Shown: piece after piece, positions 1 to 49,572 of the stretch | Layout of the letters: each line of letters starts with the position of its first letter | How positions within the stretch are numbered: position 1 is the stretch's first letter | IMG/VR virus record: IMGVR_UViG_3300038435_000063 | Location: 1-49,572 of that record | Length of the DNA stretch: 49,572 nucleotides | Source of the DNA: a virus | Strand: one strand, 5' to 3' | Program-made: the position numbers and the translations under genes | Notes under the pieces: model-generated | What the model saw: the letters and a program-made list of their open reading frames with translations, nothing else | Databases searched by the model: none | Told to the model about the DNA's origin: nothing

Positions 1-181
1 CGAAGTCCACCAGCGTGGTGGCTCCCACATCGAAAGCAAAGCCGTGTCTCCGGAAAAAACCGGCGCAGCCGCCGGGCTGGCCGTGCGACTCGAAAACGAT
101 GGTCTGCAAGCCCCGGGCTTGCAAACGGGCGGCGGTCGCCATGCCGGCAATCCCGGCTCCGATCACGGCCACATCGTACAT
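1..181 (-). CDS. FAD/NAD(P)-dependent oxidoreductase, N-terminal fragment (phytoene-desaturase-like)
   Basis: The open frame runs from the ATG at 181 off the left edge, leaving 60 residues. It opens with a Rossmann dinucleotide-binding motif (VIGAGIAGMATAARL) after MYDVA, followed by the ESHGQPGG segment and GFAFDVGATTL. This order is typical of the FAD-binding start of carotenoid desaturase/isomerase (CrtI/CrtD-type) proteins and related amine oxidases. The substrate cannot be told from this fragment. It is host chromosome, outside the prophage, and is read leftwards away from it. Confidence 0.7.
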   Translation of the reverse strand, partial: MYDVAVIGAGIAGMATAARLQARGLQTIVFESHGQPGGCAGFFRRHGFAFDVGATTLVDF

Positions 182-364
182 GGCACTGTTCTCCGAGCGG
201 CAAGGGCGAGCGGGCCTGCGGTGTTGGCGAAGCAACCGCAGCCCACCGGCATCGGATAACAGTCTGCCAGGTTTGAGCAGCGCGGCAATGGCCCTTCAGT
301 AAATCCAACAAGCCGCCCCGGGAAGACCCGACGGCTCGCTGTTGCGGGCGACGCCTCGTTCTTT

Positions 365-457
365 AGTGCCGGTGCGAAAAGGGGACGGGACTCGTTGCCG
401 GAACGGCCCGTAGGGTGCTTCGCACAACGAGTCCCGTCCCCTTTTCGCACCGGCACT
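365..457. repeat. Perfect 33-bp inverted repeat with 27-bp loop (REP/MITE-like)
   Basis: Arms 365–397 and 425–457 are exact reverse complements and carry the core AAAAGGGGACGGGACTC. Short palindromic elements with a GGGGACGGGACTC core are, to my knowledge, dispersed in planctomycete genomes and may be mobilised by REP-associated transposases. No transposase is next to this copy. It lies between the oxidoreductase start and the 3' end of the lipoprotein gene and could also act as a terminator for the latter. Confidence 0.8.
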
Positions 458-469
458 TAGCCAACGGGG

Positions 470-913
470 CTACTTCTTTTCCACCGTGATCTTGAGATTG
501 TTCGTGGCCGTGGCGCCCTTGGCGGGGATGCCGCTCACGCCGACGGTGAAATCGCCCAGGGCGGCATCCTCCGCGACCTTGATCGTCAGCTTCGTTTCTT
601 CCTCGCCGTGCTTGATGGCGGCGGCGCCAGGCTCGATGGTCACGCCCTTCGGCATGTTGTCGAACTTCAGGGCCACGTCCTGGTTGAAGTTCTTGCCGCG
701 CTTGATGCCGACCGAGACGATTTTCGTCTCACCCTGCTTGATGGTCGTGGACAGGTTGGGCATGTCGAGCCGGAAGGTGTCATCGGTCTGGCCGACCACC
801 GGCTTGCGGTCGCTGCCGGGGCTGGTGGCGCCGGGACCACCGGGCTTGCCGTTCTCGCAACCAGTGAGGACCACCAACGCACTCATGGAAACCAGAGTCA
901 GCAATCGTTTCAT
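470..913 (-). CDS. Putative lipoprotein, Ig-like/beta-sandwich
   Basis: 147 residues. It begins with a lipoprotein signal peptide: basic MKR, hydrophobic stretch and lipobox LTGC with Cys19. A proline/glycine-rich linker follows, then a domain of alternating beta-type sequence (LSTTIKQGETKIVSVGIKRG ... GVSGIPAKG) that looks like an Ig-like or DUF11-type fold. The start at 913 is chosen because an AAAGGAA ribosome site lies just upstream and the signal peptide begins there; an upstream in-frame extension to 1102 lacks support. The function is unknown; it is probably anchored to the envelope. Host gene. Confidence 0.75.
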   Translation of the reverse strand: MKRLLTLVSMSALVVLTGCENGKPGGPGATSPGSDRKPVVGQTDDTFRLDMPNLSTTIKQGETKIVSVGIKRGKNFNQDVALKFDNMPKGVTIEPGAAAIKHGEEETKLTIKVAEDAALGDFTVGVSGIPAKGATATNNLKITVEKK

Positions 914-1390
914 GGCTGAGTTCCTTTCGCGAATCCCAGGATGACGAAACCCACGGCTCGACGCTTTCGCGAAGAGTCCTCCGGAAACAAAGCAACCGCT
1001 GTGCCAGAAATGGCTGCGGGCGGGAGTTGGCGCGGATCGAAGCGAGCAGTGCGGGCAATTCGGCCGACGGCAGGCCGGTGCGCTGGCTGAGGTACGCTGC
1101 AATTTTCCCGAGCAGAGCAGCGCGGTTCATAGGAATCGGCCGACGACTGCTCAAGCAGTGCGGCGGCCGGCGGACGATGCGACGGTCTGCCGGCCGCCGC
1201 GCGGCCGGCTTGGGAAGCTCGCGACTAGGCCCCGGTCAATTCGTCGCCGTCCAAAAATCGCCTTGCGGTCGCGCCGACGCCGGTTACAATCATCTTCAAC
1301 GGGTCACGTTCGCATGTCTGCAAATACCGGGCTTCCTGACAGCCCTTTTCCGCCGTAACTACCAAGAAAATTGACCGGGCAGGATAGATA
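914..1390. other. Host region up to the left prophage end, no firm gene
   Basis: About 480 bases. A minus-strand frame from 1154 or 1130 (starting MNRAALLGKIAAYLSQRTG) looks mildly protein-like for about 35 residues but then runs into the lipoprotein gene in another frame. I do not call it. A plus-strand promoter-like sequence lies at 1263–1290 and TTGACC occurs at 1371–1376. In the uninterrupted chromosome this region would continue into the GCTTGCAGGG sequence beyond 47121. Confidence 0.5.
1263..1290 (+). promoter_or_regulatory. Candidate host promoter pointing into the prophage
   Basis: TTGCGG (1263–1268) and TACAAT (1285–1290) are separated by 16 bases, a plausible sigma70-type pair. It would transcribe across the presumed attachment core. 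In the unintegrated chromosome it would lead towards the ribosome site and short reading frame now at 47144–47190. Confidence 0.35.
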
Positions 1391-1397
1391 CCCGATC
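1391..1397. other. attL: Candidate attL core (CCCGATC)
   Basis: CCCGATC is shared with 47115–47121, just after the large serine integrase gene. Serine integrases use short cores, so a 7-base match is compatible but weak. Rejoining the phage sides gives a site with GTCAA and TTGAC arms placed symmetrically, as expected of attP. Phage-type content (twin terminators, HNH gene) begins directly to the right. Confidence 0.4.
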
Positions 1398-1424
1398 ATT
1401 CTTGACCGAATGACATTCGCAATT

Positions 1425-1460
1425 CAGGCCAGTTCGGGGCAACCCGCTGGCTTGTTTTGT
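1425..1460 (+). terminator. Rho-independent terminator 1 at left prophage end
   Basis: CAGGCCAG (1425–1432) pairs with CTGGCTTG (1447–1454), with one G·T pair, followed by TTTTGTTT. It shares its stem and loop with the terminator at 1542–1581. Both point rightwards and would stop host transcription entering the prophage. Confidence 0.6.
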
Positions 1461-1541
1461 TTCCCGGCAGGAAAGTGACCTCGCTGGGAAACTCATCATC
1501 CTTGCCCGTGGACATAGATAACCCGTTACTAGCATCGTGAA

Positions 1542-1581
1542 ACAGGCCAGTTCGGGGCAACCCGGCTGGCCTGTTTTGTTT
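1542..1581 (+). terminator. Rho-independent terminator 2 at left prophage end
   Basis: ACAGGCCAG (1542–1550) pairs perfectly with CTGGCCTGT (1566–1574), followed by TTTTGTTT. No gene lies between it and the similar hairpin at 1425, so the pair looks like an insulator rather than the end of a local gene. Confidence 0.7.
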
Positions 1582-1595
1582 CCTGATCGGGCTGG

Positions 1596-1606
1596 ATAAA
1601 TAGGAC
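1596..1606 (+). promoter_or_regulatory. Start-proximal ATAAATA motif of the HNH gene
   Basis: ATAAATA at 1596–1602 is followed by GGAC and the ATG at 1607. It belongs to the recurrent (C/A)TA(A/G/C)ATA–N4–9–start motif of this phage. GGAC could also serve as a weak ribosome site. Confidence 0.45.
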
Positions 1607-1940
1607 ATGAACCGGCAACAGCAAAGGAAACACCTCAAGAACAAACTTTGGCAACGCAGTCCGGGGAAATGCCACTGGTGCGACAAGTCGCTGACCTTCC
1701 CAGAGGCAACGCTTGACCACGAACCAGCACTGGCGGAAGGCGGAAGATTTTAGCTTAGCCGTCATCGCTTGCCTGGAATGCAACCAGCGCCGGGGAAGAG
1801 AAACCGCCGCCCGGCTCCTTCTTGCCGGCAAGGATGCGCGAGAAAAAAGCCCGTCCGGAATCAAGGGAGGTGGCATTTTCGTTCCCGGCTCAACTTGGAC
1901 GATCCTGAACACGGACAGCCCTTGGCGCTTTACCGCCTGA
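1607..1940 (+). pseudogene. HNH endonuclease split by a +1 frameshift at a TTT-TAG-C site
   Basis: The first frame (1607–1753, 48 residues) has the zinc knuckle CHWC (C22, C25) and the HNH start LDHEPALAEGG, then stops at TAG (1751–1753). The second half, IACLECNQRRG, lies in the +1 frame to 1940. Joined, they give a normal HNH domain of the McrA type (CxxC ... DH ... CxxCNxxRG). The junction is AGA TTT TAG C: a phenylalanyl-tRNA on TTT could re-pair with TTT one base forward and read AGC, giving GGRFSLAVIACLEC. It may be a programmed +1 shift like that of prfB, a one-base insertion mutation, or a sequencing error. The AT-rich motif ATAAATA-GGAC precedes the ATG. Confidence 0.6.
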
Positions 1941-2130
1941 CCCAATTCCCGTTTCCCCGATCCCGACGCCACGTGCGCAAAGCCAGACGCCTTTCCGGGG
2001 CTTCCAGCCCGCCAGCCCAATCCCGAAAATCCACCGATTTAGCTTGAATGGCATGGCATTTCGAGCGAAGCTCCTTCGACGACCCATCCAAGTGTTTGGA
2101 TGGGTGGATGCGAGTTCCAGGAGGTTCGCC

Positions 2131-2781
2131 ATGCAAGTTACCTGTTCCTGCGGTTTCGTGGGCAATGCCCCCTCTGCCCTGGCTGGCAAGCATGTCCGCT
2201 GCCGCCGCTGCGGTGCCAGCCTGACCGTTCCTTTTCCGCCCAACGATTTCGCCGATCTTGAACTACCCAAGACCAAAGTTCACCCACGGACCCGCAAAAT
2301 CCGCCGGCTGAAAGTCGCCTTCGCCCTGATCGTCCTTTCCGGGCTGGCGGTTGCCGGGCTGCTGCTCTACCCGGCAGTTCGGTCAGTGGTCGCACCGAAC
2401 GACGAGGATGTCGTGACTCGCCACATCAAAAGCAAACTTGGGGAACCCGGTTCGTTCCAGCTGGTCCAAGCCTACCCGCCGCAAGCAGTCACCATTCAGG
2501 ATTACAGCGAATGGCGGGAACACTTCGTTGCGCTCAGAATCGCCCCGGAAGTCCGCGACATCCCGCCCGGACCCGCAACCGTGGTCCGCATGACCTACCG
2601 GGCCAAGAACCCCATCGGAGCCATGATCGTTTGGGACGGCGCGTACATCGTCCGGGGTGACAAGGTCATTGCTGACATGTCCTGGAAGAATTGGACCGGG
2701 GAAACCCAGGACATCCGGCAGTTCTTGGCCAACCAGAAAAGGACCGTTGACGACATCCTTTCCGTCACGAAAAGGAGGTGA
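2131..2781 (+). CDS. Zinc-ribbon protein with one transmembrane segment
   Basis: 216 residues. The start at 2131 is set by a strong AGGAGGT ribosome site; the in-frame extension to 2044 has none. The N-terminus is a zinc ribbon (CSCG ... CRRCG), a basic stretch follows, then one membrane helix (FALIVLSGLAVAGLLLYPAV, about residues 68–87) and a soluble C-terminal domain of about 125 residues. The latter contains VRMTYRAKN and AYIVRGDKVIAD and resembles small host proteins that mimic FMN-binding or DUF-type stress folds, but I do not recognise it. It probably sits in the inner membrane. It is followed after three bases by the next gene, with the ribosome site overlapping its stop, so the two are co-translated. 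Such zinc-ribbon/membrane proteins are typical of planctomycete genomes. Confidence 0.7.
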   Translation: MQVTCSCGFVGNAPSALAGKHVRCRRCGASLTVPFPPNDFADLELPKTKVHPRTRKIRRLKVAFALIVLSGLAVAGLLLYPAVRSVVAPNDEDVVTRHIKSKLGEPGSFQLVQAYPPQAVTIQDYSEWREHFVALRIAPEVRDIPPGPATVVRMTYRAKNPIGAMIVWDGAYIVRGDKVIADMSWKNWTGETQDIRQFLANQKRTVDDILSVTKRR

Positions 2782-2784
2782 ACC

Positions 2785-3375
2785 ATGTTGACGAAATGCC
2801 CGCACTGCCGCCGCTATGACGATGCCCCGATCCTCTGGATGGGCAGAACGACCAGATGTACCCATTGCTGGAAGCAGATGGCTTGCCTGCCTGCGTTCCG
2901 CTTCGGGAATCGGTTCTGGTCCTTCCTTTACGAAAACCTGCGCCCGCTGTTCGTCCTGTTGCTGTTCCTGCCCGGCTCGGCAATGGCCATTACTTGGGGC
3001 GAATGGCAGCTGTCCGAAGCAGTCGGCGACATCGGTTTCAGCCAGACCAGCAATTCGGTCAGCATCCTGCTCGCACCCGGCGACTACAGCGATAACCGAT
3101 CCATTACCCTGACCACGACGGTTGCAATGGATGCCGGGGAAACGGAAAATTTCGTTGCCACTTTCGGGCATCTGCTGGATGGGGCCAGTGATGTGTTCCG
3201 GCTCAGGTTGACGCCCGGCAGTTTCGTCCATGACTTTGCGGCTGGTGACGATGCCAGCCAGTTCACCGCCCCCACGACCCGCACCTATTCGGTTTCGCTG
3301 ACCTACGAGATAGGCGGGGGGAACTGGTCGCAATCTTCAACCCCAACGACCTTGGCCTACGGGGGGCAGCCCTGA
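2785..3375 (+). CDS. Zinc-ribbon, membrane-anchored protein with exported beta domain
   Basis: 196 residues. The N-terminus carries two CxxC pairs (CPHC, CTHC), then a hydrophobic segment (FVLLLFLPGSAMA, about residues 55–68) that could be a membrane anchor or an internal signal. The rest is a threonine/serine-rich beta-type domain (SITLTTTVAMDAGETENF). The start has an AGGAGG site that overlaps the stop of the preceding gene. The pair forms an accessory unit closed by the terminator at 3395. Its function is unknown; expression at the cell envelope during lysogeny is a guess from the topology. Confidence 0.65.
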   Translation: MLTKCPHCRRYDDAPILWMGRTTRCTHCWKQMACLPAFRFGNRFWSFLYENLRPLFVLLLFLPGSAMAITWGEWQLSEAVGDIGFSQTSNSVSILLAPGDYSDNRSITLTTTVAMDAGETENFVATFGHLLDGASDVFRLRLTPGSFVHDFAAGDDASQFTAPTTRTYSVSLTYEIGGGNWSQSSTPTTLAYGGQP

Positions 3376-3394
3376 CGATCCCAGGCTCGAAAGG

Positions 3395-3426
3395 AAAAGG
3401 CCAGTGGCAAAAACCACTGGCCTTTT
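3395..3426. terminator. Bidirectional terminator between convergent genes
   Basis: AAAAGGCCAGTGG (3395–3407) pairs with CCACTGGCCTTTTT around a CAAAAA loop. The A tract on one side and T tract on the other let it serve both the gene ending at 3375 and the minus-strand gene ending at 3442. Confidence 0.85.
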
Positions 3427-3441
3427 TCGTCTGATAGGACT

Positions 3442-3834
3442 TCAATCCATCTTTTCCACCCGTGCCAGTTCCGCCCTGAGCCAGTTCATGGCCTGTCCGT
3501 GTCCGTCGCCAGTTACGATGTCGTCCACTAGCGACCGCAACTCGTAGCGCCGCTCAAAAGCCCCGTCATCCGTGAAATCCATTTCCGGGAACGCTTTTGA
3601 CGGTCTTCCGTTCGCTGCCGCCTTGGGCTTTTCGCTCGCCTTTTTGCCGCCGCCGAAAAGTTCCTTCGTCGCTGTGCTTTTGTAATTGCCGTAGATGGAC
3701 CCTTCCAATTCAACCGAGAACTTTTCCTTGAGGTGCGCCTTGATCGCATCGTTTTCGGCATCCTTCCCTAGCGCCTTCAAGGTCTGCCGCATCGCTTCCA
3801 TCTTGCTGATGCCCTTTTCCTTCGCTTTCGCCAT
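3442..3834 (-). CDS. Small basic planctomycete-type protein (SKMEAMRQ family)
   Basis: 130 residues. The first 65 residues (GISKMEAMRQTLKALGKDAENDAIKAHLKEKFSVEL) resemble a winged-helix-like module that I recall as widespread in planctomycete genomes in proteins of unknown function. A lysine/alanine-rich linker and an acidic alpha-helical C-terminus (RYELRSLVDDIV) follow. A GGAGG ribosome site precedes the ATG. A DNA-binding or regulatory role is plausible from the module but is not shown. Confidence 0.6.
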   Translation of the reverse strand: MAKAKEKGISKMEAMRQTLKALGKDAENDAIKAHLKEKFSVELEGSIYGNYKSTATKELFGGGKKASEKPKAAANGRPSKAFPEMDFTDDGAFERRYELRSLVDDIVTGDGHGQAMNWLRAELARVEKMD

Positions 3835-3887
3835 GATGAACCTCCAAGGATATAGAATTTAGAACCCTAGAAACACGTTACGAATCA

Positions 3888-4085
3888 TCACCTCCGCCCG
3901 CAACCACAATTTGGCTTTGGTTCGGTGAATTCTAGCCCTTGCTTCTTGGCCATCAGCTGTCGCCAAGTCCAACCAGCGAAGTTCTCTTGCCGGCAGAAAT
4001 ACCGATCCTGGCTGTTCACTTCCTCCCGCCACTGCTCGCACCAGCCATTCTCCAGGCACTGACAAATATGCTTCTCGTCGCTCAT
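3888..4085 (-). CDS. Small cysteine-rich protein
   Basis: 65 residues with three cysteine clusters: CQC–x5–C near residues 8–16, C31 and CGC near the C-terminus. The layout suggests a metal-binding knuckle. It resembles the divergently transcribed gene at 4095, which has CDCEQPGYC and CQC, so the two may be paralogues. It shares the palindromic promoter region 4083–4097 with that gene and has no ribosome site before the ATG, so it may be read from a leaderless mRNA. Confidence 0.5.
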   Translation of the reverse strand: MSDEKHICQCLENGWCEQWREEVNSQDRYFCRQENFAGWTWRQLMAKKQGLEFTEPKPNCGCGRR

Positions 4086-4097
4086 ACTATAGGTATG
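4083..4097. promoter_or_regulatory. Palindromic divergent promoter/start region
   Basis: CATACTATAGGTATG is nearly its own reverse complement. On the plus strand CATACT lies 6 bases before the ATG at 4095. On the minus strand CATACC lies 6 bases before the ATG at 4085. Two -10-like boxes and two start codons thus share 15 bases. Confidence 0.4.
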
Positions 4098-4349
4098 TCA
4101 CTTCAAGATGAATTCCCACCTTGCGATTGCGAGCAGCCCGGCTATTGCGAACACTTCAAGTTAAATCTGATCGGCAGACTTTGGGAACTCGCCAAACTGG
4201 ACAACGAACTTGGCGCACAGTATCGCCGACTCTGGACCCTGAAGGCTGGTGCCGGAACCGTGGTCAAGCCACGCCCGCCCAAAGGCTGTCAGTGCGGGCA
4301 GGCCAAGCAAGTCGGTAAGTCCGTCGAAATAGCTTACCGGCTCACCTAG
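4095..4349 (+). CDS. Small cysteine-rich protein, similar to divergent neighbour
   Basis: 84 residues with CDCEQPGYCEHF near the start and CQCGQ near the end, the same cysteine pattern as the gene on the other strand at 3888–4085. The start at 4095 is favoured by the CATACT box and by the cysteine-rich segment beginning there; the longer frame from 3939 overlaps the other gene. Its stop shares four bases (CTAG) with the stop of the convergent HNH gene. Confidence 0.5.
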   Translation: MSLQDEFPPCDCEQPGYCEHFKLNLIGRLWELAKLDNELGAQYRRLWTLKAGAGTVVKPRPPKGCQCGQAKQVGKSVEIAYRLT

Positions 4350-5041
4350 CCCGCCTTGTAGTTCCATTCGCGGATGTTACACCTCGCAAAAAGGCTTGCG
4401 TCCAGCAACCCACGGTGAACCAGCCGATGGCAGTTCGAGCAAAGCAAAGTGCATTTGCGGGCTTCGTCCTGGACCACATCAAGCGGCATCAGCCCTTGCC
4501 CGATCCTAAACTTTTTATCTTCTAAATGATGGAAGTCCAACATCGCGCCGACATATGGCAATTTCCAACCACAATTAGGGTTCAAGCAGCCCACCGCTTC
4601 CTTGTACTGTGTCGCTCCTCTTGCTCTTACTCGCGCTCTCACCATCTCTCTGTACTCGCGCTCCGCATATCGCTCATTATGCCGCGCTCTGTCTTTGGCT
4701 TTGCAATCCTCAGTAGCTTTATATGCCCGATTCATCTCCTTGAATTCCGCAGAAGCTAAATACGCTTGTCGCTTTTCAGAGGCTTGAAATGCTCTCATGT
4801 ACTCCTGCCTCTTGGGAGTTGCGTTCCACGCCTTTTGCTTAGCCCTATACTCAGCTGTCTGGCGTTGCGCCTTTTCTGAGTCTTTATTCGCGTGCCGCCA
4901 GGCTTTATGTTCGGCTTTGTGTTCGTCTCGATACTGCTGTTCTTTGGCTTTTCCTTTTGCTGATTCCCTGTACCGTTTTTTTGCCGCCTTTTGGCTTGCC
5001 TGTTTTCGGGCAAGCCGTTCTTCATCATTTGTATTATCCAT
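4346..5041 (-). CDS. HNH endonuclease with long basic coiled N-terminus
   Basis: 231 residues. The first 150 residues are a charged, helical region rich in lysine, arginine, glutamate and alanine with repeated KxxxRxxxxAxR patterns, likely for DNA contact. The C-terminus is an HNH module: CLNPNC, MLDFHHLEDKKF, then LLCSNCHRLVHRG. This is a free-standing homing-endonuclease type. The start at 5041 is chosen because TATAAT (5049–5054) lies seven bases upstream, which would make it a leaderless start. In-frame ATGs at 5050 and 5065 overlap or precede that box. The stop overlaps the convergent gene by four bases. Confidence 0.75.
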   Translation of the reverse strand: MDNTNDEERLARKQASQKAAKKRYRESAKGKAKEQQYRDEHKAEHKAWRHANKDSEKAQRQTAEYRAKQKAWNATPKRQEYMRAFQASEKRQAYLASAEFKEMNRAYKATEDCKAKDRARHNERYAEREYREMVRARVRARGATQYKEAVGCLNPNCGWKLPYVGAMLDFHHLEDKKFRIGQGLMPLDVVQDEARKCTLLCSNCHRLVHRGLLDASLFARCNIREWNYKAG

Positions 5042-5095
5042 AGCAAACATTATACCAAATGCCATTATGGTAATGGAAGATTACCTTACCTAAAA

Positions 5096-5106
5096 CTAGA
5101 TAGGAC
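5096..5106 (+). promoter_or_regulatory. CTAGATA start-proximal motif
   Basis: CTAGATA (5096–5102) plus GGAC directly precedes the ATG at 5107. The same arrangement recurs before most lone structural genes of this prophage. Confidence 0.5.
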
Positions 5107-6603
5107 ATGAGCTTTGAAATGAGTTATGCGGGGATACCCTTTGTGGTGGATAATGAAATCTCAAGACACCTCCAACGAGATGGCATGTCGGATCGGCGGG
5201 AATTGCGCGATGCCGATGCCAAAGACGACGTCCTGCAACATCTGGTTAGGGGCTGTCAGGCTCTGGAAGATACCCGGATCATTACGCCTTACCCCACCGC
5301 TCGCGGACCATCCTACATCGCTCAGCCTTATCACCATATTGCCCGCCCCAAACTGAAACCCGGCATGTTCTACTATCCCACTGGTGCGTCGAGGTGGGCT
5401 GAATATCATGGGCTAGTTACCAGTGCGCAACTTGCTGGCATGAAGGCTGCCGCCTTTCCCGGCGGCATTCCTACCCGCAACTGGTTCAAGATGGCGCAAG
5501 GCGGGAACGTCATTCAAACGCCGATGATCTTTCTTTCCGCCCGCCCCGTGGCTTCCTTTGCCGGCAATCCCGGTCTGTTCTTGGTTACGCTTGTGGATGA
5601 AAGGTACTTTTTCCAGTACGCCCCGATGCCCGTTCCGAACATCAACCCGGATACCACTTGGGAAAGCCTGATGACGGATTGTTCGGGAGCCTTGCAAATT
5701 TCTCTGCAACTGGACACGATTTCCACGAACTACCCGGAGCCGGAAATAGACTCAGACCTCAATCTCCAGTACGAAAACGCTGCCATCCTGCTGGACGCTT
5801 GCGCCTATAACACGGGAACAACCATCGTCCGGCGGTTTGATGGCACCTACAAAGCGATGCTGCACGCGAACAGCATTGCCCAAAGCCAAGCGAACAAAGC
5901 GGACATCACGGCTTGGCTGGCTGGCGGCAATGCCTTTGACGCAACCACGGTAAACGCCATCTTGCCCGGTGCCGTTACCGTCGCTTACCCGGCATTCCGG
6001 ACAGACGAGTTTGCCTATGTCCGGGCGAACTCAGCCATGATTCCGCAACCCAGGACCACGGGCGATTACTACAGCTATACCGTGCAACTGGATGAACTCG
6101 GCTTGGGGCTGCAAGGGATCGGCGGCTATACGAAAACCTTTATCAACACGTGCAAGGCGGTTTTCGCTGGTGAAGATTTGCCGGTCAACCTCGATATACT
6201 GGAAGCCCTGTCGTTTCAGATTGCGCTTGATTACTACGCGAGTACCTCGTCTGGTTTCGATCAAACGGTGCCGGGGGTATTTGAATGGATTCCGGAAGGG
6301 CTGCACGACATCCTAGCCTACTGGCAAGGAGATCGGGTTTACACTCGGATTCAAGGCAAGCCTTACAATTTCGGAGTGGAATACCTTCAACATCGCGCAC
6401 CAGTGGGCATGATCCCGGACAAGCCACCGGAGGTTTGTACCAAGGTGATTACCGATGTGTCTTGCGTGGATGGGTTCCTTTACACGGCGTACCAGTATTT
6501 CAAGATTCCGATAACCACGGGGGCTTACTTGACCGACCTTCCTTGCTCATCAATGTCCAGCAGTTCTAGTTTTACGATCCCAGATATCTTTAGCGAGGAA
6601 TAA
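5107..6603 (+). CDS. Phage structural protein of unknown class
   Basis: 498 residues, no signal peptide or membrane segment. The N-terminus MSFEMSYAGIPFVVD is weakly like the start of the gene at 10299 (SVLTYNGISLD), and both are about 500–550 residues, so they may be related virion proteins such as baseplate or tail-tip components. The C-terminus is CSSMSSSSSFTIPDIF, a short version of the poly-serine tracts seen in three other virion genes. It lies among tail genes but on the opposite strand. The next gene starts one base inside its stop (TAATG), so they are translationally coupled. No enzyme motif was seen. Confidence 0.6.
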   Translation: MSFEMSYAGIPFVVDNEISRHLQRDGMSDRRELRDADAKDDVLQHLVRGCQALEDTRIITPYPTARGPSYIAQPYHHIARPKLKPGMFYYPTGASRWAEYHGLVTSAQLAGMKAAAFPGGIPTRNWFKMAQGGNVIQTPMIFLSARPVASFAGNPGLFLVTLVDERYFFQYAPMPVPNINPDTTWESLMTDCSGALQISLQLDTISTNYPEPEIDSDLNLQYENAAILLDACAYNTGTTIVRRFDGTYKAMLHANSIAQSQANKADITAWLAGGNAFDATTVNAILPGAVTVAYPAFRTDEFAYVRANSAMIPQPRTTGDYYSYTVQLDELGLGLQGIGGYTKTFINTCKAVFAGEDLPVNLDILEALSFQIALDYYASTSSGFDQTVPGVFEWIPEGLHDILAYWQGDRVYTRIQGKPYNFGVEYLQHRAPVGMIPDKPPEVCTKVITDVSCVDGFLYTAYQYFKIPITTGAYLTDLPCSSMSSSSSFTIPDIFSEE

Positions 6604-7082
6604 TGCTTTACGACTACACTCCCGGCTTTTGCTGTTGCGGCAGCAGTTCAAGTTCATCCAGCCTGACGAATTGCGTAAACATGCCTTTCGATCCCTTGCT
6701 GGCCACGGTCACGGTTGCAACCGGCTTCTTTGCTACATGGGCAGGAGCTTCGGCAGTGCTGAATTTTCACGGGCTATACAACGGGACTTGCCCGGAATGG
6801 CGGGGGGCATCGGCAGTCTTCGGCAACCAAAGGATGGTCTGGTGCGCCCGTTGTTCGTCGGCAGACTGCGGACCATTTCCAGGCGACCTAGGCACGATGA
6901 ACGCTAACTGGATGATTCAATTCGTCGCGGGTAATCCCAATCCACCGCTCGATTGCGTGGTCACTGTGGACAATATCCAGATTGGCAGTGATAGCCAAGC
7001 CTTGCCCTTTCCGCCCGTCTTCTTGGAGTTCGACGCCAGCCTCAACCCGTTCAACCGGCTGGAATCGGTGATTACGAGCTAG
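6603..7082 (+). CDS. Cysteine- and serine-tract virion-associated protein
   Basis: 159 residues, coupled to the upstream gene by a TAATG overlap. The N-terminus has CCCG followed by a run of seven serines, then a hydrophobic/beta-type domain with more cysteines (CPEW, CARCSSADC). The serine run matches the linkers in the genes at 5107, 8027 and 16740. A minor structural or host-contact role is likely from position. Its 3' end overlaps the convergent gene by 11 bases. Confidence 0.5.
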   Translation: MLYDYTPGFCCCGSSSSSSSLTNCVNMPFDPLLATVTVATGFFATWAGASAVLNFHGLYNGTCPEWRGASAVFGNQRMVWCARCSSADCGPFPGDLGTMNANWMIQFVAGNPNPPLDCVVTVDNIQIGSDSQALPFPPVFLEFDASLNPFNRLESVITS

Positions 7083-7584
7083 GATCGTCAATGGTCTGCC
7101 TGTACTTCACCTCCCAAGAAGTGGTCACATAACCCCATCCTGGATTGCGAATCTCTTGAGGCTCGCTTACCGACAGCAACCGCATCGGCTCTTGCAGCAA
7201 GTCCTCGTCATCGGCATTGACCAGAAAGGCCATCTGCAAGGTCTGGTAAATCTTCTGCAATTTAGCATTGAGGCCAAGCGTTGCATCGGTCAGGAAACTA
7301 TTGTCTTGCGGGGGCTGATCCAAGGCGAGCCGGACATAGGCGGCAATGGCCACGGTCCCGATGAAAGAGAAATTGTAGTTGCCGCCGCCTTCCACCTCAC
7401 CTTGATCGATTGTGGCAGCGCCCTGGCTGATGACACAAAGGGAATCGGATGCTGGAAATACCAAGGCTCCGGGATTGGGCTTGATTGACAGAAAGCAAGT
7501 GTTCGGCAGATAGATGCCTTCGTTTACTAGGCTGTCCCGGACGGCTTCCATGATTGCGGAGATGTCGGTTTTGATGTTGGCCAT
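7072..7584 (-). CDS. Head–tail or tail-completion-like protein
   Basis: 170 residues. The sequence begins MANIKTDISAIMEAVRDSLV and continues with alternating beta strands and a central glycine-rich turn (EVEGGGNYNFSF), then WGYVTTSWEVKYRQ near the end. This layout is like small tail-terminator or minor tail proteins, but I cannot name the family. There is no ribosome site; CTAGATA (7594–7600) lies nine bases before the ATG. Confidence 0.5.
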   Translation of the reverse strand: MANIKTDISAIMEAVRDSLVNEGIYLPNTCFLSIKPNPGALVFPASDSLCVISQGAATIDQGEVEGGGNYNFSFIGTVAIAAYVRLALDQPPQDNSFLTDATLGLNAKLQKIYQTLQMAFLVNADDEDLLQEPMRLLSVSEPQEIRNPGWGYVTTSWEVKYRQTIDDPSS

Positions 7585-7666
7585 AGATAGCAGTATCTAG
7601 GCCAGCTGTTCCTCATTATCCGGCTCAAATGCTATTTCACAGCGCGCAAATCCACTAGGATCAAGG

Positions 7667-7774
7667 TTATCCCGGGTTCGCCGTCCGCCATTCCTTGGAG
7701 TAGTCCGGATAGGTTTCACGCCATCGCTTGTTGTATTCTCTATTGTACTGCTTTCGCCTTTCGTCGTTTCTCAT
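7667..7774 (-). pseudogene. Remnant of a basic N-terminus like those of HNH proteins
   Basis: 35 residues, MRNDERRKQYNREYNKRWRE then TYPDYSKEWRTANPG, rich in R/K/Y/E like the N-terminal arms of phage HNH proteins. It stops at TAA. The +1 frame continues as NLDPSGFARCEIAFEPDNEEQLA to a TAG about 70 bases on, so a single small gene may have been frameshifted. TATGTT (7780–7785) lies five bases before the ATG. It is either a remnant of a longer HNH gene or a tiny real gene. Confidence 0.35.
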
Positions 7775-7820
7775 GCCCTAACATAGCGACAACAGAAAAA
7801 AACTTCTCCTCGAACAGAAA

Positions 7821-7845
7821 AGGCTCAGCATTGCTGAGCCTGATT
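7821..7845 (-). terminator. Rho-independent terminator after the 8027–9559 gene
   Basis: AGGCTCAGC and GCTGAGCCT form a nine-base-pair stem around ATT. Read on the minus strand it is followed by TTTTCTG. The 8027–9559 gene ends about 180 bases upstream on that strand, with nothing recognised in between. Confidence 0.65.
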
Positions 7846-8026
7846 CTGACCCATTGATTTAGGCTTGGGATTGCCTGCAACCTCGTTTCGCCGGCTACGC
7901 GCTAGTGATGTTTGGCCTATCCACTTGGGTTACTGGCTTTGTCTCCAGCCGCGACATCCGGCGTTTTTGTGTCACCCGGATTAGACAACCGAACTTTAGC
8001 ATTAACGTTCTAAGCCTGTCAAGCTA

Positions 8027-9559
8027 TTATCCACTGGAACTTGAGAAGCTACTAGAACTCCGACTGCTGCTAGAACTAGAATGGCTGCTGGATGAACTGC
8101 TGCTAGAACTAGAACTGCTGGAGCTAAAGGAACTACTGCTGAAACTGATGCTGGAGCTTGAGGAACTGCTACTGCTGCTCATGCTTGACGAACTACTGCT
8201 GGACATGGTAAAGCCACTGTCTGCAATCGTCGGGCTGAGCGCGGTTGGCAGCATCATGTCCAGGTTCTTCATCCCTAGCATCCGGTCAAACATGGTCTGA
8301 TGCGTCTTGAAGTTGATCGCGCCGCCGTAGTTGTTCGCAAACTGGATGCTGAAATAGTCGTTGTCCAGGAAGTTGACGGACCCGCTAAAGACCGCGATGG
8401 CTGGCCCGCCCACATAGAACACGGACATGGCCCCGAGCGCAAGGTGATCGATATAGACAGACTTATTGACTTGCAGGGCAGTGCTGAGCCGGACCCGGAG
8501 CTTGACCACTGCCGGGATGTTGTGCGGCGTTCTGAAGACGCCTGACACTTTCTGCCAGCCGTAGGAAACCCCGGTCAAGTTCTTGCTGATCGTATTGGCA
8601 TTGCCAGAATCATCGTTGATGACTGCGCCAGTGCTGTCAATTAGGTCAACAGCCAGGACGCCTTGATTCGGGAAACCATCGCAGCGGACCACGAAATTGA
8701 CAGCGTATTGCGTGCTGTCCTCAAGCTCGCCTGCCGTTTCATCTCCGAACTCTTGCGTAAGGCTGGTCAGTTCTGTTCCGTTGCCTTTGATTTTCAGGCT
8801 ACCCGTACCAGTGTAAAACGTGCTGGCATCGTGAAAGATCGTCGTTCCCGCCGTGCCGGTTACAATCGTCCAGTCATCCGGCGCGTTGCTGGTCCAGTCC
8901 TCGAAGTCCGAATTGGTGAGCAAGTTCCCCTTGGTGTTGTCCGATCTTGCGTCAATCGCGTTCAAGGTCAGGCTATTGCCGGAGCCTGCGGGGAAGTCAA
9001 AATTGAGCAACGAGGACGGGGCTTCCGCACCAGTTACCGAAAAGGTTTCCGCGAACTCCAAGGCAGACGAATCTATCCCATCCTGGATGACGATGGCCTG
9101 AACCCGTTCCGGAACGAGGTTTTCCTGATCCCTGCCGTCATAGCGCTTGGTATCAACCACGCACGTGCCGTTGCCAATGTTGATGGCTTGGGCGGCAACA
9201 TTCACGGCGACGGTGCATTTCTGAACCGTCTGGCTGTACTGGATCATTTGCCGGATAAGTTCCTTTACCGCCGCTTCAATATCGAAACGAGACAGCTGCG
9301 GGGAATCGTCGTTGACGGTTTTCAGGATGGTGTTTTGGTAGGACTGTTGCAGGAAACCTAGGATGGTGCCGACTGCGTTTTGCTCGGCAGCTTGCTGGCC
9401 TTCAATGCCGTCAATGCTGGCAAAATCACTGCCCGAATACTGCGACAGGATAAAGTTTATCGCATTCGGCAGTGTACTGCGCTGAAAGCTATTGATGTCC
9501 GCATGAGCATTTCCGATAGCCGCTAGGCGACTGAACAGGGTACTAAAAGTTATAGCCAT
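8027..9559 (-). CDS. Tail fibre/receptor-binding-like protein with carbohydrate-binding module and poly-serine tail
   Basis: 510 residues in three parts. About residues 1–165 are helical (virion attachment?). About residues 205–375 form a CBM4/9-like jelly roll (NLLTNSDFEDWTSNAPDDW ... GTGSLKIKG ... YAVNFVVRC ... RTPHNIPAVVKLRVRL). The last about 60 residues are almost pure serine broken by single M, I, F, H or R residues. Carbohydrate-binding modules on phage tails usually contact surface glycans, so a role in host recognition is inferred. CTATATA (9566–9572) lies six bases before the ATG, with no good ribosome site. It is a single-gene unit closed by the terminator at 7821. Confidence 0.65.
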   Translation of the reverse strand: MAITFSTLFSRLAAIGNAHADINSFQRSTLPNAINFILSQYSGSDFASIDGIEGQQAAEQNAVGTILGFLQQSYQNTILKTVNDDSPQLSRFDIEAAVKELIRQMIQYSQTVQKCTVAVNVAAQAINIGNGTCVVDTKRYDGRDQENLVPERVQAIVIQDGIDSSALEFAETFSVTGAEAPSSLLNFDFPAGSGNSLTLNAIDARSDNTKGNLLTNSDFEDWTSNAPDDWTIVTGTAGTTIFHDASTFYTGTGSLKIKGNGTELTSLTQEFGDETAGELEDSTQYAVNFVVRCDGFPNQGVLAVDLIDSTGAVINDDSGNANTISKNLTGVSYGWQKVSGVFRTPHNIPAVVKLRVRLSTALQVNKSVYIDHLALGAMSVFYVGGPAIAVFSGSVNFLDNDYFSIQFANNYGGAINFKTHQTMFDRMLGMKNLDMMLPTALSPTIADSGFTMSSSSSSSMSSSSSSSSSSISFSSSSFSSSSSSSSSSSSSSHSSSSSSRSSSSFSSSSG

Positions 9560-9577
9560 ATCCAGTATATAGATGGC

Positions 9578-9606
9578 TTCACATCATTGCTAAAACTTGT
9601 TATAAT
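9578..9606 (+). promoter_or_regulatory. Promoter of the LAGLIDADG gene
   Basis: TTCACA (9578–9583), 17 bases, TATAAT (9601–9606): close to the sigma70 consensus. AGGTGATGG before the ATG at 9626 may serve as ribosome site. This is the best -35/-10 pair among the endonuclease genes. Confidence 0.65.
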
Positions 9607-9625
9607 GCGGTTTTACAGGTGATGG

Positions 9626-10264
9626 ATGGCCAAGAGGATTTACCAACTAAATGAAAGCGCGTTTGATGTGCTGACGGATGAGGCGATTTATTGGCTAGGT
9701 TTCATGCTCGCCGATGGTTGCGTCTTGGATTATAAAAGGCTGCCCGGCATCTTCAAAGTGCAGGTGAATGCCGTTGACATCTGGCATTTGATAAAGTTTA
9801 GAACATTTCTCGGCAGCACACATCCCATTTATTGGCGAAAGAACACGGGCTTTGGAACGGCGCTTACCGCAACGCTGAGAATACGCTCCCGCAAACTGGC
9901 GTTGCGATTGGCTGAACTTGGGGTAACTCCCAGAAAAAGCAAGGTGGCGATACCATATCCCGGCTTCATTCATTCGCCTCATTACTGGCGCGGTGTTGTT
10001 GATGGCGACGGCTGGCTATGCCCTAGCATTCATAACAAGCCAGTAATTGGCCTTTGCGGTTCGCAATCAGTGGTTGGCGGTTTCCGCGACTATTCCATTA
10101 GCATAGCGACCAGCTGCACATCGGCAGTCTACCCGCATTCCAGCATCTTCAAATGGTACACATCCGGCATTCATGCGGTGCCGATCATCACTGAACTGTA
10201 TCAAAGCGGGGGCATCTGCCTGGATCGGAAGTTATTCCGTGCGCAGGAATTGCTTGCGTGCTAG
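9626..10264 (+). CDS. LAGLIDADG homing endonuclease
   Basis: 212 residues. Two LAGLIDADG helices are visible: YWLGFMLADGCVLD (about residues 22–35) and YWRGVVDGDGWL (about 119–130), each with the acidic residue that binds catalytic metal. Length and spacing fit a monomeric two-motif enzyme that cuts a long, asymmetric DNA site and promotes copying of its own gene. It is free-standing, inserted on the plus strand between the fibre gene at 8027 and the structural gene at 10299, with its own near-consensus promoter. Confidence 0.85.
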   Translation: MAKRIYQLNESAFDVLTDEAIYWLGFMLADGCVLDYKRLPGIFKVQVNAVDIWHLIKFRTFLGSTHPIYWRKNTGFGTALTATLRIRSRKLALRLAELGVTPRKSKVAIPYPGFIHSPHYWRGVVDGDGWLCPSIHNKPVIGLCGSQSVVGGFRDYSISIATSCTSAVYPHSSIFKWYTSGIHAVPIITELYQSGGICLDRKLFRAQELLAC

Positions 10265-10298
10265 ATAGATAAAGGAGCATAAACCCCGGAGGTATCCT

Positions 10299-11966
10299 AT
10301 TTCAGTCCTGACATACAACGGCATCTCGCTTGATATGATTCACACGAAAGATTTTTCGCAGAAGCCTATCTACACTCCTGACGGGGTTGATTACTTGTAT
10401 ACCGAAATAACTATCGTGGTTCAGGCAGTTATAAACTCTAACCTGTTACCAGCCATCATGGGCGAGAATACCGTGAACATCATGAACCGGATACGATCCT
10501 GTTTACTTTGCGTCCGCAAGCAACTGATCTTTTCCATTGATGATAACGAACTGGTTCATAGTCCAGCGAATGGGGAATTGTGTGATTGGCATTTCGGTCC
10601 CAAGCCCAACTATTGCAACATCACGCAAATTACCGGCTCCGAAACCATGCTGATTGACTACTCGGTAACGACCAACGTCAAAGAATGCTGCAACGCTGGC
10701 ACCGCCGGCGGCAATGTTCCTGCCAACGACGTCCAGAGCAATCAGCCTTACTTGTCTAACCGCTGGGCGGAAAGCGTCGCCATTGATGAAAGCTTCTATA
10801 CGACGCGCACGAGGAGAGGAGTTCTCTACTTCAAGACAAACGGGACTGCCGGACCAGTGAGCGCGAACCCGGATGATTACCGCCATGTAATTTGCCCGCC
10901 GCTTATTAAGGGCTTTGTCCGTCAGCGCAGCACATACGCGATTGATGAAGGCAACTGGACCCTGGCTTATGAGTTCACGGACAAAGAGGAATACCACGTG
11001 CCGCCCGTGCCGGCAACGAAGTTTGAAATGGACCATCAGATTATCAGCAACATGGGTGCAATCCACTTCCAGGAGGTATCGATCAGGCTTTGGGGTGCCA
11101 AGACTACCAAGAAGAAAGATTTGATTATGTTGGCGGTCCAGATGCTGCAATCCCGCCTGAAAATATCCCGAACTGCCATCGTCAAAACGGCAACGATCAG
11201 CGACAAGAGCCATGAAAACTATGTGGACTTGCGAGCCAGGTTGATGGTTACAGCCAAGCAGAACAATACCTTTGGCTTCAATGCCCTGTTCAACAACGAT
11301 TACCTCGATAAGTTGTTCGGCGAACCCGGCGACCAGCGCCCGCCTGACCCCGGAACACGGGGAACCGCAATGCTCAAGATCATCGGGCCAGCCATGAACG
11401 ATGCTTGCTTGTGCGCGGGGAAGTCCATGAACTCGCCAGATGACGGAGTGAAGGGCAACGAGCTACCGCCCGGAGGTGCGATACCGCCGGCAGTCGTGTT
11501 CGCAGCAGACTTGCCGCCATTCGGAACCGTGGTTCCCTTGGATCAAGGCGAACTGGCGAACAAGATCATTACCGATTACAAGATCGACGTGAATTACATT
11601 ACCTTTAATCACATTGCCCAAATGCCGGTTGCCGGGGGTTCCAAGGTAGCAGCCTTTGCCGTGGTGGCAAATCCGACCGTCAAGAAAGTGGTTGATTTCA
11701 CGGTCGAGAGCATCGGGGAAAAGGCGCACATCCCCGATCCAGAGAACGGCAACCCGAACGAGGTGCTGGAGAATACGCAAATCATGCCGGCAGCTGCGGA
11801 TGTTGGCCCGAATGGCGAGAACATCAACCGCCTGACCGGGCGCTATACTTACGCCGTGGTCGATCCGAGCAAGGTTGTTTACAGTGGAGGTTCTCTGCCT
11901 TATGTAACTACTGGCAAAGACGCTGCTACTTACAAGAAACAGCACTTTGAACAGGGCTTGATTTAG
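10299..11966 (+). CDS. Phage structural protein; probable ATT start codon
   Basis: 555 residues if started at ATT 10299. The first ATG in frame (10335) has no ribosome site. A perfect GGAGGT at 10290 lies five bases before ATT, and the frame from there reads SVLTYNGISLDMIHTKDFSQ, which looks like a genuine N-terminus and is similar to the start of the gene at 5107. There are no membrane segments; the protein contains several cysteines and a proline-rich C-terminal third (PDPENGNPNEVLE). A baseplate, tail-tip or other virion role is inferred from size and position. CTAGATA occurs at 10261–10267, overlapping the stop of the upstream endonuclease gene. Confidence 0.6.
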   Translation: MSVLTYNGISLDMIHTKDFSQKPIYTPDGVDYLYTEITIVVQAVINSNLLPAIMGENTVNIMNRIRSCLLCVRKQLIFSIDDNELVHSPANGELCDWHFGPKPNYCNITQITGSETMLIDYSVTTNVKECCNAGTAGGNVPANDVQSNQPYLSNRWAESVAIDESFYTTRTRRGVLYFKTNGTAGPVSANPDDYRHVICPPLIKGFVRQRSTYAIDEGNWTLAYEFTDKEEYHVPPVPATKFEMDHQIISNMGAIHFQEVSIRLWGAKTTKKKDLIMLAVQMLQSRLKISRTAIVKTATISDKSHENYVDLRARLMVTAKQNNTFGFNALFNNDYLDKLFGEPGDQRPPDPGTRGTAMLKIIGPAMNDACLCAGKSMNSPDDGVKGNELPPGGAIPPAVVFAADLPPFGTVVPLDQGELANKIITDYKIDVNYITFNHIAQMPVAGGSKVAAFAVVANPTVKKVVDFTVESIGEKAHIPDPENGNPNEVLENTQIMPAAADVGPNGENINRLTGRYTYAVVDPSKVVYSGGSLPYVTTGKDAATYKKQHFEQGLI

Positions 11967-11981
11967 TATGTAGCATTTTGT

Positions 11982-11987
11982 TATACT
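11982..11987 (+). promoter_or_regulatory. TATACT box, leaderless promoter of HNH gene
   Basis: TATACT lies six bases before the ATG at 11994, with TTGATT (11958–11963) 18 bases upstream. Transcription would begin at or next to the start codon; there is no ribosome site. Confidence 0.55.
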
Positions 11988-11993
11988 TGGCCA

Positions 11994-12629
11994 ATGAGTT
12001 ACCGACCATATAAGTATTATGTAGAACAAGGGATTTGCCCCGTCTGTACAGTTAGGCAACCTGAACCCGGATCAAGGATTTGTGAAAGTTGCAAAGCGTA
12101 TTCACGGGAACGAAAGGCATCCAAAAAGGAAAAGGGCATTTGCGTCGATTGCGATAATGTCGCTTTATCTGGGCGCGTAGTCTGCCAATTGTGTCTTGAT
12201 AAGGAACGAGCCAGGGCTAAGAAGCGTTACGCACGGGCGGTTGCCGAGCATCGGTGTTACAAGTGCAAGTGTGAAATTGAAGCGGGTAAAGGGCAATGCG
12301 CCGATTGCAGCAATAGTCTTCGGGCAATTACACGGAACAGACATCGACAGGACTTCCAACTGATCCTAGATTATTATGGCAGGCGCTGCAATTGTTGCGG
12401 TGAGACGAACGAGCTGTTTCTAACTGTGGACCATATCAACCGGGATGGGGCGGAACATAGAAAGAAGATTGGCGACGTTTACCGATGGCTTCGCCAGCAC
12501 AACTTCCCGGAAGGCTTTCAGATACTGTGCTACAACTGTAATTGCGGGCGCGAACGATGCAACGGGATTTGCCCGCATGAAATTGCCAGGAAGACACGGG
12601 ATGAACTCGCATATCACTTTGCCATCTAA
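11994..12629 (+). CDS. HNH endonuclease with zinc-finger N-terminus
   Basis: 211 residues. Four CxxC-type knuckles fill the first half (CPVC, CESC, CVDC, CQLC, CYKC, CADC), interspersed with basic helices. The HNH core follows: CNCCGETN, LFLTVDHINRDGAEHRKK, YRWLRQHNFPEGFQILCYNCN and CPHEIAR. This matches a common phage HNH family of free-standing homing endonucleases. It lies between virion genes and its stop overlaps the stop of the convergent tape-measure gene by four bases. Confidence 0.85.
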   Translation: MSYRPYKYYVEQGICPVCTVRQPEPGSRICESCKAYSRERKASKKEKGICVDCDNVALSGRVVCQLCLDKERARAKKRYARAVAEHRCYKCKCEIEAGKGQCADCSNSLRAITRNRHRQDFQLILDYYGRRCNCCGETNELFLTVDHINRDGAEHRKKIGDVYRWLRQHNFPEGFQILCYNCNCGRERCNGICPHEIARKTRDELAYHFAI

Positions 12630-13489
12630 CCCACGACAGGACGTTGCGGACGCCACAATTTGGCCTTGTCTTCGGTTTCGTTCAGCCAGCCGGCAAAGGT
12701 ATTCATCGGTTCGGACTGCCGCCGTCTGGTTTCAATGCCAAGGAATTGCAGGATGTCTTGCAGGACGCCCAGGGCTGGAACTGCCCATTGTTCCAGGAAC
12801 CATTTCTCCACGCCGGCTAGTTCTTCCGCAATGCTATTTTTTATATTGGCTAGATCGGCGTCTATATCGCTCCAGATGTCTTCGAGGGGTGCGCGAGCCT
12901 TCATCAAGTCTTCCGTGCTGCCGGAAGTGGCTTCGCCGGTTTTGATGTCCCGCATGAATTTCGCCGCATCTTGGTTCGCGAACAGATTGGCCATCGTTGC
13001 TGATGCTTCGGCGAAGCGTCTGTTCCCTTCCAGAACCTCCCGCCCGAAGTCCCGCAAGGCTGGTGCCGCTTCGGTCATCGCCTTTGCCCATTGATAGATG
13101 ATTCCAACCGCTACAGCAGCCCCGGACGCCATGCCGCCAGCCAATGAACCGCCGCCCGCTGAACCGCTGCCGCCGCTGGAGAGCAACTTTTGCAGCCCGG
13201 CATTGCCCAGCGAATTTGCCGCTGAGCCAACCAGATTGCCGACGCCACGCCCGGACAAGCCCCGGATGTTGCCAACTATCTGGTTCGGCAAGTTCCGTGC
13301 GCCCTGGACCATGTTGGTAATCCGCTCGGCACGTTGGGCTTGCGTTTCCTTGACTGCCCTTTCCTTGTTTCGCTCGGCATTCAGGGCTTTCTCGGCTTTG
13401 GCTTGCTTCTGTGCGGATCGGTCGGCAGCAGCAGCGCGAGCATCCATTTTTTCCAGGATTTGTTTCAGGTCATCAAGCGTTGCTGCCAT
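12626..13489 (-). CDS. Probable tape measure protein (short)
   Basis: 287 residues. An N-terminal coiled coil (about residues 1–60, rich in A/K/E/R) is followed by a glycine/serine/alanine-rich stretch, a hydrophobic segment (GGMASGAAVAVGIIYQWAKAM, about residues 120–138) and more helices. It directly follows the frameshifted tail chaperone gene, the conserved place of tape measure genes in siphophages. It is short for the family; tail length scales with tape length, so a short tail would be expected. An AGGAGAAT ribosome site precedes the ATG. Confidence 0.6.
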   Translation of the reverse strand: MAATLDDLKQILEKMDARAAAADRSAQKQAKAEKALNAERNKERAVKETQAQRAERITNMVQGARNLPNQIVGNIRGLSGRGVGNLVGSAANSLGNAGLQKLLSSGGSGSAGGGSLAGGMASGAAVAVGIIYQWAKAMTEAAPALRDFGREVLEGNRRFAEASATMANLFANQDAAKFMRDIKTGEATSGSTEDLMKARAPLEDIWSDIDADLANIKNSIAEELAGVEKWFLEQWAVPALGVLQDILQFLGIETRRRQSEPMNTFAGWLNETEDKAKLWRPQRPVVG

Positions 13490-13977
13490 TTATTCTCCTT
13501 TTGCCCGAATGCCGCTGAACGCCATGCCGATACCACGGGCTATTTCTGCTGCTCGGTATTCCATCATTACTTTGCCGTTGAAGTAGAGTCCGCAGAGGGT
13601 TTCGTAATCGGACGTTTGCGGCATGGCTTGCGGGCAGGCGGCAACGATTTCGGCAAGACTACGGGCTTTTTTTTTAGAGCGGCGATGTATTCCAGGAAGT
13701 CGTTGACCAGCAGAAAGGCATCTGCCGTGCTGAGGTGCTGGGCTTCGGGAAAGGCTTGGCGGGCATTGTTGGCAATCCGGTCAATGGCTTCCAGCTGGGC
13801 GAGGTCTACCTTGTCTTCTACTGCCGTTAGTTGCACGGTTGCCAGTTTCCAATCGTCGAAAAAAGCGGATTCCTTCCAGGACCGCAAGGCGATATTCACC
13901 TTGATGGGATCAGCCTTGACGACCTTTTTGCCGTTATGGAATTCGTAGATATTGAGAACATTAGTTGGCTTGAACAT
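13490..13977 (-). CDS. Tail assembly chaperone pair made by -1 frameshift (gpG/gpGT type)
   Basis: The zero frame (13567–13977) gives a 136-residue protein; a -1 shift on the run of nine A's (minus-strand reading of 13667–13675, codons CTA AAA AAA AAG) gives a fusion of about 162 residues. The shifted frame reads ARSLAEIVAACPQ ... SDYETLCGLYFNGKVMMEYR and ends at 13490, one base before the tape measure start. This copies the lambda G/GT arrangement: shared N-terminus, shifted C-terminal extension, tape measure next. Such proteins help assemble the tail tube and are not in the virion. CTATATT lies six bases before the ATG, with no clear ribosome site. Confidence 0.8.
13667..13675 (-). promoter_or_regulatory. 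Slippery sequence for -1 ribosomal frameshift
   Basis: Nine A residues on the minus strand (AAA AAA AAG in the zero frame) allow tRNA-Lys to slip back by one base. It lies in the overlap of the two tail-chaperone frames, where lambda-like phages keep their frameshift site. Confidence 0.75.
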
Positions 13978-14011
13978 ATAAGTAATATAGCAATTAGCAT
14001 ACCAATTATGC

Positions 14012-14017
14012 TATACT
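14012..14017 (+). promoter_or_regulatory. TATACT box before HNH-AP2 gene
   Basis: TATACT lies seven bases before the ATG at 14025. No convincing -35 or ribosome site is seen; a leaderless transcript is implied. Confidence 0.45.
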
Positions 14018-14024
14018 ACTATCT

Positions 14025-14711
14025 ATGGCACGATACAAAGATTTGACAGGATTTCAGTTCGGCAGTTTGACAGTTTTAGAATATGCCGGCAATGAGGACA
14101 AGAACGGCATCAAGCGCGCCTTGTGGAAGGTTCGCTGCTCATGCGGGGTAGAAAAGACTTGCCGGGCGGGAGTTTTACTCGCGGGGGCAAAAACCTGCGG
14201 ACTCGCAACACATTCAACCGGCATTGTGGAAGTGTTCGACGATCATGTAATTATGCATCTGACAAAAGGGCAGGTTGCCATTGTAGACCGCGATGCTTAC
14301 GATTCAATGCCCGTACTTCGTCGCCAGTGGTATGCGTCCTATTCCGGCGCAGCATGGTACGCCACAAAAAACAAGAGGCTGATGCATCGGCTGATAATGA
14401 ATGCGGAGCCGGGGCAGGAGGTTGACCACATTAGCCACGATACGCTTGACAACCGGCGAGCGAATCTGCGCATCTGCAACCATCAAGAAAACTGTAGCAA
14501 TTTGTTGGCGCGAAAGAACAAGAAGACCTCAACTTACAAAGGGGTTTACTATGAACAGGACCGAGACAAATGGGTTACACGGGTTTATTGCAAAGGACAC
14601 AAGCGCTTCTTTCAGAGATTTGACACGGAGATCGAAGCAGCCCTTGCCTACAACGAACAGGCAGCGAGGTTGTTTGGCGAGTATGCTTATCTGAATCCGA
14701 TGCCCGCCTAA
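14025..14711 (+). CDS. HNH-AP2 homing endonuclease
   Basis: 228 residues. The N-terminus has DLTGFQFGSLTVLEYAG and CSCG–x–C, a small DNA-binding knuckle seen in phage HNH proteins. The HNH module is MHRLIMNAEPGQEVDHISHD, DNRRANLRICNHQEN. The C-terminus is an AP2-type domain (STYKGVYYEQDRDKWVTRV, ... AALAYNEQAARLFGEYAYLN), which contacts DNA. This is a standard free-standing homing endonuclease layout. It converges on the tail tube gene, with stops overlapping by four bases. Confidence 0.85.
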   Translation: MARYKDLTGFQFGSLTVLEYAGNEDKNGIKRALWKVRCSCGVEKTCRAGVLLAGAKTCGLATHSTGIVEVFDDHVIMHLTKGQVAIVDRDAYDSMPVLRRQWYASYSGAAWYATKNKRLMHRLIMNAEPGQEVDHISHDTLDNRRANLRICNHQENCSNLLARKNKKTSTYKGVYYEQDRDKWVTRVYCKGHKRFFQRFDTEIEAALAYNEQAARLFGEYAYLNPMPA

Positions 14712-15208
14712 GAGCAAGACGACGTCCATAAGGCTGCCCCGCTGCTGATGCCAGACTGATAAACCGGCAAGGCTCGGAACTCAACACGTGGCGTACTCTT
14801 CCGGGTGCCGAACTTGTAAGTAACATTTTCCAGATAGCAATTCGCAAACTTGTAACAAGGATTGGTGCCAGCAACGCCAGTGCCGCTAGGGGTTGACCGG
14901 ACAACCAGAGCAAACTTAAGGTTTTGAATATCGATCAAGGTGCCGACGCTACCCATTAGGCCAAGCCCGCCCGCGCCAAAGTCCATCGCGGTATTCAGAA
15001 CTGATTGATCGAAATAGACTAGCTCGGCACTGATCCTTGCGGACATGCCCATATATTGAACTTGTGCCGGGGTTGCCCCGAAGTTGTCTGCCGGAACGTC
15101 TTCGGTGATATGTGTTACCGTAACTTCCACGCCGTCAGTAGTGATGCCAAGGGTGCTGCCGCCGACCAGCAAAACAGCCGATCCAAAAACGTTAAAACTC
15201 TGCGCCAT
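14708..15208 (-). CDS. Putative major tail (tube) protein
   Basis: 166 residues, beta-rich: MAQSFNVFGSAVLLVGGSTLG, TTDGVEVTVTHITEDVPADNFG, then ARISAELVYFDQSVLN. The pattern resembles tail tube proteins, and it sits directly upstream (on the minus strand, apart from an inserted endonuclease gene) of the chaperone and tape measure genes, as the tube gene does in siphophages. CTAAATA (15215–15221) and AAGG precede the ATG. Identification is by context and fold impression only. Confidence 0.6.
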   Translation of the reverse strand: MAQSFNVFGSAVLLVGGSTLGITTDGVEVTVTHITEDVPADNFGATPAQVQYMGMSARISAELVYFDQSVLNTAMDFGAGGLGLMGSVGTLIDIQNLKFALVVRSTPSGTGVAGTNPCYKFANCYLENVTYKFGTRKSTPRVEFRALPVYQSGISSGAALWTSSCS

Positions 15209-15244
15209 AACCTTTATTTAGGGCAGCTGGCTTCAATTCTTGAC

Positions 15245-15274
15245 TTAACAAATACGGGTTAGAAATGCTATACT
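15245..15274 (+). promoter_or_regulatory. Promoter of the double-AP2 HNH gene
   Basis: TTAACA (15245–15250), 18 bases, TATACT (15269–15274), then AGGAC and the ATG at 15280. It is near the sigma70 consensus, with a five-base gap to the start codon. Confidence 0.55.
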
Positions 15275-15279
15275 AGGAC

Positions 15280-15948
15280 ATGAAAACTATTGAACTTACA
15301 AAGGGCATGGTCACGCAAGTTGACGATGATGATTTTGAGTACCTGATTCAATGGAAGTGGTGCTACAACGGCTATGCGTTCCGCGCCGCTGGCGGCAAGA
15401 AAGCCACCTACATGCACCGCGTTATTATGAACGCGACTTCAGAGATGCACGTCGACCATGTTGATCGTGATAAACTAAACAATCAGCGATCTAACTTGCG
15501 GCTGGCAACCCGGTCAGTAAACGCACAAAACCATGACAAAAAAAGAACCGACAGAACGTCTTCTTACAAAGGCGTCAGTTGCCGGGACGGTGCGTATTCC
15601 GCATGCATTACGAAGAATGGCAAAATCTTCCATATTGGGTCATACGACGATGAATTGGCGGCAGCCATCGCTTATGACAATGCTGCGCGGGAGTTGTTCG
15701 GTCCTGATGCCAAGACGAACTATCCGCCCGAATTGGCGTTCATACCAAGCAAGCGCCGTAAGCGGGTCTCGCAGTATCGCGGAGTGACGTTTCAACCCAA
15801 GCAGAGCCTGCGCCCGTGGGCGGCAATTCTTTGGTATGCCCCAAGGAAATGCAAGTTTCTTGGCGGCTTCAAAACAGAGTACGAGGCTGCTGTCGCATGG
15901 GACAAAGCAGCAAAAGACTATCCGGCAAAGAAACTGAACTTTGGTTAG
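15280..15948 (+). CDS. HNH endonuclease with two AP2 domains
   Basis: 222 residues. HNH part: YMHRVIMNATSEMHVDHVDR, LNNQRSNLRLATRSVNAQNH. Two AP2-like DNA-binding domains follow: SSYKGVSCRDGAYSACI ... AAAIAYDNAARELFG, and SQYRGVTFQPKQSLRPWAA ... AAVAWDKAAKDY. The two domains may read two half-sites. The gene lies between tail tube and connector genes and shares four bases of stop codon (TTAG) with the convergent connector gene. Confidence 0.85.
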   Translation: MKTIELTKGMVTQVDDDDFEYLIQWKWCYNGYAFRAAGGKKATYMHRVIMNATSEMHVDHVDRDKLNNQRSNLRLATRSVNAQNHDKKRTDRTSSYKGVSCRDGAYSACITKNGKIFHIGSYDDELAAAIAYDNAARELFGPDAKTNYPPELAFIPSKRRKRVSQYRGVTFQPKQSLRPWAAILWYAPRKCKFLGGFKTEYEAAVAWDKAAKDYPAKKLNFG

Positions 15949-16439
15949 GGAAACCGCTGCTCACGTCTCGTATTAAAATACCGGCTTGCCTGGAACGCAG
16001 CCAAGTTTAGATCAGCGTATTCAACCGCGCTCATGAAACCGCTGGTAGTGTTGTGGGCTTCCTGAACTCCAACCACGTTAAAGATGCGTTCCCCGAAGCG
16101 TAATTGCTGCAAGGTATTTTGAGCATCCGCCCATTGCGGGTAAGGGCTGGTATCAATGCCGCGCCGCTGAACCAACAGAATGAAAGCCAGGTTGCAAGTG
16201 AGCCGAACGAGAAAGGATTGGTCTGCCCCGGTCAGGCCAGTAAGATCGGCAGCGGTATATCTGCCGCCGACAAAGGCAGCGGAATTGACCAGCCCGGAAG
16301 CATCGTCCAAGGCGGTTTCAACGGCATCGTTCGTCAGGATGTCGGTTTCGTTGATGCGGACGCCGTTATCATAAAGCAAGTCGCCTATGATCCGGGCATC
16401 GTTGCGGGCTAGTAAGTCTGATGGTGTCGCATATGCCAT
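15945..16439 (-). CDS. Head–tail connector-like protein (DUF1320-like)
   Basis: 164 residues, starting MAYATPSDLLARNDARIIGD, followed by DDASGLVNSAAFVGGRYTA and a run of helices. This start and the helical layout are like DUF1320 (Mu gp36-type) proteins that act between head and tail. The Mu-like portal and head genes elsewhere in this prophage support this. CTAAATA (16444–16450) is four bases before the ATG; the TAA within it is the stop codon of the upstream gene. Confidence 0.6.
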   Translation of the reverse strand: MAYATPSDLLARNDARIIGDLLYDNGVRINETDILTNDAVETALDDASGLVNSAAFVGGRYTAADLTGLTGADQSFLVRLTCNLAFILLVQRRGIDTSPYPQWADAQNTLQQLRFGERIFNVVGVQEAHNTTSGFMSAVEYADLNLAAFQASRYFNTRREQRFP

Positions 16440-16446
16440 ATGTTAT

Positions 16447-16731
16447 TTAGGCACTGCTCACCACTATTTCCCCGAAATCCATAACCGTATTGCTCGCACC
16501 AGTGGCGCAGGCAAAGGTAATGCGACACTTGCCAACGGCTACCGCCGTTAGCCGGGCTTGTACCTTTTTGCTGGCTCCGGTGATGCTCGCACTGGCTGCC
16601 GTGCAAACCAAGGCATTGCTTGACGTGGCTGTAGGACTGCCGGTCAGATTTTCACCGCTGGCCAGTCGCGGGGTAAAGTCCATCGTCTTGAGGATCGTTT
16701 CGCCCACGTACATGTTCTGTGCTTCGTTCAT
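16447..16731 (-). CDS. Small virion-associated protein
   Basis: 94 residues from the ATG at 16731 (MNEAQNMYVGETILKTMDFT). The sequence is beta-rich with SASITGASKKVQARLTAVA, resembling small decoration or fibre-cap proteins, but no family is recognised. It starts eight bases after the stop of the poly-serine gene, so it is probably co-transcribed with it. Confidence 0.5.
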   Translation of the reverse strand: MNEAQNMYVGETILKTMDFTPRLASGENLTGSPTATSSNALVCTAASASITGASKKVQARLTAVAVGKCRITFACATGASNTVMDFGEIVVSSA

Positions 16732-16739
16732 GTTAATAG

Positions 16740-19700
16740 TTATCCACAGCCTTTCGCTTTCCATTCGGGATTGCTGCCGGCAAGCCATTTAGTCCAGGCT
16801 CCCGCCTGCCATTCGGGGATCGGCTCGCCAGTCCATTCCTTGCCCGGCTTGGCCTTCCATTCGGGGATCGGCAGAGCAAGCCAGTCATCCGACAGTGCAT
16901 TCCATTCGGTCCAGGCATCCGCCTGCCATTCCTTGACCTTCGGGCTGGTCAATTCGGTCCAGGCATCTGCCTGCCATTCCTTGACCTTCGGGCTGGTCCA
17001 AGGCACCAGAGGAGCGGCAACCCAATCCGCACAAGGCTTGGCCAAGGTCCAGGCGGATGAACTGCTACTGAAACTACTGCTGGAACTGGAACTGCTGGAT
17101 GAACTGCTGCTGGAATAGCTGCTACTGGACGACGATGACGAACTGCTGCTTGAGAAACTGCTGCTGGAACTGGATGAAGAACTACTGCTGGAACTGGATG
17201 AACTTGAGGAACTTGAGCTACTAGACGAACTGCTGCTGGAACTACTGGAGCTTGAGCTACTAGACGAACTGGAACTGGATCGGCTTGACGACGATGAAGA
17301 CGATGAACTACTGCTGGAACTTGAAGACGAACTACTGCTCGAACTTGAAGACGAACTAGATGAACTACTGCGCGACGAACTGCTTGACGAGGACGAACTG
17401 CTGCTGGAACTTGACGAGCTTGAAGAACTGCTAGAACTGCTGGACGAAGAACTGCTGCTGGATGAAGACAGCGAACTGCTGCTGGAACTAGAAGAGCTTG
17501 AGGAACTGCTGCTAGAACTAGAAGAGCTAGAACTACTGGACGAACTGGAACTGGATCGGCTGGATGAAGACGAAGAACTACTGCTTGAGAAACTGCTGCT
17601 GCTGCAACCGACGATGTTGTCTCCAGCCTGATACGAGCCTATCACCCATCCAGCTACTTGCGTTACTGCGTTGTTATTTGTTAAGCCATTGGACCCGATG
17701 TAGTCTTTGCCAAGGTTGCCCGCGTTGTCCATGTCCCATCCGGACACGACGCCCCACGCGCTCAACTGGCTCGCGGAGATGTCTTTGGCTGCCCGCCCGG
17801 TGCCGCCATTCCAAAGGCTGTCCCGGATACCAGTAATCAGGCTGGCAATTGCCGTGGACGGTTTCAGGAAGACAACGGCATCGATTTGCCCGGTCCAGAG
17901 CGCGGCAGGATCGTTGAACCCGCCGATGACCATTGCTTGGTTGTTCGTGGTTGTCGTGAAGCTCCGGGTAGCGGTAACGAACGCACTGCCGTCAACGCTG
18001 ATGCCAATCTGGTTATTGGCCACATCCTGATAACCGATGGCGAAATGCCAGAGGCCATCAGCCATGCCGGCAACCGATCCCTGGACTTCCTGGAAACTGC
18101 CGGCGCTGTTGATACCGAACCGAGCGCGCTGGATGCTGGTCTTGTAGATGTACCAGTCGCCTGCGCCGGCTCCGAAAGTGGACTTCGCAACCAAGCCCCG
18201 GTCATTGGCGTTTGTCGTCTTGAACCAGCAAGCCACAGCGAAATCGACGTTGCCGGTCTGCAAAGTGGCATTGCTGGCGATGCTCAGATATTGCGTGTTC
18301 GCCACATTGAAGTTGCCCGCACCAGCAGCCAGGATGATGGCAGCGCAGGACTGAGACGACGAACTACTTGAACTGCTCTGGCTGCTACTGGATGACGAAC
18401 TCCTACTGGAACTGGAAGAACTGGACCGGCTAGAACTGCTGGAACTTGAACTTGACGATGAACTGCTGCTGGAAGACGACGAACTGCTTGATGATGAACT
18501 GCTGCTGGAGCTTGAGGAACTACTGGAACTGCTCAGGCTTGACGACGAGGACGAACTACTGCTGGAACTTGAGGAAGAACTGCTTGATGAACTGCTGCTT
18601 GAGAAACTGCTGCTGGAACTTGATGACGAACTACTGCTAGAACTAGACGAGCTTGAACTACTGGATGAACTGCTGCTGGATCGGCTTGACGACGATGAAG
18701 ACGATGAACTACTGCTGGAACTTGAGCTACTTGAGGAACTGCTTGAACTACTGGATGACGAACTGCTACTTGAGAAACTGCTACTGGACGATGACGACGA
18801 GCTAGAACTTGAGGAAGAACTGCTTGACGAACTGCTGCTGGAACTAGAGGAACTGCTTGAGCTGCTGCGCGATGAACTGGAACTTGAGGAAGAACTACTG
18901 CTGGAACTTGAACTACTTGAGCTTGAGGAACTGCTGGAACTGCTCAGGCTTGAACTGCTGGATGAAGACGAACTGCTACTGGAACTTGAACTACTTGAGG
19001 AACTTGATGAACTGCTGCTGGATCGGCTAGAGGACGAAGATGAAGAGGACGACGACGAGGATGAACTGCTACTGGAACTGCTTGAACTTGAGGAACTGCT
19101 GGAACTACTGCTAGAGAAACTGCTAGAACTTGAGGAAGAACTACTGCTTGATGACGAAGACGAACTACTACTGGAACTGCTGCTTGACGAAGACCGGCTA
19201 GAGCTACTGCTGGACGATGAACTACTACTGGAGGACGAACTGCTTGAGCTAGACGAGCTAGAACTTGACGAAGAACTGCTGCTTGAGAAACTGCTGGAAC
19301 TACTGGATGAAGAACTGCTTGAAGAGCTACTGCTGCTTGACGATGAAGACGAACTGCTGCTGGATCGGCTAGAGGACGAGGACGAGGACGAACTGCTACT
19401 GGACGAAGACGAGCTTGAACTACTGGAAGAACTGCTGCTGCTAAGGCTACTGCTTGACGACGAAGACGAGCTTGAACTTGACGAACTACTGCTGGAACTT
19501 GAACTGCTGGAACTGGAAGACGAGCTACTGCTTGAGCGGCTAGACGACGAACTTGATGAAGAGCTACTGCTAGACGATGAACTGCTTGAGCTTGAGGAAC
19601 TACTGGAACTGCTCAGGCTGCTGCTTGAACTGGACGAAGAACTTGACGATGAAGAGCTACTGCTGGAACTACTTGAAGAACTGCTGCTGCTCAGGCTTGA

Positions 19701-20081
19701 ACTGCTTGACGAGGACGAACTGCTGCTGGAACTGCTCGAGCTTGAGGAACTGCTTGAACTGCTACTGGATCGGCTAGAGGACGATGACGAAGACGAACTA
19801 CTGCTGGAACTAGAACTGCTAGAACTAGAACTACTTGAGCTTGAGGAACTGCTGGAACTGCTCAGGCTTGAACTACTGGACGATGACGAACTGCTGCTGG
19901 AACTTGAACTGCTTGAGCTACTTGACGAACTACTGCTGGACCGGCTTGAAGACGATGAACTGCTGCTGGAACTTGATGAAGACGAGCTGCTGCTCGAACT
20001 AGAACTGGATGAACTAGAAGATTGTCCGAAGGGCAGCCCGCAGAACGGCAACCCAGCAATTGCGTCAAATGAAAAGCCCAC
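16740..20081 (-). CDS. Giant poly-serine protein with LamG/lectin-like domain
   Basis: 1113 residues. After about 20 residues (GLPFCGLPFGQ) comes a nearly pure serine tract of over 500 residues, interrupted about every 25–30 residues by one L, R or F. A LamG/concanavalin-type domain follows (about 575–825: LSIASNATLQTGNVDFAVACW, WHFAIGYQDVANNQIGISVDG), then a second serine tract and a C-terminal tryptophan repeat (KEWQADAWTE ×2, IPEWKAK, IPEWQAG). TCN and AGY serine codons are mixed, so the tract is kept as protein rather than by DNA slippage. GTG at 20081 is chosen because CTACATA lies five bases before it. A long fibre or glycosylated stalk is inferred. A hairpin (AAGCCCAC/GTGGGCTT) overlaps the start. 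Confidence 0.7.
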   Translation of the reverse strand: MGFSFDAIAGLPFCGLPFGQSSSSSSSSSSSSSSSSSSSSSSSSSSRSSSSSSSSSSSSSSSSSSSSSSSSSLSSSSSSSSSSSSSSSSSSSSSSSSSSSSSSRSSSSSSSSSSSSSSSSSSSSSSSSSLSSSSSSSSSSSSSSSSSSSSSSSSSLSSSSSSSSSSSSSSSSSSSSSSSSSRSSSSSSSSSSSSSSSSSSSSSSSSSSSSSSLSSSSSSSSSSSSSSSSSSSSSSSSSRSSSSSSSSSSSSSSSSSSSSSSSSSFSSSSSSSSSSSSSSSSSSSSSSSSSSSSSSRSSSSSSSSSSSSSSSSSSSSSSSSSFSSSSSSSSSSSSSSSSSSSSSSSSSSSSSSRSSSSSSSSSSSSSSSSSSSSSSSSSLSSSSSSSSSSSSSSSSSSSSSSSSSRSSSSSSSSSSSSSSSSSSSSSSSSSSSSSSFSSSSSSSSSSSSSSSSSSSSSSSSSSSSSSRSSSSSSSSSSSSSSSSSSSSSSSSSFSSSSSSSSSSSSSSSSSSSSSSLSSSSSSSSSSSSSSSSSSSSSSSSSSSSSSSSSSSRSSSSSSSRSSSSSSSQSSSSSSSSQSCAAIILAAGAGNFNVANTQYLSIASNATLQTGNVDFAVACWFKTTNANDRGLVAKSTFGAGAGDWYIYKTSIQRARFGINSAGSFQEVQGSVAGMADGLWHFAIGYQDVANNQIGISVDGSAFVTATRSFTTTTNNQAMVIGGFNDPAALWTGQIDAVVFLKPSTAIASLITGIRDSLWNGGTGRAAKDISASQLSAWGVVSGWDMDNAGNLGKDYIGSNGLTNNNAVTQVAGWVIGSYQAGDNIVGCSSSSFSSSSSSSSSSRSSSSSSSSSSSSSSSSSSSSSSSSSSSSLSSSSSSSSSSSSSSSSSSSSSSSSSSSSSSSSRSSSSSSSSSSSSSSSSSSSSSSSSSSSSSRSSSSSSSSSSSSSSSSSSSSSSSSSSSSSSSSSSSSSSSSSFSSSSSSSSSSSSYSSSSSSSSSSSSSSFSSSSSAWTLAKPCADWVAAPLVPWTSPKVKEWQADAWTELTSPKVKEWQADAWTEWNALSDDWLALPIPEWKAKPGKEWTGEPIPEWQAGAWTKWLAGSNPEWKAKGCG

Positions 20082-20098
20082 GTGCGTATGTAGTGGGC

Positions 20099-20440
20099 TT
20101 AGATGTCTTCCTCAAGCCAGCTGGCGACAAACTGCAATTGATTGGTTGTTACCGATCCAGACAGGACAAACGTGATGCTCTTGGCGGTTGAATCCAGCAC
20201 ATATAAATCTTCCTCTCCTAGCACAAGCGAATCGTTGGGCGCTAGTAGCATTTTGCTAATGATCCGTGTTCCGCCGCTGCTCACATACCGAACCTCAACC
20301 GTGGCGTTCACGGTATCGCCTTGATAAATATTAACCGCTTTCACCAGCCGTCTTTTGCCGCTGGCGGGGGCTGCTACTATCGTTACTGGCGTTGTGTTGT
20401 TGCTGGTCCCGTCATTGCTCGCTATTGAATATCCCGCCAT
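20099..20440 (-). CDS. Small virion protein, beta-rich
   Basis: 113 residues from the ATG in a TGATG overlap with the gene upstream, so the two are translated together. Sequence such as ASGKRRLVKAVNIYQGDTV and VEVRYVSSGGTR and the final QLQFVASWLEED are typical of small fibre or neck proteins. No family name can be given with confidence. It lies in the tail-fibre region next to the poly-serine protein. Confidence 0.6.
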   Translation of the reverse strand: MAGYSIASNDGTSNNTTPVTIVAAPASGKRRLVKAVNIYQGDTVNATVEVRYVSSGGTRIISKMLLAPNDSLVLGEEDLYVLDSTAKSITFVLSGSVTTNQLQFVASWLEEDI

Positions 20441-20778
20441 CAAATCCTCATGAAGCTTCTCACTACTTGCTCTTGTGCTAGGTCTGCCGGGTAGGGAAGG
20501 AATACGTCCTTTGTCCCGGCACTGAAATTGACGATGCTGCCGCTATTGCTGCTGGCCAAGATGACCGCTCTGGTTAGCGTGGTTCCGGATGCAGTGTAGA
20601 CGGCGATGCCAGTTTCCCATTCGCTCGCGGTCTGATGTGCGATGCAGTAATACGTCTTCTGCCCGTCGCCAACGACGCTAAATGAACGGTAGCCTTGCGC
20701 TGCCCCTAGCAGGGTTAGCGGGCTGGTTGTTCCAGAAACAACGCTGGTCTCGCGAACACGGTCATAAACATTAAGCAC
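20440..20778 (-). CDS. Phage fibre-associated protein (DRVRET domain)
   Basis: 112 residues. DRVRETSVVSGTTSPLTLLG, GYRSFSVVGDGQKTYYCIAH, EWETGIAVYTASGTTLTR and NFSAGTKDVFLPYPA match a domain I recall as common in tailed-phage virion proteins of unknown exact role. The start is GTG at 20778, supported by ATAGATA (20783–20789) four bases upstream. It is coupled by TGATG to the next gene. Confidence 0.7.
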   Translation of the reverse strand: MLNVYDRVRETSVVSGTTSPLTLLGAAQGYRSFSVVGDGQKTYYCIAHQTASEWETGIAVYTASGTTLTRAVILASSNSGSIVNFSAGTKDVFLPYPADLAQEQVVRSFMRI

Positions 20779-20824
20779 AAGGTATCTATGCGGGAATCCG
20801 GGCTTTCTAACTCCTATATACGGT

Positions 20825-21997
20825 ATGCTAAACTTTGTCGGCTATGACTGGACAGTAACGGTAACGGTTGGCGAGCGGTCCTATACGGTTGGCAGCTGGC
20901 CTGATCGCTGGGAAGCGGAATTCTTTGATGTCAAGGCAACGGCGGTTGCCAAGGAACAGCCTGAGATTTTTGAGCAATGCGCATCCACAGACGAATTGCG
21001 AAGGTCGCTCAAGCGAGCCAAGATCGGGCGATTATCCGGAACAAAATGGGATGAGAAGATTGCCGCCGCTAAGGAGTGGATATGGACGGAAAAGGACCAG
21101 CCAACGGTGAGGCGGGAAAAGGACCAGCCAACGGTGAGGCGGGAAAAGAGAACAGCAAGAACCTTTGCCTACAACGGTGAAGCCCTGACCGTGCGCCAAT
21201 GGGCGGAACGCTTCGGCTTGCCAAGAAAATTCATTCACTGCCGCTTGCAACTTGGCTGGACGGTTGGCGAAGCCCTGACCGTGCCGAAAGGGGGTCAGGG
21301 AGTGAAGCAGCGAAAGCAGCCCAAACCAGCGAAGCCCAAGCCGAGAAAGGCTCAGCCGGGAGCCTGGTTGCATGTCCCGCTGACCTACCGGGGCAAAACT
21401 CAGACGCTGCTTGAATGGGCCAAAAAAAAAGGCATCAAGGCGTTTGTCTTGCATGAACGGGTAAAGTGGGGCTGGCCCGTAAAAAAGATCATGACCACGC
21501 CCGTCGATCCCGCTTGGGTTATGCCGGCAGAAGAACCGAAACCATCACCCAAGGCAAGGCGGTTGACCCATCAAGGCGAGACCTTGGCCTTGAAGCAATG
21601 GGCGGAACGGATCGGCATCGGTTATCTGACGATCAAGGGACGGGTTGCACGGGGCTGGCCCGTGGAACGCATCCTGGAAGCCCCGTTGCGGACCCGCAAG
21701 ACCATCACCCATCAAGGCAAAACCCTGACCATCCGCCAATGGGCGAAGGAAACCGGCATTGCTTACAACTTGCTGCGGGATCGGCAGTTGAAGGGCTGGC
21801 CCGTGGAACGGCTATTCCAGCCCAAGGAATGCGAAATGAAACTGACCTATCGGGGGATCAGCCAGACCGTCAAGGCATGGGCGGCAGATGTTGGCGTACC
21901 AGCGCAAATCCTCTGGCAACGGTTGCGGCGCGGATGGGACGTCGAAAGAACCCTGACCACGGCGATACCAGCGAAAGCACACTACGCTAGTGCATGA
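20825..21997 (+). CDS. WPDRWEAE-domain protein with five tandem HTH-like modules
   Basis: 390 residues. The first 60 contain WTVTVTVGERSYTVGSWPDR and WEAEF, shared with the protein at 35682. Five modules of about 40 residues follow, each reading like (T)YxGxTxTLxxWAxxxGIxxxxLxxRxxxGWPxExxL: for example AYNGEALTVRQWAERFGL and THQGKTLTIRQWAKETGI. Single copies of this module end some phage HNH proteins, where it is thought to contact DNA. Five in a row with basic linkers suggest a multi-module DNA-binding protein. A 27-bp tandem duplication lies between the first domain and the modules. The stop overlaps the glycosyltransferase start (ATGA). Confidence 0.65.
   Translation: MLNFVGYDWTVTVTVGERSYTVGSWPDRWEAEFFDVKATAVAKEQPEIFEQCASTDELRRSLKRAKIGRLSGTKWDEKIAAAKEWIWTEKDQPTVRREKDQPTVRREKRTARTFAYNGEALTVRQWAERFGLPRKFIHCRLQLGWTVGEALTVPKGGQGVKQRKQPKPAKPKPRKAQPGAWLHVPLTYRGKTQTLLEWAKKKGIKAFVLHERVKWGWPVKKIMTTPVDPAWVMPAEEPKPSPKARRLTHQGETLALKQWAERIGIGYLTIKGRVARGWPVERILEAPLRTRKTITHQGKTLTIRQWAKETGIAYNLLRDRQLKGWPVERLFQPKECEMKLTYRGISQTVKAWAADVGVPAQILWQRLRRGWDVERTLTTAIPAKAHYASA
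21089..21142 (+). repeat. Tandem 27-bp duplication inside the module protein
   Basis: 21089–21115 and 21116–21142 are identical and encode the repeated peptide EKDQPTVRR. The identity suggests a recent duplication in a linker. Confidence 0.85.
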
Positions 21998-22965
21998 AAA
22001 GAATCTTTATGTTGATCCCTGATTACACGGCATGCGGCTACTATCGGGCCATCATGCCAGCAGTCCATTGCGCTGAGCAACTGAAGGCGGAAGGGATTGA
22101 GCTAGTCGCCAGCCCGAACCTCGATATCCGCGAGCAATACGATGCCTACATCCTGCATCGCTTCCCTACGGTCAAGTTCTGCGCCCATCTATCGGAACTG
22201 AAAAAGCGAGCCAAGATCGTTTGGGAACTGGACGATGACCTTTGGCAGTTGCCCGCCTGGAACCCGGCAAGTGGCGAGGTCACTGCCGTTGATTTGGAAA
22301 ACCTGGATGCCGCCCTAGACCTTTCCGATTTCATTATCGTGTCAACGATGCCGCTCCTGAAAGTGGTTGGCGAGCAGCGCCCTTGCGTGGTCTGCCCGAA
22401 CTTGATCGATTGCAACTGGTTCCCGCCGGATGTGCCGGACTGGGACCGCAAGCCCCGTGTCCTCTGGACCGGCAGCAAAAGCCACGTCATGGATGCCGGT
22501 TGCCCCTCGCTGGATACCGCCATAGCTGCCAATGCGGGCAGGATCAGGCTTTCCACGTTCGGCTGCTGGGCGAAATTCGCCTTGGCCCATGAACATATCG
22601 ATCCCGTGCCGTTTACCGACTACTTCGCCAAGCTCGGGGAAATCCGCCCGCACATCGGCATCTGTCCGCTGTTCCATTGCCGCTTCAACCACTGCAAATC
22701 AAACCTGAAATATCTGGAACTGGCTGCCGGGGGAGCCTGCGTCATTGCGCAGGACATGGCTCCCTATGACTTGATTGACCACGGGGAAACGGGGCTGCTG
22801 GCTCAATACGATTGGGAATGGCAGTTGTCGTTCTTGCTGGACTGTCCGAAAGACGCTAGGGAAATAGCTGCTGCCGGGCAGGAATACGTGCGGCGGGAAT
22901 GGTCTTGGCAATCGGGCAAGGGCAAGGACGTCTGGCTGGATACCTTCCGCATGATCGCGGCTTAA
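21994..22965 (+). CDS. Glycosyltransferase (GT-B fold, GT4-like)
   Basis: 323 residues. The N-terminus reads FMLIPDYTACGYYRAIMPAV, and the C-terminal half has the sugar-nucleotide-binding pattern KSNLKYLELAAGGACVIAQD followed by YDLIDHGETGLL. This is typical of GT-B glycosyltransferases with activated-sugar donors. It is cytosolic, with no membrane segment. The start overlaps the stop of the preceding gene (ATGA), so the two are co-translated. It lies next to the poly-serine and fibre genes, so a virion serine tract is an attractive acceptor, but the acceptor could also be a host surface glycan or modified DNA. Confidence 0.75.
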   Translation: MKRIFMLIPDYTACGYYRAIMPAVHCAEQLKAEGIELVASPNLDIREQYDAYILHRFPTVKFCAHLSELKKRAKIVWELDDDLWQLPAWNPASGEVTAVDLENLDAALDLSDFIIVSTMPLLKVVGEQRPCVVCPNLIDCNWFPPDVPDWDRKPRVLWTGSKSHVMDAGCPSLDTAIAANAGRIRLSTFGCWAKFALAHEHIDPVPFTDYFAKLGEIRPHIGICPLFHCRFNHCKSNLKYLELAAGGACVIAQDMAPYDLIDHGETGLLAQYDWEWQLSFLLDCPKDAREIAAAGQEYVRREWSWQSGKGKDVWLDTFRMIAA

Positions 22966-23065
22966 ACGCAACAGGCACCGCCACAAGCGATGCCCTTAGT
23001 TATTTATAGAGAAACGGGTCAATCATTACGCACAGATGCTCTAGCATTAACTGTGCCACATTATG

Positions 23066-23071
23066 TATAAT
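23066..23071 (+). promoter_or_regulatory. TATAAT box before HNH gene
   Basis: TATAAT lies six bases before the ATG at 23078 and decides against the in-frame ATG at 23063, which overlaps the box. There is no ribosome site; a leaderless start is implied. Confidence 0.55.
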
Positions 23072-23077
23072 CTAACA

Positions 23078-23797
23078 ATGGATAAATTACTACCTAAACA
23101 AGATATGCCTAACGATAGTCGTGTTATTGATGTTACCGGGCAGCAGTTCAACGACCTCCACGCTGATTACTATGTCGGACAAGTGGCTTTCGGCAAACGC
23201 TTGCTCCATTGCTGGCAATGCACATGCACGTGCGGAACGACATGCATCGCAGCTGGTTCGTACATGCGACAACAGCGAGTCAAGAATTGCGGCGGCAATG
23301 CTCACCCACACAATTCAACCGTGCATGGCTTTTGCCCTAGGGGCAAGGCCATCCCGGAATACTGGATTTGGATGGCAATGAAGAACCGCTGTAATAACCC
23401 GAAAGACAAGAATTACCATCGGTACGGCGGGCGAGGTATTACGGTTTGCGAACGCTGGCAGCAGTCCTTTCCGAACTTCCTTGCGGACATGGGGCATCGT
23501 CCCAATCCTTCCTTGACGCTGGATCGGCTGGACAATGACAAGGGTTACTGCCCTAAAAACTGTGCCTGGCGAACCCGAAAGGAACAACAACGCAACCTCC
23601 GAACCACGACGATGGTAGAATACGAAGGCAAGACGGTTGCTCTGAATGATCTAGCGGACGCGCACGGCATTCATGAAAGGACTGTCAAGGGGCGGCTAAA
23701 GATGGGTTTTGCCTTGGATGAAGCCTTGACTATGCCGGTTAGAACTGAACCCGAAAGGGATATCGCAACCGGGCAGTTTCTCCCATTCGCACCGTGA
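23078..23797 (+). CDS. HNH endonuclease with C-terminal HTH-like module
   Basis: 239 residues. The N-terminus has VTGQQFNDLHADYYV and CTCTCGTTC. The central HNH-type domain reads YWIWMAMKNRCNNPKDKNYH, GRGITVCERWQ, TLDRLDNDKGYCPKNCAWRT and EQQRNLR. The C-terminus is one copy of the YxGKTVALNDLADAHGIH module also found in tandem in the genes at 20825 and 35682. This is a free-standing homing endonuclease lying between the glycosyltransferase and the capsid genes. Confidence 0.8.
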   Translation: MDKLLPKQDMPNDSRVIDVTGQQFNDLHADYYVGQVAFGKRLLHCWQCTCTCGTTCIAAGSYMRQQRVKNCGGNAHPHNSTVHGFCPRGKAIPEYWIWMAMKNRCNNPKDKNYHRYGGRGITVCERWQQSFPNFLADMGHRPNPSLTLDRLDNDKGYCPKNCAWRTRKEQQRNLRTTTMVEYEGKTVALNDLADAHGIHERTVKGRLKMGFALDEALTMPVRTEPERDIATGQFLPFAP

Positions 23798-23824
23798 AAA
23801 AAAGCCAGCCGAAAGGGGCTGGCT
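23797..23824 (-). terminator. Rho-independent terminator of the capsid operon
   Basis: AGCCAGCC (23803–23810) pairs with GGCTGGCT (23817–23824). On the minus strand the stem is followed by a run of T's. It ends transcription of the head genes that finish at 23854. Confidence 0.85.
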
Positions 23825-23853
23825 CTATAAAGTTTACATCTGCACACAATCGG

Positions 23854-24888
23854 TTAGGAGCAGCCAGTGAGCAAGAAACCACTTGCGGGGGCTGTCAATT
23901 TTTCAACGCAGTTCTCAACTGCCCTACCCAGAATACGGCGGTTATCGACGTCGTCCTTCTGTTCCACGGTCATTTCTTCCATGCAGAACAGGGTAAAGGT
24001 TGAGAAGCTCGGACCCGCGCCGCTTGGCCCTTCGAGGTCGCCAGGACGGGACATAATCACCGCCTTATCGGCAGGCCACACATAAGCATCAGACCGCGAT
24101 GCGCCGCGCTGGTTGCTCACCAGAACAGTATCGTCGACGATCAGTTCAAACCCGTAAAGGTACTTCGGCAAACCCCAATCGCCGATGTCATTCTGCCCCT
24201 TCACTACATCCATAGCGAAGGGCGAAGCCTTCAGGTAATCGGTAATTTCCGCGTTCGTTGAAATGGTGCTAGCCAATTCCGGACCAATGACCAGACGCAG
24301 ATTGCGACCAGCCACGCCGTTGGTTGCCTTCACGATTGCTCGCTTGGCATACAACAGGCTTTTCTTAATGTATTGGTTAGTGGCAGATGATGCCGCCCAG
24401 GTGCCACCGGAGCCACTGGCCACGGTTGCGGTTGCGGTATTGGCTCCCCAGTTGCCGGCAGTCGTCAGGACCGTTGCCACGCGGTTGGACCGACTGGTCA
24501 TCAACTTGCTGGCTTGAATGCCCGCATGGGATGCAACTACATCCCAGGTTGCTTGCTGTACGGCAAGCTGGCCTAGAGCGAACGGGTAAGCATAGCGGGT
24601 AGTGCTGTAGGTTTCCCAAGACAGTGACTCGGCATCGAGGCTGCCTTCCACTTCCGGCATCTTCTCGCCATCGGGCCAGATGTAATCTTGTTTGTTGCGG
24701 ACCCTAGAAGGGGTTTCGGACAACAGAAGAGCGTAATAGCCGACTTGAGTTTCGACCTTGCGAATCTGAATGTAATTGTTGAGCGGGAAATCCTTCGCGT
24801 TTCGGCTGAACCCGACAACCAACGAGCCTGACGCTTGATGGTTGGGGATGTAAGTATTATTACCGCTGTAAATTGGTGAGTATGCCAT
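23854..24888 (-). CDS. Major capsid protein
   Basis: 344 residues. MAYSPIYSGNNTYIPNH, the AYPFALGQLAVQQATWDVVA helix region, NLRLVIGPELASTI, YLYGFELIVDDTVLVSNQRG and RPGDLEGPSGAGPSF follow the usual plan of an HK97-fold coat protein: N-arm, long helix, beta core and C-terminal strand. Position after the protease/scaffold and decoration genes supports it. A GGAGGAAA ribosome site precedes the ATG. It forms an operon with the two genes upstream. Confidence 0.75.
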   Translation of the reverse strand: MAYSPIYSGNNTYIPNHQASGSLVVGFSRNAKDFPLNNYIQIRKVETQVGYYALLLSETPSRVRNKQDYIWPDGEKMPEVEGSLDAESLSWETYSTTRYAYPFALGQLAVQQATWDVVASHAGIQASKLMTSRSNRVATVLTTAGNWGANTATATVASGSGGTWAASSATNQYIKKSLLYAKRAIVKATNGVAGRNLRLVIGPELASTISTNAEITDYLKASPFAMDVVKGQNDIGDWGLPKYLYGFELIVDDTVLVSNQRGASRSDAYVWPADKAVIMSRPGDLEGPSGAGPSFSTFTLFCMEEMTVEQKDDVDNRRILGRAVENCVEKLTAPASGFLLTGCS

Positions 24889-24909
24889 TTTCCTCCGTTA
24901 GCCTTATTC

Positions 24910-25299
24910 TTATTTCTTACCTGTGTACACAACGACCCTACCATAGCTCTGGTAGGCGGTTGATTCTAGCGCTACTGCGCCAATGATGTTTGTAGATGAT
25001 GCTGGGACTCCCGCGCCGTTCGCATCGCTTGTCAATTGATCGCCCCTAGTGAATCCACCGGAGCCGGCAAGCAGTTGGCATACTTCGCCAATACCAAAAA
25101 TGTTGATGGGGTCGCCCGCGCCCGCAGCTACAGCAGATGCCCCAGAAATCTGAGGATCACGTGCGCTTGGGGTTGAGACGCCGATAATGAAATCAGTGGC
25201 TGCCGCCGCTTGAAGTGCTGTGTTGTCTGCCGCCGTGCTAGGCTTCACGAAAGTGCTTGGACTGATGTTGCCGCCCGCGACAAAGTTAATTGTTCCCAT
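24910..25299 (-). CDS. Head decoration protein (DUF2190-like)
   Basis: 129 residues, small-residue-rich, beginning MGTINFVAGGNISPSTFVKP, with IGVSTPSARDPQ, GEVCQLLAGSGGFTRGDQLT and IGAVALESTAYQSYGRVVVY. This alternation and the position between scaffold and coat gene match DUF2190-type capsid decoration proteins. An AAGGAGG ribosome site precedes the ATG. Confidence 0.7.
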   Translation of the reverse strand: MGTINFVAGGNISPSTFVKPSTAADNTALQAAAATDFIIGVSTPSARDPQISGASAVAAGAGDPINIFGIGEVCQLLAGSGGFTRGDQLTSDANGAGVPASSTNIIGAVALESTAYQSYGRVVVYTGKK

Positions 25300-25307
25300 T
25301 TGCCTCC

Positions 25308-26378
25308 TTAGTTGCCCTTCATAACCGCATCCACTGCTTCACTGTAAGGGATGCCTTTGTTCGTACTCAATTTCACTGCCTTGTCGGCATCCGCTGCTGT
25401 GAACTCACGCGGTCCATAATCAGCAACCCGCACGGGGGTCAAATTCACATGGGTGATGTCCCGGCTGTATCGTGTCTTCATGCGCTTCAAATGGCGCTGG
25501 TATTGGTTTTCATCAAGGTCCGCCACTTCCTCAAGTTCGTCCTTCATGTCAAACATGATGCCGTCTTGTCGGCTCAGGTCGATCAAGTCCTTCTCGCGTT
25601 CCGCTCTGCGGAACTTGCGCTTGAGTTCATTGATTTCCTTGGCTTGCAGGTCGTGAGCTTTCTTGTACTGCTCGCGTTCCGATTTGAGCCGCTGCATTTT
25701 GGCAGGGAAATCCTTGTCGCCTTCCTTGTCGTCATCGTCCGCTTCAAACAAAGCGGGCTTGTCGTCTTCCTTGCCGGGCATCGGGACTTGTGCGTTTGGA
25801 TCAGCAGCCATTTGCGCCGGTGCTGGTGCTGCCGGAGCTTGCTGCTGTGCCGCCATTTGCTGGCGAATGAATTGGAACTCTGGAAGGCCATCCAGCATTT
25901 CCATTAATTGTGAAACTAGATTCTCGTCCATATGCTTGTATAAAGTCTTCTCGCTGTGATTTTTTTTGGAGAAAAGCAAAGATAGATCGCGCTGCGGGGT
26001 AGTTGCGCCCAACAGGCTAACCGGGTCAATGGTCCCGTCCTTCCAAAGCTCGATTGAGCGGCGGGGATACTTGCGGACGGTTTCCCACTTGTCCTTGTGG
26101 AACTTGACACGTCCTAGAATGGCAGCGCGGGGTTTCCTGTTGCCGATCTTGCCTAGCGAGAAGTGTTCAACATAGCCCACGATTTCGGGCTGTGTGTTTT
26201 CGTCGGCATCATCGCGGGTATGGCCAATGCAGACCGGGGCATAGTCGCCCGTGTCCTCAATCCGGTCGTTGTTCACCTTGACCATTTTGGCCAAGGTCGC
26301 TTCGTCAAACTTGCCATGCTGATCGAAGAGCGGGACGTCGTCCGCAATTATGTAATCGCCTTCGGCGCGGTACTTCAT
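25308..26378 (-). CDS. Capsid maturation protease/scaffold fusion
   Basis: 356 residues. The N-terminal half (IEDTGDYAPVCIGHTRDDAD, IVGYVEHFSLG, YPRRSIELWKDGTIDPVSLL) resembles phage prohead proteases of the Mu gpI kind. The C-terminal half is a long charged coiled coil (KREQYKK-type, about residues 225–290), as expected of a scaffold released by proteolysis. It lies between portal and decoration genes. The catalytic residues cannot be assigned with certainty. ATACATA (26384–26390) lies five bases before the ATG. Confidence 0.65.
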   Translation of the reverse strand: MKYRAEGDYIIADDVPLFDQHGKFDEATLAKMVKVNNDRIEDTGDYAPVCIGHTRDDADENTQPEIVGYVEHFSLGKIGNRKPRAAILGRVKFHKDKWETVRKYPRRSIELWKDGTIDPVSLLGATTPQRDLSLLFSKKNHSEKTLYKHMDENLVSQLMEMLDGLPEFQFIRQQMAAQQQAPAAPAPAQMAADPNAQVPMPGKEDDKPALFEADDDDKEGDKDFPAKMQRLKSEREQYKKAHDLQAKEINELKRKFRRAEREKDLIDLSRQDGIMFDMKDELEEVADLDENQYQRHLKRMKTRYSRDITHVNLTPVRVADYGPREFTAADADKAVKLSTNKGIPYSEAVDAVMKGN

Positions 26379-26395
26379 GCCGATATGTATTCATC

Positions 26396-29300
26396 TCACT
26401 TGCGTTTCTTGAACGGCACTGGCTCCTCCTTGGGCTGGTTTCTTGCGATCTCGTCAAATGCCCGGCGGTAGGCTTCCAATCGGGAAATTGGTTTTGGAAC
26501 TCCTGCTATCAGGAATTGGCCTAGCTGGTGCGCGTAATCGTCATCCTGTAGCAAGTGCGGATGCTGGGATCGGACCATTTGCGCCAGTTCGTCAAAGCCC
26601 CGAATGTTTTCCGGGGTTTCGTTTTTCATGTCCTTGCTGAGCAGACTGATGCCGCCGAACTTGCTCTTTTCCTTCACGATGTCCCTGGCTGTCTTGAGCA
26701 TCGCTTGGACTTCTTCGACGTGCTTCCGATCCGTCTGCATGTGGTCATCAGCCAGTCCCTGCAAGTGAACCGGGTCAATGCCTTCCTCCTTGGCTTGCGC
26801 CTTCCAAATCTTGGGCATCTTCTGTGCAGCCTTGGTAATGCGGTCCGCGCCCCGCATCGGTTCGGATCGTGGCTCGTCATCCACATCATCGCCCGGCTGG
26901 CGTTCGGGTGCGTTGACCAGCATTAGCGCCGCTTTGCGGACTGCCCTTGGCTCCGGGGCTGGCTGCTTCGCCTCTGCAATGGCTGCATCGTAGGCTTCTC
27001 GTAGCGGTGGCGGGATTTTGTCTTCTTGCCCGCTATGGATTGCCGCAGTTATTTCGGCGAACATTTCTGCCGGATGGCTAACCCCGAAGCTGGATAGTTG
27101 ATAGTCCTCCTCCTTCAATTTGCCGCTGTCCTTGGCTTCCCGAATGGCCTTTTGAAAATCAACATTCAGTTCGCTTTCGATATGGTGTCCCGCTTCATGC
27201 CCGGCGATTGCTTCCAGGGGATCGGCAGCCGTTTGATGGATGTAATCCGTAGGGGACTTCAACCCGTGTAGCTCTCTTTTCTTGTCAGCAATCTGGGATT
27301 GGAGTTTGCGCCGCTTTTCCCCCGTCGCTTTTTTGGACTCGGCTTCGAGGTTGGCAATGTCGGATTCAAACTGCGGAACTACCTTCGCATTGTGGTCTTG
27401 TCTGCGTTGCTGCTCTTCGGTAGTCGACGGCTTTGTGTCCAGCGCATTGCGGCTAATTGAAAAGTTGCCGCCACTATGCCCGCCAAGGTTCGCATAAAGC
27501 CCTTGCTGATCCGTCAGGTTGATGCTCTTGGGCTGCAACCCATGCAAAGCTAGAACCTTCTCGATATGCCCCTTTACCTTGTCCTCCAGTTCGGGGGCTG
27601 CCGGCTTGCCAAACCACGGAGTTCCTTTCAGTTCGCTTGGGGTTTTCCCGATGGTATGGGCTGGCCCTTTGACGATTTTGCCGTCTTCGATATCGACTGG
27701 GGTGCCGCCGTGCTTTTCGCCGTCTGCGCCTTCCTTGGAACCGATGGTGACCCAGGCGAAACGCCTGGGCTTGCCTTGGCGACGAAAGGGGCTTGCTGCT
27801 GCCACCTCCGGGGCAGATTGGCCATTGCCGGCATTCGGAACGCCTGGCGGGGCATTTGGAGCGATTGGCGGGGCATTCGGATCGGCTGCCGCTGTCGCTT
27901 CCGGCATCACATCCGGGAACAGCAGCTGGGCTTCCATTGGGTCAAAGCCGAACAGCAATTGGGCATTGGCAATAGCAGCTTCTCGCGGGACTTCGCCCGC
28001 ATAGACGGCTTGCTGCAAACTGAGCAAAGCTTGGCTGCCGCCGACAGATGCCCGCAATTCGTTGGCTGATTTGCCGGCAATGTCCTGGCCCACGGGCTGC
28101 GCTTCATCCAGGCTGCCCATATCGGGACCGGGCGGGGCTTGGATGCCTGGCTGCATCGGCTGCTGGGGTTCGTCCGGCTCGGCAGCGATTTGCGCGGCTT
28201 GTTCGCCGGTTGAAGAGACGTGCAGAATCTTGCCATCGGCAGTCGGTTTGCCGAAACCGATGACTGCCCGCAACTCGTCCTCGTCCACGCTGCCGCCCAT
28301 GTCGTAAAAGGTTTTCGCGGCTTGCAGCAGTTTGTCCGGTTGCGGCTGGTCCGGGTTGATAACAAACTTCGGACAGAACTTCGCATCCGGGAAGTTGTAT
28401 TCCATTAGGACCGGAATCAGTTCGCGGGTGATGCATTCGCCGAGGTTCAAGCAGTCATACTTGATGATCTTGGCCAAGGTGTTCTGATGCAGGTCTGCCA
28501 CCGCTGAGCCTAGCCCCGTGTTCTCGGCTTGCTGGCTCAAGGTCTGCCCCAAGATCAGCAAGTTAATTTGGCTGGCGAACAAGTCGCGCACGACCTTGAT
28601 GAGCGCATCCACGTTGCCGGGATTGGCTTCAATGCGTTCCACGCCTGAATGTCGCCTTGCCCCTGGATCGGCAGGAACCGGCATTATGATGGTGTTGCTA
28701 AAGGCTTGGCTTTCGGCAGCCTTGCGCGCGGCATCTTCACTAGCGGGGTTGCCTTGTTCAAAGGTGAAGATGGTATAACCAGTGCCGATACGCTCCATGT
28801 ATTCAACCAGCCATCCCAGCGCTTCGGTCATCAGGTAGTAAGGCCAATAGCAATAGTTGCGCAGCCCGACGCCTTTCAACTGCCCGGCAAACTCTGGCTC
28901 GAAGTAGTCCACGCCGAATAGGAAGCCTTGATTCAGGACTAAGCATTTTCGTTCCCACGGTGTCAGGATGTGCGCGGAAGCACGGTCAGAAATGACGGTT
29001 TCAAGGTTGCGGGCTTCCTCTCCCGCCTTGCCAATGTGAAGCCCGACGTCATCAGAATCCCACTTGAAAACCAGTGTATCGCCGTGAACCGAACTCCAGG
29101 ATTTGACCATCAACCGCTTTTTGCCATTCCGGTAATCCCAGCAATAACGATTCAGGTTGGCGCTGCGCCCATACCAGTTGGCATCCAGCAAGTTCATCTT
29201 GTATTTCGTGAAGAACGGGATGGCTTCAATGATTCGCTGGACTTCCTTGCAGATAGCGACTTGCTCACGGTCCCGCGCGTTCTCCGGTTCCACCGAATGC

Positions 29301-29575
29301 GAGGAAAGGGCTGTGGACATGTAGCGAGCTAGCAACGGCTGCACAATGACGGGATTGCGCCGCATCGCTCTGGCGTTTGCCGGATCGTGCTTGAGCGCTT
29401 CGTCGAACTTGGTTAGGTAAAGTTTGCTGCCTTGGTTGTACTGGCCAACAAACTGCGAAACTGGCTGGACCGGATAACCGCCTGCGCCCGGCGCTACACT
29501 GTCGGGAATGTCCGGCGGACTAGACCATTTGCCATCGTGAAGGATTTGAATACCACTGGGGAGATTGCTGTACAT
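26396..29575 (-). CDS. Mu-like portal protein fused to a zinc-metallopeptidase-like tail
   Basis: 1059 residues from ATG 29575 (MYSNLPSGIQILHDGKW); an upstream start at 29590 is less likely because CTACATA lies five bases before 29575. The first about 470 residues match DUF935 (Mu gp29) portals, e.g. LFASQINLLILGQTLSQQAE and GLGSAVADLHQNTLA. A long proline/alanine linker follows. Near residue 790 is HEAGHHIESEL, an HExxH zinc-peptidase motif, with PAEMFAEITAAI about 60 residues on as possible third ligand region. Portals of this type are usually about 500 residues, so the C-terminal half is an addition. A role in head maturation, or in degrading a host protein after ejection, is inferred. Confidence 0.75.
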   Translation of the reverse strand: MYSNLPSGIQILHDGKWSSPPDIPDSVAPGAGGYPVQPVSQFVGQYNQGSKLYLTKFDEALKHDPANARAMRRNPVIVQPLLARYMSTALSSHSVEPENARDREQVAICKEVQRIIEAIPFFTKYKMNLLDANWYGRSANLNRYCWDYRNGKKRLMVKSWSSVHGDTLVFKWDSDDVGLHIGKAGEEARNLETVISDRASAHILTPWERKCLVLNQGFLFGVDYFEPEFAGQLKGVGLRNYCYWPYYLMTEALGWLVEYMERIGTGYTIFTFEQGNPASEDAARKAAESQAFSNTIIMPVPADPGARRHSGVERIEANPGNVDALIKVVRDLFASQINLLILGQTLSQQAENTGLGSAVADLHQNTLAKIIKYDCLNLGECITRELIPVLMEYNFPDAKFCPKFVINPDQPQPDKLLQAAKTFYDMGGSVDEDELRAVIGFGKPTADGKILHVSSTGEQAAQIAAEPDEPQQPMQPGIQAPPGPDMGSLDEAQPVGQDIAGKSANELRASVGGSQALLSLQQAVYAGEVPREAAIANAQLLFGFDPMEAQLLFPDVMPEATAAADPNAPPIAPNAPPGVPNAGNGQSAPEVAAASPFRRQGKPRRFAWVTIGSKEGADGEKHGGTPVDIEDGKIVKGPAHTIGKTPSELKGTPWFGKPAAPELEDKVKGHIEKVLALHGLQPKSINLTDQQGLYANLGGHSGGNFSISRNALDTKPSTTEEQQRRQDHNAKVVPQFESDIANLEAESKKATGEKRRKLQSQIADKKRELHGLKSPTDYIHQTAADPLEAIAGHEAGHHIESELNVDFQKAIREAKDSGKLKEEDYQLSSFGVSHPAEMFAEITAAIHSGQEDKIPPPLREAYDAAIAEAKQPAPEPRAVRKAALMLVNAPERQPGDDVDDEPRSEPMRGADRITKAAQKMPKIWKAQAKEEGIDPVHLQGLADDHMQTDRKHVEEVQAMLKTARDIVKEKSKFGGISLLSKDMKNETPENIRGFDELAQMVRSQHPHLLQDDDYAHQLGQFLIAGVPKPISRLEAYRRAFDEIARNQPKEEPVPFKKRK

Positions 29576-29649
29576 GCCGGTATGTAGCAACCGGCAAGGT
29601 TAAATTTTATGCGGAGGTAGAGGTAGGGGCGGGGCGGGGGTGGAACCTC

Positions 29650-30150
29650 CTAGGACCATCTGCCCGGCGTGTTTTGCGGGCTAGGTTTCAGCCCGATGAC
29701 CTTGACCTCCGGGATGCTGTTTTCGTTCCGGCGACGGACCACATAGGATTGTTGCGGTCTGTTGCCCTTGCCCGCGAATGTCATCCGCACATAGGGGATC
29801 AAGTCGCGGAAGTGGTTCCAGATGAATCTCCCTGGACTGTCGCTTTCCGCCATGCGGATGGCGAGTTCCATCGGGACTGGCTCGTATTGGTAATAGCGGT
29901 TGTCCTGGAACTCTACCTCTAGAATTTCCTCTGCCATCAGGTAGCGGATTTCCGCGACATTGCTTGAGGCCACGCGCAGCCAGGAGCCGTTCATTGCCCA
30001 TTGTTCCGCTGAGCCTGGCTCTGGTTCTGGTCGGCTCTGGGGTTCTTGGGTGACGGGCTGGATGGGTTGCTGCGGTATGGGCTGTGCGGCAACTGGTTTC
30101 CTGCCAACTAAACGACCCAGCAAACCACGAATGGATGAGAAAAATGCCAT
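29650..30150 (-). CDS. KTSC-domain protein
   Basis: 166 residues from the ATG at 30150. The N-terminus is amphipathic and basic (FFSSIRGLLGRLVGRK), then a proline/glutamine linker. A KTSC-type domain follows (SWLRVASSNVAEIRYLMAEE, VEFQDNRYYQYEPVP). KTSC domains are small modules of unclear function that are common in phage head regions. CTAAATA (30155–30161) lies four bases before the ATG. A short hairpin (CCTGGCTG/CAGCCAGG) lies just upstream on the same strand. Confidence 0.65.
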   Translation of the reverse strand: MAFFSSIRGLLGRLVGRKPVAAQPIPQQPIQPVTQEPQSRPEPEPGSAEQWAMNGSWLRVASSNVAEIRYLMAEEILEVEFQDNRYYQYEPVPMELAIRMAESDSPGRFIWNHFRDLIPYVRMTFAGKGNRPQQSYVVRRRNENSIPEVKVIGLKPSPQNTPGRWS

Positions 30151-30157
30151 GCCGTAT

Positions 30158-30439
30158 TTAGCCTGGCTGCGCCAAAAACAGCCAGGGCGGGAACAGCCAA
30201 ACATAGCCAGAAAGGTAAGCCACGACGAAATGATGCTCAGCGAACGTCAGGATCATGTAAACGCCGTTCGCGGGGCGCTTTGCGTGCAACGCCTGATCCG
30301 TGAACTCGCCAAGCTCGGAAATATCAATGTCCGCTGCTTCAAGTTCCTCGATCAAGCCCTTGTGCCAGTGCGCGTTGAGGTGCAGTATCCAGTCTTGCCG
30401 GTGACACTTGATACCGAACGCAGTTTCAAATTTGCCCAT
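30158..30439 (-). CDS. Small protein with hydrophobic C-terminus
   Basis: 93 residues, MGKFETAFGIKCHRQDWILH then an acidic helix and a hydrophobic end (HFVVAYLSGYVWLFPPWLFL), perhaps a membrane segment. The ATG follows directly after the TAG of the gene upstream, with AAAGGT before it, so the two are coupled. Unknown function; a role in lysis or membrane attachment cannot be excluded. Confidence 0.45.
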   Translation of the reverse strand: MGKFETAFGIKCHRQDWILHLNAHWHKGLIEELEAADIDISELGEFTDQALHAKRPANGVYMILTFAEHHFVVAYLSGYVWLFPPWLFLAQPG

Positions 30440-30700
30440 CTAGTACCTTTCAAAACATGTCTTCATGGTCGTCGTGTACCAAGCCAGGACGTCCCTTGGC
30501 TCTGCCGGTTTGGCTCGCTTCGGCTTGCTAGGCTTTCTGCCGCTCGGTTGAGGTGGTGCCAAGACTTGCTCAAGAGGCCAGCCCAAACGAAGTCGCTTGT
30601 TCACGCTTTGATAGGACAAGCCTAGCCGTTCCGCCCATTCAGCGATGGTCAAGGTCTCGCCCTTATGGGTCAAGGTTTTGCCGGTCTTTCGTTTTTCCAT
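30440..30700 (-). CDS. Single-module HTH-like protein
   Basis: 86 residues. Residues 9–52 are one copy of the repeat module (LTHKGETLTIAEWAERLGL, YQSVNKRLRLGWPLEQVL) also found in arrays at 20825 and 35682 and at the end of the HNH protein at 23078. A lysine/proline-rich tail follows. It has TATGCT (30706–30711) five bases before the ATG, with AGGGC between them. A DNA-binding role is inferred from the module. Confidence 0.6.
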   Translation of the reverse strand: MEKRKTGKTLTHKGETLTIAEWAERLGLSYQSVNKRLRLGWPLEQVLAPPQPSGRKPSKPKRAKPAEPRDVLAWYTTTMKTCFERY

Positions 30701-30719
30701 GCCCTAGCATAGTGTTCGG

Positions 30720-32660
30720 TCAGCCAACTCGACGCTTGGGACGCCGAACGTTTACTACCGGATTCCACGGTTGTACAGCATGGAATTCCGATGCCAGGAT
30801 GTAACGCAAGGCATCAACGCAATGGTTATCCTTGTCCACGGGCTTATCAAGGAACTCATGCCATTGGTACGTCCGGAGTTCCCGAATCAGATTGGTGCAG
30901 TCCCTGGAAATGTAAAGCTTAGGCTTGCCGTCTGCCGCGAGCTTGAGATGCTGCTGGACTACATTGATGCCCGCCTTGATATCCTTCTTGGCTGGCGTGT
31001 TCGGCAAGCCCCGGATGCGGAACTCTGCACGCTCCTGCAAACCGCCGTAGTCCGCATAGGTCATCCAGTTGTCGTTCCAGCTCTTCGCCTTGATCGCTTC
31101 GACGTGTTCCTCAATTGTCGCTTCCCTACGGAAGTATTCATCGTAAACATAGTAGCGCCCTTCCCGGTCACGCGCTGCGAAAATGCAGACGGTCGGATGG
31201 TTGTAACCGAAGTCCAGCCCGCGAAAGTGGGGCCAGTCATCCGGAATGTGCCTTGGCTGGATAACATGAATTGCCGGGTTGAAGGACTTGTAAACCGATC
31301 CGTAGTAGCTGCTAAACGCGCCGATCCTTCTCGCTTCCCGTTCTTCCTCAAGGCAGTTGTCCAGAATGCGACGGATGGCACCGGGGGCAACCTTGTCATT
31401 GCATTCCCCATTCATCCGGTAAAACTTCCAGTCCGTGTAGCGCTCTTGGTTTTCGTAAATCTGTTCTATGTACGGATCGGGCCTAAGTGGCGTAAGGCTG
31501 TAAATCTGGCTGCCGGGGTAATGGTAATCACGGCACCGCGCCCAAATGGACCCAAGCCGATCCGGGCTGATTTGTTCGTCAATCCAGAAACCGCCGATGG
31601 ACGATGCTTCAAACTTCTCTTGCTCGCTTTCGCCAGACTTCATTTCAATAACCCAGTTGTTACCGTGCGCATCGTTTTTCAGGATGACGGTAAGGGGTTG
31701 CTGCTGTCGCTGGCTGTACCACGTGTAACCGGCTATTGCGCTTCGCGGAATGAACCGGGACATGTGGGTTTGCCAACACGTGCCAATCGATTTATCGAAG
31801 GTTGGGCCAATGATCCAGATTGGACACATCGGGCGAGGTGGCGGGGTTTCCAGGATGTGCGTTGCCATCTTTGCGGCAGCCACGATGGATTTACCGCTGT
31901 TGTGATGCCATACCCCGCTCAGTTCGTAATTGTGGTTCTTGGCAACGGTTAGATCATAGAACCGATCTTTTTTCACATAGCGAACTTTGGTAATATGGGG
32001 GCATGAAGCAAAAGTATCCTTGGCCACTAGAGGCAATGAAAGACCTCTACACGTCTGGCCTTGAAGTTGTGCATCACATTGACAATAACCCTGGCAACAA
32101 TGCCATTGAAAACCTCGCCCTGTTTGCGAGCAATGCCGATCATCTGCGGGAAACCCTGGCTGGTAAATGCCCGAACTGGAGCGCAGCGGGCAAGGCTCGG
32201 ATAGGACGTGCTTTAGAGGCAGCCACTGACCGGCGGCGCACAAAACCCGATGCGCCAAAGTCGCCACGAACTGGCAACCATTGGACAGCGTAAACTCGTA
32301 TAGGTCGGCAATGCCCTTCACGAATGGCTTTGACGCCAGTGCAATCTCCCGCTGCCCCGTCTGCTCATTCAACGAATGGACGTGGAACGGTCCTGCAATT
32401 TGGTCCAGCCTGCAATACTCTTCCGCTATCGGATCATAAAGTTCCGTCCAGCCCGCAAGACAGCCCGTTCCACCTAAGCAACAAGCGATGCCGTTGAACT
32501 TCTCGGTTAGAAAACTGGTCTGCTGGTCATAAAGTTCCGGCTGGTCAGGACGAGGCTCGAAGTTCCGCAACGGTAGATTGAGCGCATCGTGAAGCAAGGC
32601 AATTAGCTTCTTGTCCTTGCTCTTCAGGATCGTTTCAATTTCGTCGTCAGTGAACTGCAT
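30720..32660 (-). CDS. Terminase large subunit interrupted by an intein
   Basis: 646 residues as read; 458 after removal of a 188-residue intein (residues 67–254). The exteins join as LGGTG + SGKSIVAAAKM, a complete Walker A motif. Walker B is GGFWIDEQ. The C-terminal nuclease has FRGLDFGYNHP, YADYGG and DKDNHCVDALRY, with the three expected acidic residues. The enzyme packages DNA into the prohead, using ATP and cutting DNA. It follows the small subunit gene by 15 bases. CTAGATA (32665–32671) lies four bases before the ATG. Without splicing the ATPase would lack an intact P-loop. Confidence 0.9.
   Translation of the reverse strand: MQFTDDEIETILKSKDKKLIALLHDALNLPLRNFEPRPDQPELYDQQTSFLTEKFNGIACCLGGTGCLAGWTELYDPIAEEYCRLDQIAGPFHVHSLNEQTGQREIALASKPFVKGIADLYEFTLSNGCQFVATLAHRVLCAAGQWLPLKHVLSEPCPLRSSSGIYQPGFPADDRHCSQTGRGFQWHCCQGYCQCDAQLQGQTCRGLSLPLVAKDTFASCPHITKVRYVKKDRFYDLTVAKNHNYELSGVWHHNSGKSIVAAAKMATHILETPPPRPMCPIWIIGPTFDKSIGTCWQTHMSRFIPRSAIAGYTWYSQRQQQPLTVILKNDAHGNNWVIEMKSGESEQEKFEASSIGGFWIDEQISPDRLGSIWARCRDYHYPGSQIYSLTPLRPDPYIEQIYENQERYTDWKFYRMNGECNDKVAPGAIRRILDNCLEEEREARRIGAFSSYYGSVYKSFNPAIHVIQPRHIPDDWPHFRGLDFGYNHPTVCIFAARDREGRYYVYDEYFRREATIEEHVEAIKAKSWNDNWMTYADYGGLQERAEFRIRGLPNTPAKKDIKAGINVVQQHLKLAADGKPKLYISRDCTNLIRELRTYQWHEFLDKPVDKDNHCVDALRYILASEFHAVQPWNPVVNVRRPKRRVG
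31899..32462 (-). other. Intein in the terminase Walker A motif
   Basis: 188 residues. Block A begins at C1 (CLAGWTELYD). Block B is TLAH near residue 68. Blocks F/G read FYDLTVAKNHNYELSGVWHHN, here split as FYDLTVAKNHNY and ELSGVWHHN, with Asn188 and the next extein residue Ser. All splicing residues (Cys1, block B Thr/His, His-Asn, +1 Ser) are present, so it should splice. No in-frame endonuclease motif is seen; residues about 95–150 are an odd Gln/Cys/Gly/Ser-rich linker. That stretch is the complement of a plus-strand HNH gene (32003–32293). Confidence 0.9.
32003..32293 (+). CDS. HNH endonuclease encoded antisense within the intein
   Basis: 96 residues. VVHHIDNNPGNNAIENLALF and SNADHLRETLAGK match the conserved core of the HNH_3-type phage endonucleases (HH, xxN, H). 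It lies wholly inside the intein coding region but on the other strand, opposite intein residues 57–153. TAATAT six bases upstream and GGGGGC before the ATG give a possible start signal. It would serve as the homing enzyme for the intein in trans. Confidence 0.75.
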   Translation: MKQKYPWPLEAMKDLYTSGLEVVHHIDNNPGNNAIENLALFASNADHLRETLAGKCPNWSAAGKARIGRALEAATDRRRTKPDAPKSPRTGNHWTA

Positions 32661-32675
32661 TACCTATCTAGCGGT

Positions 32676-33287
32676 TCACATCGCTTTCCTCTGCTTGCCT
32701 TCCAGGATCGTCAGCCCGGCAGCCTTGCGGATTTCGTCAACCTTCTGCCTGAGTGATTCGGACGGCATCAGGGTATCGGACTGCTCGCCAGCCTTGTTCG
32801 GGCGGTACGCTTCGTCATGCGTTTGCAGATAGAACTTGATGAGTTCCGTATTGGGCGGTAAGTGTTTGATTTCCTTCTTGATCGGCAACCAGATTTGCTT
32901 GCCAACCGTGTCCTTGACGAGCTTGCCTTCGTGGTCCCGCTTCGCCTCCCAATAAGTTTTAACTTCCTTGACCTCGCCCAGCATGTACCGATAGAGATGG
33001 CTTTCCACTTGGGCCTTGCGGCTGTCCTTCACTAACTTCCACTGAATGGCGAAATCAGAATAGACTTGCCGAGTGTAGGTAATGGAGATGCTGCTAACCT
33101 TCATTAGTCGGGCCATGTCAGTCTGAGAAACGCCCTTGGCATGTAGGCGCATGGCTCGCGCTTGCTGGGCATGGGTGAGCGGGCAGGCGCAGGCTTTGGC
33201 CATCTTTTCGGCAAGCTCCTGGCTGATCCAGGGAAAACGCCGCATCAGGCTGTCAGGCTTCGTAAATTGTGGGTGTCGGCTTGGCAT
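32676..33287 (-). CDS. Terminase small subunit
   Basis: 203 residues. The N-terminal half has an HTH: LTHAQQARAMRLHAKGVSQT, DMARLMKVSSISITYTRQVY. The rest is helical and charged (KAQVESHLYRYMLGEVKEVK), as expected for oligomerisation and contact with the large subunit. The gene is followed 15 bases later by the large subunit. CTAAATA (33293–33299) lies five bases before the ATG and directly after the terminator at 33313, so it must have its own promoter there. Confidence 0.75.
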   Translation of the reverse strand: MPSRHPQFTKPDSLMRRFPWISQELAEKMAKACACPLTHAQQARAMRLHAKGVSQTDMARLMKVSSISITYTRQVYSDFAIQWKLVKDSRKAQVESHLYRYMLGEVKEVKTYWEAKRDHEGKLVKDTVGKQIWLPIKKEIKHLPPNTELIKFYLQTHDEAYRPNKAGEQSDTLMPSESLRQKVDEIRKAAGLTILEGKQRKAM

Positions 33288-33312
33288 GCTGGTATTTAGC
33301 GGATGCCACGTT

Positions 33313-33346
33313 AAAAAAAGGAACGGGGCAGTTCAAACCCCGTTCC
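33313..33346 (-). terminator. Rho-independent terminator before the terminase genes
   Basis: GGAACGGGG (33320–33328) pairs with CCCCGTTCC (33338–33346), followed on the minus strand by seven T's. It ends the recombinase transcript. Confidence 0.9.
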
Positions 33347-33384
33347 CGCCTCATCTTCTAGTTCTTTCCACGAACTGCTTGTAT

Positions 33385-34065
33385 CTATTCGGCTCGCAAC
33401 AGAATTGCCCGGACTTGCACGTGTTTCCAGATTTTGCCTTGCCGGGTCGTATAGCCTTCCGCGTTCAGCCGGTCAGCGATGGCTTGCAGGGTTTCGCCAG
33501 CCTGACGCATCTCCTGGATCATGGGCAGGACATGGGCATAGGCTTGGGCGGTTTGCTGCTGAATGGCCATCCGGCTGGCCCGGTTGCCCTTCCTGCGGGC
33601 GGCATCGGTCAAGTTCCGGCATTTGGGCAGTTGTGCGCCCAGCAAGCCCCCGCGAGCCTTGTAGGCTGCCAGGGCTGCTTTCGTCCTTGTGCTGATGTCC
33701 TTGGCTTCCTTCTCGGCAACGGCAGCCAGGATATGCAGGGTGAACCGATCCGCGTTCGGCATGTCGGCGAAAACGATCTCGACGTCGCTTTCCAGCAGCT
33801 GGCTCAGGAAAGCGACATTGCGGGACAGCCGATCCAGTTTGGCCACAATCAGGGTTGCGCCACGGGCTTTGCAGGTTTGCAGGGCTGCCGCCAGTTGCGG
33901 GCGCGATGACAACTTGCCGGATTCCGCTTCAGTGAACGCGGGCAGGACCGGGCGGGTTGCCAGCTGGGCGAACCGCTCGACCGTCGCTTGCTGGGCTTCC
34001 AGGCCAAGCCCGGAGCGCTCTTGCTTGGTTGTGCTTACGCGGTAGTACGGGATCAGGGCTTTCAT
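33385..34065 (-). CDS. Small serine recombinase (resolvase/invertase type)
   Basis: 226 residues from ATG 34065. The catalytic domain begins IPYYRVSTTKQERSGLGLEA with Ser11; later motifs include LIVAKLDRLSRN and AAVAEKEAKDISTRTKAAL. The C-terminus has a short HTH-like part (GETLQAIADRLNAEGYTTRQ, GKIWKHVQVRAILLR). It is the size of resolvases and invertases, unlike the large integrase at 45094. It could invert a phage segment or resolve multimers; no inverted target sites were spotted. AAAGGA precedes the start. Confidence 0.85.
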   Translation of the reverse strand: MKALIPYYRVSTTKQERSGLGLEAQQATVERFAQLATRPVLPAFTEAESGKLSSRPQLAAALQTCKARGATLIVAKLDRLSRNVAFLSQLLESDVEIVFADMPNADRFTLHILAAVAEKEAKDISTRTKAALAAYKARGGLLGAQLPKCRNLTDAARRKGNRASRMAIQQQTAQAYAHVLPMIQEMRQAGETLQAIADRLNAEGYTTRQGKIWKHVQVRAILLRAE

Positions 34066-34076
34066 GGCTGGTCCTT

Positions 34077-34280
34077 TCACTTGCGGTTGATGCTGGTTGC
34101 CGGAACGCTGATCGGGAAAAGTTCTTCGTCGGGACGGACCACGATGGACTTGCCAGCCTGACGAATGACCACGGCGGAATGAAAGAGCAGCCCGCGATGG
34201 AACGCAGTGATGTTGCCAGGGATGGCCACAATCTGACCGGGCTTCACGGGCTTGACCTTGGCTTGCTTGACCTTGTTCAT
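34077..34280 (-). CDS. Small basic protein upstream of the recombinase
   Basis: 67 residues, MNKVKQAKVKPVKPGQIVAI ... TAFHRGLLFHSAVVIRQAGK. It looks like a short beta-barrel. TAGGAGCC precedes the ATG and the next gene follows after 11 bases, so the two form an operon. Function is unknown. Confidence 0.5.
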   Translation of the reverse strand: MNKVKQAKVKPVKPGQIVAIPGNITAFHRGLLFHSAVVIRQAGKSIVVRPDEELFPISVPATSINRK

Positions 34281-34711
34281 GGTAGGCTCCTAATTAGAAT
34301 TGTGACACTAGGACAAATGTAAGCTCGCTTGATCGGTTAAGCAAGCTCGCATCAGTGAACGTTGATGCGTTTTTCTAAAGTATTTTCCTAGATGAATGGT
34401 GCTGCATTTGGTGAACGAATCGAAAATTGAGAGTTGTTATGTCCGGGCGCACCGCTCACTCAGCCAGGGCATGGGGGGTAGGGGGCTTGATTTTGACATG
34501 AGATGAACCGACTACCAAGCCAGGACCACTAACGATGCTGGCCTGATGCTGCTCTAATGTAAAGCATTGTGTGCTAAGGGTTTGCGCTGGCGATGTAAGG
34601 CTGCTTGATCGTCCGACCAAGTTTAGCTTTAGCTAATAAGTGGTTCTGATGGTATGTATAGCTTGTCCTAGATTGGGGTGGAAAAGTGAATGGCTGCACT
34701 ATCATAAGGGT
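34281..34711. other. Divergent intergenic region, about 430 bases
   Basis: No convincing gene. It contains direct repeats of AAGCTCGC (about 34322 and 34343), a G-rich stretch (GGGGGGTAGGGGG) and, at the left, sequence upstream of the recombinase operon with TTGTCC-like and TAATTA-like boxes on the minus strand. At the right end TATCAT (34700–34705) lies before the gene at 34712. It is probably regulatory. Confidence 0.4.
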
Positions 34712-34969
34712 ATGATAAACCTCAACCCCGAAGCCCTAGCCCTAAAGGATAAACTGGTCCAAGCCAGTCTGAAACTCAAGTGTAACGATCCTCGCTCGCG
34801 GGTAACGGCAGAAGAACTAGACCAGTATTTCAAGGACTTGTCTGAACGAGACGTGTCGTGGCAGGAAATGGATGACTTGCGACACTTCGCCGATCCCCGA
34901 ACCAAATGGGTTATCCATCAGGCTTGGCACCATTCAATCCGGAAACGACTGGACGAATCCAATCCCTAG
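34712..34969 (+). CDS. Small helical protein
   Basis: 85 residues from the ATG at 34712 (MINLNPEALALKDKLVQASL), then a charged helical body (EELDQYFKDLSERDVSWQEM) and IHQAWHHSIRKRL. The start has TATCAT six bases upstream and AAGGG next to it; the longer frame from 34640 is not supported. It overlaps the 3' end of the convergent gene by about 60 bases. Unknown function. Confidence 0.5.
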   Translation: MINLNPEALALKDKLVQASLKLKCNDPRSRVTAEELDQYFKDLSERDVSWQEMDDLRHFADPRTKWVIHQAWHHSIRKRLDESNP

Positions 34970-35183
34970 CGAACCAAGGTGTATCGATTCGCTCCCATTG
35001 CTGAGCATCGCTCAAGCGAGCCTCTGCCTGCCTTATGCAATGCCATGCCCCGCAATATGGCACAATCCTCGTCTCCCGTTCCAGGAAGTTGCGGGCTATG
35101 CTGTCGCAATAGTTGCACTGCGTTCCGGTCCTGCGCATGTAATGAATCTGGTTGGCCAGCGAGAGTTCAGGGTTGCGTTTCAT
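34911..35183 (-). CDS. Small cysteine-containing protein
   Basis: 90 residues from ATG 35183, which has a GGGAGGT ribosome site. It has CNYC and CGAWHC, suggesting a zinc knuckle (MRRTGTQCNYCDSIARNFLE). Last of three overlapping tiny genes on the minus strand. Confidence 0.5.
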   Translation of the reverse strand: MKRNPELSLANQIHYMRRTGTQCNYCDSIARNFLERETRIVPYCGAWHCIRQAEARLSDAQQWERIDTPWFARDWIRPVVSGLNGAKPDG

Positions 35184-35289
35184 GGACCTCCCAAACTGGC
35201 AAACAATTGCGCTGGTAGGGTATCGACGGATCATAGTCATCGGCTAGTGTTCGCTCAACTCGGAAATAGCGTGATTGTGGTTCATCCAT
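35167..35289 (-). CDS. Tiny overlapping gene (40 residues)
   Basis: MDEPQSRYFRVERTLADDYD then PSIPYQRNCLPVWEVHETQP. It overlaps the upstream gene by 8 bases and the downstream gene by 17 bases. It is called because it bridges two probable genes in a coupled chain. Unknown function. Confidence 0.35.
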   Translation of the reverse strand: MDEPQSRYFRVERTLADDYDPSIPYQRNCLPVWEVHETQP

Positions 35290-35461
35290 TGCTGCTCTCC
35301 ATACATGTGCATTCCTTGGCATCTTGCAGGCTCTGAAACACTTCCCGATGTTCTAACTTGCCGCCGCTCAGCCGCAACAGGCACCACATGCCATGATCTT
35401 TTTTCAGACACCACAAGCCATCCTCAGACCAGTATTCGCCTTGCTCTTCTGTCCAGTTCAC
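35282..35461 (-). CDS. Small protein with GTG start
   Basis: 59 residues, start GTG 35461 with AGGAGAG upstream. Sequence VNWTEEQGEYWSEDGLWCLK ... LQDAKECTCMESSNG has tryptophan- and cysteine-rich ends. It follows the gene at 35473 by 11 bases. Unknown function. Confidence 0.45.
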   Translation of the reverse strand: MNWTEEQGEYWSEDGLWCLKKDHGMWCLLRLSGGKLEHREVFQSLQDAKECTCMESSNG

Positions 35462-35472
35462 TTGCTCTCCTA

Positions 35473-35664
35473 CTAAAGCAGCCTGACGCCTTTGCCCTTG
35501 GCTTCCAGCGCGGAAATTCTCTTGTTTAGCTGCGTCAATTCAATGTCGACGAAGTCGTTGGCGTCTTTCAGACCGTCGCACAAGTCCTTTAGACAGTGGG
35601 ACAATCCCTTTACTTGCTGGGCGAGCCTGATGACTGCGTCCAAGTGTTGTGATGTGTTTTCCAT
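35473..35664 (-). CDS. Small coiled-coil protein
   Basis: 63 residues with heptad-like leucines and isoleucines (LDAVIRLAQQVKGLSHCLKD, IELTQLNKRISALEAKGKG). TATATT (35670–35675) lies five bases before the ATG, with AAGGT between. It heads the chain of tiny genes to its left. It may act as a small partner protein; unknown function. Confidence 0.5.
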   Translation of the reverse strand: MENTSQHLDAVIRLAQQVKGLSHCLKDLCDGLKDANDFVDIELTQLNKRISALEAKGKGVRLL

Positions 35665-35681
35665 ACCTTAATATAGCTGGC

Positions 35682-36272
35682 TCACTGGCTTTTTTTGTGG
35701 TACTGCGCTGGGGAAAAGACTCTTTCCCAGGACCAACCTTTGCTGATCCGCCATCTGATCGTGCCACAACTAACGCCAATCGTCCTAGCCCATGCCGCCA
35801 AGGTCATGGTCTGTCCGTCATAGGTCAGGTAATTGGGTTTCTTGCGGGGTGCCAGCAGCCGTTCCGGCGGGGTGCCGCGATAGTGGCGGGAGTATAGCCG
35901 ATTGGGGCTGATGCCCAGTTCCTTCGCCCATTCGGTGATGCCCTTGGTTTCGCCGTTGATGGTCAGCCGCAGTTGCTCGCGGGCCTCGCACAATGTCCTA
36001 GCCATCGCACGGTTGTAGCGCTGGAGCATGCGTTCCGGGGTCATCCGGCACTGGCTGGCCCATTCGCTCAGTAGCTTAGTTTCGCCTTGCCAGGTGATGT
36101 TGAAGTCGGGTGATGGTTCGGGCTGCGCTTGTGGCTTTGGTGGCGCTTGGGGCTTGGCTATGGTAGTGGTAGCCTGGCATTCGTTTAGCTCGGCTTCCCA
36201 CCGATCAGGCCATCTGCCGATACATCGCTCTTCGATCCAGACCTCCCACTTGCCTTTGACGAAAACGATCAT
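35682..36272 (-). CDS. WPDRWEAE-domain protein with three HTH-like modules
   Basis: 196 residues. The first 35 (WEVWIEERCIGRWPDRWEAE) match the start of the protein at 20825. Three modules follow: NITWQGETKLLSEWASQC, LTINGETKGITEWAKELGIS and LTYDGQTMTLAAWARTIGVS, each with the (W)-A-x-x-x-G and GW/RGxPxER-type end. A DNA-binding function is inferred from the module's occurrence at the end of HNH proteins. It lies downstream of the primase gene on the same strand. TATTGT (36278–36283) lies five bases before the ATG. Confidence 0.6.
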   Translation of the reverse strand: MIVFVKGKWEVWIEERCIGRWPDRWEAELNECQATTTIAKPQAPPKPQAQPEPSPDFNITWQGETKLLSEWASQCRMTPERMLQRYNRAMARTLCEAREQLRLTINGETKGITEWAKELGISPNRLYSRHYRGTPPERLLAPRKKPNYLTYDGQTMTLAAWARTIGVSCGTIRWRISKGWSWERVFSPAQYHKKSQ

Positions 36273-36302
36273 GCCTTACAATAGTTGCCAGGAAGTTAAA
36301 CT

Positions 36303-39296
36303 TTAGAAAGGCAGTTCAAAACACCACTGACCATCCTTCTTTTGCTCAATTCGTTTGGCGATTGCCGGCGGTAGCCTGGACTTCTCGTTATTGGTCAGGG
36401 CGCGAAATGACACGGTTTCGTAGCGGTGTCCGGAAAGCGTCTTGGTTTGCACCTCGCAAGGAATGTTCAGGGGGATTAGCCCGCCCGATAGGGCTTCCAG
36501 CGAATTAGGGGACGATGTAGGGGACGATCCCTTAAATAGATCGTCCCCGTTTTTGACCAATAAAGACGGGCTTAGGGACGATGGGGGACGATGGGGACGA
36601 TCTTTTTGCATACTGTGTGTGTCTCCTAGTGTGTCTCCGTTTCTTTCATCTCTCGAAACACTAGTATGTAAAAGATCGTCCCTATCGTCCCCATCGTCCC
36701 TTGAGCAGTGTTTATGCGGGTCTGCGCTAGGGACGATCTTTTCGAGAGATCGTCCCCATCGTCCCCCCTCATCGTCCCCATCGTCTGCCGAACAGGCTTC
36801 CCGCCGATCCTGGACGGTAATAGCGCGTTTGCCGCCGGACTTGCACTTATCAACCAAGACGCCGATGGCCCGCAAGTCGGGCTTGGCCCGACGCAGTTCG
36901 CTGGAGAGAACGTTGGTATGTTTCGGATACCGGGGCTGCCGTAGCTCAAGATCGGTGGCATGGCTGGCCAGCGTTTCCGCCAAGTCGGTTGCGGTGCCTT
37001 TCCAATCTTTAACCTGGGAATGATCCAGCCAGCGAATCAGGACCGTGGCAACTACACTGGCTTCCAGCGCCATGCGCCGCAATTCTTGCCGATGCTCATG
37101 GTAGGCTGGCACGAACTGCCCGGCGAAAGCGGTCCCAAGCTCGCAAGCATGAATCCAGTTTTCAGCCTGCGCCATTCGGGATTTACGAGCCAGGTTACAG
37201 CTGTTCTCGTTCTGCAACCCGGAAACCAGCGCATCAAGAATGCCGCCCAGGATGGCAGGTTGCGCCCGTTCAAATTCCGGGATGAACTCGGTTTCCGCCT
37301 TGCGTTCTTCTTCGGTCAGTTCGGGGCAGACAATCTTGATTAGCCGGTCGAGGAGGTCAGACGATTCGGCGAAGTCCGGGATGCCATTCAGGATGACCGG
37401 GCGGCATTCTCCGTAAATCTTTTCCTCGTCCTGCTGGTAAAAGCCCCGTGTCGCATAGCCGCTGCCGGTGACCAAGGAAGCAATGGCATCGGACAGCCAT
37501 TGCGGCAGCGAAGACACGTTATCAAAAGCCAGGAGGTAGTTGTTCTGGGCAGCTGTGGCCATGTCGCCTAGATCGCGGTGCAAGCCCCGGAGTTCGGCTT
37601 TGGCGACAGGATCGACCAACCGCCGGACCAAACGGCACAAGGTACTTTTGGCGCTCCCCGTTTCGCCGCCGACCATCAACCCGAAGTATGGACCCTGCCC
37701 CGAATAGCACGACAACAAGAACCCACGCAGCAAAATCCAATCCGAATCGGTCAGGTTGACAAATTTGCGCATCTGGTTCAAATCGCCACTGACCGGCAAA
37801 GGCAATGCTGCCGCATTCTGCGTCCGGAAGAACTTGACCGGGCAATCCTTGACCACGGACCAGCCCGTTTTCATCACCTTGGCAATTTCGCCGCCCGGTT
37901 GGTTCAGGTCGATCCAGATGACGTCCTCGCACCGGGCGATGCGTCTATAAACTTTAGAAACCGGGGCATCCAGTGCCAGGGCGGTAAAGGTATCAATTAC
38001 CTCGTCCAGAACGGTGCGCCCAATCACGGCAGCCAGGTCGTAGACTTTGCGGGAAACCCATTGCCGAAAGGCAGTGGAAGCAATCAGGCAATCGACCTTC
38101 CTGCCCTTTACCTGAATCGTGCAGCAAGGCAAGTCATCGGGGGTCTGCCAAAGTTCCACCTCAGCCCGCAGTTTCTCGACCAGCATCACGGACTGCTTGA
38201 CCTTTTTGCCTTTGCCCTCGCTGCCTTCCACGGCATTGGCTGCCGGCTCGTACTTGGCCCGGAAGTCCTGCCAGCCGATCTTTGCACATCGGTTATGCGA
38301 ACAGCTATAACCCTTGGTGCCATCGGTCCAGACCATGACAGTAGCAGCCTTGTCCGCTTCCCCGCAGAAAGGGCATTTCTCCAGCAGCCAGCGCTTGGCA
38401 TATTTGCCACTCGCGGGCTTCTCAAAATCAACGTGTATTTCGTGCTTCGCAAGAAAGGCTTCTACCCATGCAACGCTTGCGGAACTGTCCCCCGTGGGCG
38501 CTGGTCCTGGCTGGCCCGATCCTGATTCCTTCACCGCCTTGGGCTGCTCTGGACTACCCGCCAAGGCTTCCAGCAGTTCGCGCGGGACCACTTCCAGGGC
38601 TGCCGGAGCTTCCAGGATTGCCGACAACCGATGCGGTCTGTCCGGCAAGTCATCGCCCTTCCGTACCGCCGTGCCATATAGTTTGTTGATCCTGGACGGG
38701 TTGAAGACGGTGCAGTCGACGGCAATGTCGCCATCGCCGAACCGGGCATGCAGGGCTTTCAAGCAGCGCTCAATCAGGCTGATGTTTTCTGCCGTTCGCT
38801 CCAGCTGGACCGCGTAAAACAGATGCCCGCCGTTGCCGGAATCAGCCAGGATCGGCACGGGCCAACCTAGGCCATCCAGCCAGTCGCGGATTTGGCAGGC
38901 TTTGCGAATGGCGGCATCATGTTCTTCGTTCGTGGATGAAATCCCGGCAGGGCGTTGCCAGTCGCAATCAACCAGCATCCGCAGTATAAACTTTATCTCC
39001 GCGTCCGACGTGGTATGAACAGCCCGGAACTCTAGCCGGTTGTAGGCTCTGGCCCGAACCGCACCAATGCACGGATTCAAGGTCAGGTAAACTGCCGGCG
39101 CGCTGTACTGCTCGGCAACCATTTCCGCAGCTTTGGCGAGCTTATCAAGATCGTCATAATAGCCGCTGATGGTGCCATTCTTACCGCATTTCGGAGCGCG
39201 GAGTTCATAGACTTCGCCCGGCAGGCACCAATAGGCTAACACATCACGAATAGAAAATTGGGGTTGCGTTTTTGTAGAATTGTCGCTATTATTCAT
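36303..39296 (-). CDS. Primase–helicase replication protein
   Basis: 997 residues from ATG 39296 (MNNSDNSTKTQPQFS). The N-terminal part (about 90–250: LMLVDCDWQRPAGISST-like LVDCDWQRPAGIS, ADSGNGGHLFYAV, DIAVDCTVFNPSRINKLYGT) is an archaeo-eukaryotic-type primase. A zinc finger follows near residue 310 (CPFCGEADKA ... CSHNRC). Then comes a helicase with Walker A GGETGSAKST near residue 540 and Walker B LLAFDNVSS, like the D5/SF3-type partner. The C-terminus is acidic and low-complexity (ADDGDDEGG), where the DNA holds 13 octamer repeats. It would start and unwind phage DNA replication. Confidence 0.8.
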   Translation of the reverse strand: MNNSDNSTKTQPQFSIRDVLAYWCLPGEVYELRAPKCGKNGTISGYYDDLDKLAKAAEMVAEQYSAPAVYLTLNPCIGAVRARAYNRLEFRAVHTTSDAEIKFILRMLVDCDWQRPAGISSTNEEHDAAIRKACQIRDWLDGLGWPVPILADSGNGGHLFYAVQLERTAENISLIERCLKALHARFGDGDIAVDCTVFNPSRINKLYGTAVRKGDDLPDRPHRLSAILEAPAALEVVPRELLEALAGSPEQPKAVKESGSGQPGPAPTGDSSASVAWVEAFLAKHEIHVDFEKPASGKYAKRWLLEKCPFCGEADKAATVMVWTDGTKGYSCSHNRCAKIGWQDFRAKYEPAANAVEGSEGKGKKVKQSVMLVEKLRAEVELWQTPDDLPCCTIQVKGRKVDCLIASTAFRQWVSRKVYDLAAVIGRTVLDEVIDTFTALALDAPVSKVYRRIARCEDVIWIDLNQPGGEIAKVMKTGWSVVKDCPVKFFRTQNAAALPLPVSGDLNQMRKFVNLTDSDWILLRGFLLSCYSGQGPYFGLMVGGETGSAKSTLCRLVRRLVDPVAKAELRGLHRDLGDMATAAQNNYLLAFDNVSSLPQWLSDAIASLVTGSGYATRGFYQQDEEKIYGECRPVILNGIPDFAESSDLLDRLIKIVCPELTEEERKAETEFIPEFERAQPAILGGILDALVSGLQNENSCNLARKSRMAQAENWIHACELGTAFAGQFVPAYHEHRQELRRMALEASVVATVLIRWLDHSQVKDWKGTATDLAETLASHATDLELRQPRYPKHTNVLSSELRRAKPDLRAIGVLVDKCKSGGKRAITVQDRREACSADDGDDEGGRWGRSLEKIVPSADPHKHCSRDDGDDRDDLLHTSVSRDERNGDTLGDTHSMQKDRPHRPPSSLSPSLLVKNGDDLFKGSSPTSSPNSLEALSGGLIPLNIPCEVQTKTLSGHRYETVSFRALTNNEKSRLPPAIAKRIEQKKDGQWCFELPF
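36508..36779. repeat. Thirteen copies of GGGACGAT/ATCGTCCC in 272 bases (candidate origin iterons)
   Basis: Forward copies begin at 36509, 36521, 36575, 36585, 36594 and 36730. Reverse copies begin at 36540, 36675, 36684, 36693, 36749, 36758 and 36771. Neighbouring copies are spaced 9 to 12 bases apart, as in iteron arrays. They lie at the 3' end of the primase–helicase gene, in a stretch encoding a low-complexity linker. An origin of replication bound by this or another phage protein is inferred. Confidence 0.75.
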
Positions 39297-39306
39297 ATAT
39301 AGTAAT

Positions 39307-39354
39307 ACTCCTTGTTGGTGTGCGTAATACTCCTTGGTCTTACAACACTCCTTG
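39307..39354. repeat. Three repeats of ACTCCTTG upstream of the primase gene
   Basis: ACTCCTTG begins at 39307, 39329 and 39347. On the minus strand each reads CAAGGAGT, a perfect ribosome-site sequence; only the first lies at a usable distance from the ATG at 39296. The other two could be operator sites or decoy ribosome sites. Confidence 0.55.
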
Positions 39355-39390
39355 GGTTTTCTGGTTTCTTTGTTTGTTTTCAATTTCACC

Positions 39391-39417
39391 AGCCCGCAAG
39401 TAACATCCTTGCGGGCT
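39391..39417 (+). terminator. Hairpin with short T run (possible terminator)
   Basis: AGCCCGCAAG pairs perfectly with CTTGCGGGCT, followed on the plus strand by GCTTTTC. It lies between the two minus-strand genes, so its orientation is the reverse of expected; on the minus strand there is no T run. Confidence 0.4.
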
Positions 39418-39434
39418 GCTTTTCTAAATCTTAT

Positions 39435-39980
39435 CTAGCTCCACAAACGAATAATCTGCTGGTATTCATTCTCGGTCATTCGCCGGAAGTAATCGCGTTC
39501 GCCAACCGCTCCCGGCAAGTAGTCCCAGTAGGTCGTTTCCAGGGACCGGCGGATTTGTTTTTGCACGGTCGCCAGCTGTTGCGAGTAGGTCATATCCAGT
39601 AAATCAGCCGCCACAAAATACAACCGCCGTAAGAACACTCTGGGTATTTTCGGGTACAGACGCAAGGCGATGTCCTCCGCTCGCTGCATTCCATCTCGCT
39701 GTTCTTGGCGCTCAGTTTCCTGCCGCAACACCTCAGCCCGATGTTTATCGATCAGCCATTTCGGGGCATAATAGCCAACGAGGGTTGAATGCTCACCATC
39801 TTTCTGCTTCAAGCAATAGAACGGTTTGCGTTCAAGGAGCAGCTGCTTTTTGATTCGCCCGGTCAGGCTGGAAATGCCCGGCTCAAACATCTCATAGTCA
39901 GCTGGCAAGGTCAGGGTTTCGCCCGTCTCCTTGCACCAGTAGGAACCATCCGACCTCGCCCAAATGTTGAATACGCTCAT
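39435..39980 (-). CDS. Hypothetical helical protein
   Basis: 181 residues. MSVFNIWARSDGSYWCKETG, FEPGISSLTGRIKKQLLLER, a charged middle region and RLYPKIPRVFLRRLYFVAAD. No family recognised. Its ATG overlaps the stop of the HTH gene (TAATG), so it is co-translated and probably part of the leftward early operon with the primase gene. Confidence 0.5.
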   Translation of the reverse strand: MSVFNIWARSDGSYWCKETGETLTLPADYEMFEPGISSLTGRIKKQLLLERKPFYCLKQKDGEHSTLVGYYAPKWLIDKHRAEVLRQETERQEQRDGMQRAEDIALRLYPKIPRVFLRRLYFVAADLLDMTYSQQLATVQKQIRRSLETTYWDYLPGAVGERDYFRRMTENEYQQIIRLWS

Positions 39981-40192
39981 TATTTCTTAGCCTCAAATTC
40001 AGTAACTAAATCCCGATCCTGCACAGCTGTCATTCTTTTCTTCAGCGCCTGCAACTCCGACAGCAAATACCGCCGATGCCCGCCTCTGGTGATGCAAGAC
40101 GGCATCACCACGCCGCGCTTGTGTAGCGCTTTGAGAATCCAATTTGTGATGCCCAGGTATGCAGCTGCTTGACTGGTTGAATAAATGATCAT
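39980..40192 (-). CDS. MerR-like HTH protein (excisionase or regulator)
   Basis: 70 residues. STSQAAAYLGITNWILKALH and GHRRYLLSELQALKKR show the winged-helix fold of the MerR/excisionase group (HTH_17). It is the first gene of the leftward operon, next to the divergent control region. A role as excisionase (recombination directionality factor) or as transcription regulator is inferred. AGAGGT lies upstream of the ATG, about 12 bases away. Confidence 0.7.
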   Translation of the reverse strand: MIIYSTSQAAAYLGITNWILKALHKRGVVMPSCITRGGHRRYLLSELQALKKRMTAVQDRDLVTEFEAKK

Positions 40193-40231
40193 TATTTTTT
40201 TACCTCTGCGGAAAATTGTAGCATTTCACTA

Positions 40232-40261
40232 TTGTATTAGTATAGTCCAATTTATTATACT
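40232..40261 (+). promoter_or_regulatory. Rightward early promoter with mirrored leftward -10
   Basis: TTGTAT (40232–40237), 18 bases, TATACT (40256–40261). AGTATA at 40239–40244 is the same box on the other strand, so AGTATA and TATACT form an inverted repeat between divergent operons. Confidence 0.5.
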
Positions 40262-40297
40262 TCGTATGTAAGTGATTTAGTAAATGTAATTGCAATG

Positions 40298-40347
40298 AGC
40301 GGCAAGGTTGTTGGCTCGGTGCTGACGACCTTCGCCGCTTTTTTTTA
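40298..40347 (+). terminator. Terminator/attenuator in the rightward leader
   Basis: AGCGGC and AAGGT pair with ACCTT and GCCGCT across a loop of about 19 bases, followed by eight T's. It lies after the promoter and before the first gene at 40404, so it may control read-through or end a short leader RNA. Confidence 0.7.
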
Positions 40348-40403
40348 TGTGATTAAGGTTACAACAATGGAAAAGAAATACTGAACTTCAACTGGAGATG
40401 AGC

Positions 40404-40637
40404 ATGAAAGAAGATATTCCCATTTGGCACAAAAGCCTAGCAGACCGTCAGCCCATGAAACTGGATGTATCGGAAGACGGCAAGACCATTGCCGTGCAGG
40501 ACAGCCAGGGCAAGCCCATTAGCGTAGCGGTCCCGCTGGGCGCAAGATTAGACATTAGCGTGATTGGCAGCGGCTTGGTTTACCGACATCGCCGCACAGC
40601 GCAAGGCAACAGCATTTTTGCAGGAGAAGAGGCATGA
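40404..40637 (+). CDS. Small protein, first of rightward operon
   Basis: 77 residues from ATG 40404 (GGAG six bases upstream; the ATG at 40398 abuts GGAG). MKEDIPIWHKSLADRQPMKL then a beta-rich part with LGARLDISVIGSGLVYRHRR. Stop and next start overlap (ATGA). Unknown function. Confidence 0.5.
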   Translation: MKEDIPIWHKSLADRQPMKLDVSEDGKTIAVQDSQGKPISVAVPLGARLDISVIGSGLVYRHRRTAQGNSIFAGEEA

Positions 40638-40774
40638 CCATTGACGTCGGCAACCAAAAGGTGATATCGAGGGCAAAAGCCCTGTCAGTGAATATCGGCA
40701 GAAGTAGAAGTATAAACTTTAACACGCTGACCAGTCCCGCCCGGCTGGTTGGCAATGGAGGCAACAATGATTAA
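40634..40774 (+). CDS. Tiny protein (46 residues)
   Basis: MTIDVGNQKVISRAKALSVN then IGRSRSINFNTLTSPARLVG. A GGAGAAGAGG ribosome site precedes the ATG. It overlaps its neighbours on both sides. The INFN codons carry one of the AT-rich TATAAACTTTAAC motifs (40711). Unknown function. Confidence 0.4.
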   Translation: MTIDVGNQKVISRAKALSVNIGRSRSINFNTLTSPARLVGNGGNND

Positions 40775-40934
40775 ATATCGGCTCGCTTGGGGCTTCCACG
40801 GCGAGCAATTAGAAGCGGTTAAGGTTCGCGAAAGCCCCAGGCGCTACTATGTGGAGTACGAGCTAGACCTTCGCCGCTATGAATGGCATTGGGCTGGCGG
40901 CAGTATCGGCGGCATGAGCAGCAAAAAGAACTAG
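40767..40934 (+). CDS. Tiny protein (55 residues)
   Basis: MIKYRLAWGFHGEQLEAVKV ... EYELDLRRYEWHWAGG. GGAGG precedes the ATG. It overlaps the gene before and, by about 50 bases, the frame after. Unknown function. Confidence 0.45.
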   Translation: MIKYRLAWGFHGEQLEAVKVRESPRRYYVEYELDLRRYEWHWAGGSIGGMSSKKN

Positions 40935-41242
40935 ACGGGCTGGCCTTGATGATGCACGAAATATCAAAAGGTTCATGGCCACGATTGCTCATGGCGTACA
41001 ATAACGTGAAACGCCAATGCGAGATACACGACATACCTTTTGAACAAGTCAAGCGAACGAAGTCCTGGGACATCGTAAACGATGCGTTGCAAACCTACGA
41101 CATCAGTTTCTATCGGCTGCGAAAACAGGCGGCAGCCCGCCGCCTTGGCCCCGCAGACCGCCGGGCATGGCCTAGGCTGGAATTATTGCCCGGCATCAAT
41201 CGCCCGAACAGCAAGTTAAATTTTAACCGGAGACGAACATGA
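40883..41242 (+). CDS. Small helical protein, paralogue of the gene at 41493
   Basis: 119 residues. WPRLLMAYNNVKRQCEIHDI, RTKSWDIVNDALQTYDIS and FYRLRKQ match the corresponding parts of the 41493 protein (HPKLLMARNNVVRYLEKH, RTRSWKLIREVMDEYDVP, YYRLSRQ). The true start is uncertain because the ATG at 40883 lies within the previous gene and lacks a ribosome site. Its stop overlaps the next start (ATGA). Unknown function. Confidence 0.5.
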   Translation: MALGWRQYRRHEQQKELDGLALMMHEISKGSWPRLLMAYNNVKRQCEIHDIPFEQVKRTKSWDIVNDALQTYDISFYRLRKQAAARRLGPADRRAWPRLELLPGINRPNSKLNFNRRRT

Positions 41243-41496
41243 GCGAACTATTGAATTACCCTGGCTTCTCAATCGAGAAGCATGACGACGGCAGTGCAAC
41301 CTTGAGTCACGTTGACGCCGGTTTGAATGGCGCAGTCCATTACCGCGTAGGCGCAGCCCTTGAGTATGTGATGCTCGGGCGCAGGCCAGCCAAGGGAACC
41401 GAAAGGAAATTTCACAAGCTGCTGATGAAGGCAGACGCCGCCTTGAAAGAAATGTACCACGCTGCGGGGGTGGAACTGAAAAAGGAGAAGCAATGA
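41239..41496 (+). CDS. Small protein of the early operon
   Basis: 85 residues. MSELLNYPGFSIEKHDDGSA, then VHYRVGAALEYVMLGRRPAK and a lysine-rich C-terminus. GGAG lies before the ATG; the AT-rich motif AAGTTAAATTTTAACC (41213–41228) lies directly upstream. It overlaps its neighbours by ATGA on each side. Unknown function. Confidence 0.55.
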   Translation: MSELLNYPGFSIEKHDDGSATLSHVDAGLNGAVHYRVGAALEYVMLGRRPAKGTERKFHKLLMKADAALKEMYHAAGVELKKEKQ

Positions 41497-41813
41497 CAAA
41501 ATTCCAACAAGCAAAAATGAAGACAAACTACACTGCAAAGTTGCCCGTTCATGAGCAGATGCAGCTGAACGACCTCGCCCGCTTGTGGCTAAACTTGCGG
41601 CAACACAAGCATCCGAAACTACTGATGGCTCGCAACAATGTTGTCCGCTATCTGGAAAAGCACTACTGGTTGACCTTCGAGGAAATGGGCGAGGTCAACC
41701 GAACCCGATCCTGGAAGCTCATCCGGGAAGTGATGGATGAATACGACGTGCCGTATTACCGGCTCAGTCGGCAACTGGCATTCATTTTCGGGGATACAGG
41801 GGTGATGGTATGA
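41493..41813 (+). CDS. Small helical protein, paralogue of the gene at 40883
   Basis: 106 residues with LNDLARLWLNLRQHKHPKLL, MARNNVVRYLEKH and RTRSWKLIREVMDEYDVPYY. Similar over about 70 residues to the 40883 product. The two copies flank the 41239 gene. Unknown function; a small DNA- or RNA-binding role is only a guess. Confidence 0.55.
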   Translation: MTKFQQAKMKTNYTAKLPVHEQMQLNDLARLWLNLRQHKHPKLLMARNNVVRYLEKHYWLTFEEMGEVNRTRSWKLIREVMDEYDVPYYRLSRQLAFIFGDTGVMV

Positions 41814-42013
41814 CCCAATCTTTCAAAGTCGGCTACGCCCACGGCGCGGCAGTAGGGTTTGCCGCATGTGGCTTCTACAAGGGCTATATCGCTGGTGCAA
41901 TGCTGGTCCTGTCCATCGTGGCGGGACCGTGGCACCAGCCTGACCGCGTACCGAGTCTGAATCTAAATCTTAACAAGGAGCAAAGTGAAACAAGAAATAG
42001 TTCTAAATCTTAA
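41810..42013 (+). CDS. Small membrane protein
   Basis: 67 residues, coupled by ATGA. GYAHGAAVGFAACGFYKGYI and AGAMLVLSIVAGPW form a hydrophobic, glycine/alanine-rich stretch, one long or two short membrane segments. A holin-like or superinfection-related role is possible, but no other lysis gene lies next to it. Confidence 0.45.
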   Translation: MTQSFKVGYAHGAAVGFAACGFYKGYIAGAMLVLSIVAGPWHQPDRVPSLNLNLNKEQSETRNSSKS

Positions 42014-42614
42014 CAGTTACATCGCCAGCCCGATGACCCCAGCGCGGGGCAGGCTGATCGACATCCAGAAGCAATCGGGCATGAGTAGATGCCGATCCGT
42101 GGACAAGAAAAACGCCGCGCTCATGAAATATCTTGAGCAAGCAGGCCTAAGCCCGGACGAATATAAGCAGCTGGAGAAGGACGCAAATTGCCCGTGGTAT
42201 CGGGACTGCGGCGGGTATATTGTACTCCCGCAGCAACACTTCCTGGCAGCCCTAGTGCAGTCGTGCTATACCGCCCCAGCTGGTGCCAGACTAGACCGCG
42301 ACAACCTCCGCTCGCTACTGAAAGTCACGGACTTCCAGACCGACCGGCGGGATGCGGATGGTAAATTTGAGCGGTTCATCCCGGTCAAGGATGGCAGCGG
42401 AAAGTCCCTTTCCAACCAGCGCCAGTTTCGGAGCGATGAATTTATTGCCAATTCGGTAGCCATCGGCACGCTGGAATATGATGAAGGCGACATCAAGCCG
42501 AAATCGTTGGAGCAGCTGATTACCTACGCCGGCAAGTACATCGGGACCGGCAGTTGCAGGAAGATGGGTTACGGGCGCTTTGAAGTCCTGAAGATTGATC
42601 CAAAGCCAAAATAA
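41985..42614 (+). CDS. Early protein of unknown function with GTGSCRKMGYGRF ending
   Basis: 209 residues, start GTG 41985 with AAGGAG upstream. The C-terminal segment (LEQLITYAGKYIGTGSCRKM, GYGRFEVLKI) looks like a glycine-rich loop that I recall from RAMP-like or single-strand-binding-type phage proteins, but I cannot name the family. Length and early-operon position fit a replication or recombination accessory protein. Two copies of TCTAAATCTTAACA flank its start. Confidence 0.45.
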   Translation: MKQEIVLNLNSYIASPMTPARGRLIDIQKQSGMSRCRSVDKKNAALMKYLEQAGLSPDEYKQLEKDANCPWYRDCGGYIVLPQQHFLAALVQSCYTAPAGARLDRDNLRSLLKVTDFQTDRRDADGKFERFIPVKDGSGKSLSNQRQFRSDEFIANSVAIGTLEYDEGDIKPKSLEQLITYAGKYIGTGSCRKMGYGRFEVLKIDPKPK

Positions 42615-43057
42615 CGGCAGAGGCAACGCCAACGGCTTCGGCTAGGGCATCGGCAATGACGACGTTACTTTTTTCATAGCCCCGTCATCGGCTGAGACAA
42701 CGACGATGACAACGGCATCGGCAACGCAATGACGACGATACTTTTATCTCTGTCGCAGGCGCTCACTACGCCATCGGCAACGTCCAGGGCGCAGGCTCTG
42801 CCGACGACAACGACGATGTTTCTTTTTCGCCCGCTTACTTGCCGCCGGCTTCGGCTACGACATCGCTAAGCCAAAGGCAACGACTCTGACGATGATTCTT
42901 TTTTCGTCGGCAACGCCAACGGCAATGCCAACGGCGAAGGCTGAGGCTGAGCCAACGGCTGAGACCATGACAACGGTTCTTTTTCCAAAGGCAAAGCCAT
43001 CGGCAACCTCGTCGGCATCGGCGAAGACATCGCCACCGACAATCACAACGACAAACG
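42615..43057. repeat. Degenerate repeat region, non-coding or decayed gene
   Basis: About 440 bases with at least five degenerate units, each rich in GGCAACG or GCCAACGG and ending in ACGACGATNCTTTTT-like sequence, spaced about 60–85 bases apart. No intact gene; one frame gives Gly-Ile-Gly-Asn-rich stretches ending in DDxSFF, interrupted by stops. It is either a decayed repetitive protein gene or a repeat array acting at DNA level. Confidence 0.55.
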
Positions 43058-43096
43058 AAAACAGGGCAAGGTTAATATTTAACCTTGCCCTGTTTT
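43058..43096. terminator. Strong bidirectional terminator (18-bp perfect stem)
   Basis: 43058–43075 pairs perfectly with 43079–43096 around a three-base loop; the stem starts AAAACAGGGCAAGG and ends with TTTT. It ends the early operon and its degenerate repeat tail. Confidence 0.9.
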
Positions 43097-43121
43097 GCTT
43101 GGAACCGCCCTATATTGATGT

Positions 43122-43397
43122 ATGGATACAATCATGCCTTTTGGCAAATACAAGGGGATGCCGGTCAGCGAACTGCCCCTGGACTATCTCCGCTGGCTCA
43201 GCGAAAATTGCGAACTCCGGGGCGAACTGATCGCAGCTGTAGATTTCGCGATCAACGGTCCTAGTGCAGCCAGGCCAGCCCCGAAACAGAAACCCGAAGC
43301 GATCAGGCTTTGGCAGGCTCGCTTGCTGTCCAAGTACAGCGCCGATCTTGAGATTGTGGCAGCGCTACAGGAAGCTTTTGCAACTTTGCCGCTTTAG
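43122..43397 (+). CDS. DUF3820-like protein
   Basis: 91 residues. MPFGKYKGMPVSELPLDYLR is the hallmark of the DUF3820 family, short proteins found alone or joined to exonucleases; the RGELIAAVDFAI segment follows. Its exact role is unknown. TATATT (43111–43116) lies five bases before the ATG. It is closed by the terminator at 43460. Confidence 0.8.
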   Translation: MDTIMPFGKYKGMPVSELPLDYLRWLSENCELRGELIAAVDFAINGPSAARPAPKQKPEAIRLWQARLLSKYSADLEIVAALQEAFATLPL

Positions 43398-43452
43398 GAA
43401 ATTAAGAGGAAAAATCTGGTCTGGCATTAGAACACACATATCGATATAGTTG

Positions 43453-43518
43453 AACACATAAGCCCCTGATGTCCGGGGGCTTTTTCATTTCGATAACACA
43501 TAAGCGAGAGAACACATA
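43453..43518 (+). repeat. Three AACACATA repeats around the next promoter region
   Basis: AACACATA occurs at 43453, 43495 and 43511, with a related AACACACATA at 43431. The last copy ends at the ATG of the gene at 43518. They may be operator sites for that two-gene unit. Confidence 0.4.
43460..43485 (+). terminator. Rho-independent terminator
   Basis: AAGCCCC pairs with GGGGCTT around a short loop, followed by a T run. It ends the DUF3820-like gene transcript. Confidence 0.8.
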
Positions 43519-43895
43519 TGGAAGAGAACGAAGACGAGTTCATTTCTGCCCTTAGACAGCAGCTGGCGGAACATGCCGCTAGGCCCAAGCCCACGCCCGT
43601 TTATTGCCCTCAATGCGAGAGCGTCTTGACCGTGGAAGATGCTTATTTCCAATTGCGTGAGGTCTGTATCCATGCTGACGGCTCGTCACAGATGGGCGAT
43701 GTGATACAGGACTACACGCGCGTATCAGACGCGGTCCGGTGCCAGTGCGATGGCAGACTGTGGACTTTCGATCAGCTGGCTGGCTCGCTGGCATTCGGTA
43801 CGCTGACGACCCGTTCGCCCGAAGACGATGAACCCGAAGACGACGATGATGAAGAGGAAGGCGACGATGCCGCAGCTGCGAAAGGTGGTGACTGA
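43518..43895 (+). CDS. Zinc-finger-containing acidic protein
   Basis: 125 residues. CPQC near residue 33 and CQC near 77 suggest a zinc-binding fold. The C-terminus is strongly acidic (DDEPEDDDDEEEGDD), perhaps a nucleic-acid mimic. Its stop overlaps the next start (TGATG). Unknown function; acidic phage proteins sometimes block DNA-binding host proteins. Confidence 0.5.
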   Translation: MEENEDEFISALRQQLAEHAARPKPTPVYCPQCESVLTVEDAYFQLREVCIHADGSSQMGDVIQDYTRVSDAVRCQCDGRLWTFDQLAGSLAFGTLTTRSPEDDEPEDDDDEEEGDDAAAAKGGD

Positions 43896-44104
43896 TGCTG
43901 ATTGCTTTTGCCATCGGTGACAGTGATTGCCAGCATTGCGTTTGCCAGATTGACAAGGTTGAGGATGCGTTGCCGGACTTGCTGGAAGAGATAGATGGAT
44001 GCTTCCCGATCCAGCTCTACACGGTCTTCGAGTTCAAGGATGGGCAGCAGAATCACCTCTTTTGCGATGTGGGCTATTGGGAAAAGGAGGACGCAGAGGA
44101 CTGA
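43895..44104 (+). CDS. Small cysteine-containing protein
   Basis: 69 residues, MLIAFAIGDSDCQHCVCQID then a mixed alpha/beta part. CxxCxC is a possible metal site. It is coupled to the preceding acidic protein by a TGATG overlap. Unknown function. Confidence 0.5.
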   Translation: MLIAFAIGDSDCQHCVCQIDKVEDALPDLLEEIDGCFPIQLYTVFEFKDGQQNHLFCDVGYWEKEDAED

Positions 44105-44168
44105 CCCACGCTAGGGCAGGGACGCCCGTTCGCCCCGTTTATGTTAAGTTTTATATCTGATCGGCTGT

Positions 44169-44929
44169 TCAGGAAATGGCATCCGGGTCTTTGGGCCAAA
44201 TTACCAGTTCCTTGGCAGTCGTCTTTCTTTTGCCGGTTTCCTTGCGCCCGCCCATGTTGCTAGGGAACTCAAGTAGCTTGATGTGGCACCAGTCGCCGTA
44301 CAGATGGTAAATGTGCGGGTGCGGATCGTAGGACAGCACAAAATCCTTGCGCTTGGTCCGGTCCTTCTCGCGGTAGGCCACTTGATAAAGTTCGTTGTAC
44401 AAAATGTCGTGGTCGAGCCGGTGATGGACATTCCAGTTATGGCGATAGGTGCGCAATTTCCGCTCTCGGTGCGCCATGTACGGCGGGTCAAGATACAGGA
44501 GCCAGGGCTTCGGGTCAGTCACCAGCGCCAGCCAATCCCCGCAAGTCACCTGGAAATTCGGCACGCTACGGGCTGCTAGCCGGTAGTCGCACAATTCACG
44601 GCAGATGCTATTGGCAGGCCAGATGTCCCGCTTCTTTGTCGGATCGTGCGGACGCGCACCTCGGTAAGTGTCCGGAATGCCGGCAACCCGCTGCCTGACA
44701 GGAACTGCCAGAACTTGACCACGCCTTTATCGAGATCGTTCAGCCAGATGTTTGGGGTGCGATGGTTTTTCAATAACCACCACGTGACGGCAGCTGAGCC
44801 GCAGAACGGTTCAGCCAAGCCATGATAGCGGGCAGAGTTCTTTGCCCACTTCCGGGCCAGCAGACGGCGGATGAACTGGACGTGCGGTCCTCTGCTCTTG
44901 CCGCCGGGATAGCTCAGGAGGTTGCCCAT
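44169..44929 (-). pseudogene. D12-class DNA adenine methylase, frameshifted
   Basis: The N-terminal part (from ATG 44929: LLSYPGGKSRGPHVQF, FCGSAAVTWWLL, WLNDLDKGVVKFWQFL) has the SAM-binding motif and the C-terminal part (LLYLDPPY, motif IV) the catalytic one. They are in different frames: after VKFWQFL the reading must go back one base to continue as VAGIPDTYRGARPHDPTKKR and IWPANSICREL. A one-base deletion, or a sequencing error, fits. The enzyme, if intact, would methylate adenine (Dam-type) to protect phage DNA. TACACT (44936–44941) lies six bases before the ATG. Confidence 0.65.
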
Positions 44930-45038
44930 CGCGGCAGTGTACTGGCTGGCCCGTTCCCTTTCCAAACGATTTTTGCGCAGTGCCGGGTTGATGGACTTCG
45001 CGGAAGCTGGTAACGTTCGATCCGTGAATCAGCATCTG

Positions 45039-45068
45039 TTGATGCGACGCCCCACGATTTGGTACACT
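45039..45068 (+). promoter_or_regulatory. Integrase promoter
   Basis: TTGATG (45039–45044), 18 bases, TACACT (45063–45068). An AAGGAGGT ribosome site follows before the ATG at 45094. Confidence 0.5.
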
Positions 45069-45093
45069 AGCCGCTTTTCCAAGGAGGTCCATC

Positions 45094-47073
45094 ATGCTTC
45101 AGCCCAAGCCCGGAGATCGCTGCTGTTCCTATATCCGCTGTTCCACTACCGAACAATCTAGCGACGGCTATTCGGTGGAACGGCAAGACAGTTCGCTTGA
45201 GGGTTGCGAGCGAAAACTGAACATCAAGATTGCCAAGGTGTTCACGGACGAAGGCGGCAAGCGCTGGAAGTTGTCAAGCCGTCCCGATTTTCACAAGCTC
45301 TGGAACGAGATTGCTGCCGGGCTTTGGGATTGGGTCATCGTGGACAGCCAGGAACGCTACGGCACGGAGAACGCCTTCCAGTGGGGATCGTTTTGCGACC
45401 ACTTGCTCCGGCATGGCTGCAACCTTTGGGCTATCGCTGAATCGCGATGCCTGACGGACCCGGATGACATCGGCGGGGTTATCCTTGGCAATGTCAATGC
45501 GGTCCTTTCGTCAAAACACATCCTCGATAAATCCCGAAGCGTCATGCAGGCCAAGCATCTAATGGCCAAGGAAGACAGGTATACCGGCGGGCTATTCCCC
45601 TACGCCTACGACGTCGCCATCTTCCAGGGCAAGACCGATCAGGAACTTTGGCGCATCTATCTGGTGTCTAGCGTTCTGGGTGACTACTACACTGCCCGCA
45701 ATGGCAAGCGCCGCCGGAAGCGGGTCAGCACATACCGCAAGATCATGCCGGACGGATCGTATACCGAGCAGCCGTCATTCCCTGCATATGAGGACCACGA
45801 TACCGCCCGCTGGGTCATCACCAACGATCAGGACCGTCTAAAGGTACTGGCGTTGATTTTTGACCTCAAGAGCCAAGGCAAAGCGGATAATAAGATTGCC
45901 CGGACCCTGAACGAAATGGGCATTCCGACGATGTATGGCAAGGTCTGGAACCAGTCCGACATTGATAACATTTTGACGAACCCGAAATATCATGGCGAAA
46001 AGATTTACGGCAGACGCTGCCATTCCCCGTTTCATGATGTGGTCAATGGGCAGGTTGAACGAGTTTCCAAACCGCAACCTAGGGCTGCTGCCGAAATCGT
46101 TCGCCACAAGGTAGATTGCCTGATCGCTGATGCCGTCTGGAAGGACATTCAAGAACTGAAAGCCGAAAAGCGGACGGTCGGCATTCGGGGCCATAACCTT
46201 TGGTTGAAACCGTTCCTTTACTGCGCCGACTGCAAGCAGCAGATGCGAGCAGACCGCCGCGAGCAGGTTTATTACTGCGCAACCCATCAGGATCAGTCAC
46301 GGGCTGGCTTGCCCACTTCTTGCAAGCGGAACAGCCTTCGCCATGCCAAAGCGGAGGAACTGGTCCTGCGCTACCTTGCTGATGTCGGCAAGGATATTGA
46401 AGCCCTGACCAGCCCAATTCAGCCCCTGCCTGAATCGGCGAACAATCCGAAGCGGGAACGGCTTTGGCAACTGATTGAGCGGATGCATGAGTTCATGGGG
46501 CGGCATTGCGACGGCAACATGGTCAACGATTACCTGGCGTTCGTGGAAACTCGCCAGCGCAAGGGCGAAACGGGTTGCAAGCCGCCGGGGCTGGACCTTT
46601 ACGAGTTCGTCTTCGCCCGCAAGCAAACCCGCCTTACCGCCGAACTGGATCAGAAGGAAGCCGAGCATGCCGACATGGTTGCCGGGTTCCTGAAACTGAC
46701 AAGCCCGCTGGCCATCCAGAAGGCCAACGAAATGATGGGCAGCCTGGAAGCGGAAATTACCCAGCTGCGTGAAGAGGTCCAGCCGATCCATCATGAACAA
46801 GAGGCGCTGCTGTCTGAGATTGAGCGGATGAAAATTGCAGCGGAAGAATTGCACCGGCAGATGACCCAGGACGATGGCCAGCGGAAGGCGGCAGCGCTGA
46901 GAAACGTGGTTGATCAGGTCGTTTGCACTTTTCGGGATAATCCTCTTGCGAGGAAAAAACACACTGGTAGAATGAGTAGATCGAGGCTGGTCGAGGTGGC
47001 AGTCCTCCCCCGAAAGGGTGGCAGGGTAGCGACTTACGACTTGTCCGGAATCCATTGTGTCACGTTGACGTAG
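45094..47073 (+). CDS. Large serine integrase
   Basis: 659 residues. The catalytic domain begins CCSYIRCSTTEQSSDGYSVE with Ser17. A recombinase domain follows (ARTLNEMGIPTMYGKVWNQS), then a zinc ribbon (CADCKQQMRADRREQVYYC ... C near residue 410) and a C-terminal coiled coil (about 500–620), the usual plan of large serine integrases. It would join attP and attB and needs a directionality factor for excision. A strong AAGGAGGT site precedes the ATG. It lies at the right end, next to the presumed attR. Confidence 0.9.
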   Translation: MLQPKPGDRCCSYIRCSTTEQSSDGYSVERQDSSLEGCERKLNIKIAKVFTDEGGKRWKLSSRPDFHKLWNEIAAGLWDWVIVDSQERYGTENAFQWGSFCDHLLRHGCNLWAIAESRCLTDPDDIGGVILGNVNAVLSSKHILDKSRSVMQAKHLMAKEDRYTGGLFPYAYDVAIFQGKTDQELWRIYLVSSVLGDYYTARNGKRRRKRVSTYRKIMPDGSYTEQPSFPAYEDHDTARWVITNDQDRLKVLALIFDLKSQGKADNKIARTLNEMGIPTMYGKVWNQSDIDNILTNPKYHGEKIYGRRCHSPFHDVVNGQVERVSKPQPRAAAEIVRHKVDCLIADAVWKDIQELKAEKRTVGIRGHNLWLKPFLYCADCKQQMRADRREQVYYCATHQDQSRAGLPTSCKRNSLRHAKAEELVLRYLADVGKDIEALTSPIQPLPESANNPKRERLWQLIERMHEFMGRHCDGNMVNDYLAFVETRQRKGETGCKPPGLDLYEFVFARKQTRLTAELDQKEAEHADMVAGFLKLTSPLAIQKANEMMGSLEAEITQLREEVQPIHHEQEALLSEIERMKIAAEELHRQMTQDDGQRKAAALRNVVDQVVCTFRDNPLARKKHTGRMSRSRLVEVAVLPRKGGRVATYDLSGIHCVTLT

Positions 47074-47114
47074 CGTGACGGGCTAGAGCCTGCGGCGATC
47101 GTCAAATTCTGTTT

Positions 47115-47121
47115 CCCGATC
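47115..47121. other. attR: Candidate attR core (CCCGATC)
   Basis: CCCGATC matches 1391–1397. It lies 42 bases after the integrase stop, a usual place for an attachment site. The symmetric GTCAA (47101–47105) belongs to the phage side. Confidence 0.4.
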
Positions 47122-47157
47122 GCTTGCAGGGTGGAACTAGCGAAAGGAGGTGGTCTA

Positions 47158-47190
47158 GTGTGTAGTGGTAAACAGGTGCGGCTGCTTTGA
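47158..47190 (+). CDS. Possible leader peptide (10 residues)
   Basis: GTG start, MCSGKQVRLL, with AAAGGAGGTGG upstream. It stops inside a hairpin. In the uninterrupted chromosome it would follow the promoter-like sequence at 1263. No run of regulatory codons is seen, so amino-acid attenuation is not supported. Confidence 0.3.
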   Translation: MCSGKQVRLL

Positions 47191-47231
47191 CGCGGCCGAC
47201 GGGCTGCCGTCGGAAGCAGCCGCAAGTTTTT
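47178..47231 (+). terminator. Nested hairpin with T run
   Basis: GCGGCTGCTT pairs with AAGCAGCCGC, with an inner CCGACGG/CCGTCGG stem, followed by a T run. It could be an intrinsic terminator or the structured end of a host leader RNA. Confidence 0.55.
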
Positions 47232-47235
47232 AGTA

Positions 47236-47273
47236 GGGAACCCCGGCTTCTATCTGGCCGGGGTTCCCCTTGT
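47236..47273 (+). terminator. Rho-independent terminator (12-bp stem)
   Basis: GGGAACCCCGGC pairs with GCCGGGGTTCCC around nine bases, followed by CTTGTTT. It follows the previous hairpin closely. Confidence 0.7.
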
Positions 47274-47440
47274 TTCATACCTTGATGGCAACCATGACCC
47301 GCGCAGCCGATAACCTGGCACTCCCGACCCGGACCGCAGGCCCGCGCGGCGGCGCGTTTGCTTTTTGGTACTTTTACTTTAGCCCCAGGCAGGGCAGTTC
47401 CGGGATTTAGTCCATCGTGTCTGAATCGCAGCCGACCACG

Positions 47441-47476
47441 GCCCTGGAACTTCCCAAAGGTTCCAGGGCTTTTTTT
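47441..47476 (+). terminator. Rho-independent terminator before aroF
   Basis: GCCCTGGAAC pairs with GTTCCAGGGC, followed by eight T's. It would isolate aroF from upstream transcripts. Confidence 0.85.
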
Positions 47477-47496
47477 GTTTTCAGAGCTGTCAGTGG

Positions 47497-47587
47497 TCAG
47501 CTCTCAGCTTTCAGCCAGCAAGTCGAGTTGCGGCACGCCGCACGACGCGGTTCAGTGGATAGGCAGTGGCTGAAAGCTGAGAGCTGA
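47497..47587. repeat. 21-bp-arm inverted repeat upstream of aroF
   Basis: 47497–47517 and 47567–47587 are exact reverse complements (core CAGCTCTCAGCTTTCAGCC) with a 49-base loop. It looks like a dispersed REP/MITE-type element of the host. Confidence 0.75.
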
Positions 47588-47615
47588 TCGCTGACGGCTC
47601 TCCAGGAGATTTCCC

Positions 47616-48629
47616 ATGATCGTCGTCATGAAGCCCGGCGCCACTCCCCAGCAGATCGAGCACATCAAGGCCGAGATCGAACGGCTGGGGCTGCGCAATC
47701 ACGTCATTGTCGGCACCGAGCGCACGGTCATCGCCGCCCTCGGCGAGAAGCGCGACGGCGCCAAGCAGAGCCTGGAAACCGGGGAAGGAGTGGAGAAAGT
47801 GGTCCCGATCCTCGCACCCTACAAGATGGCCAGCACCGAGGTAAAGCGCGACCGCACCGTCGTGACCTCGCTCGGTCTGTCGGTCGGCGGCAGGAAGATC
47901 GGCGTGATTGCCGGTCCTTGCTCGGTGGAGAGCAAGCAGCAAATCCTGGAGATCGCCCACATGGTCAAGGCAGCCGGTGCCGGCGGCCTGCGCGGCGGGG
48001 CCTTCAAGCCCCGCACCAGTCCGTACAGCTTCCAGGGCTTGAAGGAAACCGGCTTGCAGCTCCTGGCCCTGGCCCGCGAGGAAACCGGGCTGGCCATCGT
48101 CACGGAAGTCATGGCCCCGGAACATGTGCCGATGGTGGCCGAGCATGCGGACATCCTACAGGTCGGCGCGCGGAACATGCAGAACTATCCGCTGCTGGAA
48201 GCTGCCGGTGAATCGGGGTTGCCGATCCTGCTGAAGCGCGGGCCGTCGGCGACGATGGAGGAGTTCCTGCTGGCGGCGGAATACATCCTCAAGACCGGCA
48301 ACACCAACGTGATGCTCTGCGAACGCGGCATCCGCACCTTCGAGGACCACACCCGCTTCACCCTGCCGCTGGCCACCGTGGAGTACCTGCATCAGACCAC
48401 GCATCTGCCGGTCGTCGTCGATCCCAGCCACGGCACCGGCAAGGCCAGCCTGGTCTCGCGCATGGCAGTCGCTTCCGTCGCGGCGGGCGCGGACGGCCTG
48501 ATCGTCGAGGTGCATCCGAACCCGGAGAAGGCGATGTCGGACGGCTTCCAGGCGTTGACGCCGCCGGTTTTCCTCCAGATGATGGCCGATTGCCGGCGGG
48601 TAGCGGCGGCGGTGGATCGGGAGATGTGA
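47616..48629 (+). CDS. aroF: 3-deoxy-7-phosphoheptulonate (DAHP) synthase
   Basis: 337 residues. It joins phosphoenolpyruvate and erythrose 4-phosphate in the first step of aromatic amino acid synthesis, in the cytosol. An N-terminal ACT-like regulatory part ([20 protein letters not shown]) precedes the barrel. Diagnostic motifs are [43 protein letters not shown], and VDPSHGTGK. The layout fits the type I beta DAHP synthases. AGGAGA precedes the ATG. This is a host gene, intact, just outside the prophage. Confidence 0.95.
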
Positions 48630-48755
48630 GAGCTGTAAGAGAACCAACGAATGATTCCTTCGCTAGTCCGCCTGCCGCGCCAGCGGTTCAATGGCTCGGC
48701 AGGGGCCGCGCCCACCCAAACCGGACAGACTTTGGGTGTCGGTGCAGCGCCCGAA

Positions 48756-49127
48756 CTAGCCCGTCGCGGTCAGCTGCCGCACCCGGTCGAGCAGCTTTTC
48801 GATGTTGATCGGCTTGCGCAGCAGGGCGGCAGCGCCCATCGACGACGCCCATTCGTCGCTGGCGATGCCCAGGCCGGTCACGATCAGGAACGGGATAGCG
48901 GAGAGGGTTTCGTCCCGGTTGCGCTCCTCGATGAACTTCCAGCCGTCGGAGCCGGGCAAGATCATGTCCAGCAAGATCAGGGCTGGCGCCCGGCCCTCCC
49001 GGCACGAGTGCAGCGCTTCGTCCGCGTTGCCGGCCTGGGCCGTCTCGAAATGGTGTGCTTCCAGCAGGGTGGCGAGCCCGGCGCGCGTGTCTTCATTGTC
49101 TTCGACGATGAGGATCGTTTTCCGCAT
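48756..49127 (-). CDS. Single-domain response regulator
   Basis: 123 residues. A receiver domain with the acidic pocket E9/D10, phosphoacceptor D54 ([16 protein letters not shown]), the conserved Thr (VTG near residue 84) and the Lys of LLRKPIN near 104. No output domain, so it acts through protein contacts. No histidine kinase lies within the window. Host gene. Confidence 0.9.
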
Positions 49128-49572
49128 GAGCTACCGGCCGCGCAAAAGAAAAAGCCGTACTGGCGCCAAGTCCAGCACGGCCACATTGCCTCTTCGGGAA
49201 ATGGTAGCCAGACTTCCCGGCGATTGCAAGACATGTGCTGTTATCGCACGCGATCCGGTATGCGAGCCGCGCACGAAGAAAGCGGTAGTCTGCTCCCCTC
49301 GCCCCTTGCGGGAGAGGGGTTGGGGTGAGGGGTAGAAACGCCCGATAACTCGCCACGGCCCCCTCACCCCAACCCCTCTCCCGCATGGGGCGAGGGGCTT
49401 CTGGGACAGACTCTTACTGCGTGCGCGGCTCCGCAGGGCGGCCCCGCCGCGCAGCTGTTTTGCCTTGTCATCACTGGGCTGCACTTTCCGTTATCTCCTC
49501 ATTGCGAAACGAGCAAATTTCCAGGGATTTCGAGAGGTTTGTGAATTTCCCGGTCCTTGAAGACCTTGAAAA
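49128..49572. other. Host intergenic region with REP-like inverted repeat
   Basis: No convincing gene in 445 bases. It contains the inverted repeat at 49295–49397 and GC-rich sequence upstream of the response regulator. The last 80 bases are AT-richer, with no gene start seen. Confidence 0.5.
49295..49397. repeat. 38-bp-arm inverted repeat (GGGGTTGGGGTGAGGGG type)
   Basis: Arms 49295–49332 and 49360–49397 are reverse complements or nearly so, with core GAGAGGGGTTGGGGTGAGG. Elements of this kind are common in many GC-rich bacterial genomes as dispersed palindromes. Confidence 0.8.

Follow-up and report, generated by a model that had tools for sequence, protein, structure and literature searches.

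Two long, punctuated poly-serine tracts around a LamG domain: candidate display stalks in a phage protein from an uncultured virus

Architecture of the poly-serine gene

The window, meaning the whole stretch of 49,572 nucleotides analysed here (IMG/VR record IMGVR_UViG_3300038435_000063), carries on its minus strand a single open reading frame (ORF) in which 735 of 1113 residues are serine, in agreement with the first-pass annotation, which had put the serine content at two thirds (Table 1). The segment between the two serine tracts, when searched on its own, matched PF13385 at 42.1 bits (curated cut-off 27.6; E 1.2e-10), supporting the LamG-like domain that had been placed there; the whole ORF gave no Pfam match, and the domain appeared only with the segment excised. 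Pfam identified no catalytic domain in the whole ORF or its excised segments and no match for the tryptophan-rich repeats at the C-terminus. The LamG segment had no relatives among the viral contigs and phage records searched and no match in a PDB sequence search, and its single-sequence AlphaFold model (pLDDT 31.7) was set aside.

The GTG start codon sits inside the 3' arm of an inverted repeat, which an inverted-repeat scan with a loop limit of 8 did not list; because the GTG lies in this hairpin, the true start of the ORF may differ. Serine tracts had also been claimed for the proteins starting at 5107, 6603 and 8027, of which only the last has one; the other two contain SSMSSSSS, close to the end of the protein (5107), and SSSSSSS (6603), both of them trivial.

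Table 1. Positions of the poly-serine ORF, its parts and other features in the window
Feature	Position	Strand	Description
Poly-serine ORF	16740..20081	minus (start 20081)	GTG start, 1113 aa, no internal stop
N-terminus of poly-serine ORF			20 residues, before tract 1
Serine tract 1	18351..20021	minus	residues 21-577, Ser 535/557
Laminin_G_3 (concanavalin-like lectin) segment	17604..18350	minus	residues 578-826; Pfam match ~595-737
Serine tract 2	17055..17603	minus	residues 827-1009, Ser 175/183
Tryptophan-rich C-terminal repeats	16743..17054	minus	residues 1010-1113 (104 residues)
Hairpin-like inverted repeat	20075..20099	minus	AGCCCAC/GTGGGCT, then TTT; seen by eye
Second serine-tract protein	8027..9559	minus	C-terminal tract, residues 453-509; CBM_4_9 just at cut-off (25.9 bits)
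Two small genes upstream of ORF	20099..20778	minus	
Mu gp36-type adaptor gene	15945-16439		on the other side of the poly-serine ORF from the two small genes
Glycosyltransferase, phage-type	21994..22965	plus	PF13524, 27.4 bits (cut-off 25)
Large serine recombinase	45094-47073		
DAHP synthase	47616-48629		

Punctuation and spacing

The serine is punctuated by R, L or F, which recur every 26 or 31 residues over most of tract 1: the first 16 of its 21 intervals between non-serine residues are 26 or 31, and the final five are 23, 36, 8, 8 and 9. The intervals of tract 2 are looser (11, 29, 33, 30, 42, 13 and 15). Periodicity analysis of the non-serine residues showed a spacing more regular than random placement in both tract 1 (p<0.001) and tract 2 (p 0.03). 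As 17 of the 28 interrupters in the two tracts are two changes away from any serine codon, many of them are not one-step decay of serine.

Codon usage, selection on serine and growth of the tract

The serine codons of tract 1 are mixed, as had been noted, with 266 AGY and 269 TCN. Over both tracts, TCN codons use all four third bases and end in a purine in 192 of 355 cases, whereas AGN codons end in C or T in 354 of 355 and in a purine in 1. If third bases drifted freely, AGN would turn into arginine about as often as TCN gains a purine; therefore, serine itself is selected, and the window tracts are under purifying selection for serine. With tracts below 60 aa and listed duplicates removed beforehand, 33 other viral tracts contained 75 AGR vs. 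2652 AGY codons, 39 of the 75 being in the tract of locus L086, where K and R are punctuation residues, and 32 bacterial tracts contained 0 AGR vs. 1563 AGY.

The repeat units of tract 1 were compared over the 16 intervals of 26 or 31, with five of the 21 left out. Agreement in codon class (AGY or TCN) was 0.68 over 60 pairs vs. 0.50 after shuffling, the largest value among 300 shuffles being 0.545, and in the best pair the class was the same at 24 of 25 codons, with the third base identical at 17 of 24. This class agreement, together with the third-base divergence, demonstrates that tract 1 grew by duplication of 26- or 31-codon blocks followed by silent divergence.

The codon patterns of other phages were also compared. 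In the orthologous pair L120/L164, the 174 tract codons show 45 silent differences and 8 that alter the amino acid; outside the tract the counts are 95 and 27 in 371 codons. The tract of a second pair, L083/L114, differs by 106 silent changes and, counting against the stalk reading proposed below, by amino acid at 42 of 227 aligned codons; these differences include interrupters exchanging L with R or with S, and therefore the punctuation itself drifts. We placed no weight on L084/L103, a pair whose flanks fail to align, and L089 and L090 are identical over their overlap.

Low-complexity DNA with related repeat units might also arise by neutral expansion of a codon repeat through recent slippage, which we regard as most improbable here, since the codons are mixed, AGR is almost lacking and the units have diverged at third bases. 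The earlier argument, that serine is selected and that the tracts did not arise by recent slippage, is thus supported by the third-base asymmetry, the silently diverged units and the orthologous pair elsewhere. It is also very unlikely that the true gene lies on the other strand or that the tract is misassembled. Of the opposite frames, one is open and reads as L/E/D, and a poly-serine frame of an Erwinia phage lies opposite an annotated acidic ORF; against this, the third base follows the class of its own codon, as serine coding demands, and the LamG reading frame is continuous with both serine tracts. The 31-mers are nearly unique, only 38 of 1641 in tract 1 (1671 bp) being non-unique, with a longest exact repeat of 47 bp, and nothing in the assembled sequence of this tract points to a repeat collapse.

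Within the tract, AGC followed by TC and TCG followed by AG are under-used, a bias that may come in part from the general avoidance of 4-base palindromes by this phage; a special code in the codon pairs was rejected. Over positions 3401-45000, excluding the poly-serine ORF, 4-base palindromes are under-used, GGCC being lowest at 0.34 of expectation, as if restriction were being avoided.

Genomic context

A Mu-type portal gene lies in the same region and on the same strand as the poly-serine ORF (late-gene context), and together with the gp36-type adaptor gene this context indicates that the poly-serine protein is probably part of the virion. It might instead be a moron product that the lysogen secretes or carries on its surface: the inverted repeat in front of the ORF may serve as a terminator that isolates it from the genes upstream, and a Gemmatimonadota operon described below pairs a poly-serine protein, exported-looking by eye, with a glycosyltransferase gene. 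We consider this unlikely, given that the ORF shares its strand and region with the portal and adaptor genes and that poly-serine proteins elsewhere bear tail-type or head-type domains.

Judging from the large serine recombinase and the Planctomycetota-like DAHP synthase, the window is probably a planctomycete prophage. The DAHP synthase is 69% identical to its counterpart in a Pirellulaceae MAG, and 36 of the 246 Planctomycetota genomes searched have a match to it at E<=1e-120; a portal search in 392 Planctomycetota genomes gave no match and, having no positive control, shows little.

For the small upstream gene at 20440-20778, viral contigs contain at least 589 relatives. Among 60 loci with such a 20440-type gene (the number examined of 80 fetched), 29 encode a protein ending in tryptophan repeats within 300 bp of it, and in 3 more that protein overlaps it. 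Homology with the C-terminus of the window ORF is not claimed, because the tryptophan spacing is ~10 in those proteins vs. ~8 in the window.

Poly-serine tracts in other phages

Using one nine-codon mixed poly-serine pattern, with tracts called by a separate score that penalises clustered interrupters slightly and equally across all groups, we found 75 matching viral stretches, of which 63 have a tract, and at least 118 matching genome stretches, with 68 having a tract among the matches listed. The longest tract in a viral contig is 1161 aa. Interrupters are mainly R, L, K, Q and F in viral tracts and mainly G and T in bacterial ones, and the regularity of spacing exceeded random placement (p<0.05) for 16 of the 25 viral tracts tested, both window tracts and 1 of 7 bacterial tracts.

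In a survey of 122 neighbouring ORFs (chosen out of 212) from 18 loci, the neighbours of poly-serine genes in other viral contigs matched several portal, capsid/head and tail families (Pfam); this variety means that the trait is common to unrelated phages. Among 48 non-serine segments of poly-serine proteins (the window's own and 47 of 65 listed others), Laminin_G_3 was present in 7 and CBM96 in 2. The 188-kb viral contig L416, which also has a gene of the GT9 family described below, encodes a 1556-residue ORF (10289-14989, plus) with 853 serines in several tracts.

Very long homopolymeric serine, which is usually taken for low-complexity noise, is thus selectively kept in structural-looking phage genes. 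In a survey of 102 phage proteomes, the longest low-complexity region is given as 115 residues (PMC6821194), vs. 557 in the window and 1161 in the longest viral tract. Long phage poly-serine proteins were not described in the titles and abstract openings of the open-licence papers that the literature searches listed.

Glycosyltransferases linked to the tracts

Matches to PF13524, PF00534 or PF00535 above cut-off were found in 10 of 26 poly-serine records, 1 of 24 20440-type controls and 6 of 50 random records, four of these six having one common 333-aa gene; the corresponding counts for Methyltransf_24 were 7/26, 0/24 and 1/50. Either type was present in 14 of 26 poly-serine vs. 6 of 50 random records, and without four duplicate records in 12 of 22 vs. 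6 of 50 (Fisher p 0.0003, ignoring kinship within groups).

Genes beside the poly-serine genes of L086, L093, L114 and L139 form one family by blastp, with Pfam Glyco_transf_9 scores of 24.7 (cut-off 22), 21.8, 15.4 and 13.3 bits. The GT9 profile built from these four genes matched 5 of 63 poly-serine viral loci, four of the five being seeds or on the contig of one seed, and most such loci (58/63) have no GT9 gene in the DNA examined. Elsewhere, it matched 5 of 68 listed poly-serine genome loci, none of 50 tract-free genome loci and none of the 208 other viral loci. Of the five matches in genomes, four look like one Gemmatimonadota-type operon; the operons of L235 (5435-6346, minus) and L266 (375-1331, plus) combine the GT9 gene with genes for an exported-looking poly-serine protein (signal judged by eye) and for a long protein that looks secreted. 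Fusions of GT9-like and GT4-like domains lie beside or near poly-serine genes in L139 (6675-9404, minus) and L275 (2068-4314, plus).

In the reciprocal test, viral contigs were searched with the GT9 family alone, and a strict serine tract was observed in 37 of the best 80 of 143 relatives, among which near relatives of the seeds are favoured because the seeds were taken from beside tracts. The tract was present in 29 of 60 loci after clustering at 90% GT9 identity and in 34 of 76 once four contigs connected with seeds or with a previously found poly-serine locus were removed; in 29 of the 37 loci the nearest tract lies upstream of the GT9 gene on the same strand. None of 276 control loci had a strict tract (random 0/116, 20440-type 0/80, window-type glycosyltransferase 0/80), and with the requirement relaxed to 24 Ser in 30 the counts were 48/80 for GT9, 0 for random and 20440-type loci and 1/80 for the window-type glycosyltransferase.

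The model of the GT9 family (45 sequences, pLDDT 93.6) matched a Veillonella GT9 (Z 23.2), TibC (20.5) and heptosyltransferase II (20.2); the modelled family is thus GT9-like, with TibC among its best matches and no nearer than other GT9 enzymes. Four cysteines are invariant in the family, of which three align with the iron-finger cysteines of TibC and the fourth is displaced. TibC, a heptosyltransferase, has been reported to modify serines and not threonines (PMC4358343). Two family members had no match among 50,697 phage records.

The linkage between GT9 and the tracts suggests serine-O-glycosylated stalks at the level of the class, and we predict that the serines of such stalks in many uncultured phages are probably O-glycosylated by the linked TibC-type GT9. 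The window has no GT9 ORF, the best window ORF scoring E 0.28. Its own glycosyltransferase lies on the opposite strand, 1.9 kb from the start of the poly-serine ORF, and is weakened as a candidate modifier by the strict-tract count of its family; the neighbours of LR756511, its nearest relative, include no serine tract, and a PDB sequence search with it gave no match. On these two grounds, the missing GT9 and the 0/80 of its own glycosyltransferase family, we regard serine glycosylation in the window phage itself as possible but doubtful.

Relation to known systems and proposed function

Polyserine linkers, TibC-type glycosylation and mycobacteriophage capsid glycosylation are already known. 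Polyserine linkers occur in carbohydrases of Saccharophagus, Teredinibacter and Cellvibrio, where near-pure serine separates carbohydrate-related domains (PMC2386152, PMC2699552). The window protein resembles them in that serine, at least about 80% in such linkers and 96% in both window tracts, adjoins a carbohydrate-binding domain. It differs in that the linkers span tens of residues in secreted catalytic enzymes (in Teredinibacter, an average of 44 residues and 83% Ser), whereas the phage tracts span 557 and 183 residues in a protein with no catalytic domain; tract 1 is more than ten times longer and regularly punctuated, and its interrupters are R, L and F, in contrast to the G and T of genome tracts.

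Serine-rich repeat adhesins of the Fap1/GspB type are built of Ser-X dipeptide repeats, whereas the window tract is almost pure serine, broken by lone residues at intervals of mostly 26 or 31. Autotransporter heptosyltransferases (BAHT), TibC among them, act on serine-glycosylated adhesins and combine a GT9-type GT-B fold with an iron finger of four cysteines. TibC and the linked family have a common GT9 fold, and three of the four invariant cysteines of the family align with iron-finger cysteines of TibC, although the family is equally close to other GT9 enzymes; no such GT9-like gene, expected in the record of a substrate of a linked GT9 or BAHT enzyme, is present in the window record. The gp53 baseplate protein of T4-like cyanophages, a virion protein by annotation, has a C-terminal mixed-codon serine run of fewer than 30 near-pure residues, in which no regular punctuation or lectin domain was seen. 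In the mycobacteriophages Che8 and Rita, major capsid proteins are glycosylated by presumed phage-encoded enzymes, and the available part of that report mentions no poly-serine stalk (PMC11256854).

Based on this evidence, we propose, with a probability of about 0.55, that the ORF product is a fibre-type protein of the phage in which two poly-serine stalks present a LamG carbohydrate-binding domain. The tracts would form long, polar and flexible stalks holding LamG away from the particle, LamG would bind host or surface glycans, and the R/L/F punctuation may have a role in the stalk. At the class level, the linked TibC-type GT9 would O-glycosylate the stalk serines; in the window, glycosylation would require a host or unrelated enzyme, or may be absent.

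A tentative alternative is that the tracts are unmodified disordered linkers, longer versions of the carbohydrase type with serines free of sugar. The same layout of serine between carbohydrate-binding domains (PMC2699552) and the absence of GT9 from the window are consistent with it; the length of tract 1 relative to the Teredinibacter average, the regular bulky or charged punctuation and the association of tracts in other phages with a family resembling serine glycosyltransferases argue for the stalk reading instead. A broader reading, which we hold at even odds, is that poly-serine stalks and TibC-like GT9 enzymes constitute a widespread, undescribed serine-O-glycosylation system of uncultured-phage fibres, in which bulky residues would space glycan blocks and whose enzyme the window phage would have lost or would borrow. 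Under this reading, the system, including the Gemmatimonadota operon, would either descend from autotransporter heptosylation or have converged on it. The tract–GT9 linkage makes phage protein glycosylation directly testable by co-expression of two genes.

Other features of the window

The Walker A motif of the terminase large subunit (30720-32660, minus) seems to be interrupted by a small intein, with Pfam Intein_splicing at 23.6 bits, below the cut-off of 35.8. ORFs at 9626, 11994 and 23063 (plus) and 4346-5065 (minus) look homing-endonuclease-like by eye, with no Pfam match, and HNH/AP2 homing-endonuclease-like ORFs (14025-14711 and 15280-15948, plus) lie on the opposite strand among the late genes. 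The ORFs 20825-21997 (plus) and 35682-36272 (minus) consist of repeated short helix-turn-helix-like motifs, the former running four bases into the beginning of the glycosyltransferase gene.

Follow-up and report, generated by a model that had tools for sequence, protein, structure and literature searches.

Three proteins encoded by a planctomycete prophage, P0001, P0002, and P0004, appear to be built from helix-turn-helix (HTH) modules of the kind that follows the nuclease domain in phage HNH homing endonucleases. We give about an even chance to the reading that they are nuclease-free DNA-binding proteins of homing-endonuclease type that regulate phage genes. All three open reading frames are intact, and the proteins are strongly basic. 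The window, that is, the whole stretch of DNA analysed, is the 49,572-base virus record IMGVR_UViG_3300038435_000063. Portal, capsid, terminase, and head-tail genes are present, as is a gene for a large serine integrase (45094-47073). The integrase gene is followed by a DAHP synthase gene, whose product shares 97% protein identity with a planctomycete MAG and has Gemmataceae MAGs among its next matches. Hence, the window is a prophage of a Gemmataceae-like planctomycete. HNH-type genes are abundant in it (4346-5065, 11994-12629, 14025-14711, 15280-15948, and P0003); one further HNH-type gene sits within the terminase intein, and an additional endonuclease gene is found at 9626-10264.

Module arrays of the window

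P0001 (20825..21997, plus strand) has 390 residues, a net charge of +36, and a pI of 10.3. It is nuclease-free and comprises an orphan N-terminal domain with the motif GSWPDRWEAE (20825..20956, predicted with low confidence) and five HTH modules, which are encoded by 21164..21277, 21380..21493, 21563..21676, 21704..21817, and 21842..21955, respectively. A glycosyltransferase gene, starting at 21994, overlaps its stop codon. On the other side, the minus-strand gene 20440-20778 starts divergently from P0001, and the 46-bp gap between them (20779..20824) is a candidate operator. No inverted repeat was found in this gap, and an operator search of it gave 16 loose matches versus 6-12 for three shuffles, with no shared motif beyond chance.

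P0002 (35682..36272, minus strand) is also nuclease-free, with 196 residues, a net charge of +11, and a pI of 9.7. Its orphan N-terminal domain with the motif GRWPDRWEAE (36168..36272, low-confidence model) precedes three modules, at 35985..36098, 35853..35966, and 35715..35828. The first of these is degenerate: its first part alone is recognised, and plain helices are predicted for it. The P0002 gene starts 30 nt past a primase/helicase-like gene, whose label was read from the sequence of a gene matching no family. P0004 (30440..30700, minus strand; 86 residues) consists of a single module (30560-30673) plus a basic tail, without a nuclease; its gene comes immediately after that of the large terminase. 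P0003 is the sole module protein of the window retaining the nuclease domain; this HNH (homing-type) endonuclease (23063..23797, plus strand) has one C-terminal module (23615-23728). The original prediction correctly assigned single modules to P0004 and to the HNH protein, and placed the start of the latter at 23078; the correct start is 23063.

The module is about 40 residues long, and its profile was scanned across all six frames of the window. In P0001 the scan found five modules (i-E 7e-22 to 3e-20); P0002 gave two unambiguous matches (4e-22 and 3e-19), and P0004 (4e-23) and P0003 (2e-18) gave one each. These absolute values are optimistic, because this first profile included the same modules. 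The degenerate first module of P0002 scored 0.026, improving to 8e-9 once relatives joined the profile. No modules beyond those of P0001-P0004 were found in the six frames, the next match having an E-value of 0.26. The scan thus agrees with the predicted pair of array proteins with five and three modules, the first module of P0002 being degenerate. Pairwise, the window modules are 19-47% identical, with z of 4.3-15 against shuffles.

The module itself is already known as the C-terminus of phage HNH enzymes (PHROG 3377), from PHROG 1065, and from relatives matching Pfam PVL_ORF50. All four proteins match the independent profile of PHROG 3377, which is annotated as HNH endonuclease (P0001, 8e-43; P0002, 1.6e-20; P0004, 7e-10; P0003, 4e-52). 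P0003 is an ordinary member with the HNH domain, whereas the other three share the same module and lack that domain, and their best stretches are confined to positions 84-193 of 196, the C-terminal part behind the HNH domain. Consistently, the family HNH profile found P0003 alone in the window (5.7e-37; next match, 0.22). PHROG 1065, which has no assigned function, and PF07768 PVL_ORF50/PHROG 201 likewise have tandem modules of this kind, but these families lack the WPDRWEAE N-terminus. PHROG 1065 matches P0001 at 4.5e-29, with residues 257-381 on positions 14-142 of 192 in three stretches, and P0002 at 1.4e-5. P0001 scored 20.2 bits against PVL_ORF50, under the curated cut-off of 27; its relative L167 exceeds that cut-off at 41.7 bits. 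Some relatives have one to four modules following an HNH domain, and others have modules but no HNH domain. The description of the module as usually a single appendage of HNH enzymes was too strong, because two to four tandem copies are common among the HNH relatives.

The common GxWPDRWEAE N-terminus of P0001 and P0002 is real, as predicted: 17 of 43 columns are identical, and within the window only these two proteins have it. Scans of IMG/VR with DNA patterns encoding WPDRWEA, strict or relaxed, hit only unrelated frames or proteins. In searches of phage records, plasmids, and genomes of the host's order, the matches listed all lay outside this N-terminus, in the module region or in linkers. 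The domain is modelled with low pLDDT as three strands and a helix, the arrangement of AP2-type DNA-binding domains, in P0001, and with low confidence as just two strands in P0002. A homology of this domain to AP2 has no support from the sequence (profile E 0.16-0.2 in a two-sequence search); the AP2 profile match in P0001 lies outside the expected region.

Fold and variable face of the module

By prediction, the module folds as a β-hairpin followed by a helix-turn-helix. In keeping with the HTH-like character originally proposed, AlphaFold2 models of P0001 and P0002 show a β-hairpin followed by three helices in most modules, with pLDDT of about 80-96 for most of P0001 modules 2-5 and over 90 for two P0002 modules. 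A profile of 69 modules found HTH regions of PDB entries; the individual matches are weak, but the top of the list is mostly regulators and sigma factors. In two divergent relatives, L126 and L167, the modules score above the curated cut-offs of several Pfam HTH families. A Foldseek search of both models against the PDB returned nothing under 0.001. In the structural comparison, the best Z was 4.2, and all Z values are low, with most rows within about 1 of each other. The second row is the DNA-bound DNA-binding domain of I-TevI (1i3j_A; Z 3.5, rmsd 2.6 over 37 residues), a match that is weak alone and is listed among MerR-type and sigma HTHs. The HTH of I-TevI, or NUMOD1, is likewise a DNA-contact module of phage homing endonucleases, and its fold similarity to the window module is weak. 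Pfam gave no significant NUMOD1 match in the window proteins, and sub-threshold NUMOD1 scores in L126 and L167. A search of a predicted viral protein library gave top matches that, where named, are mostly phage endonucleases, HNH and others (SEP9, 3.8e-6).

Comparison of the residues among 69 modules separates a fixed scaffold from a variable face. Gly5, Trp13, Gly18, Arg27, and Gly31 are nearly fixed, Arg27 being found in 67 of the 69. Variability is among the highest in columns 20, 21, 22, 25, 26, and 29, which fall on, or at the start of, the presumed recognition helix and give it a hypervariable face. The mean entropy of these recognition-face columns is 3.49 bits versus 2.15 overall, a value equalled by none of 100,000 random column sets, the six having been chosen after the entropies were seen. 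Three Gemmataceae loci, one of them verified against Pfam and PHROGs, encode tyrosine-integrase-like proteins that have this module fused at the N-terminus. The HTH fold, the variable helix face, the near-invariant arginine, and the basic charge together make module-by-module DNA binding the natural reading, and the modelled HTH arrays very probably bind DNA. Each module would set its variable recognition helix on the DNA. As basic linkers connect the modules in a beads-on-a-string layout, the array would read an extended site.

Origin of the nuclease-free arrays

Since the window is crowded with HNH-type genes and the modules are the same as those of P0003 and PHROG 3377, the arrays could be remnants or by-products of homing endonuclease genes, which lost the HNH domain and left DNA-binding parts without a selected function. 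Such a loss has a reported parallel in ICP1 gp115/gp116, where an endonuclease was split and its DNA-binding domain became free (PMC10448857), and the degenerate module 1 of P0002 would fit it. However, the open reading frames are long and intact, the five modules of P0001 have retained the invariant scaffold residues, and no HNH remnant adjoins the array genes in any frame. The composition also speaks against decay. The GC3 of the array genes (0.665±0.018) equals that of the core genes (0.652±0.008) and exceeds that of six endonuclease genes (0.555±0.013), which suggests long residence of the array genes, although composition by itself cannot show function. Moreover, nuclease-free arrays of two to six modules recur in unrelated elements. 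The nuclease-free share is 6 of 9 for arrays with three or more modules versus 19 of 52 for those with one or two, which is a trend only, as the sample is biased, has some redundancy, and counts the proteins of the window itself. The N-termini of certain of these open reading frames are uncertain because they were translated from stop to stop. Altogether, we regard the remnant origin as unlikely.

P0001, the glycosyltransferase gene, and P0003 stand together on the plus strand, flanked by minus-strand structural genes, and P0001 may be cargo because it shares this stretch with an HNH gene. Phage homing genes are known to bracket and move cargo in HEG-islands (PMC10448857). The three genes could accordingly be a block mobilised by the HNH enzyme, in which the array aids homing by target marking or site protection and not transcription. 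But GC3 is native in P0001 (0.66) and the glycosyltransferase gene (0.71) and not in P0003 (0.57), P0002 and P0004 are encoded away from any HNH gene of the P0003 kind, an empty site without the block was not found, and there is no sign of site protection, so that such a helper role is quite improbable. Nor was anything specific found for the anti-homing or silencing factors that were originally suggested. A third reading takes the arrays as DNA-packaging or replication factors that bind a packaging site or an origin and assist the terminase or the primase. The positions of P0004 right after the large terminase gene and of P0002 after the primase/helicase-like gene are consistent with it, as are the arrays of loci L041 and L171 upstream of terminase genes and weak PHROG matches of P0004 and L126 to small terminases. 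These matches are restricted to the HTH part, however, and the window has a separate small terminase candidate at 32676-33287 (phrog_309, 3.8e-8); we consider this role very improbable.

Regulatory reading and relation to CapR

Regulation of prophage genes is the leading function for the arrays, and in our analysis it has roughly equal chances of being right or wrong. Most likely, the arrays would control the prophage's own gene clusters. P0001, divergent from the minus-strand structural genes, would act much as CapR acts in shutting off a phage capsid operon. We infer this role from gene position and the CapR precedent. L171, likewise a Gemmataceae prophage, encodes a nuclease-free protein of three modules that heads the packaging/capsid cluster in the same direction and is followed by tail-terminator, terminase, portal, and capsid genes. 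Further nuclease-free arrays adjoin capsid, tail, or terminase genes; this gene-position argument was made after the fact and on a small sample. In the stretches read of distant sibling prophages, which come from the host's order and have the portal in common, no arrays were found, and thus the array proteins are outside the conserved core. No relatives of P0002 or of the terminase were found in IMG/VR. Of the original proposal that the arrays may be DNA readers and possibly regulators, the DNA-reading part is favoured by the HTH fold, the variable face, and the basic charge, and the regulatory part is plausible.

The precedent comes from a different fold. CapR, which represses phage capsid expression, arose from a T5orf172-type zinc-finger domain (PMC10448857), and is, like the proteins proposed here, a nuclease-free DNA-binding protein derived from the DNA-binding domain of a homing endonuclease (PMC10448857). 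T5orf172 endonucleases have repeated zinc-finger domains described as beads on a string (PMC10448857), a layout common to both systems, while the window arrays differ in fold: CapR and T5orf172 have a zinc finger with CxxC...CxC (PMC10448857), in contrast to the HTH of the window arrays, and no CxxC was found in the P0001, P0002, and P0004 translations. CapR is encoded by PLE satellites, not by a phage, and its function was experimentally tested (PMC10448857). Reading of long sites also has a precedent in phage homing enzymes, whose loosely tethered DNA-binding parts, the NUMODs, contact up to 30 bp (PMC3943268). The window arrays are an HTH-type variant of a known arrangement, since related strings already exist in other phages. 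It is rather unlikely that they form a regulator class of their own in phages, in which two to six nuclease-free HTH modules would read long composite sites via a module code and switch late clusters, with WPDRWEAE as a new partner or oligomerisation domain.

In plants, AP2 is a known case of a homing-endonuclease DNA-binding part re-used as a regulator. If the regulatory reading is true, the arrays would add an HTH-based case to the DNA-binding parts re-used in this way, CapR and plant AP2, and such re-use would have occurred repeatedly in phages. Annotations may mislead here, because such proteins are commonly labelled "HNH endonuclease" or "unknown". With their fixed scaffold and varying recognition face, the arrays could be a natural modular DNA-reading scaffold. 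P0001 is still changing: a perfect 27-nt tandem duplication is present in its linker, and its most similar module pair is 3 and 4.

HTH modules in proteins with other N-terminal parts

Six module-bearing relatives (L046, L031, L040, L028, L168, and L169) from phage or plasmid loci have a similar N-terminal part with the pattern LW...A..DA...VC, which is followed by one or two modules, and none of them has an HNH domain. L168 and L169 are alphaproteobacterial by record name. In the loci checked among these six, capsid or tail genes adjoin the LW...A..DA...VC proteins. The module also occurs at the N-terminus of three tyrosine-integrase-like proteins of Gemmataceae (L125, L127, and L129), each having a single copy; L125 matches the Pfam family Phage_integrase. 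The relative L167, from a Streptococcus equinus plasmid record that lists no gene at this position, has six modules in tandem with a regular period of 49–50 residues, a repeated inter-module linker of DHLGN, and no HNH domain. In the five-module array protein P0001, the linker ahead of module 1 contains an exact 27-nt tandem duplication (21088–21141, +), which encodes EKDQPTVRR twice.

Candidate attachment region

At 47054–47275, ca. 210 nt that lie upstream of the host DAHP synthase gene and start at the integrase gene's 3′ end show 75–80% conservation in other planctomycete MAGs. This stretch is probably the attachment region, lying within a conserved leader or small RNA. A search of the stretch against Rfam gave no match.

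Terminase intein and serine-run proteins

The large terminase gene (30720–32660, −) hosts an intein of 188 residues (31899–32462, −), which is inserted at the Walker A motif (GGTG|CLAG...HHN|SGKS). Inside the intein, an ORF on the opposite strand (32003–32293, +) matches HNH_3 (Pfam PF13392) with an E-value of 1.9e-6 and passes the cut-off. Such an antisense homing gene nested in an intein seems unusual.

The 1113-residue protein at 16740–20081 (−) is mostly composed of long serine runs interrupted by single Arg, Leu, or Phe residues, and we read its center, which is flanked by these runs, as LamG-like. Shorter serine runs are found in other proteins of the structural region, at the ends of those encoded at 8027–9559 (−) and 5107–6603 (+).

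Follow-up and report, generated by a model that had tools for sequence, protein, structure and literature searches.

The window analysed here, the whole stretch of a virus record of 49,572 bp, encodes the large terminase (TerL) in a minus-strand frame at 32660..30723, which comprises 646 residues with an insert included. The identity of TerL is supported by matches to Terminase_6N and Terminase_6C of the Pfam database and to phrog_5653. The insert of 188 residues (32462..31899, minus strand) interrupts the Walker A motif between GGTG and SGKS, and in the translation an undivided GGTG-SGKS is restored once TerL residues 67-254 are taken out. The N-extein of 66 residues (32463..32660, minus strand) ends in CCLGGTG. 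The C-extein (30720..31898, minus strand) starts with SGKS and comprises the remainder of the ATPase and the nuclease, as assigned by the Terminase_6N/6C and phrog_5653 matches. The minus strand of the window also encodes a Mu-like portal protein of 1064 residues (26396-29590) fused to a long C-terminal extension with HEAGH, a possible metalloprotease motif. Two serine recombinases are encoded at 33385-34080 (minus strand) and 45094-47073 (plus strand), one of them small and of the resolvase type and one large with a zinc ribbon.

The insert has the organisation of an intein that extends from C1 to N188 (31899..32462, minus strand). Blocks A, B, F and G are intact in an alignment with 20 related inteins and include C1, T68xxH71, D170, H187-N188 and the Ser at position +1. 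Block A, CLAGWTELYD (32433..32462), begins with the invariant C1, block B, GCQFVATLAHRVLCA (32235..32279), holds the TxxH with the invariant H71, and blocks F and G are represented by FYDLTVAKNHNYELSGVWHHN (31899..31964), all of them on the minus strand. The Intein_splicing family of Pfam matches the C-terminal part alone, at 27.5 bits against a curated cut-off of 35.8 bits, which is a score threshold and not a mechanistic feature; by its motifs and its fold the insert is an intein. AlphaFold models both splicing halves with a pLDDT of about 95-98, and Foldseek matches the window intein to the Npu and Ssp DnaB inteins, which indicates a Hint fold (best match the NpuDnaB intein 4o1r, E-value 1.1e-7). 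The pLDDT is mostly 40-49 at intein residues 95-150, the stretch opposite an HNH ORF. The intein linker opposite this ORF (32010..32207, minus strand) is devoid of conserved protein sequence, as judged from the pLDDT and the substitution pattern of the relatives, and the intein frame opposite the HNH has neither an endonuclease domain nor any conserved domain. Motifs, Foldseek matches and translation thus agree with the initial annotation, which had recognised a 188-residue intein with splicing motifs in the terminase Walker A motif and had noted that its own frame is without an endonuclease motif, the HNH being situated on the other strand. The window intein is predicted to be splicing-competent.

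The HNH ORF, P0001, encodes 96 residues (32003-32293, plus strand) and lies wholly inside the intein on the opposite strand, with its codon position 1 facing codon position 1 of the intein. It matches the HNH_3 family of Pfam with 27.8 bits against a cut-off of 24.8 bits over profile positions 19-39 of 46, and also phrog_10730. The retained β-β-α core of the HNH domain, EVVHHIDNNPGNNAIENLALFASNADHLR (32063..32149, plus strand), has kept the invariant H25, N33, N37 and H47 and shares a sequence identity of 67% over 49 residues with intact relatives. These relatives are about 170-300 residues in length and have an N-terminal extension with, in many of them, a recognisable helix-turn-helix (HTH). 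HNH_3 is matched by 23 of 24 relatives and HTH families by part of those 24. The pattern of the intact proteins is an N-terminal extension followed by G..HP...EHRLVMExxLGRYL..EVVDHID....N..NLRLFASNADHL.

In P0001 the HTH is missing, and so are profile positions 1-18 of HNH_3. In this protein KYPWPLEAMKDLYTSG, which ends in KDLYTSG, runs straight into LEVVHHID, and the product is about 92-94 residues short of its nearest relatives, L002 and L065. The deletion junction, between LYTSG and LEVV, is placed at 32051..32065 (plus strand), its breakpoint at base level being inferred, and the missing residues comprise the HTH and the region of EHRLVMExxLGRYL. The 16-residue N-terminal piece of P0001 matches the relatives locally no better than shuffled peptides do, so that the case for a deletion rests mainly on the missing domains and the consistent position. 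A complete HNH_3-like gene antisense within the intein had been claimed earlier for this ORF; family, strand and location stand, and completeness is lost with the HTH and half of HNH_3.

Short inteins of 203-224 residues found elsewhere have likewise lost the N-terminus of the HNH, several of them with stop codons upstream, and in mini-inteins of 154 and 143 residues the antisense frame still reads LKGRVPNWSDEGKKAISDAVK and EQGGRCPNWTEDGKARLAHARK. The 188-residue intein of the window fits a decay series that ends in such mini-inteins, and we read its HNH as a probable internally deleted remnant, that is, a decaying antisense homing gene. A scan of the window revealed neither a promoter on the HNH strand nor a clear Shine-Dalgarno sequence before the ATG of P0001. 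As the DNA-binding domain is gone and neither signal is detectable, an active enzyme is unlikely to come from the window copy. The 96 residues could alternatively form a working compact homing enzyme in which the core alone cuts and another protein perhaps binds the DNA. Such an enzyme would agree with the 96 open codons, with the retention of all invariant core residues and with the 67% identity of the core to intact relatives. We consider it improbable in view of the N-terminal extension that every intact relative has, comprising the initial half of HNH_3, and the HTH present in many, of the parallel losses in the 203-224-residue inteins and of the missing expression signals.

The wider occurrence of this arrangement was analysed in several sets of loci. 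A scan of IMG/VR with the 96-residue protein identified 53 relatives, and in most of them the HNH is flanked on the other strand by N- and C-terminal intein pieces. A second scan, with an HNH alignment, gave at least 562 candidates, and the 80 best of these were retained; 66 relatives were added from bacterial and archaeal genomes. The viral loci, scored with the HNH profile, have on the opposite strand an ORF of 400 residues or longer in 49 of 54 and 75 of 79 cases when selected by HNH similarity alone, the second set being drawn from the best 80 of at least 562. All those ORFs share one phase, in which HNH position 1 is opposite intein position 1, HNH 2 opposite intein 3 and HNH 3 opposite intein 2. 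Both the N- and C-terminal splicing ends are present in 131 of the 139 phase-0 antisense ORFs. The bacterial and archaeal set is mixed, and for the majority of its HNH relatives the gene is not opposite a long ORF. The element is hosted mostly by TerL at Walker A, and has also been identified in SNF2-like helicases, an AAA_24 ATPase and an AAA_34 protein.

Six loci (L034, L045-L048 and L053) encode an antisense HNH with long C-terminal extensions in larger ORFs of the same phase. These ORFs match intein profiles weakly or not at all and are possibly a divergent branch with other insertion sites. Downstream of its antisense-HNH intein, the TerL of L063 apparently has another insert (CLAAGTMVATSGG...FFANGILVANC) that is intein-like and distinct from the first.

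In order to avoid selection on the HNH, loci were also picked by the intein N-termini of two subfamilies. Of these 123 loci, 110 have a continuous intein and, antisense to it in the phase described above, an HNH; six are mini-inteins of 130-173 residues without the antisense HNH, and one (L330) has an ordinary in-frame HNH. Homologous inteins with and without the antisense gene, which the initial annotation had proposed to look for, are both represented. The total comes to 238 loci with a continuous intein and an antisense HNH, some contigs among them having been fetched more than once, and these form 157 clusters at 90% HNH identity. Since the same HNH family is antisense in inteins at more than 200 other loci, the arrangement in the window is not a matter of chance. 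Isolates also contain more remote HNH_3 relatives whose genes are free-standing and on the same strand (phiH, IME-SA4, PSTNGR2lys and Xanthomonas L13.2), which would agree with a free-standing endonuclease gene that was inserted in the intein by chance and has no special link to it. Such an insertion could explain the origin at most and not the present state, and as an account of the latter it is very improbable, given the single phase across all these loci, the stop-free intein frame and the high frequency of the HNH in inteins picked regardless of it.

The selection acting on the two frames was deduced from the loci of the relatives and not from the window copy. Differences in the HNH core at codon positions 1, 2 and 3 amount to 1332, 1105 and 2464 in 28 non-overlapping pairs. 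The same stretch aligned in the intein frame shows 1361, 2235 and 1266 differences, an excess at the second position, and the N- and C-terminal splicing regions are ordinary (460/386/819 and 317/239/508). The substitutions occur where a third position of the HNH faces a second position of the intein, and hence the HNH is conserved as a protein and the linker is not. The HNH frame is under purifying selection at the level of the family. Among the relatives the outcome is thus the opposite of both patterns that had been named as contrary to the double-coding interpretation, namely a conserved linker facing a broken HNH frame and an HNH frame devoid of purifying selection. The double duty proposed for the linker DNA applies to the family, where one strand encodes a spacer and the other a conserved HTH-HNH protein; in the window the HNH partner is a remnant.

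No stop codon occurs in the intein frame facing 98 distinct HNH genes, taken from loci preselected for having the intein ends in one ORF, against 385 ± 12 in synonymous shuffles of the HNH codons, and a long antisense ORF is present in nearly all viral HNH relatives without such preselection. Stops are avoided in the intein frame. HNH and intein distances are weakly correlated (Mantel r 0.13, p 0.002), so that HNH genes may to some degree have passed from one intein to another; strict co-inheritance of the two finds little support in this value. A Pfam-less ORF of 393 residues (30771-31952, plus strand) antisense to the TerL C-extein is probably spurious, and its occurrence indicates that an open frame alone means little and that homology, phase and selection have to carry the case. 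By these three the possibility that the window HNH is itself a spurious antisense ORF has been countered.

Evidence for mobility of the element comes from cultured phages. Pseudoalteromonas phage PHS3 carries the element, and phage AL has a TerL of 98.8% protein identity without it. In comparison with AL the PHS3 unit is a clean insertion of 900 bp between the GGxG and SGKS codons. Every 60-bp block between -360 and +240 has 58-60 identical nucleotides in the two phages, and beyond +240 the blocks fall to 51-59 of 60, a profile as co-conversion would leave. The presence and absence of the intein with its gene at one site in close relatives is thus seen for the family, in PHS3 and AL, and not for the window: no close relative of the window phage was found with the whole TerL including its intein, with the intein N-terminus of the window or of L002, or by blastn against phage records. 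The element has also been identified in eight phages of Pectobacterium and Dickeya. In the three of these records that were examined, TerL is annotated as a hypothetical protein and the HNH is without an annotated gene. Between TerL and the portal gene, PHS3 (L207) encodes a putative DNA methylase (7183-8103) that is absent there in AL (L206).

The TerL-intein of PHS3 is one continuous frame of 708 codons, though its annotation divides the terminase into separate pieces on either side of the HNH. That annotation, and the free-standing endonucleases that are known beside split inteins, might suggest an intein that is split, or a linker that is untranslated, with the N- and C-terminal parts made separately around the HNH as in fractured genes, a very improbable reading that we reject since the frame from N to C is free of stops in 131 loci and in 118 of the 123 intein-picked loci and is continuous in PHS3, and since synonymous shuffles predict hundreds of stops.

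Signals for separate expression of the HNH have been identified in many members of the family. A strict Shine-Dalgarno sequence precedes the HNH start in 35 of 98 loci, compared with 4% when other start codons of these inteins are taken. A σ70-like site with at least 9 of 12 matches occurs upstream of the gene in 37 of 57 loci and inside the gene in 8 of 57, two of the sites being perfect; this comparison was limited to the 57 loci with a Shine-Dalgarno-like site, with mononucleotide shuffles and gene-internal sequence as controls. In PHS3, TTGACA-N17-GATAAT is situated 31 nucleotides before the HNH start. These ribosome binding and promoter-like sites would fit expression of the HNH independent of the terminase. 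The earlier suggestion that the enzyme is produced independently is consistent with this enrichment as far as the family is concerned, and does not extend to the window copy, for which neither signal was detected.

Taken together, the element in the window is very probably a decayed copy of a mobile intein that belongs to a large phage-borne family and carries its homing gene antisense across the linker. In the scheme proposed, the linker would be read through without stops, so that the TerL precursor is translated whole and then splices, the linker being a poorly conserved and probably disordered spacer. The antisense gene would give an HTH and HNH_3 protein resembling I-HmuI, which in many members could be made independently of the terminase from its own Shine-Dalgarno sequence and σ70-like promoter. 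An allele without the intein would be cut by the HNH enzyme at its unbroken Walker A codons, and the intein would be copied in, together with the antisense gene, when the break is repaired. In the window, an in-frame deletion of about 280 bp would have taken the HTH together with the N-terminal half of the HNH domain and left both frames open. Cutting, homing, splicing and the timing of expression are what we infer, and independence from late terminase expression may be an attractive reason for the antisense layout.

The family shares features with several known systems. An AlphaFold model of the full HNH protein (pLDDT 89.6) consists of three N-terminal helices and a β-β-α core, and its most probable structural match is I-HmuI (PDB 1u3e), with a probability of 0.91 but an E-value of 0.12 and a TM-score of 0.31. 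I-HmuI, the HNH homing endonuclease of a group I intron of phage SPO1, is thus similar in its HNH core and is the best, albeit weak, homing-endonuclease fold match; the antisense HNH family differs in its N-terminal HTH and in being intein-borne and antisense. Dassa et al. are said to have described in 2009 fractured genes with split inteins and free-standing endonucleases. There, as here, an intein is accompanied by an endonuclease with a gene of its own, but the present intein is in one piece, and the gene overlaps with it from the opposite strand.

HNH_3 domains encoded in frame are ordinary in inteins, as exemplified by the dCTP deaminase intein of cyanophage CL131 (PMC6293099). Inteins with in-frame endonucleases, whether LAGLIDADG or HNH, resemble the present family in the splicing domain, the location in an active-site motif of an essential gene, HNH_3 and the mini-intein derivatives. 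Their endonuclease is part of the intein polypeptide and is made with the host protein, whereas here it is a separate protein of the opposite strand. The ShiLan element, reported in 2025, has an out-of-frame HNH hidden in a phage methylase (PMC11855218); it is also mobile, with the HNH in another frame of an insert that is kept open in the host frame. In ShiLan the HNH is on the same strand, in the third frame, and no intein or self-splicing domain was detected, unlike the antisense gene inside a true intein described here. The nuclear rDNA group I introns S1506 of Porphyra have a homing endonuclease gene on the complementary strand (PMC2585584) and share the placement of a homing gene antisense to the host gene within a self-splicing element. 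They are RNA introns that interrupt an rRNA gene and encode a His-Cys box enzyme, and they need no protein-coding overlap, whereas in the present family both strands code for protein.

No published report of an antisense homing gene in an intein was found in the open-access papers searched. The family is likely to represent a large unreported class of mobile inteins, situated for the most part at the Walker A motif of phage terminases and of further P-loop ATPases. In this class the gene of the homing endonuclease would run antisense across the linker and have a promoter and a ribosome binding site of its own, homing would be uncoupled from translation of the host protein, and the two genes would constrain the codons of each other in one fixed phase.

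The endonuclease of a mobile intein is generally regarded as one of the domains of the protein that undergoes splicing. A family so common in which the homing enzyme is instead antisense-encoded would change the annotation of inteins, the element being mis-annotated or un-annotated in PHS3 and the Pectobacterium phages. It would also provide a large natural set of overlapping genes on both strands in a fixed phase for the study of the evolution of overlaps, and a visible decay series from a full homing gene to mini-inteins in which antisense fragments are left. The separate timing of the enzyme and the host protein is a testable reason for the layout, and two cultured phages of the same host species, with and without the element, would make homing directly testable.

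Follow-up and report, generated by a model that had tools for sequence, protein, structure and literature searches.

A putative iteron-type replication origin overlapping the 3' end of a phage primase-helicase gene

Most work on helicase initiators that recognise their own origin has dealt with satellites, SCCmec elements and animal viruses. In PICIs, the origin directly follows the 3' end of the initiator gene and invariably contains two sets of iterons flanking an AT-rich region (PMC6092414). The Rep protein of SaPIs uses its C-terminal domain to recognise the iterons that directly follow its gene, to which it seems to bind as two hexamers (PMC7581432). The putative origin of pRN1 is located 3' of the primase-helicase gene (PMC4234260), and that of phage lambda lies inside gene O (PMC6022878). 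Finally, binding of RepA from pFP11 to the iterons of this plasmid has been reported (Zhang et al. 2008, according to a passage of PMC3583192).

Here we analyzed a virus record from IMG/VR (the window, 49,572 bases in full length) and describe a repeat array that we consider, with a probability of roughly 0.83, to be an iteron-type replication origin belonging to the phage itself, which overlaps its initiator gene at the 3' end and is read by the product of that gene. The kind of element is already known. What is new are the setting in a full-size phage, the fusion to a PrimPol, the in-frame array, its mirror symmetry and how broadly the arrangement extends, covering phages as well as plasmids from two domains of life.

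As the original prediction had it, the octamer GGGACGAT or its complement is present in 13 perfect copies within 36509-36778, clustered and in both orientations, in the 3' part of a primase-helicase gene, the 1028-aa ORF on the minus strand (Table 1). Within clusters, octamers are spaced by 9, 10, 12 or 13 bp from start to start, and no octamer with one mismatch was found within 36450-36850. In dinucleotide shuffles of the whole 49.6-kb window, the word was expected a mean of 1.29 times, with a maximum of 5, and the sole copy elsewhere in the window (the 14th, at 23496) fits chance.

Table 1. Position of the features of the locus within the window.
Feature	Coordinates	Strand	Basis or remarks
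Primase-helicase (putative initiator) gene, 1028 aa, GTG start	36303..39389	-	ORF; AEP and D5-like folds by model
AEP PrimPol domain, about residues 44-278	38556..39260	-	Model match 6zp9; invariant residues
D5/SaPI-Rep-like AAA+ helicase part, about residues 400-863, Walker A GGETGSAKST	36801..38192	-	Model; plasmid/viral helicase homology
C-terminal winged-helix-like domain, presumed octamer reader	36807..37007	-	Conserved end of family; weak word tracking
GGGACGAT octamers	36509, 36521, 36575, 36585, 36594, 36730	+	
GGGACGAT octamers	36540, 36675, 36684, 36693, 36749, 36758, 36771	-	
Putative origin: 13 GGGACGAT octamers, mirror arrangement	36509..36778	both	
Outer left set: 36509+, 36521+, 36540-	36509..36547		Mirror partners 36758-, 36749-, 36730+
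Inner left triplet: octamers 36575, 36585, 36594	36575..36601	+	
73-bp AT-rich spacer, putative melting site	36602..36674		Between inner triplets
Inner right triplet: octamers 36675, 36684, 36693	36675..36700	-	
Outer right set: 36730+, 36749-, 36758-, 36771-	36730..36778	mixed	

Beyond what had been predicted, the array is arranged as a dyad. Twelve of the 13 octamers form six mirror pairs with midpoints at 36637.0-36638.5 (about position 36638), octamer 36771- being the unpaired 13th copy. When gaps and orientations were shuffled, about 1 in 1000 arrangements reached this six-pair symmetry (P = 0.001). As in the layout of PICIs, two inverted iteron-like triplets flank an AT-rich spacer, which here is 60% AT and falls among the 2.6% most AT-rich windows of equal length in the record. 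It is bordered on both sides by an inverted CTTTT(T)(G/A)CATACT sequence, present as CTTTTTGCATACT on the left and as an inverted near-copy, CTTTTACATACT, on the right. GC skew across the window, which is confounded by gene direction, gave no clear signal.

Given this dyad symmetry, one could argue that the element acts mainly as a folded structure, forming a long hairpin or cruciform where the gene ends, with the octamers as no more than its stem. There are precedents for it: the pRN1 replicon depends on a stem-loop of 100 bp located 3' of the primase-helicase gene (PMC4234260), and RepA from pWTY27 footprints on a long inverted repeat of its iteron (PMC3583192). The array does fold strongly as a single strand (z of -12.9 versus shuffles), but opposed arrays of one word must give such folding. 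Across the dyad, identity is 48/48 in the octamer columns and just 43/75 in the remaining ones, and the repetition of the octamer far exceeds the needs of a stem. Besides, many relatives (L082, L093, L094, L104) have mostly direct, unmirrored arrays. We consider this explanation very unlikely.

Some 30 bp separate the last conserved domain of the protein from the start of the array, which lies inside the ORF rather than after it. The octamers could hence have been selected as protein, forming a low-complexity acidic C-terminal tail whose codons repeat by accident. An acidic low-complexity linker had indeed been described here, and this holds for the five copies that encode GDD or RDD; the remaining eight read as SSP/SSL (3), RPP/RPH (2), IVP (1) and GRW/GRS (2). 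The same perfect octamer is read in five strand/codon-phase combinations on the coding strand, giving five kinds of peptide with zero mismatched copies, which indicates that the DNA rather than the peptide is constrained, in agreement with the original prediction. Relatives retain an array built from another word and encode a different peptide there, or have a stop codon ahead of it; in many of them it is non-coding, past the stop codon, so that the position is kept and the coding status is not. Loss of the octamers with retention of the acidic protein had been named as the pattern that would speak against selection on DNA, and the relatives found, none of them close to this phage, do the reverse, keeping an array and not the acidic stretch. 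Selection on the protein is thus hardly credible, and the overlap between putative origin and coding sequence offers a neat example of selection on DNA acting on a protein tail.

Regarding the protein, searches in Pfam, PHROGs and NCBIfam gave no useful match. No DUF3987 domain (Pfam PF13148) was detected in the record, and the protein had no Pfam match to D5_N-DUF5906 (PF08706 / PF19263) at E-values up to 1, despite its D5-like fold. A sequence search of the PDB returned mostly Walker-A matches to ABC transporters, which we discarded. Structural models were more informative. The N-terminal part models as an AEP (pLDDT of 87), with the cyanophage S-2L PrimPol (6zp9) as its best match (Z of 16.3, rmsd of 2.8 over 174 residues), and the catalytic DxD and SGNGxHL residues are invariant. 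The helicase model (residues 400-870, pLDDT of 89) has SaPI5 Rep as its best match among solved structures (Z of 19.1, rmsd of 5.3-5.6 over about 370 residues), a likeness of fold only, with an identity of about 10%, followed by vaccinia D5 (Z of 17.4). The conserved part ends in a domain with the pattern WPxTxxxLSxxLRRxAPxLRxxG(I/V), which we take as a winged helix from its predicted elements and by analogy. According to these models, the initiator would be a D5-like AAA+ helicase with a putative C-terminal DNA-binding domain.

Other features of the window are worth recording. The terminase large subunit gene (30720-32660, minus strand) appears to be split by a mini-intein in its Walker A motif (GGTG / CLAGWTELYD...VWHHN / SGKS), and a match to PF14890, below the cut-off, lies just before the terminase domain. 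A 1113-aa ORF (16740-20081, minus strand) consists largely of polyserine tracts, with long serine runs broken by single R, L or F residues, surrounding a globular segment that looks LamG-like; it also has a W-rich repeat near the C-terminus, and gave no Pfam match. At 45094-48629, a large serine recombinase gene adjoins a DAHP synthase gene in a GC-richer stretch, which suggests the right boundary of a prophage. Within the phage region, 33385-34080 (minus strand) encodes a second protein of serine recombinase type, similar to resolvases/invertases.

To retrieve relatives we used the helicase protein alone, and the resulting loci were then checked for repeat clusters. Neither viral_contigs nor genome_contigs contained close relatives of the window protein, and no DNA match to the window was found in the phage collection. 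Using tblastn on plasmids, we identified homologous helicases with about 25-34% identity. Among these, pH6Ac from Methanothrix carries a dense array of GGAGGCGGT/GGAGTACAT that lies within coding sequence. Dense arrays situated where the gene ends, or further on, are found in a plasmid from Chlorohelix (Chloroflexota), with the word GTGACGCT, in pSTS2 and pFP11 from Streptomyces, with GGGACGCA, and in Streptomyces cellulosae and Actinacidiphila, with GTGACGC. A second cluster of short repeats (AACTTTGC, 7 copies) was observed upstream of the replication gene of pH6Ac (L068, about 350-700).

Scanning viral contigs with the protein alone retrieved 80 loci. Most of the closest relatives among them have a densest repeat cluster that begins no more than about 100 bp past the conserved domain, and the private words include CGGACGCA, CGGACGAT, GACGGTCA, GGTGACG, TAGACGGT, CTGACGGT, GGTGTAGC and GGAACGCT. 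At least six copies of one 7-mer were present just after the helicase/C-terminal domain in 20 of 42 loci, and in all 20 this count was unequalled by any other 400-bp window tested in the same locus. A distant marine group and the plasmid relatives L069, L070, L072 and L073 showed no array. Mirror symmetry was strong only in the window and in L078, with a P of 0.03 in L096 and borderline values in L068 and L071, so that a universal symmetry was discarded as unsupported outside of these cases. The AT-rich spacer recurs: an inverted gap of 40-130 bp was present in 20 clusters, and in 15 of these the spacer exceeds 90% of the equal-length windows of the locus in AT content. AGAGA or TCTCT was also observed in 9 of 18 array spacers, versus 1.6 expected (window 36602-36674, L044, L051, L068, L071, L074, L078, L096 and L190).

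We then compared words and proteins across 19 non-redundant relatives, with words chosen by hand. Word similarity correlated weakly with identity in the C-terminal domain (r = 0.215, P = 0.03), and no such trend was seen for the remainder of the helicase (r = -0.04, P = 0.60). At the level of sequence comparison, this points to the C-terminal domain as the probable reader of the octamer. The window locus and its relatives amount to many natural pairs of initiator and origin word, in which a code between C-terminal domain and word is directly testable.

A scan of viral contigs for GGGACGATNGGGACGAT gave 60 loci, mostly with single pairs; most of those with one GGGACGAT pair are unclustered and probably due to chance. 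Dense GGGACGAT clusters were nevertheless found just 3' of helicase genes that do match D5_N-DUF5906 in Pfam (L042, L051 and L061) and just 3' of an AEP-AAA_25 primase-helicase (L039). The word hence adjoins different families of helicases and is not tied to one reader. The exact inverted double array of GGGACGAT had zero matches in genome_contigs, from which we conclude that this precise arrangement is rare. Arrays at the end of the gene are also present in AEP relatives with a helicase part unlike that of the window, such as L178, L190 and L162. In L178, an AT-rich spacer is flanked on either side by AGCCGGG, present in 11 copies. The arrangement is therefore wider than the helicase family of the window. 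Downstream of another AEP relative, 14 copies of AACCTGC form two opposed blocks (L211, 7275-7700).

The presence of the same word beside different families of helicases would also be compatible with the octamers being operators, or a partition (centromere-like) site, bound by a phage repressor or a ParB-like protein to regulate transcription or segregation, with replication starting elsewhere. Arrays of short sites in both orientations are typical of both. However, across phages and plasmids the position is fixed at the 3' end of the primase-helicase gene and not at a promoter, the AT-rich spacer between inverted arrays recurs, and no ParA or ParB gene was recognised in the subset of window proteins scanned. 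Moreover, among the array-bearing relatives is pFP11, for which the passage cited above reports an initiator that binds its iterons. For this last reason, iterons beside their own initiator, as originally predicted, are the best explanation of the array, and we regard an operator or partition site as unlikely.

If the array is the origin of the phage, replication would start there as follows. The C-terminal winged-helix-like domain would read GGGACGAT, and copies of the initiator would assemble on the mirror-image arrays flanking the 73-bp spacer. Two helicase rings facing opposite directions could thus be loaded, the AT-rich spacer would be melted, and the fused PrimPol would prime. More tentatively, and with slightly less than even chances in our estimate, the locus may belong to a rep-ori module that spans phages and plasmids of Bacteria and Archaea, in which the C-terminal winged-helix-like domain of a PrimPol/D5-like helicase and a private 8-9-bp word (usually with GACG) diverge together. 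Copies of the word would surround an AT/GA-rich melting site where the gene ends at its 3' side, in many cases within coding sequence and here mirrored. That such a module is widespread and so far unnamed is a proposal we hold with the same reserve. The locus and its relatives suggest a sequence rule for finding the origins of phages and plasmids, namely searching the 3' end of primase-helicase genes for an array of a private 9-bp word.

In order to contextualize these results, we compared the locus with the systems that it most resembles. It shares with the rep-ori regions of SaPIs and PICIs (SaPIbov1, SaPI1, SaPI5 and EcCICFT073) a D5-like helicase as initiator and an origin-like array directly 3' of the initiator domains. 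In contrast to these helper-dependent satellites, the phage record has its own terminase and Mu-type portal genes, so we do not classify the element as a PICI, even if its origin would work like that of one. The helicase also differs in being fused to a PrimPol and in lacking a Pfam match, besides its low identity to SaPI5 Rep, and the array differs in lying inside the reading frame, with a 9-bp period and a GACG core. Among plasmids, pFP11 and pSTS2 from Streptomyces have a homologous helicase (about 25-32% identity over the domain), a GGGACGC array and an AT-richer spacer; in them, however, the PrimPol is a separate gene, and the array of GGGACGCA words is found several hundred bp past the domain, after the stop codon. 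The comparison with pWTY27 and pFP1 is one of analogy. The pH6Ac plasmid from Methanothrix harundinacea has a PrimPol-helicase fusion and an array in the 3' coding region, in both orientations and with an AT-richer spacer, but it is an archaeal plasmid whose array consists of the words GGAGGCGGT and GGAGTACAT and has a putative function. The AEP-helicase replicons of the pRN1 type present a primase-helicase with a winged-helix domain and an origin directly 3' of the gene, although the element required in pRN1 is a single stem-loop of 100 bp and not an array of iterons. Finally, phage lambda also has its origin embedded in the coding sequence of its own initiator, with the difference that lambda O is neither a helicase nor a primase and works with P to recruit DnaB.
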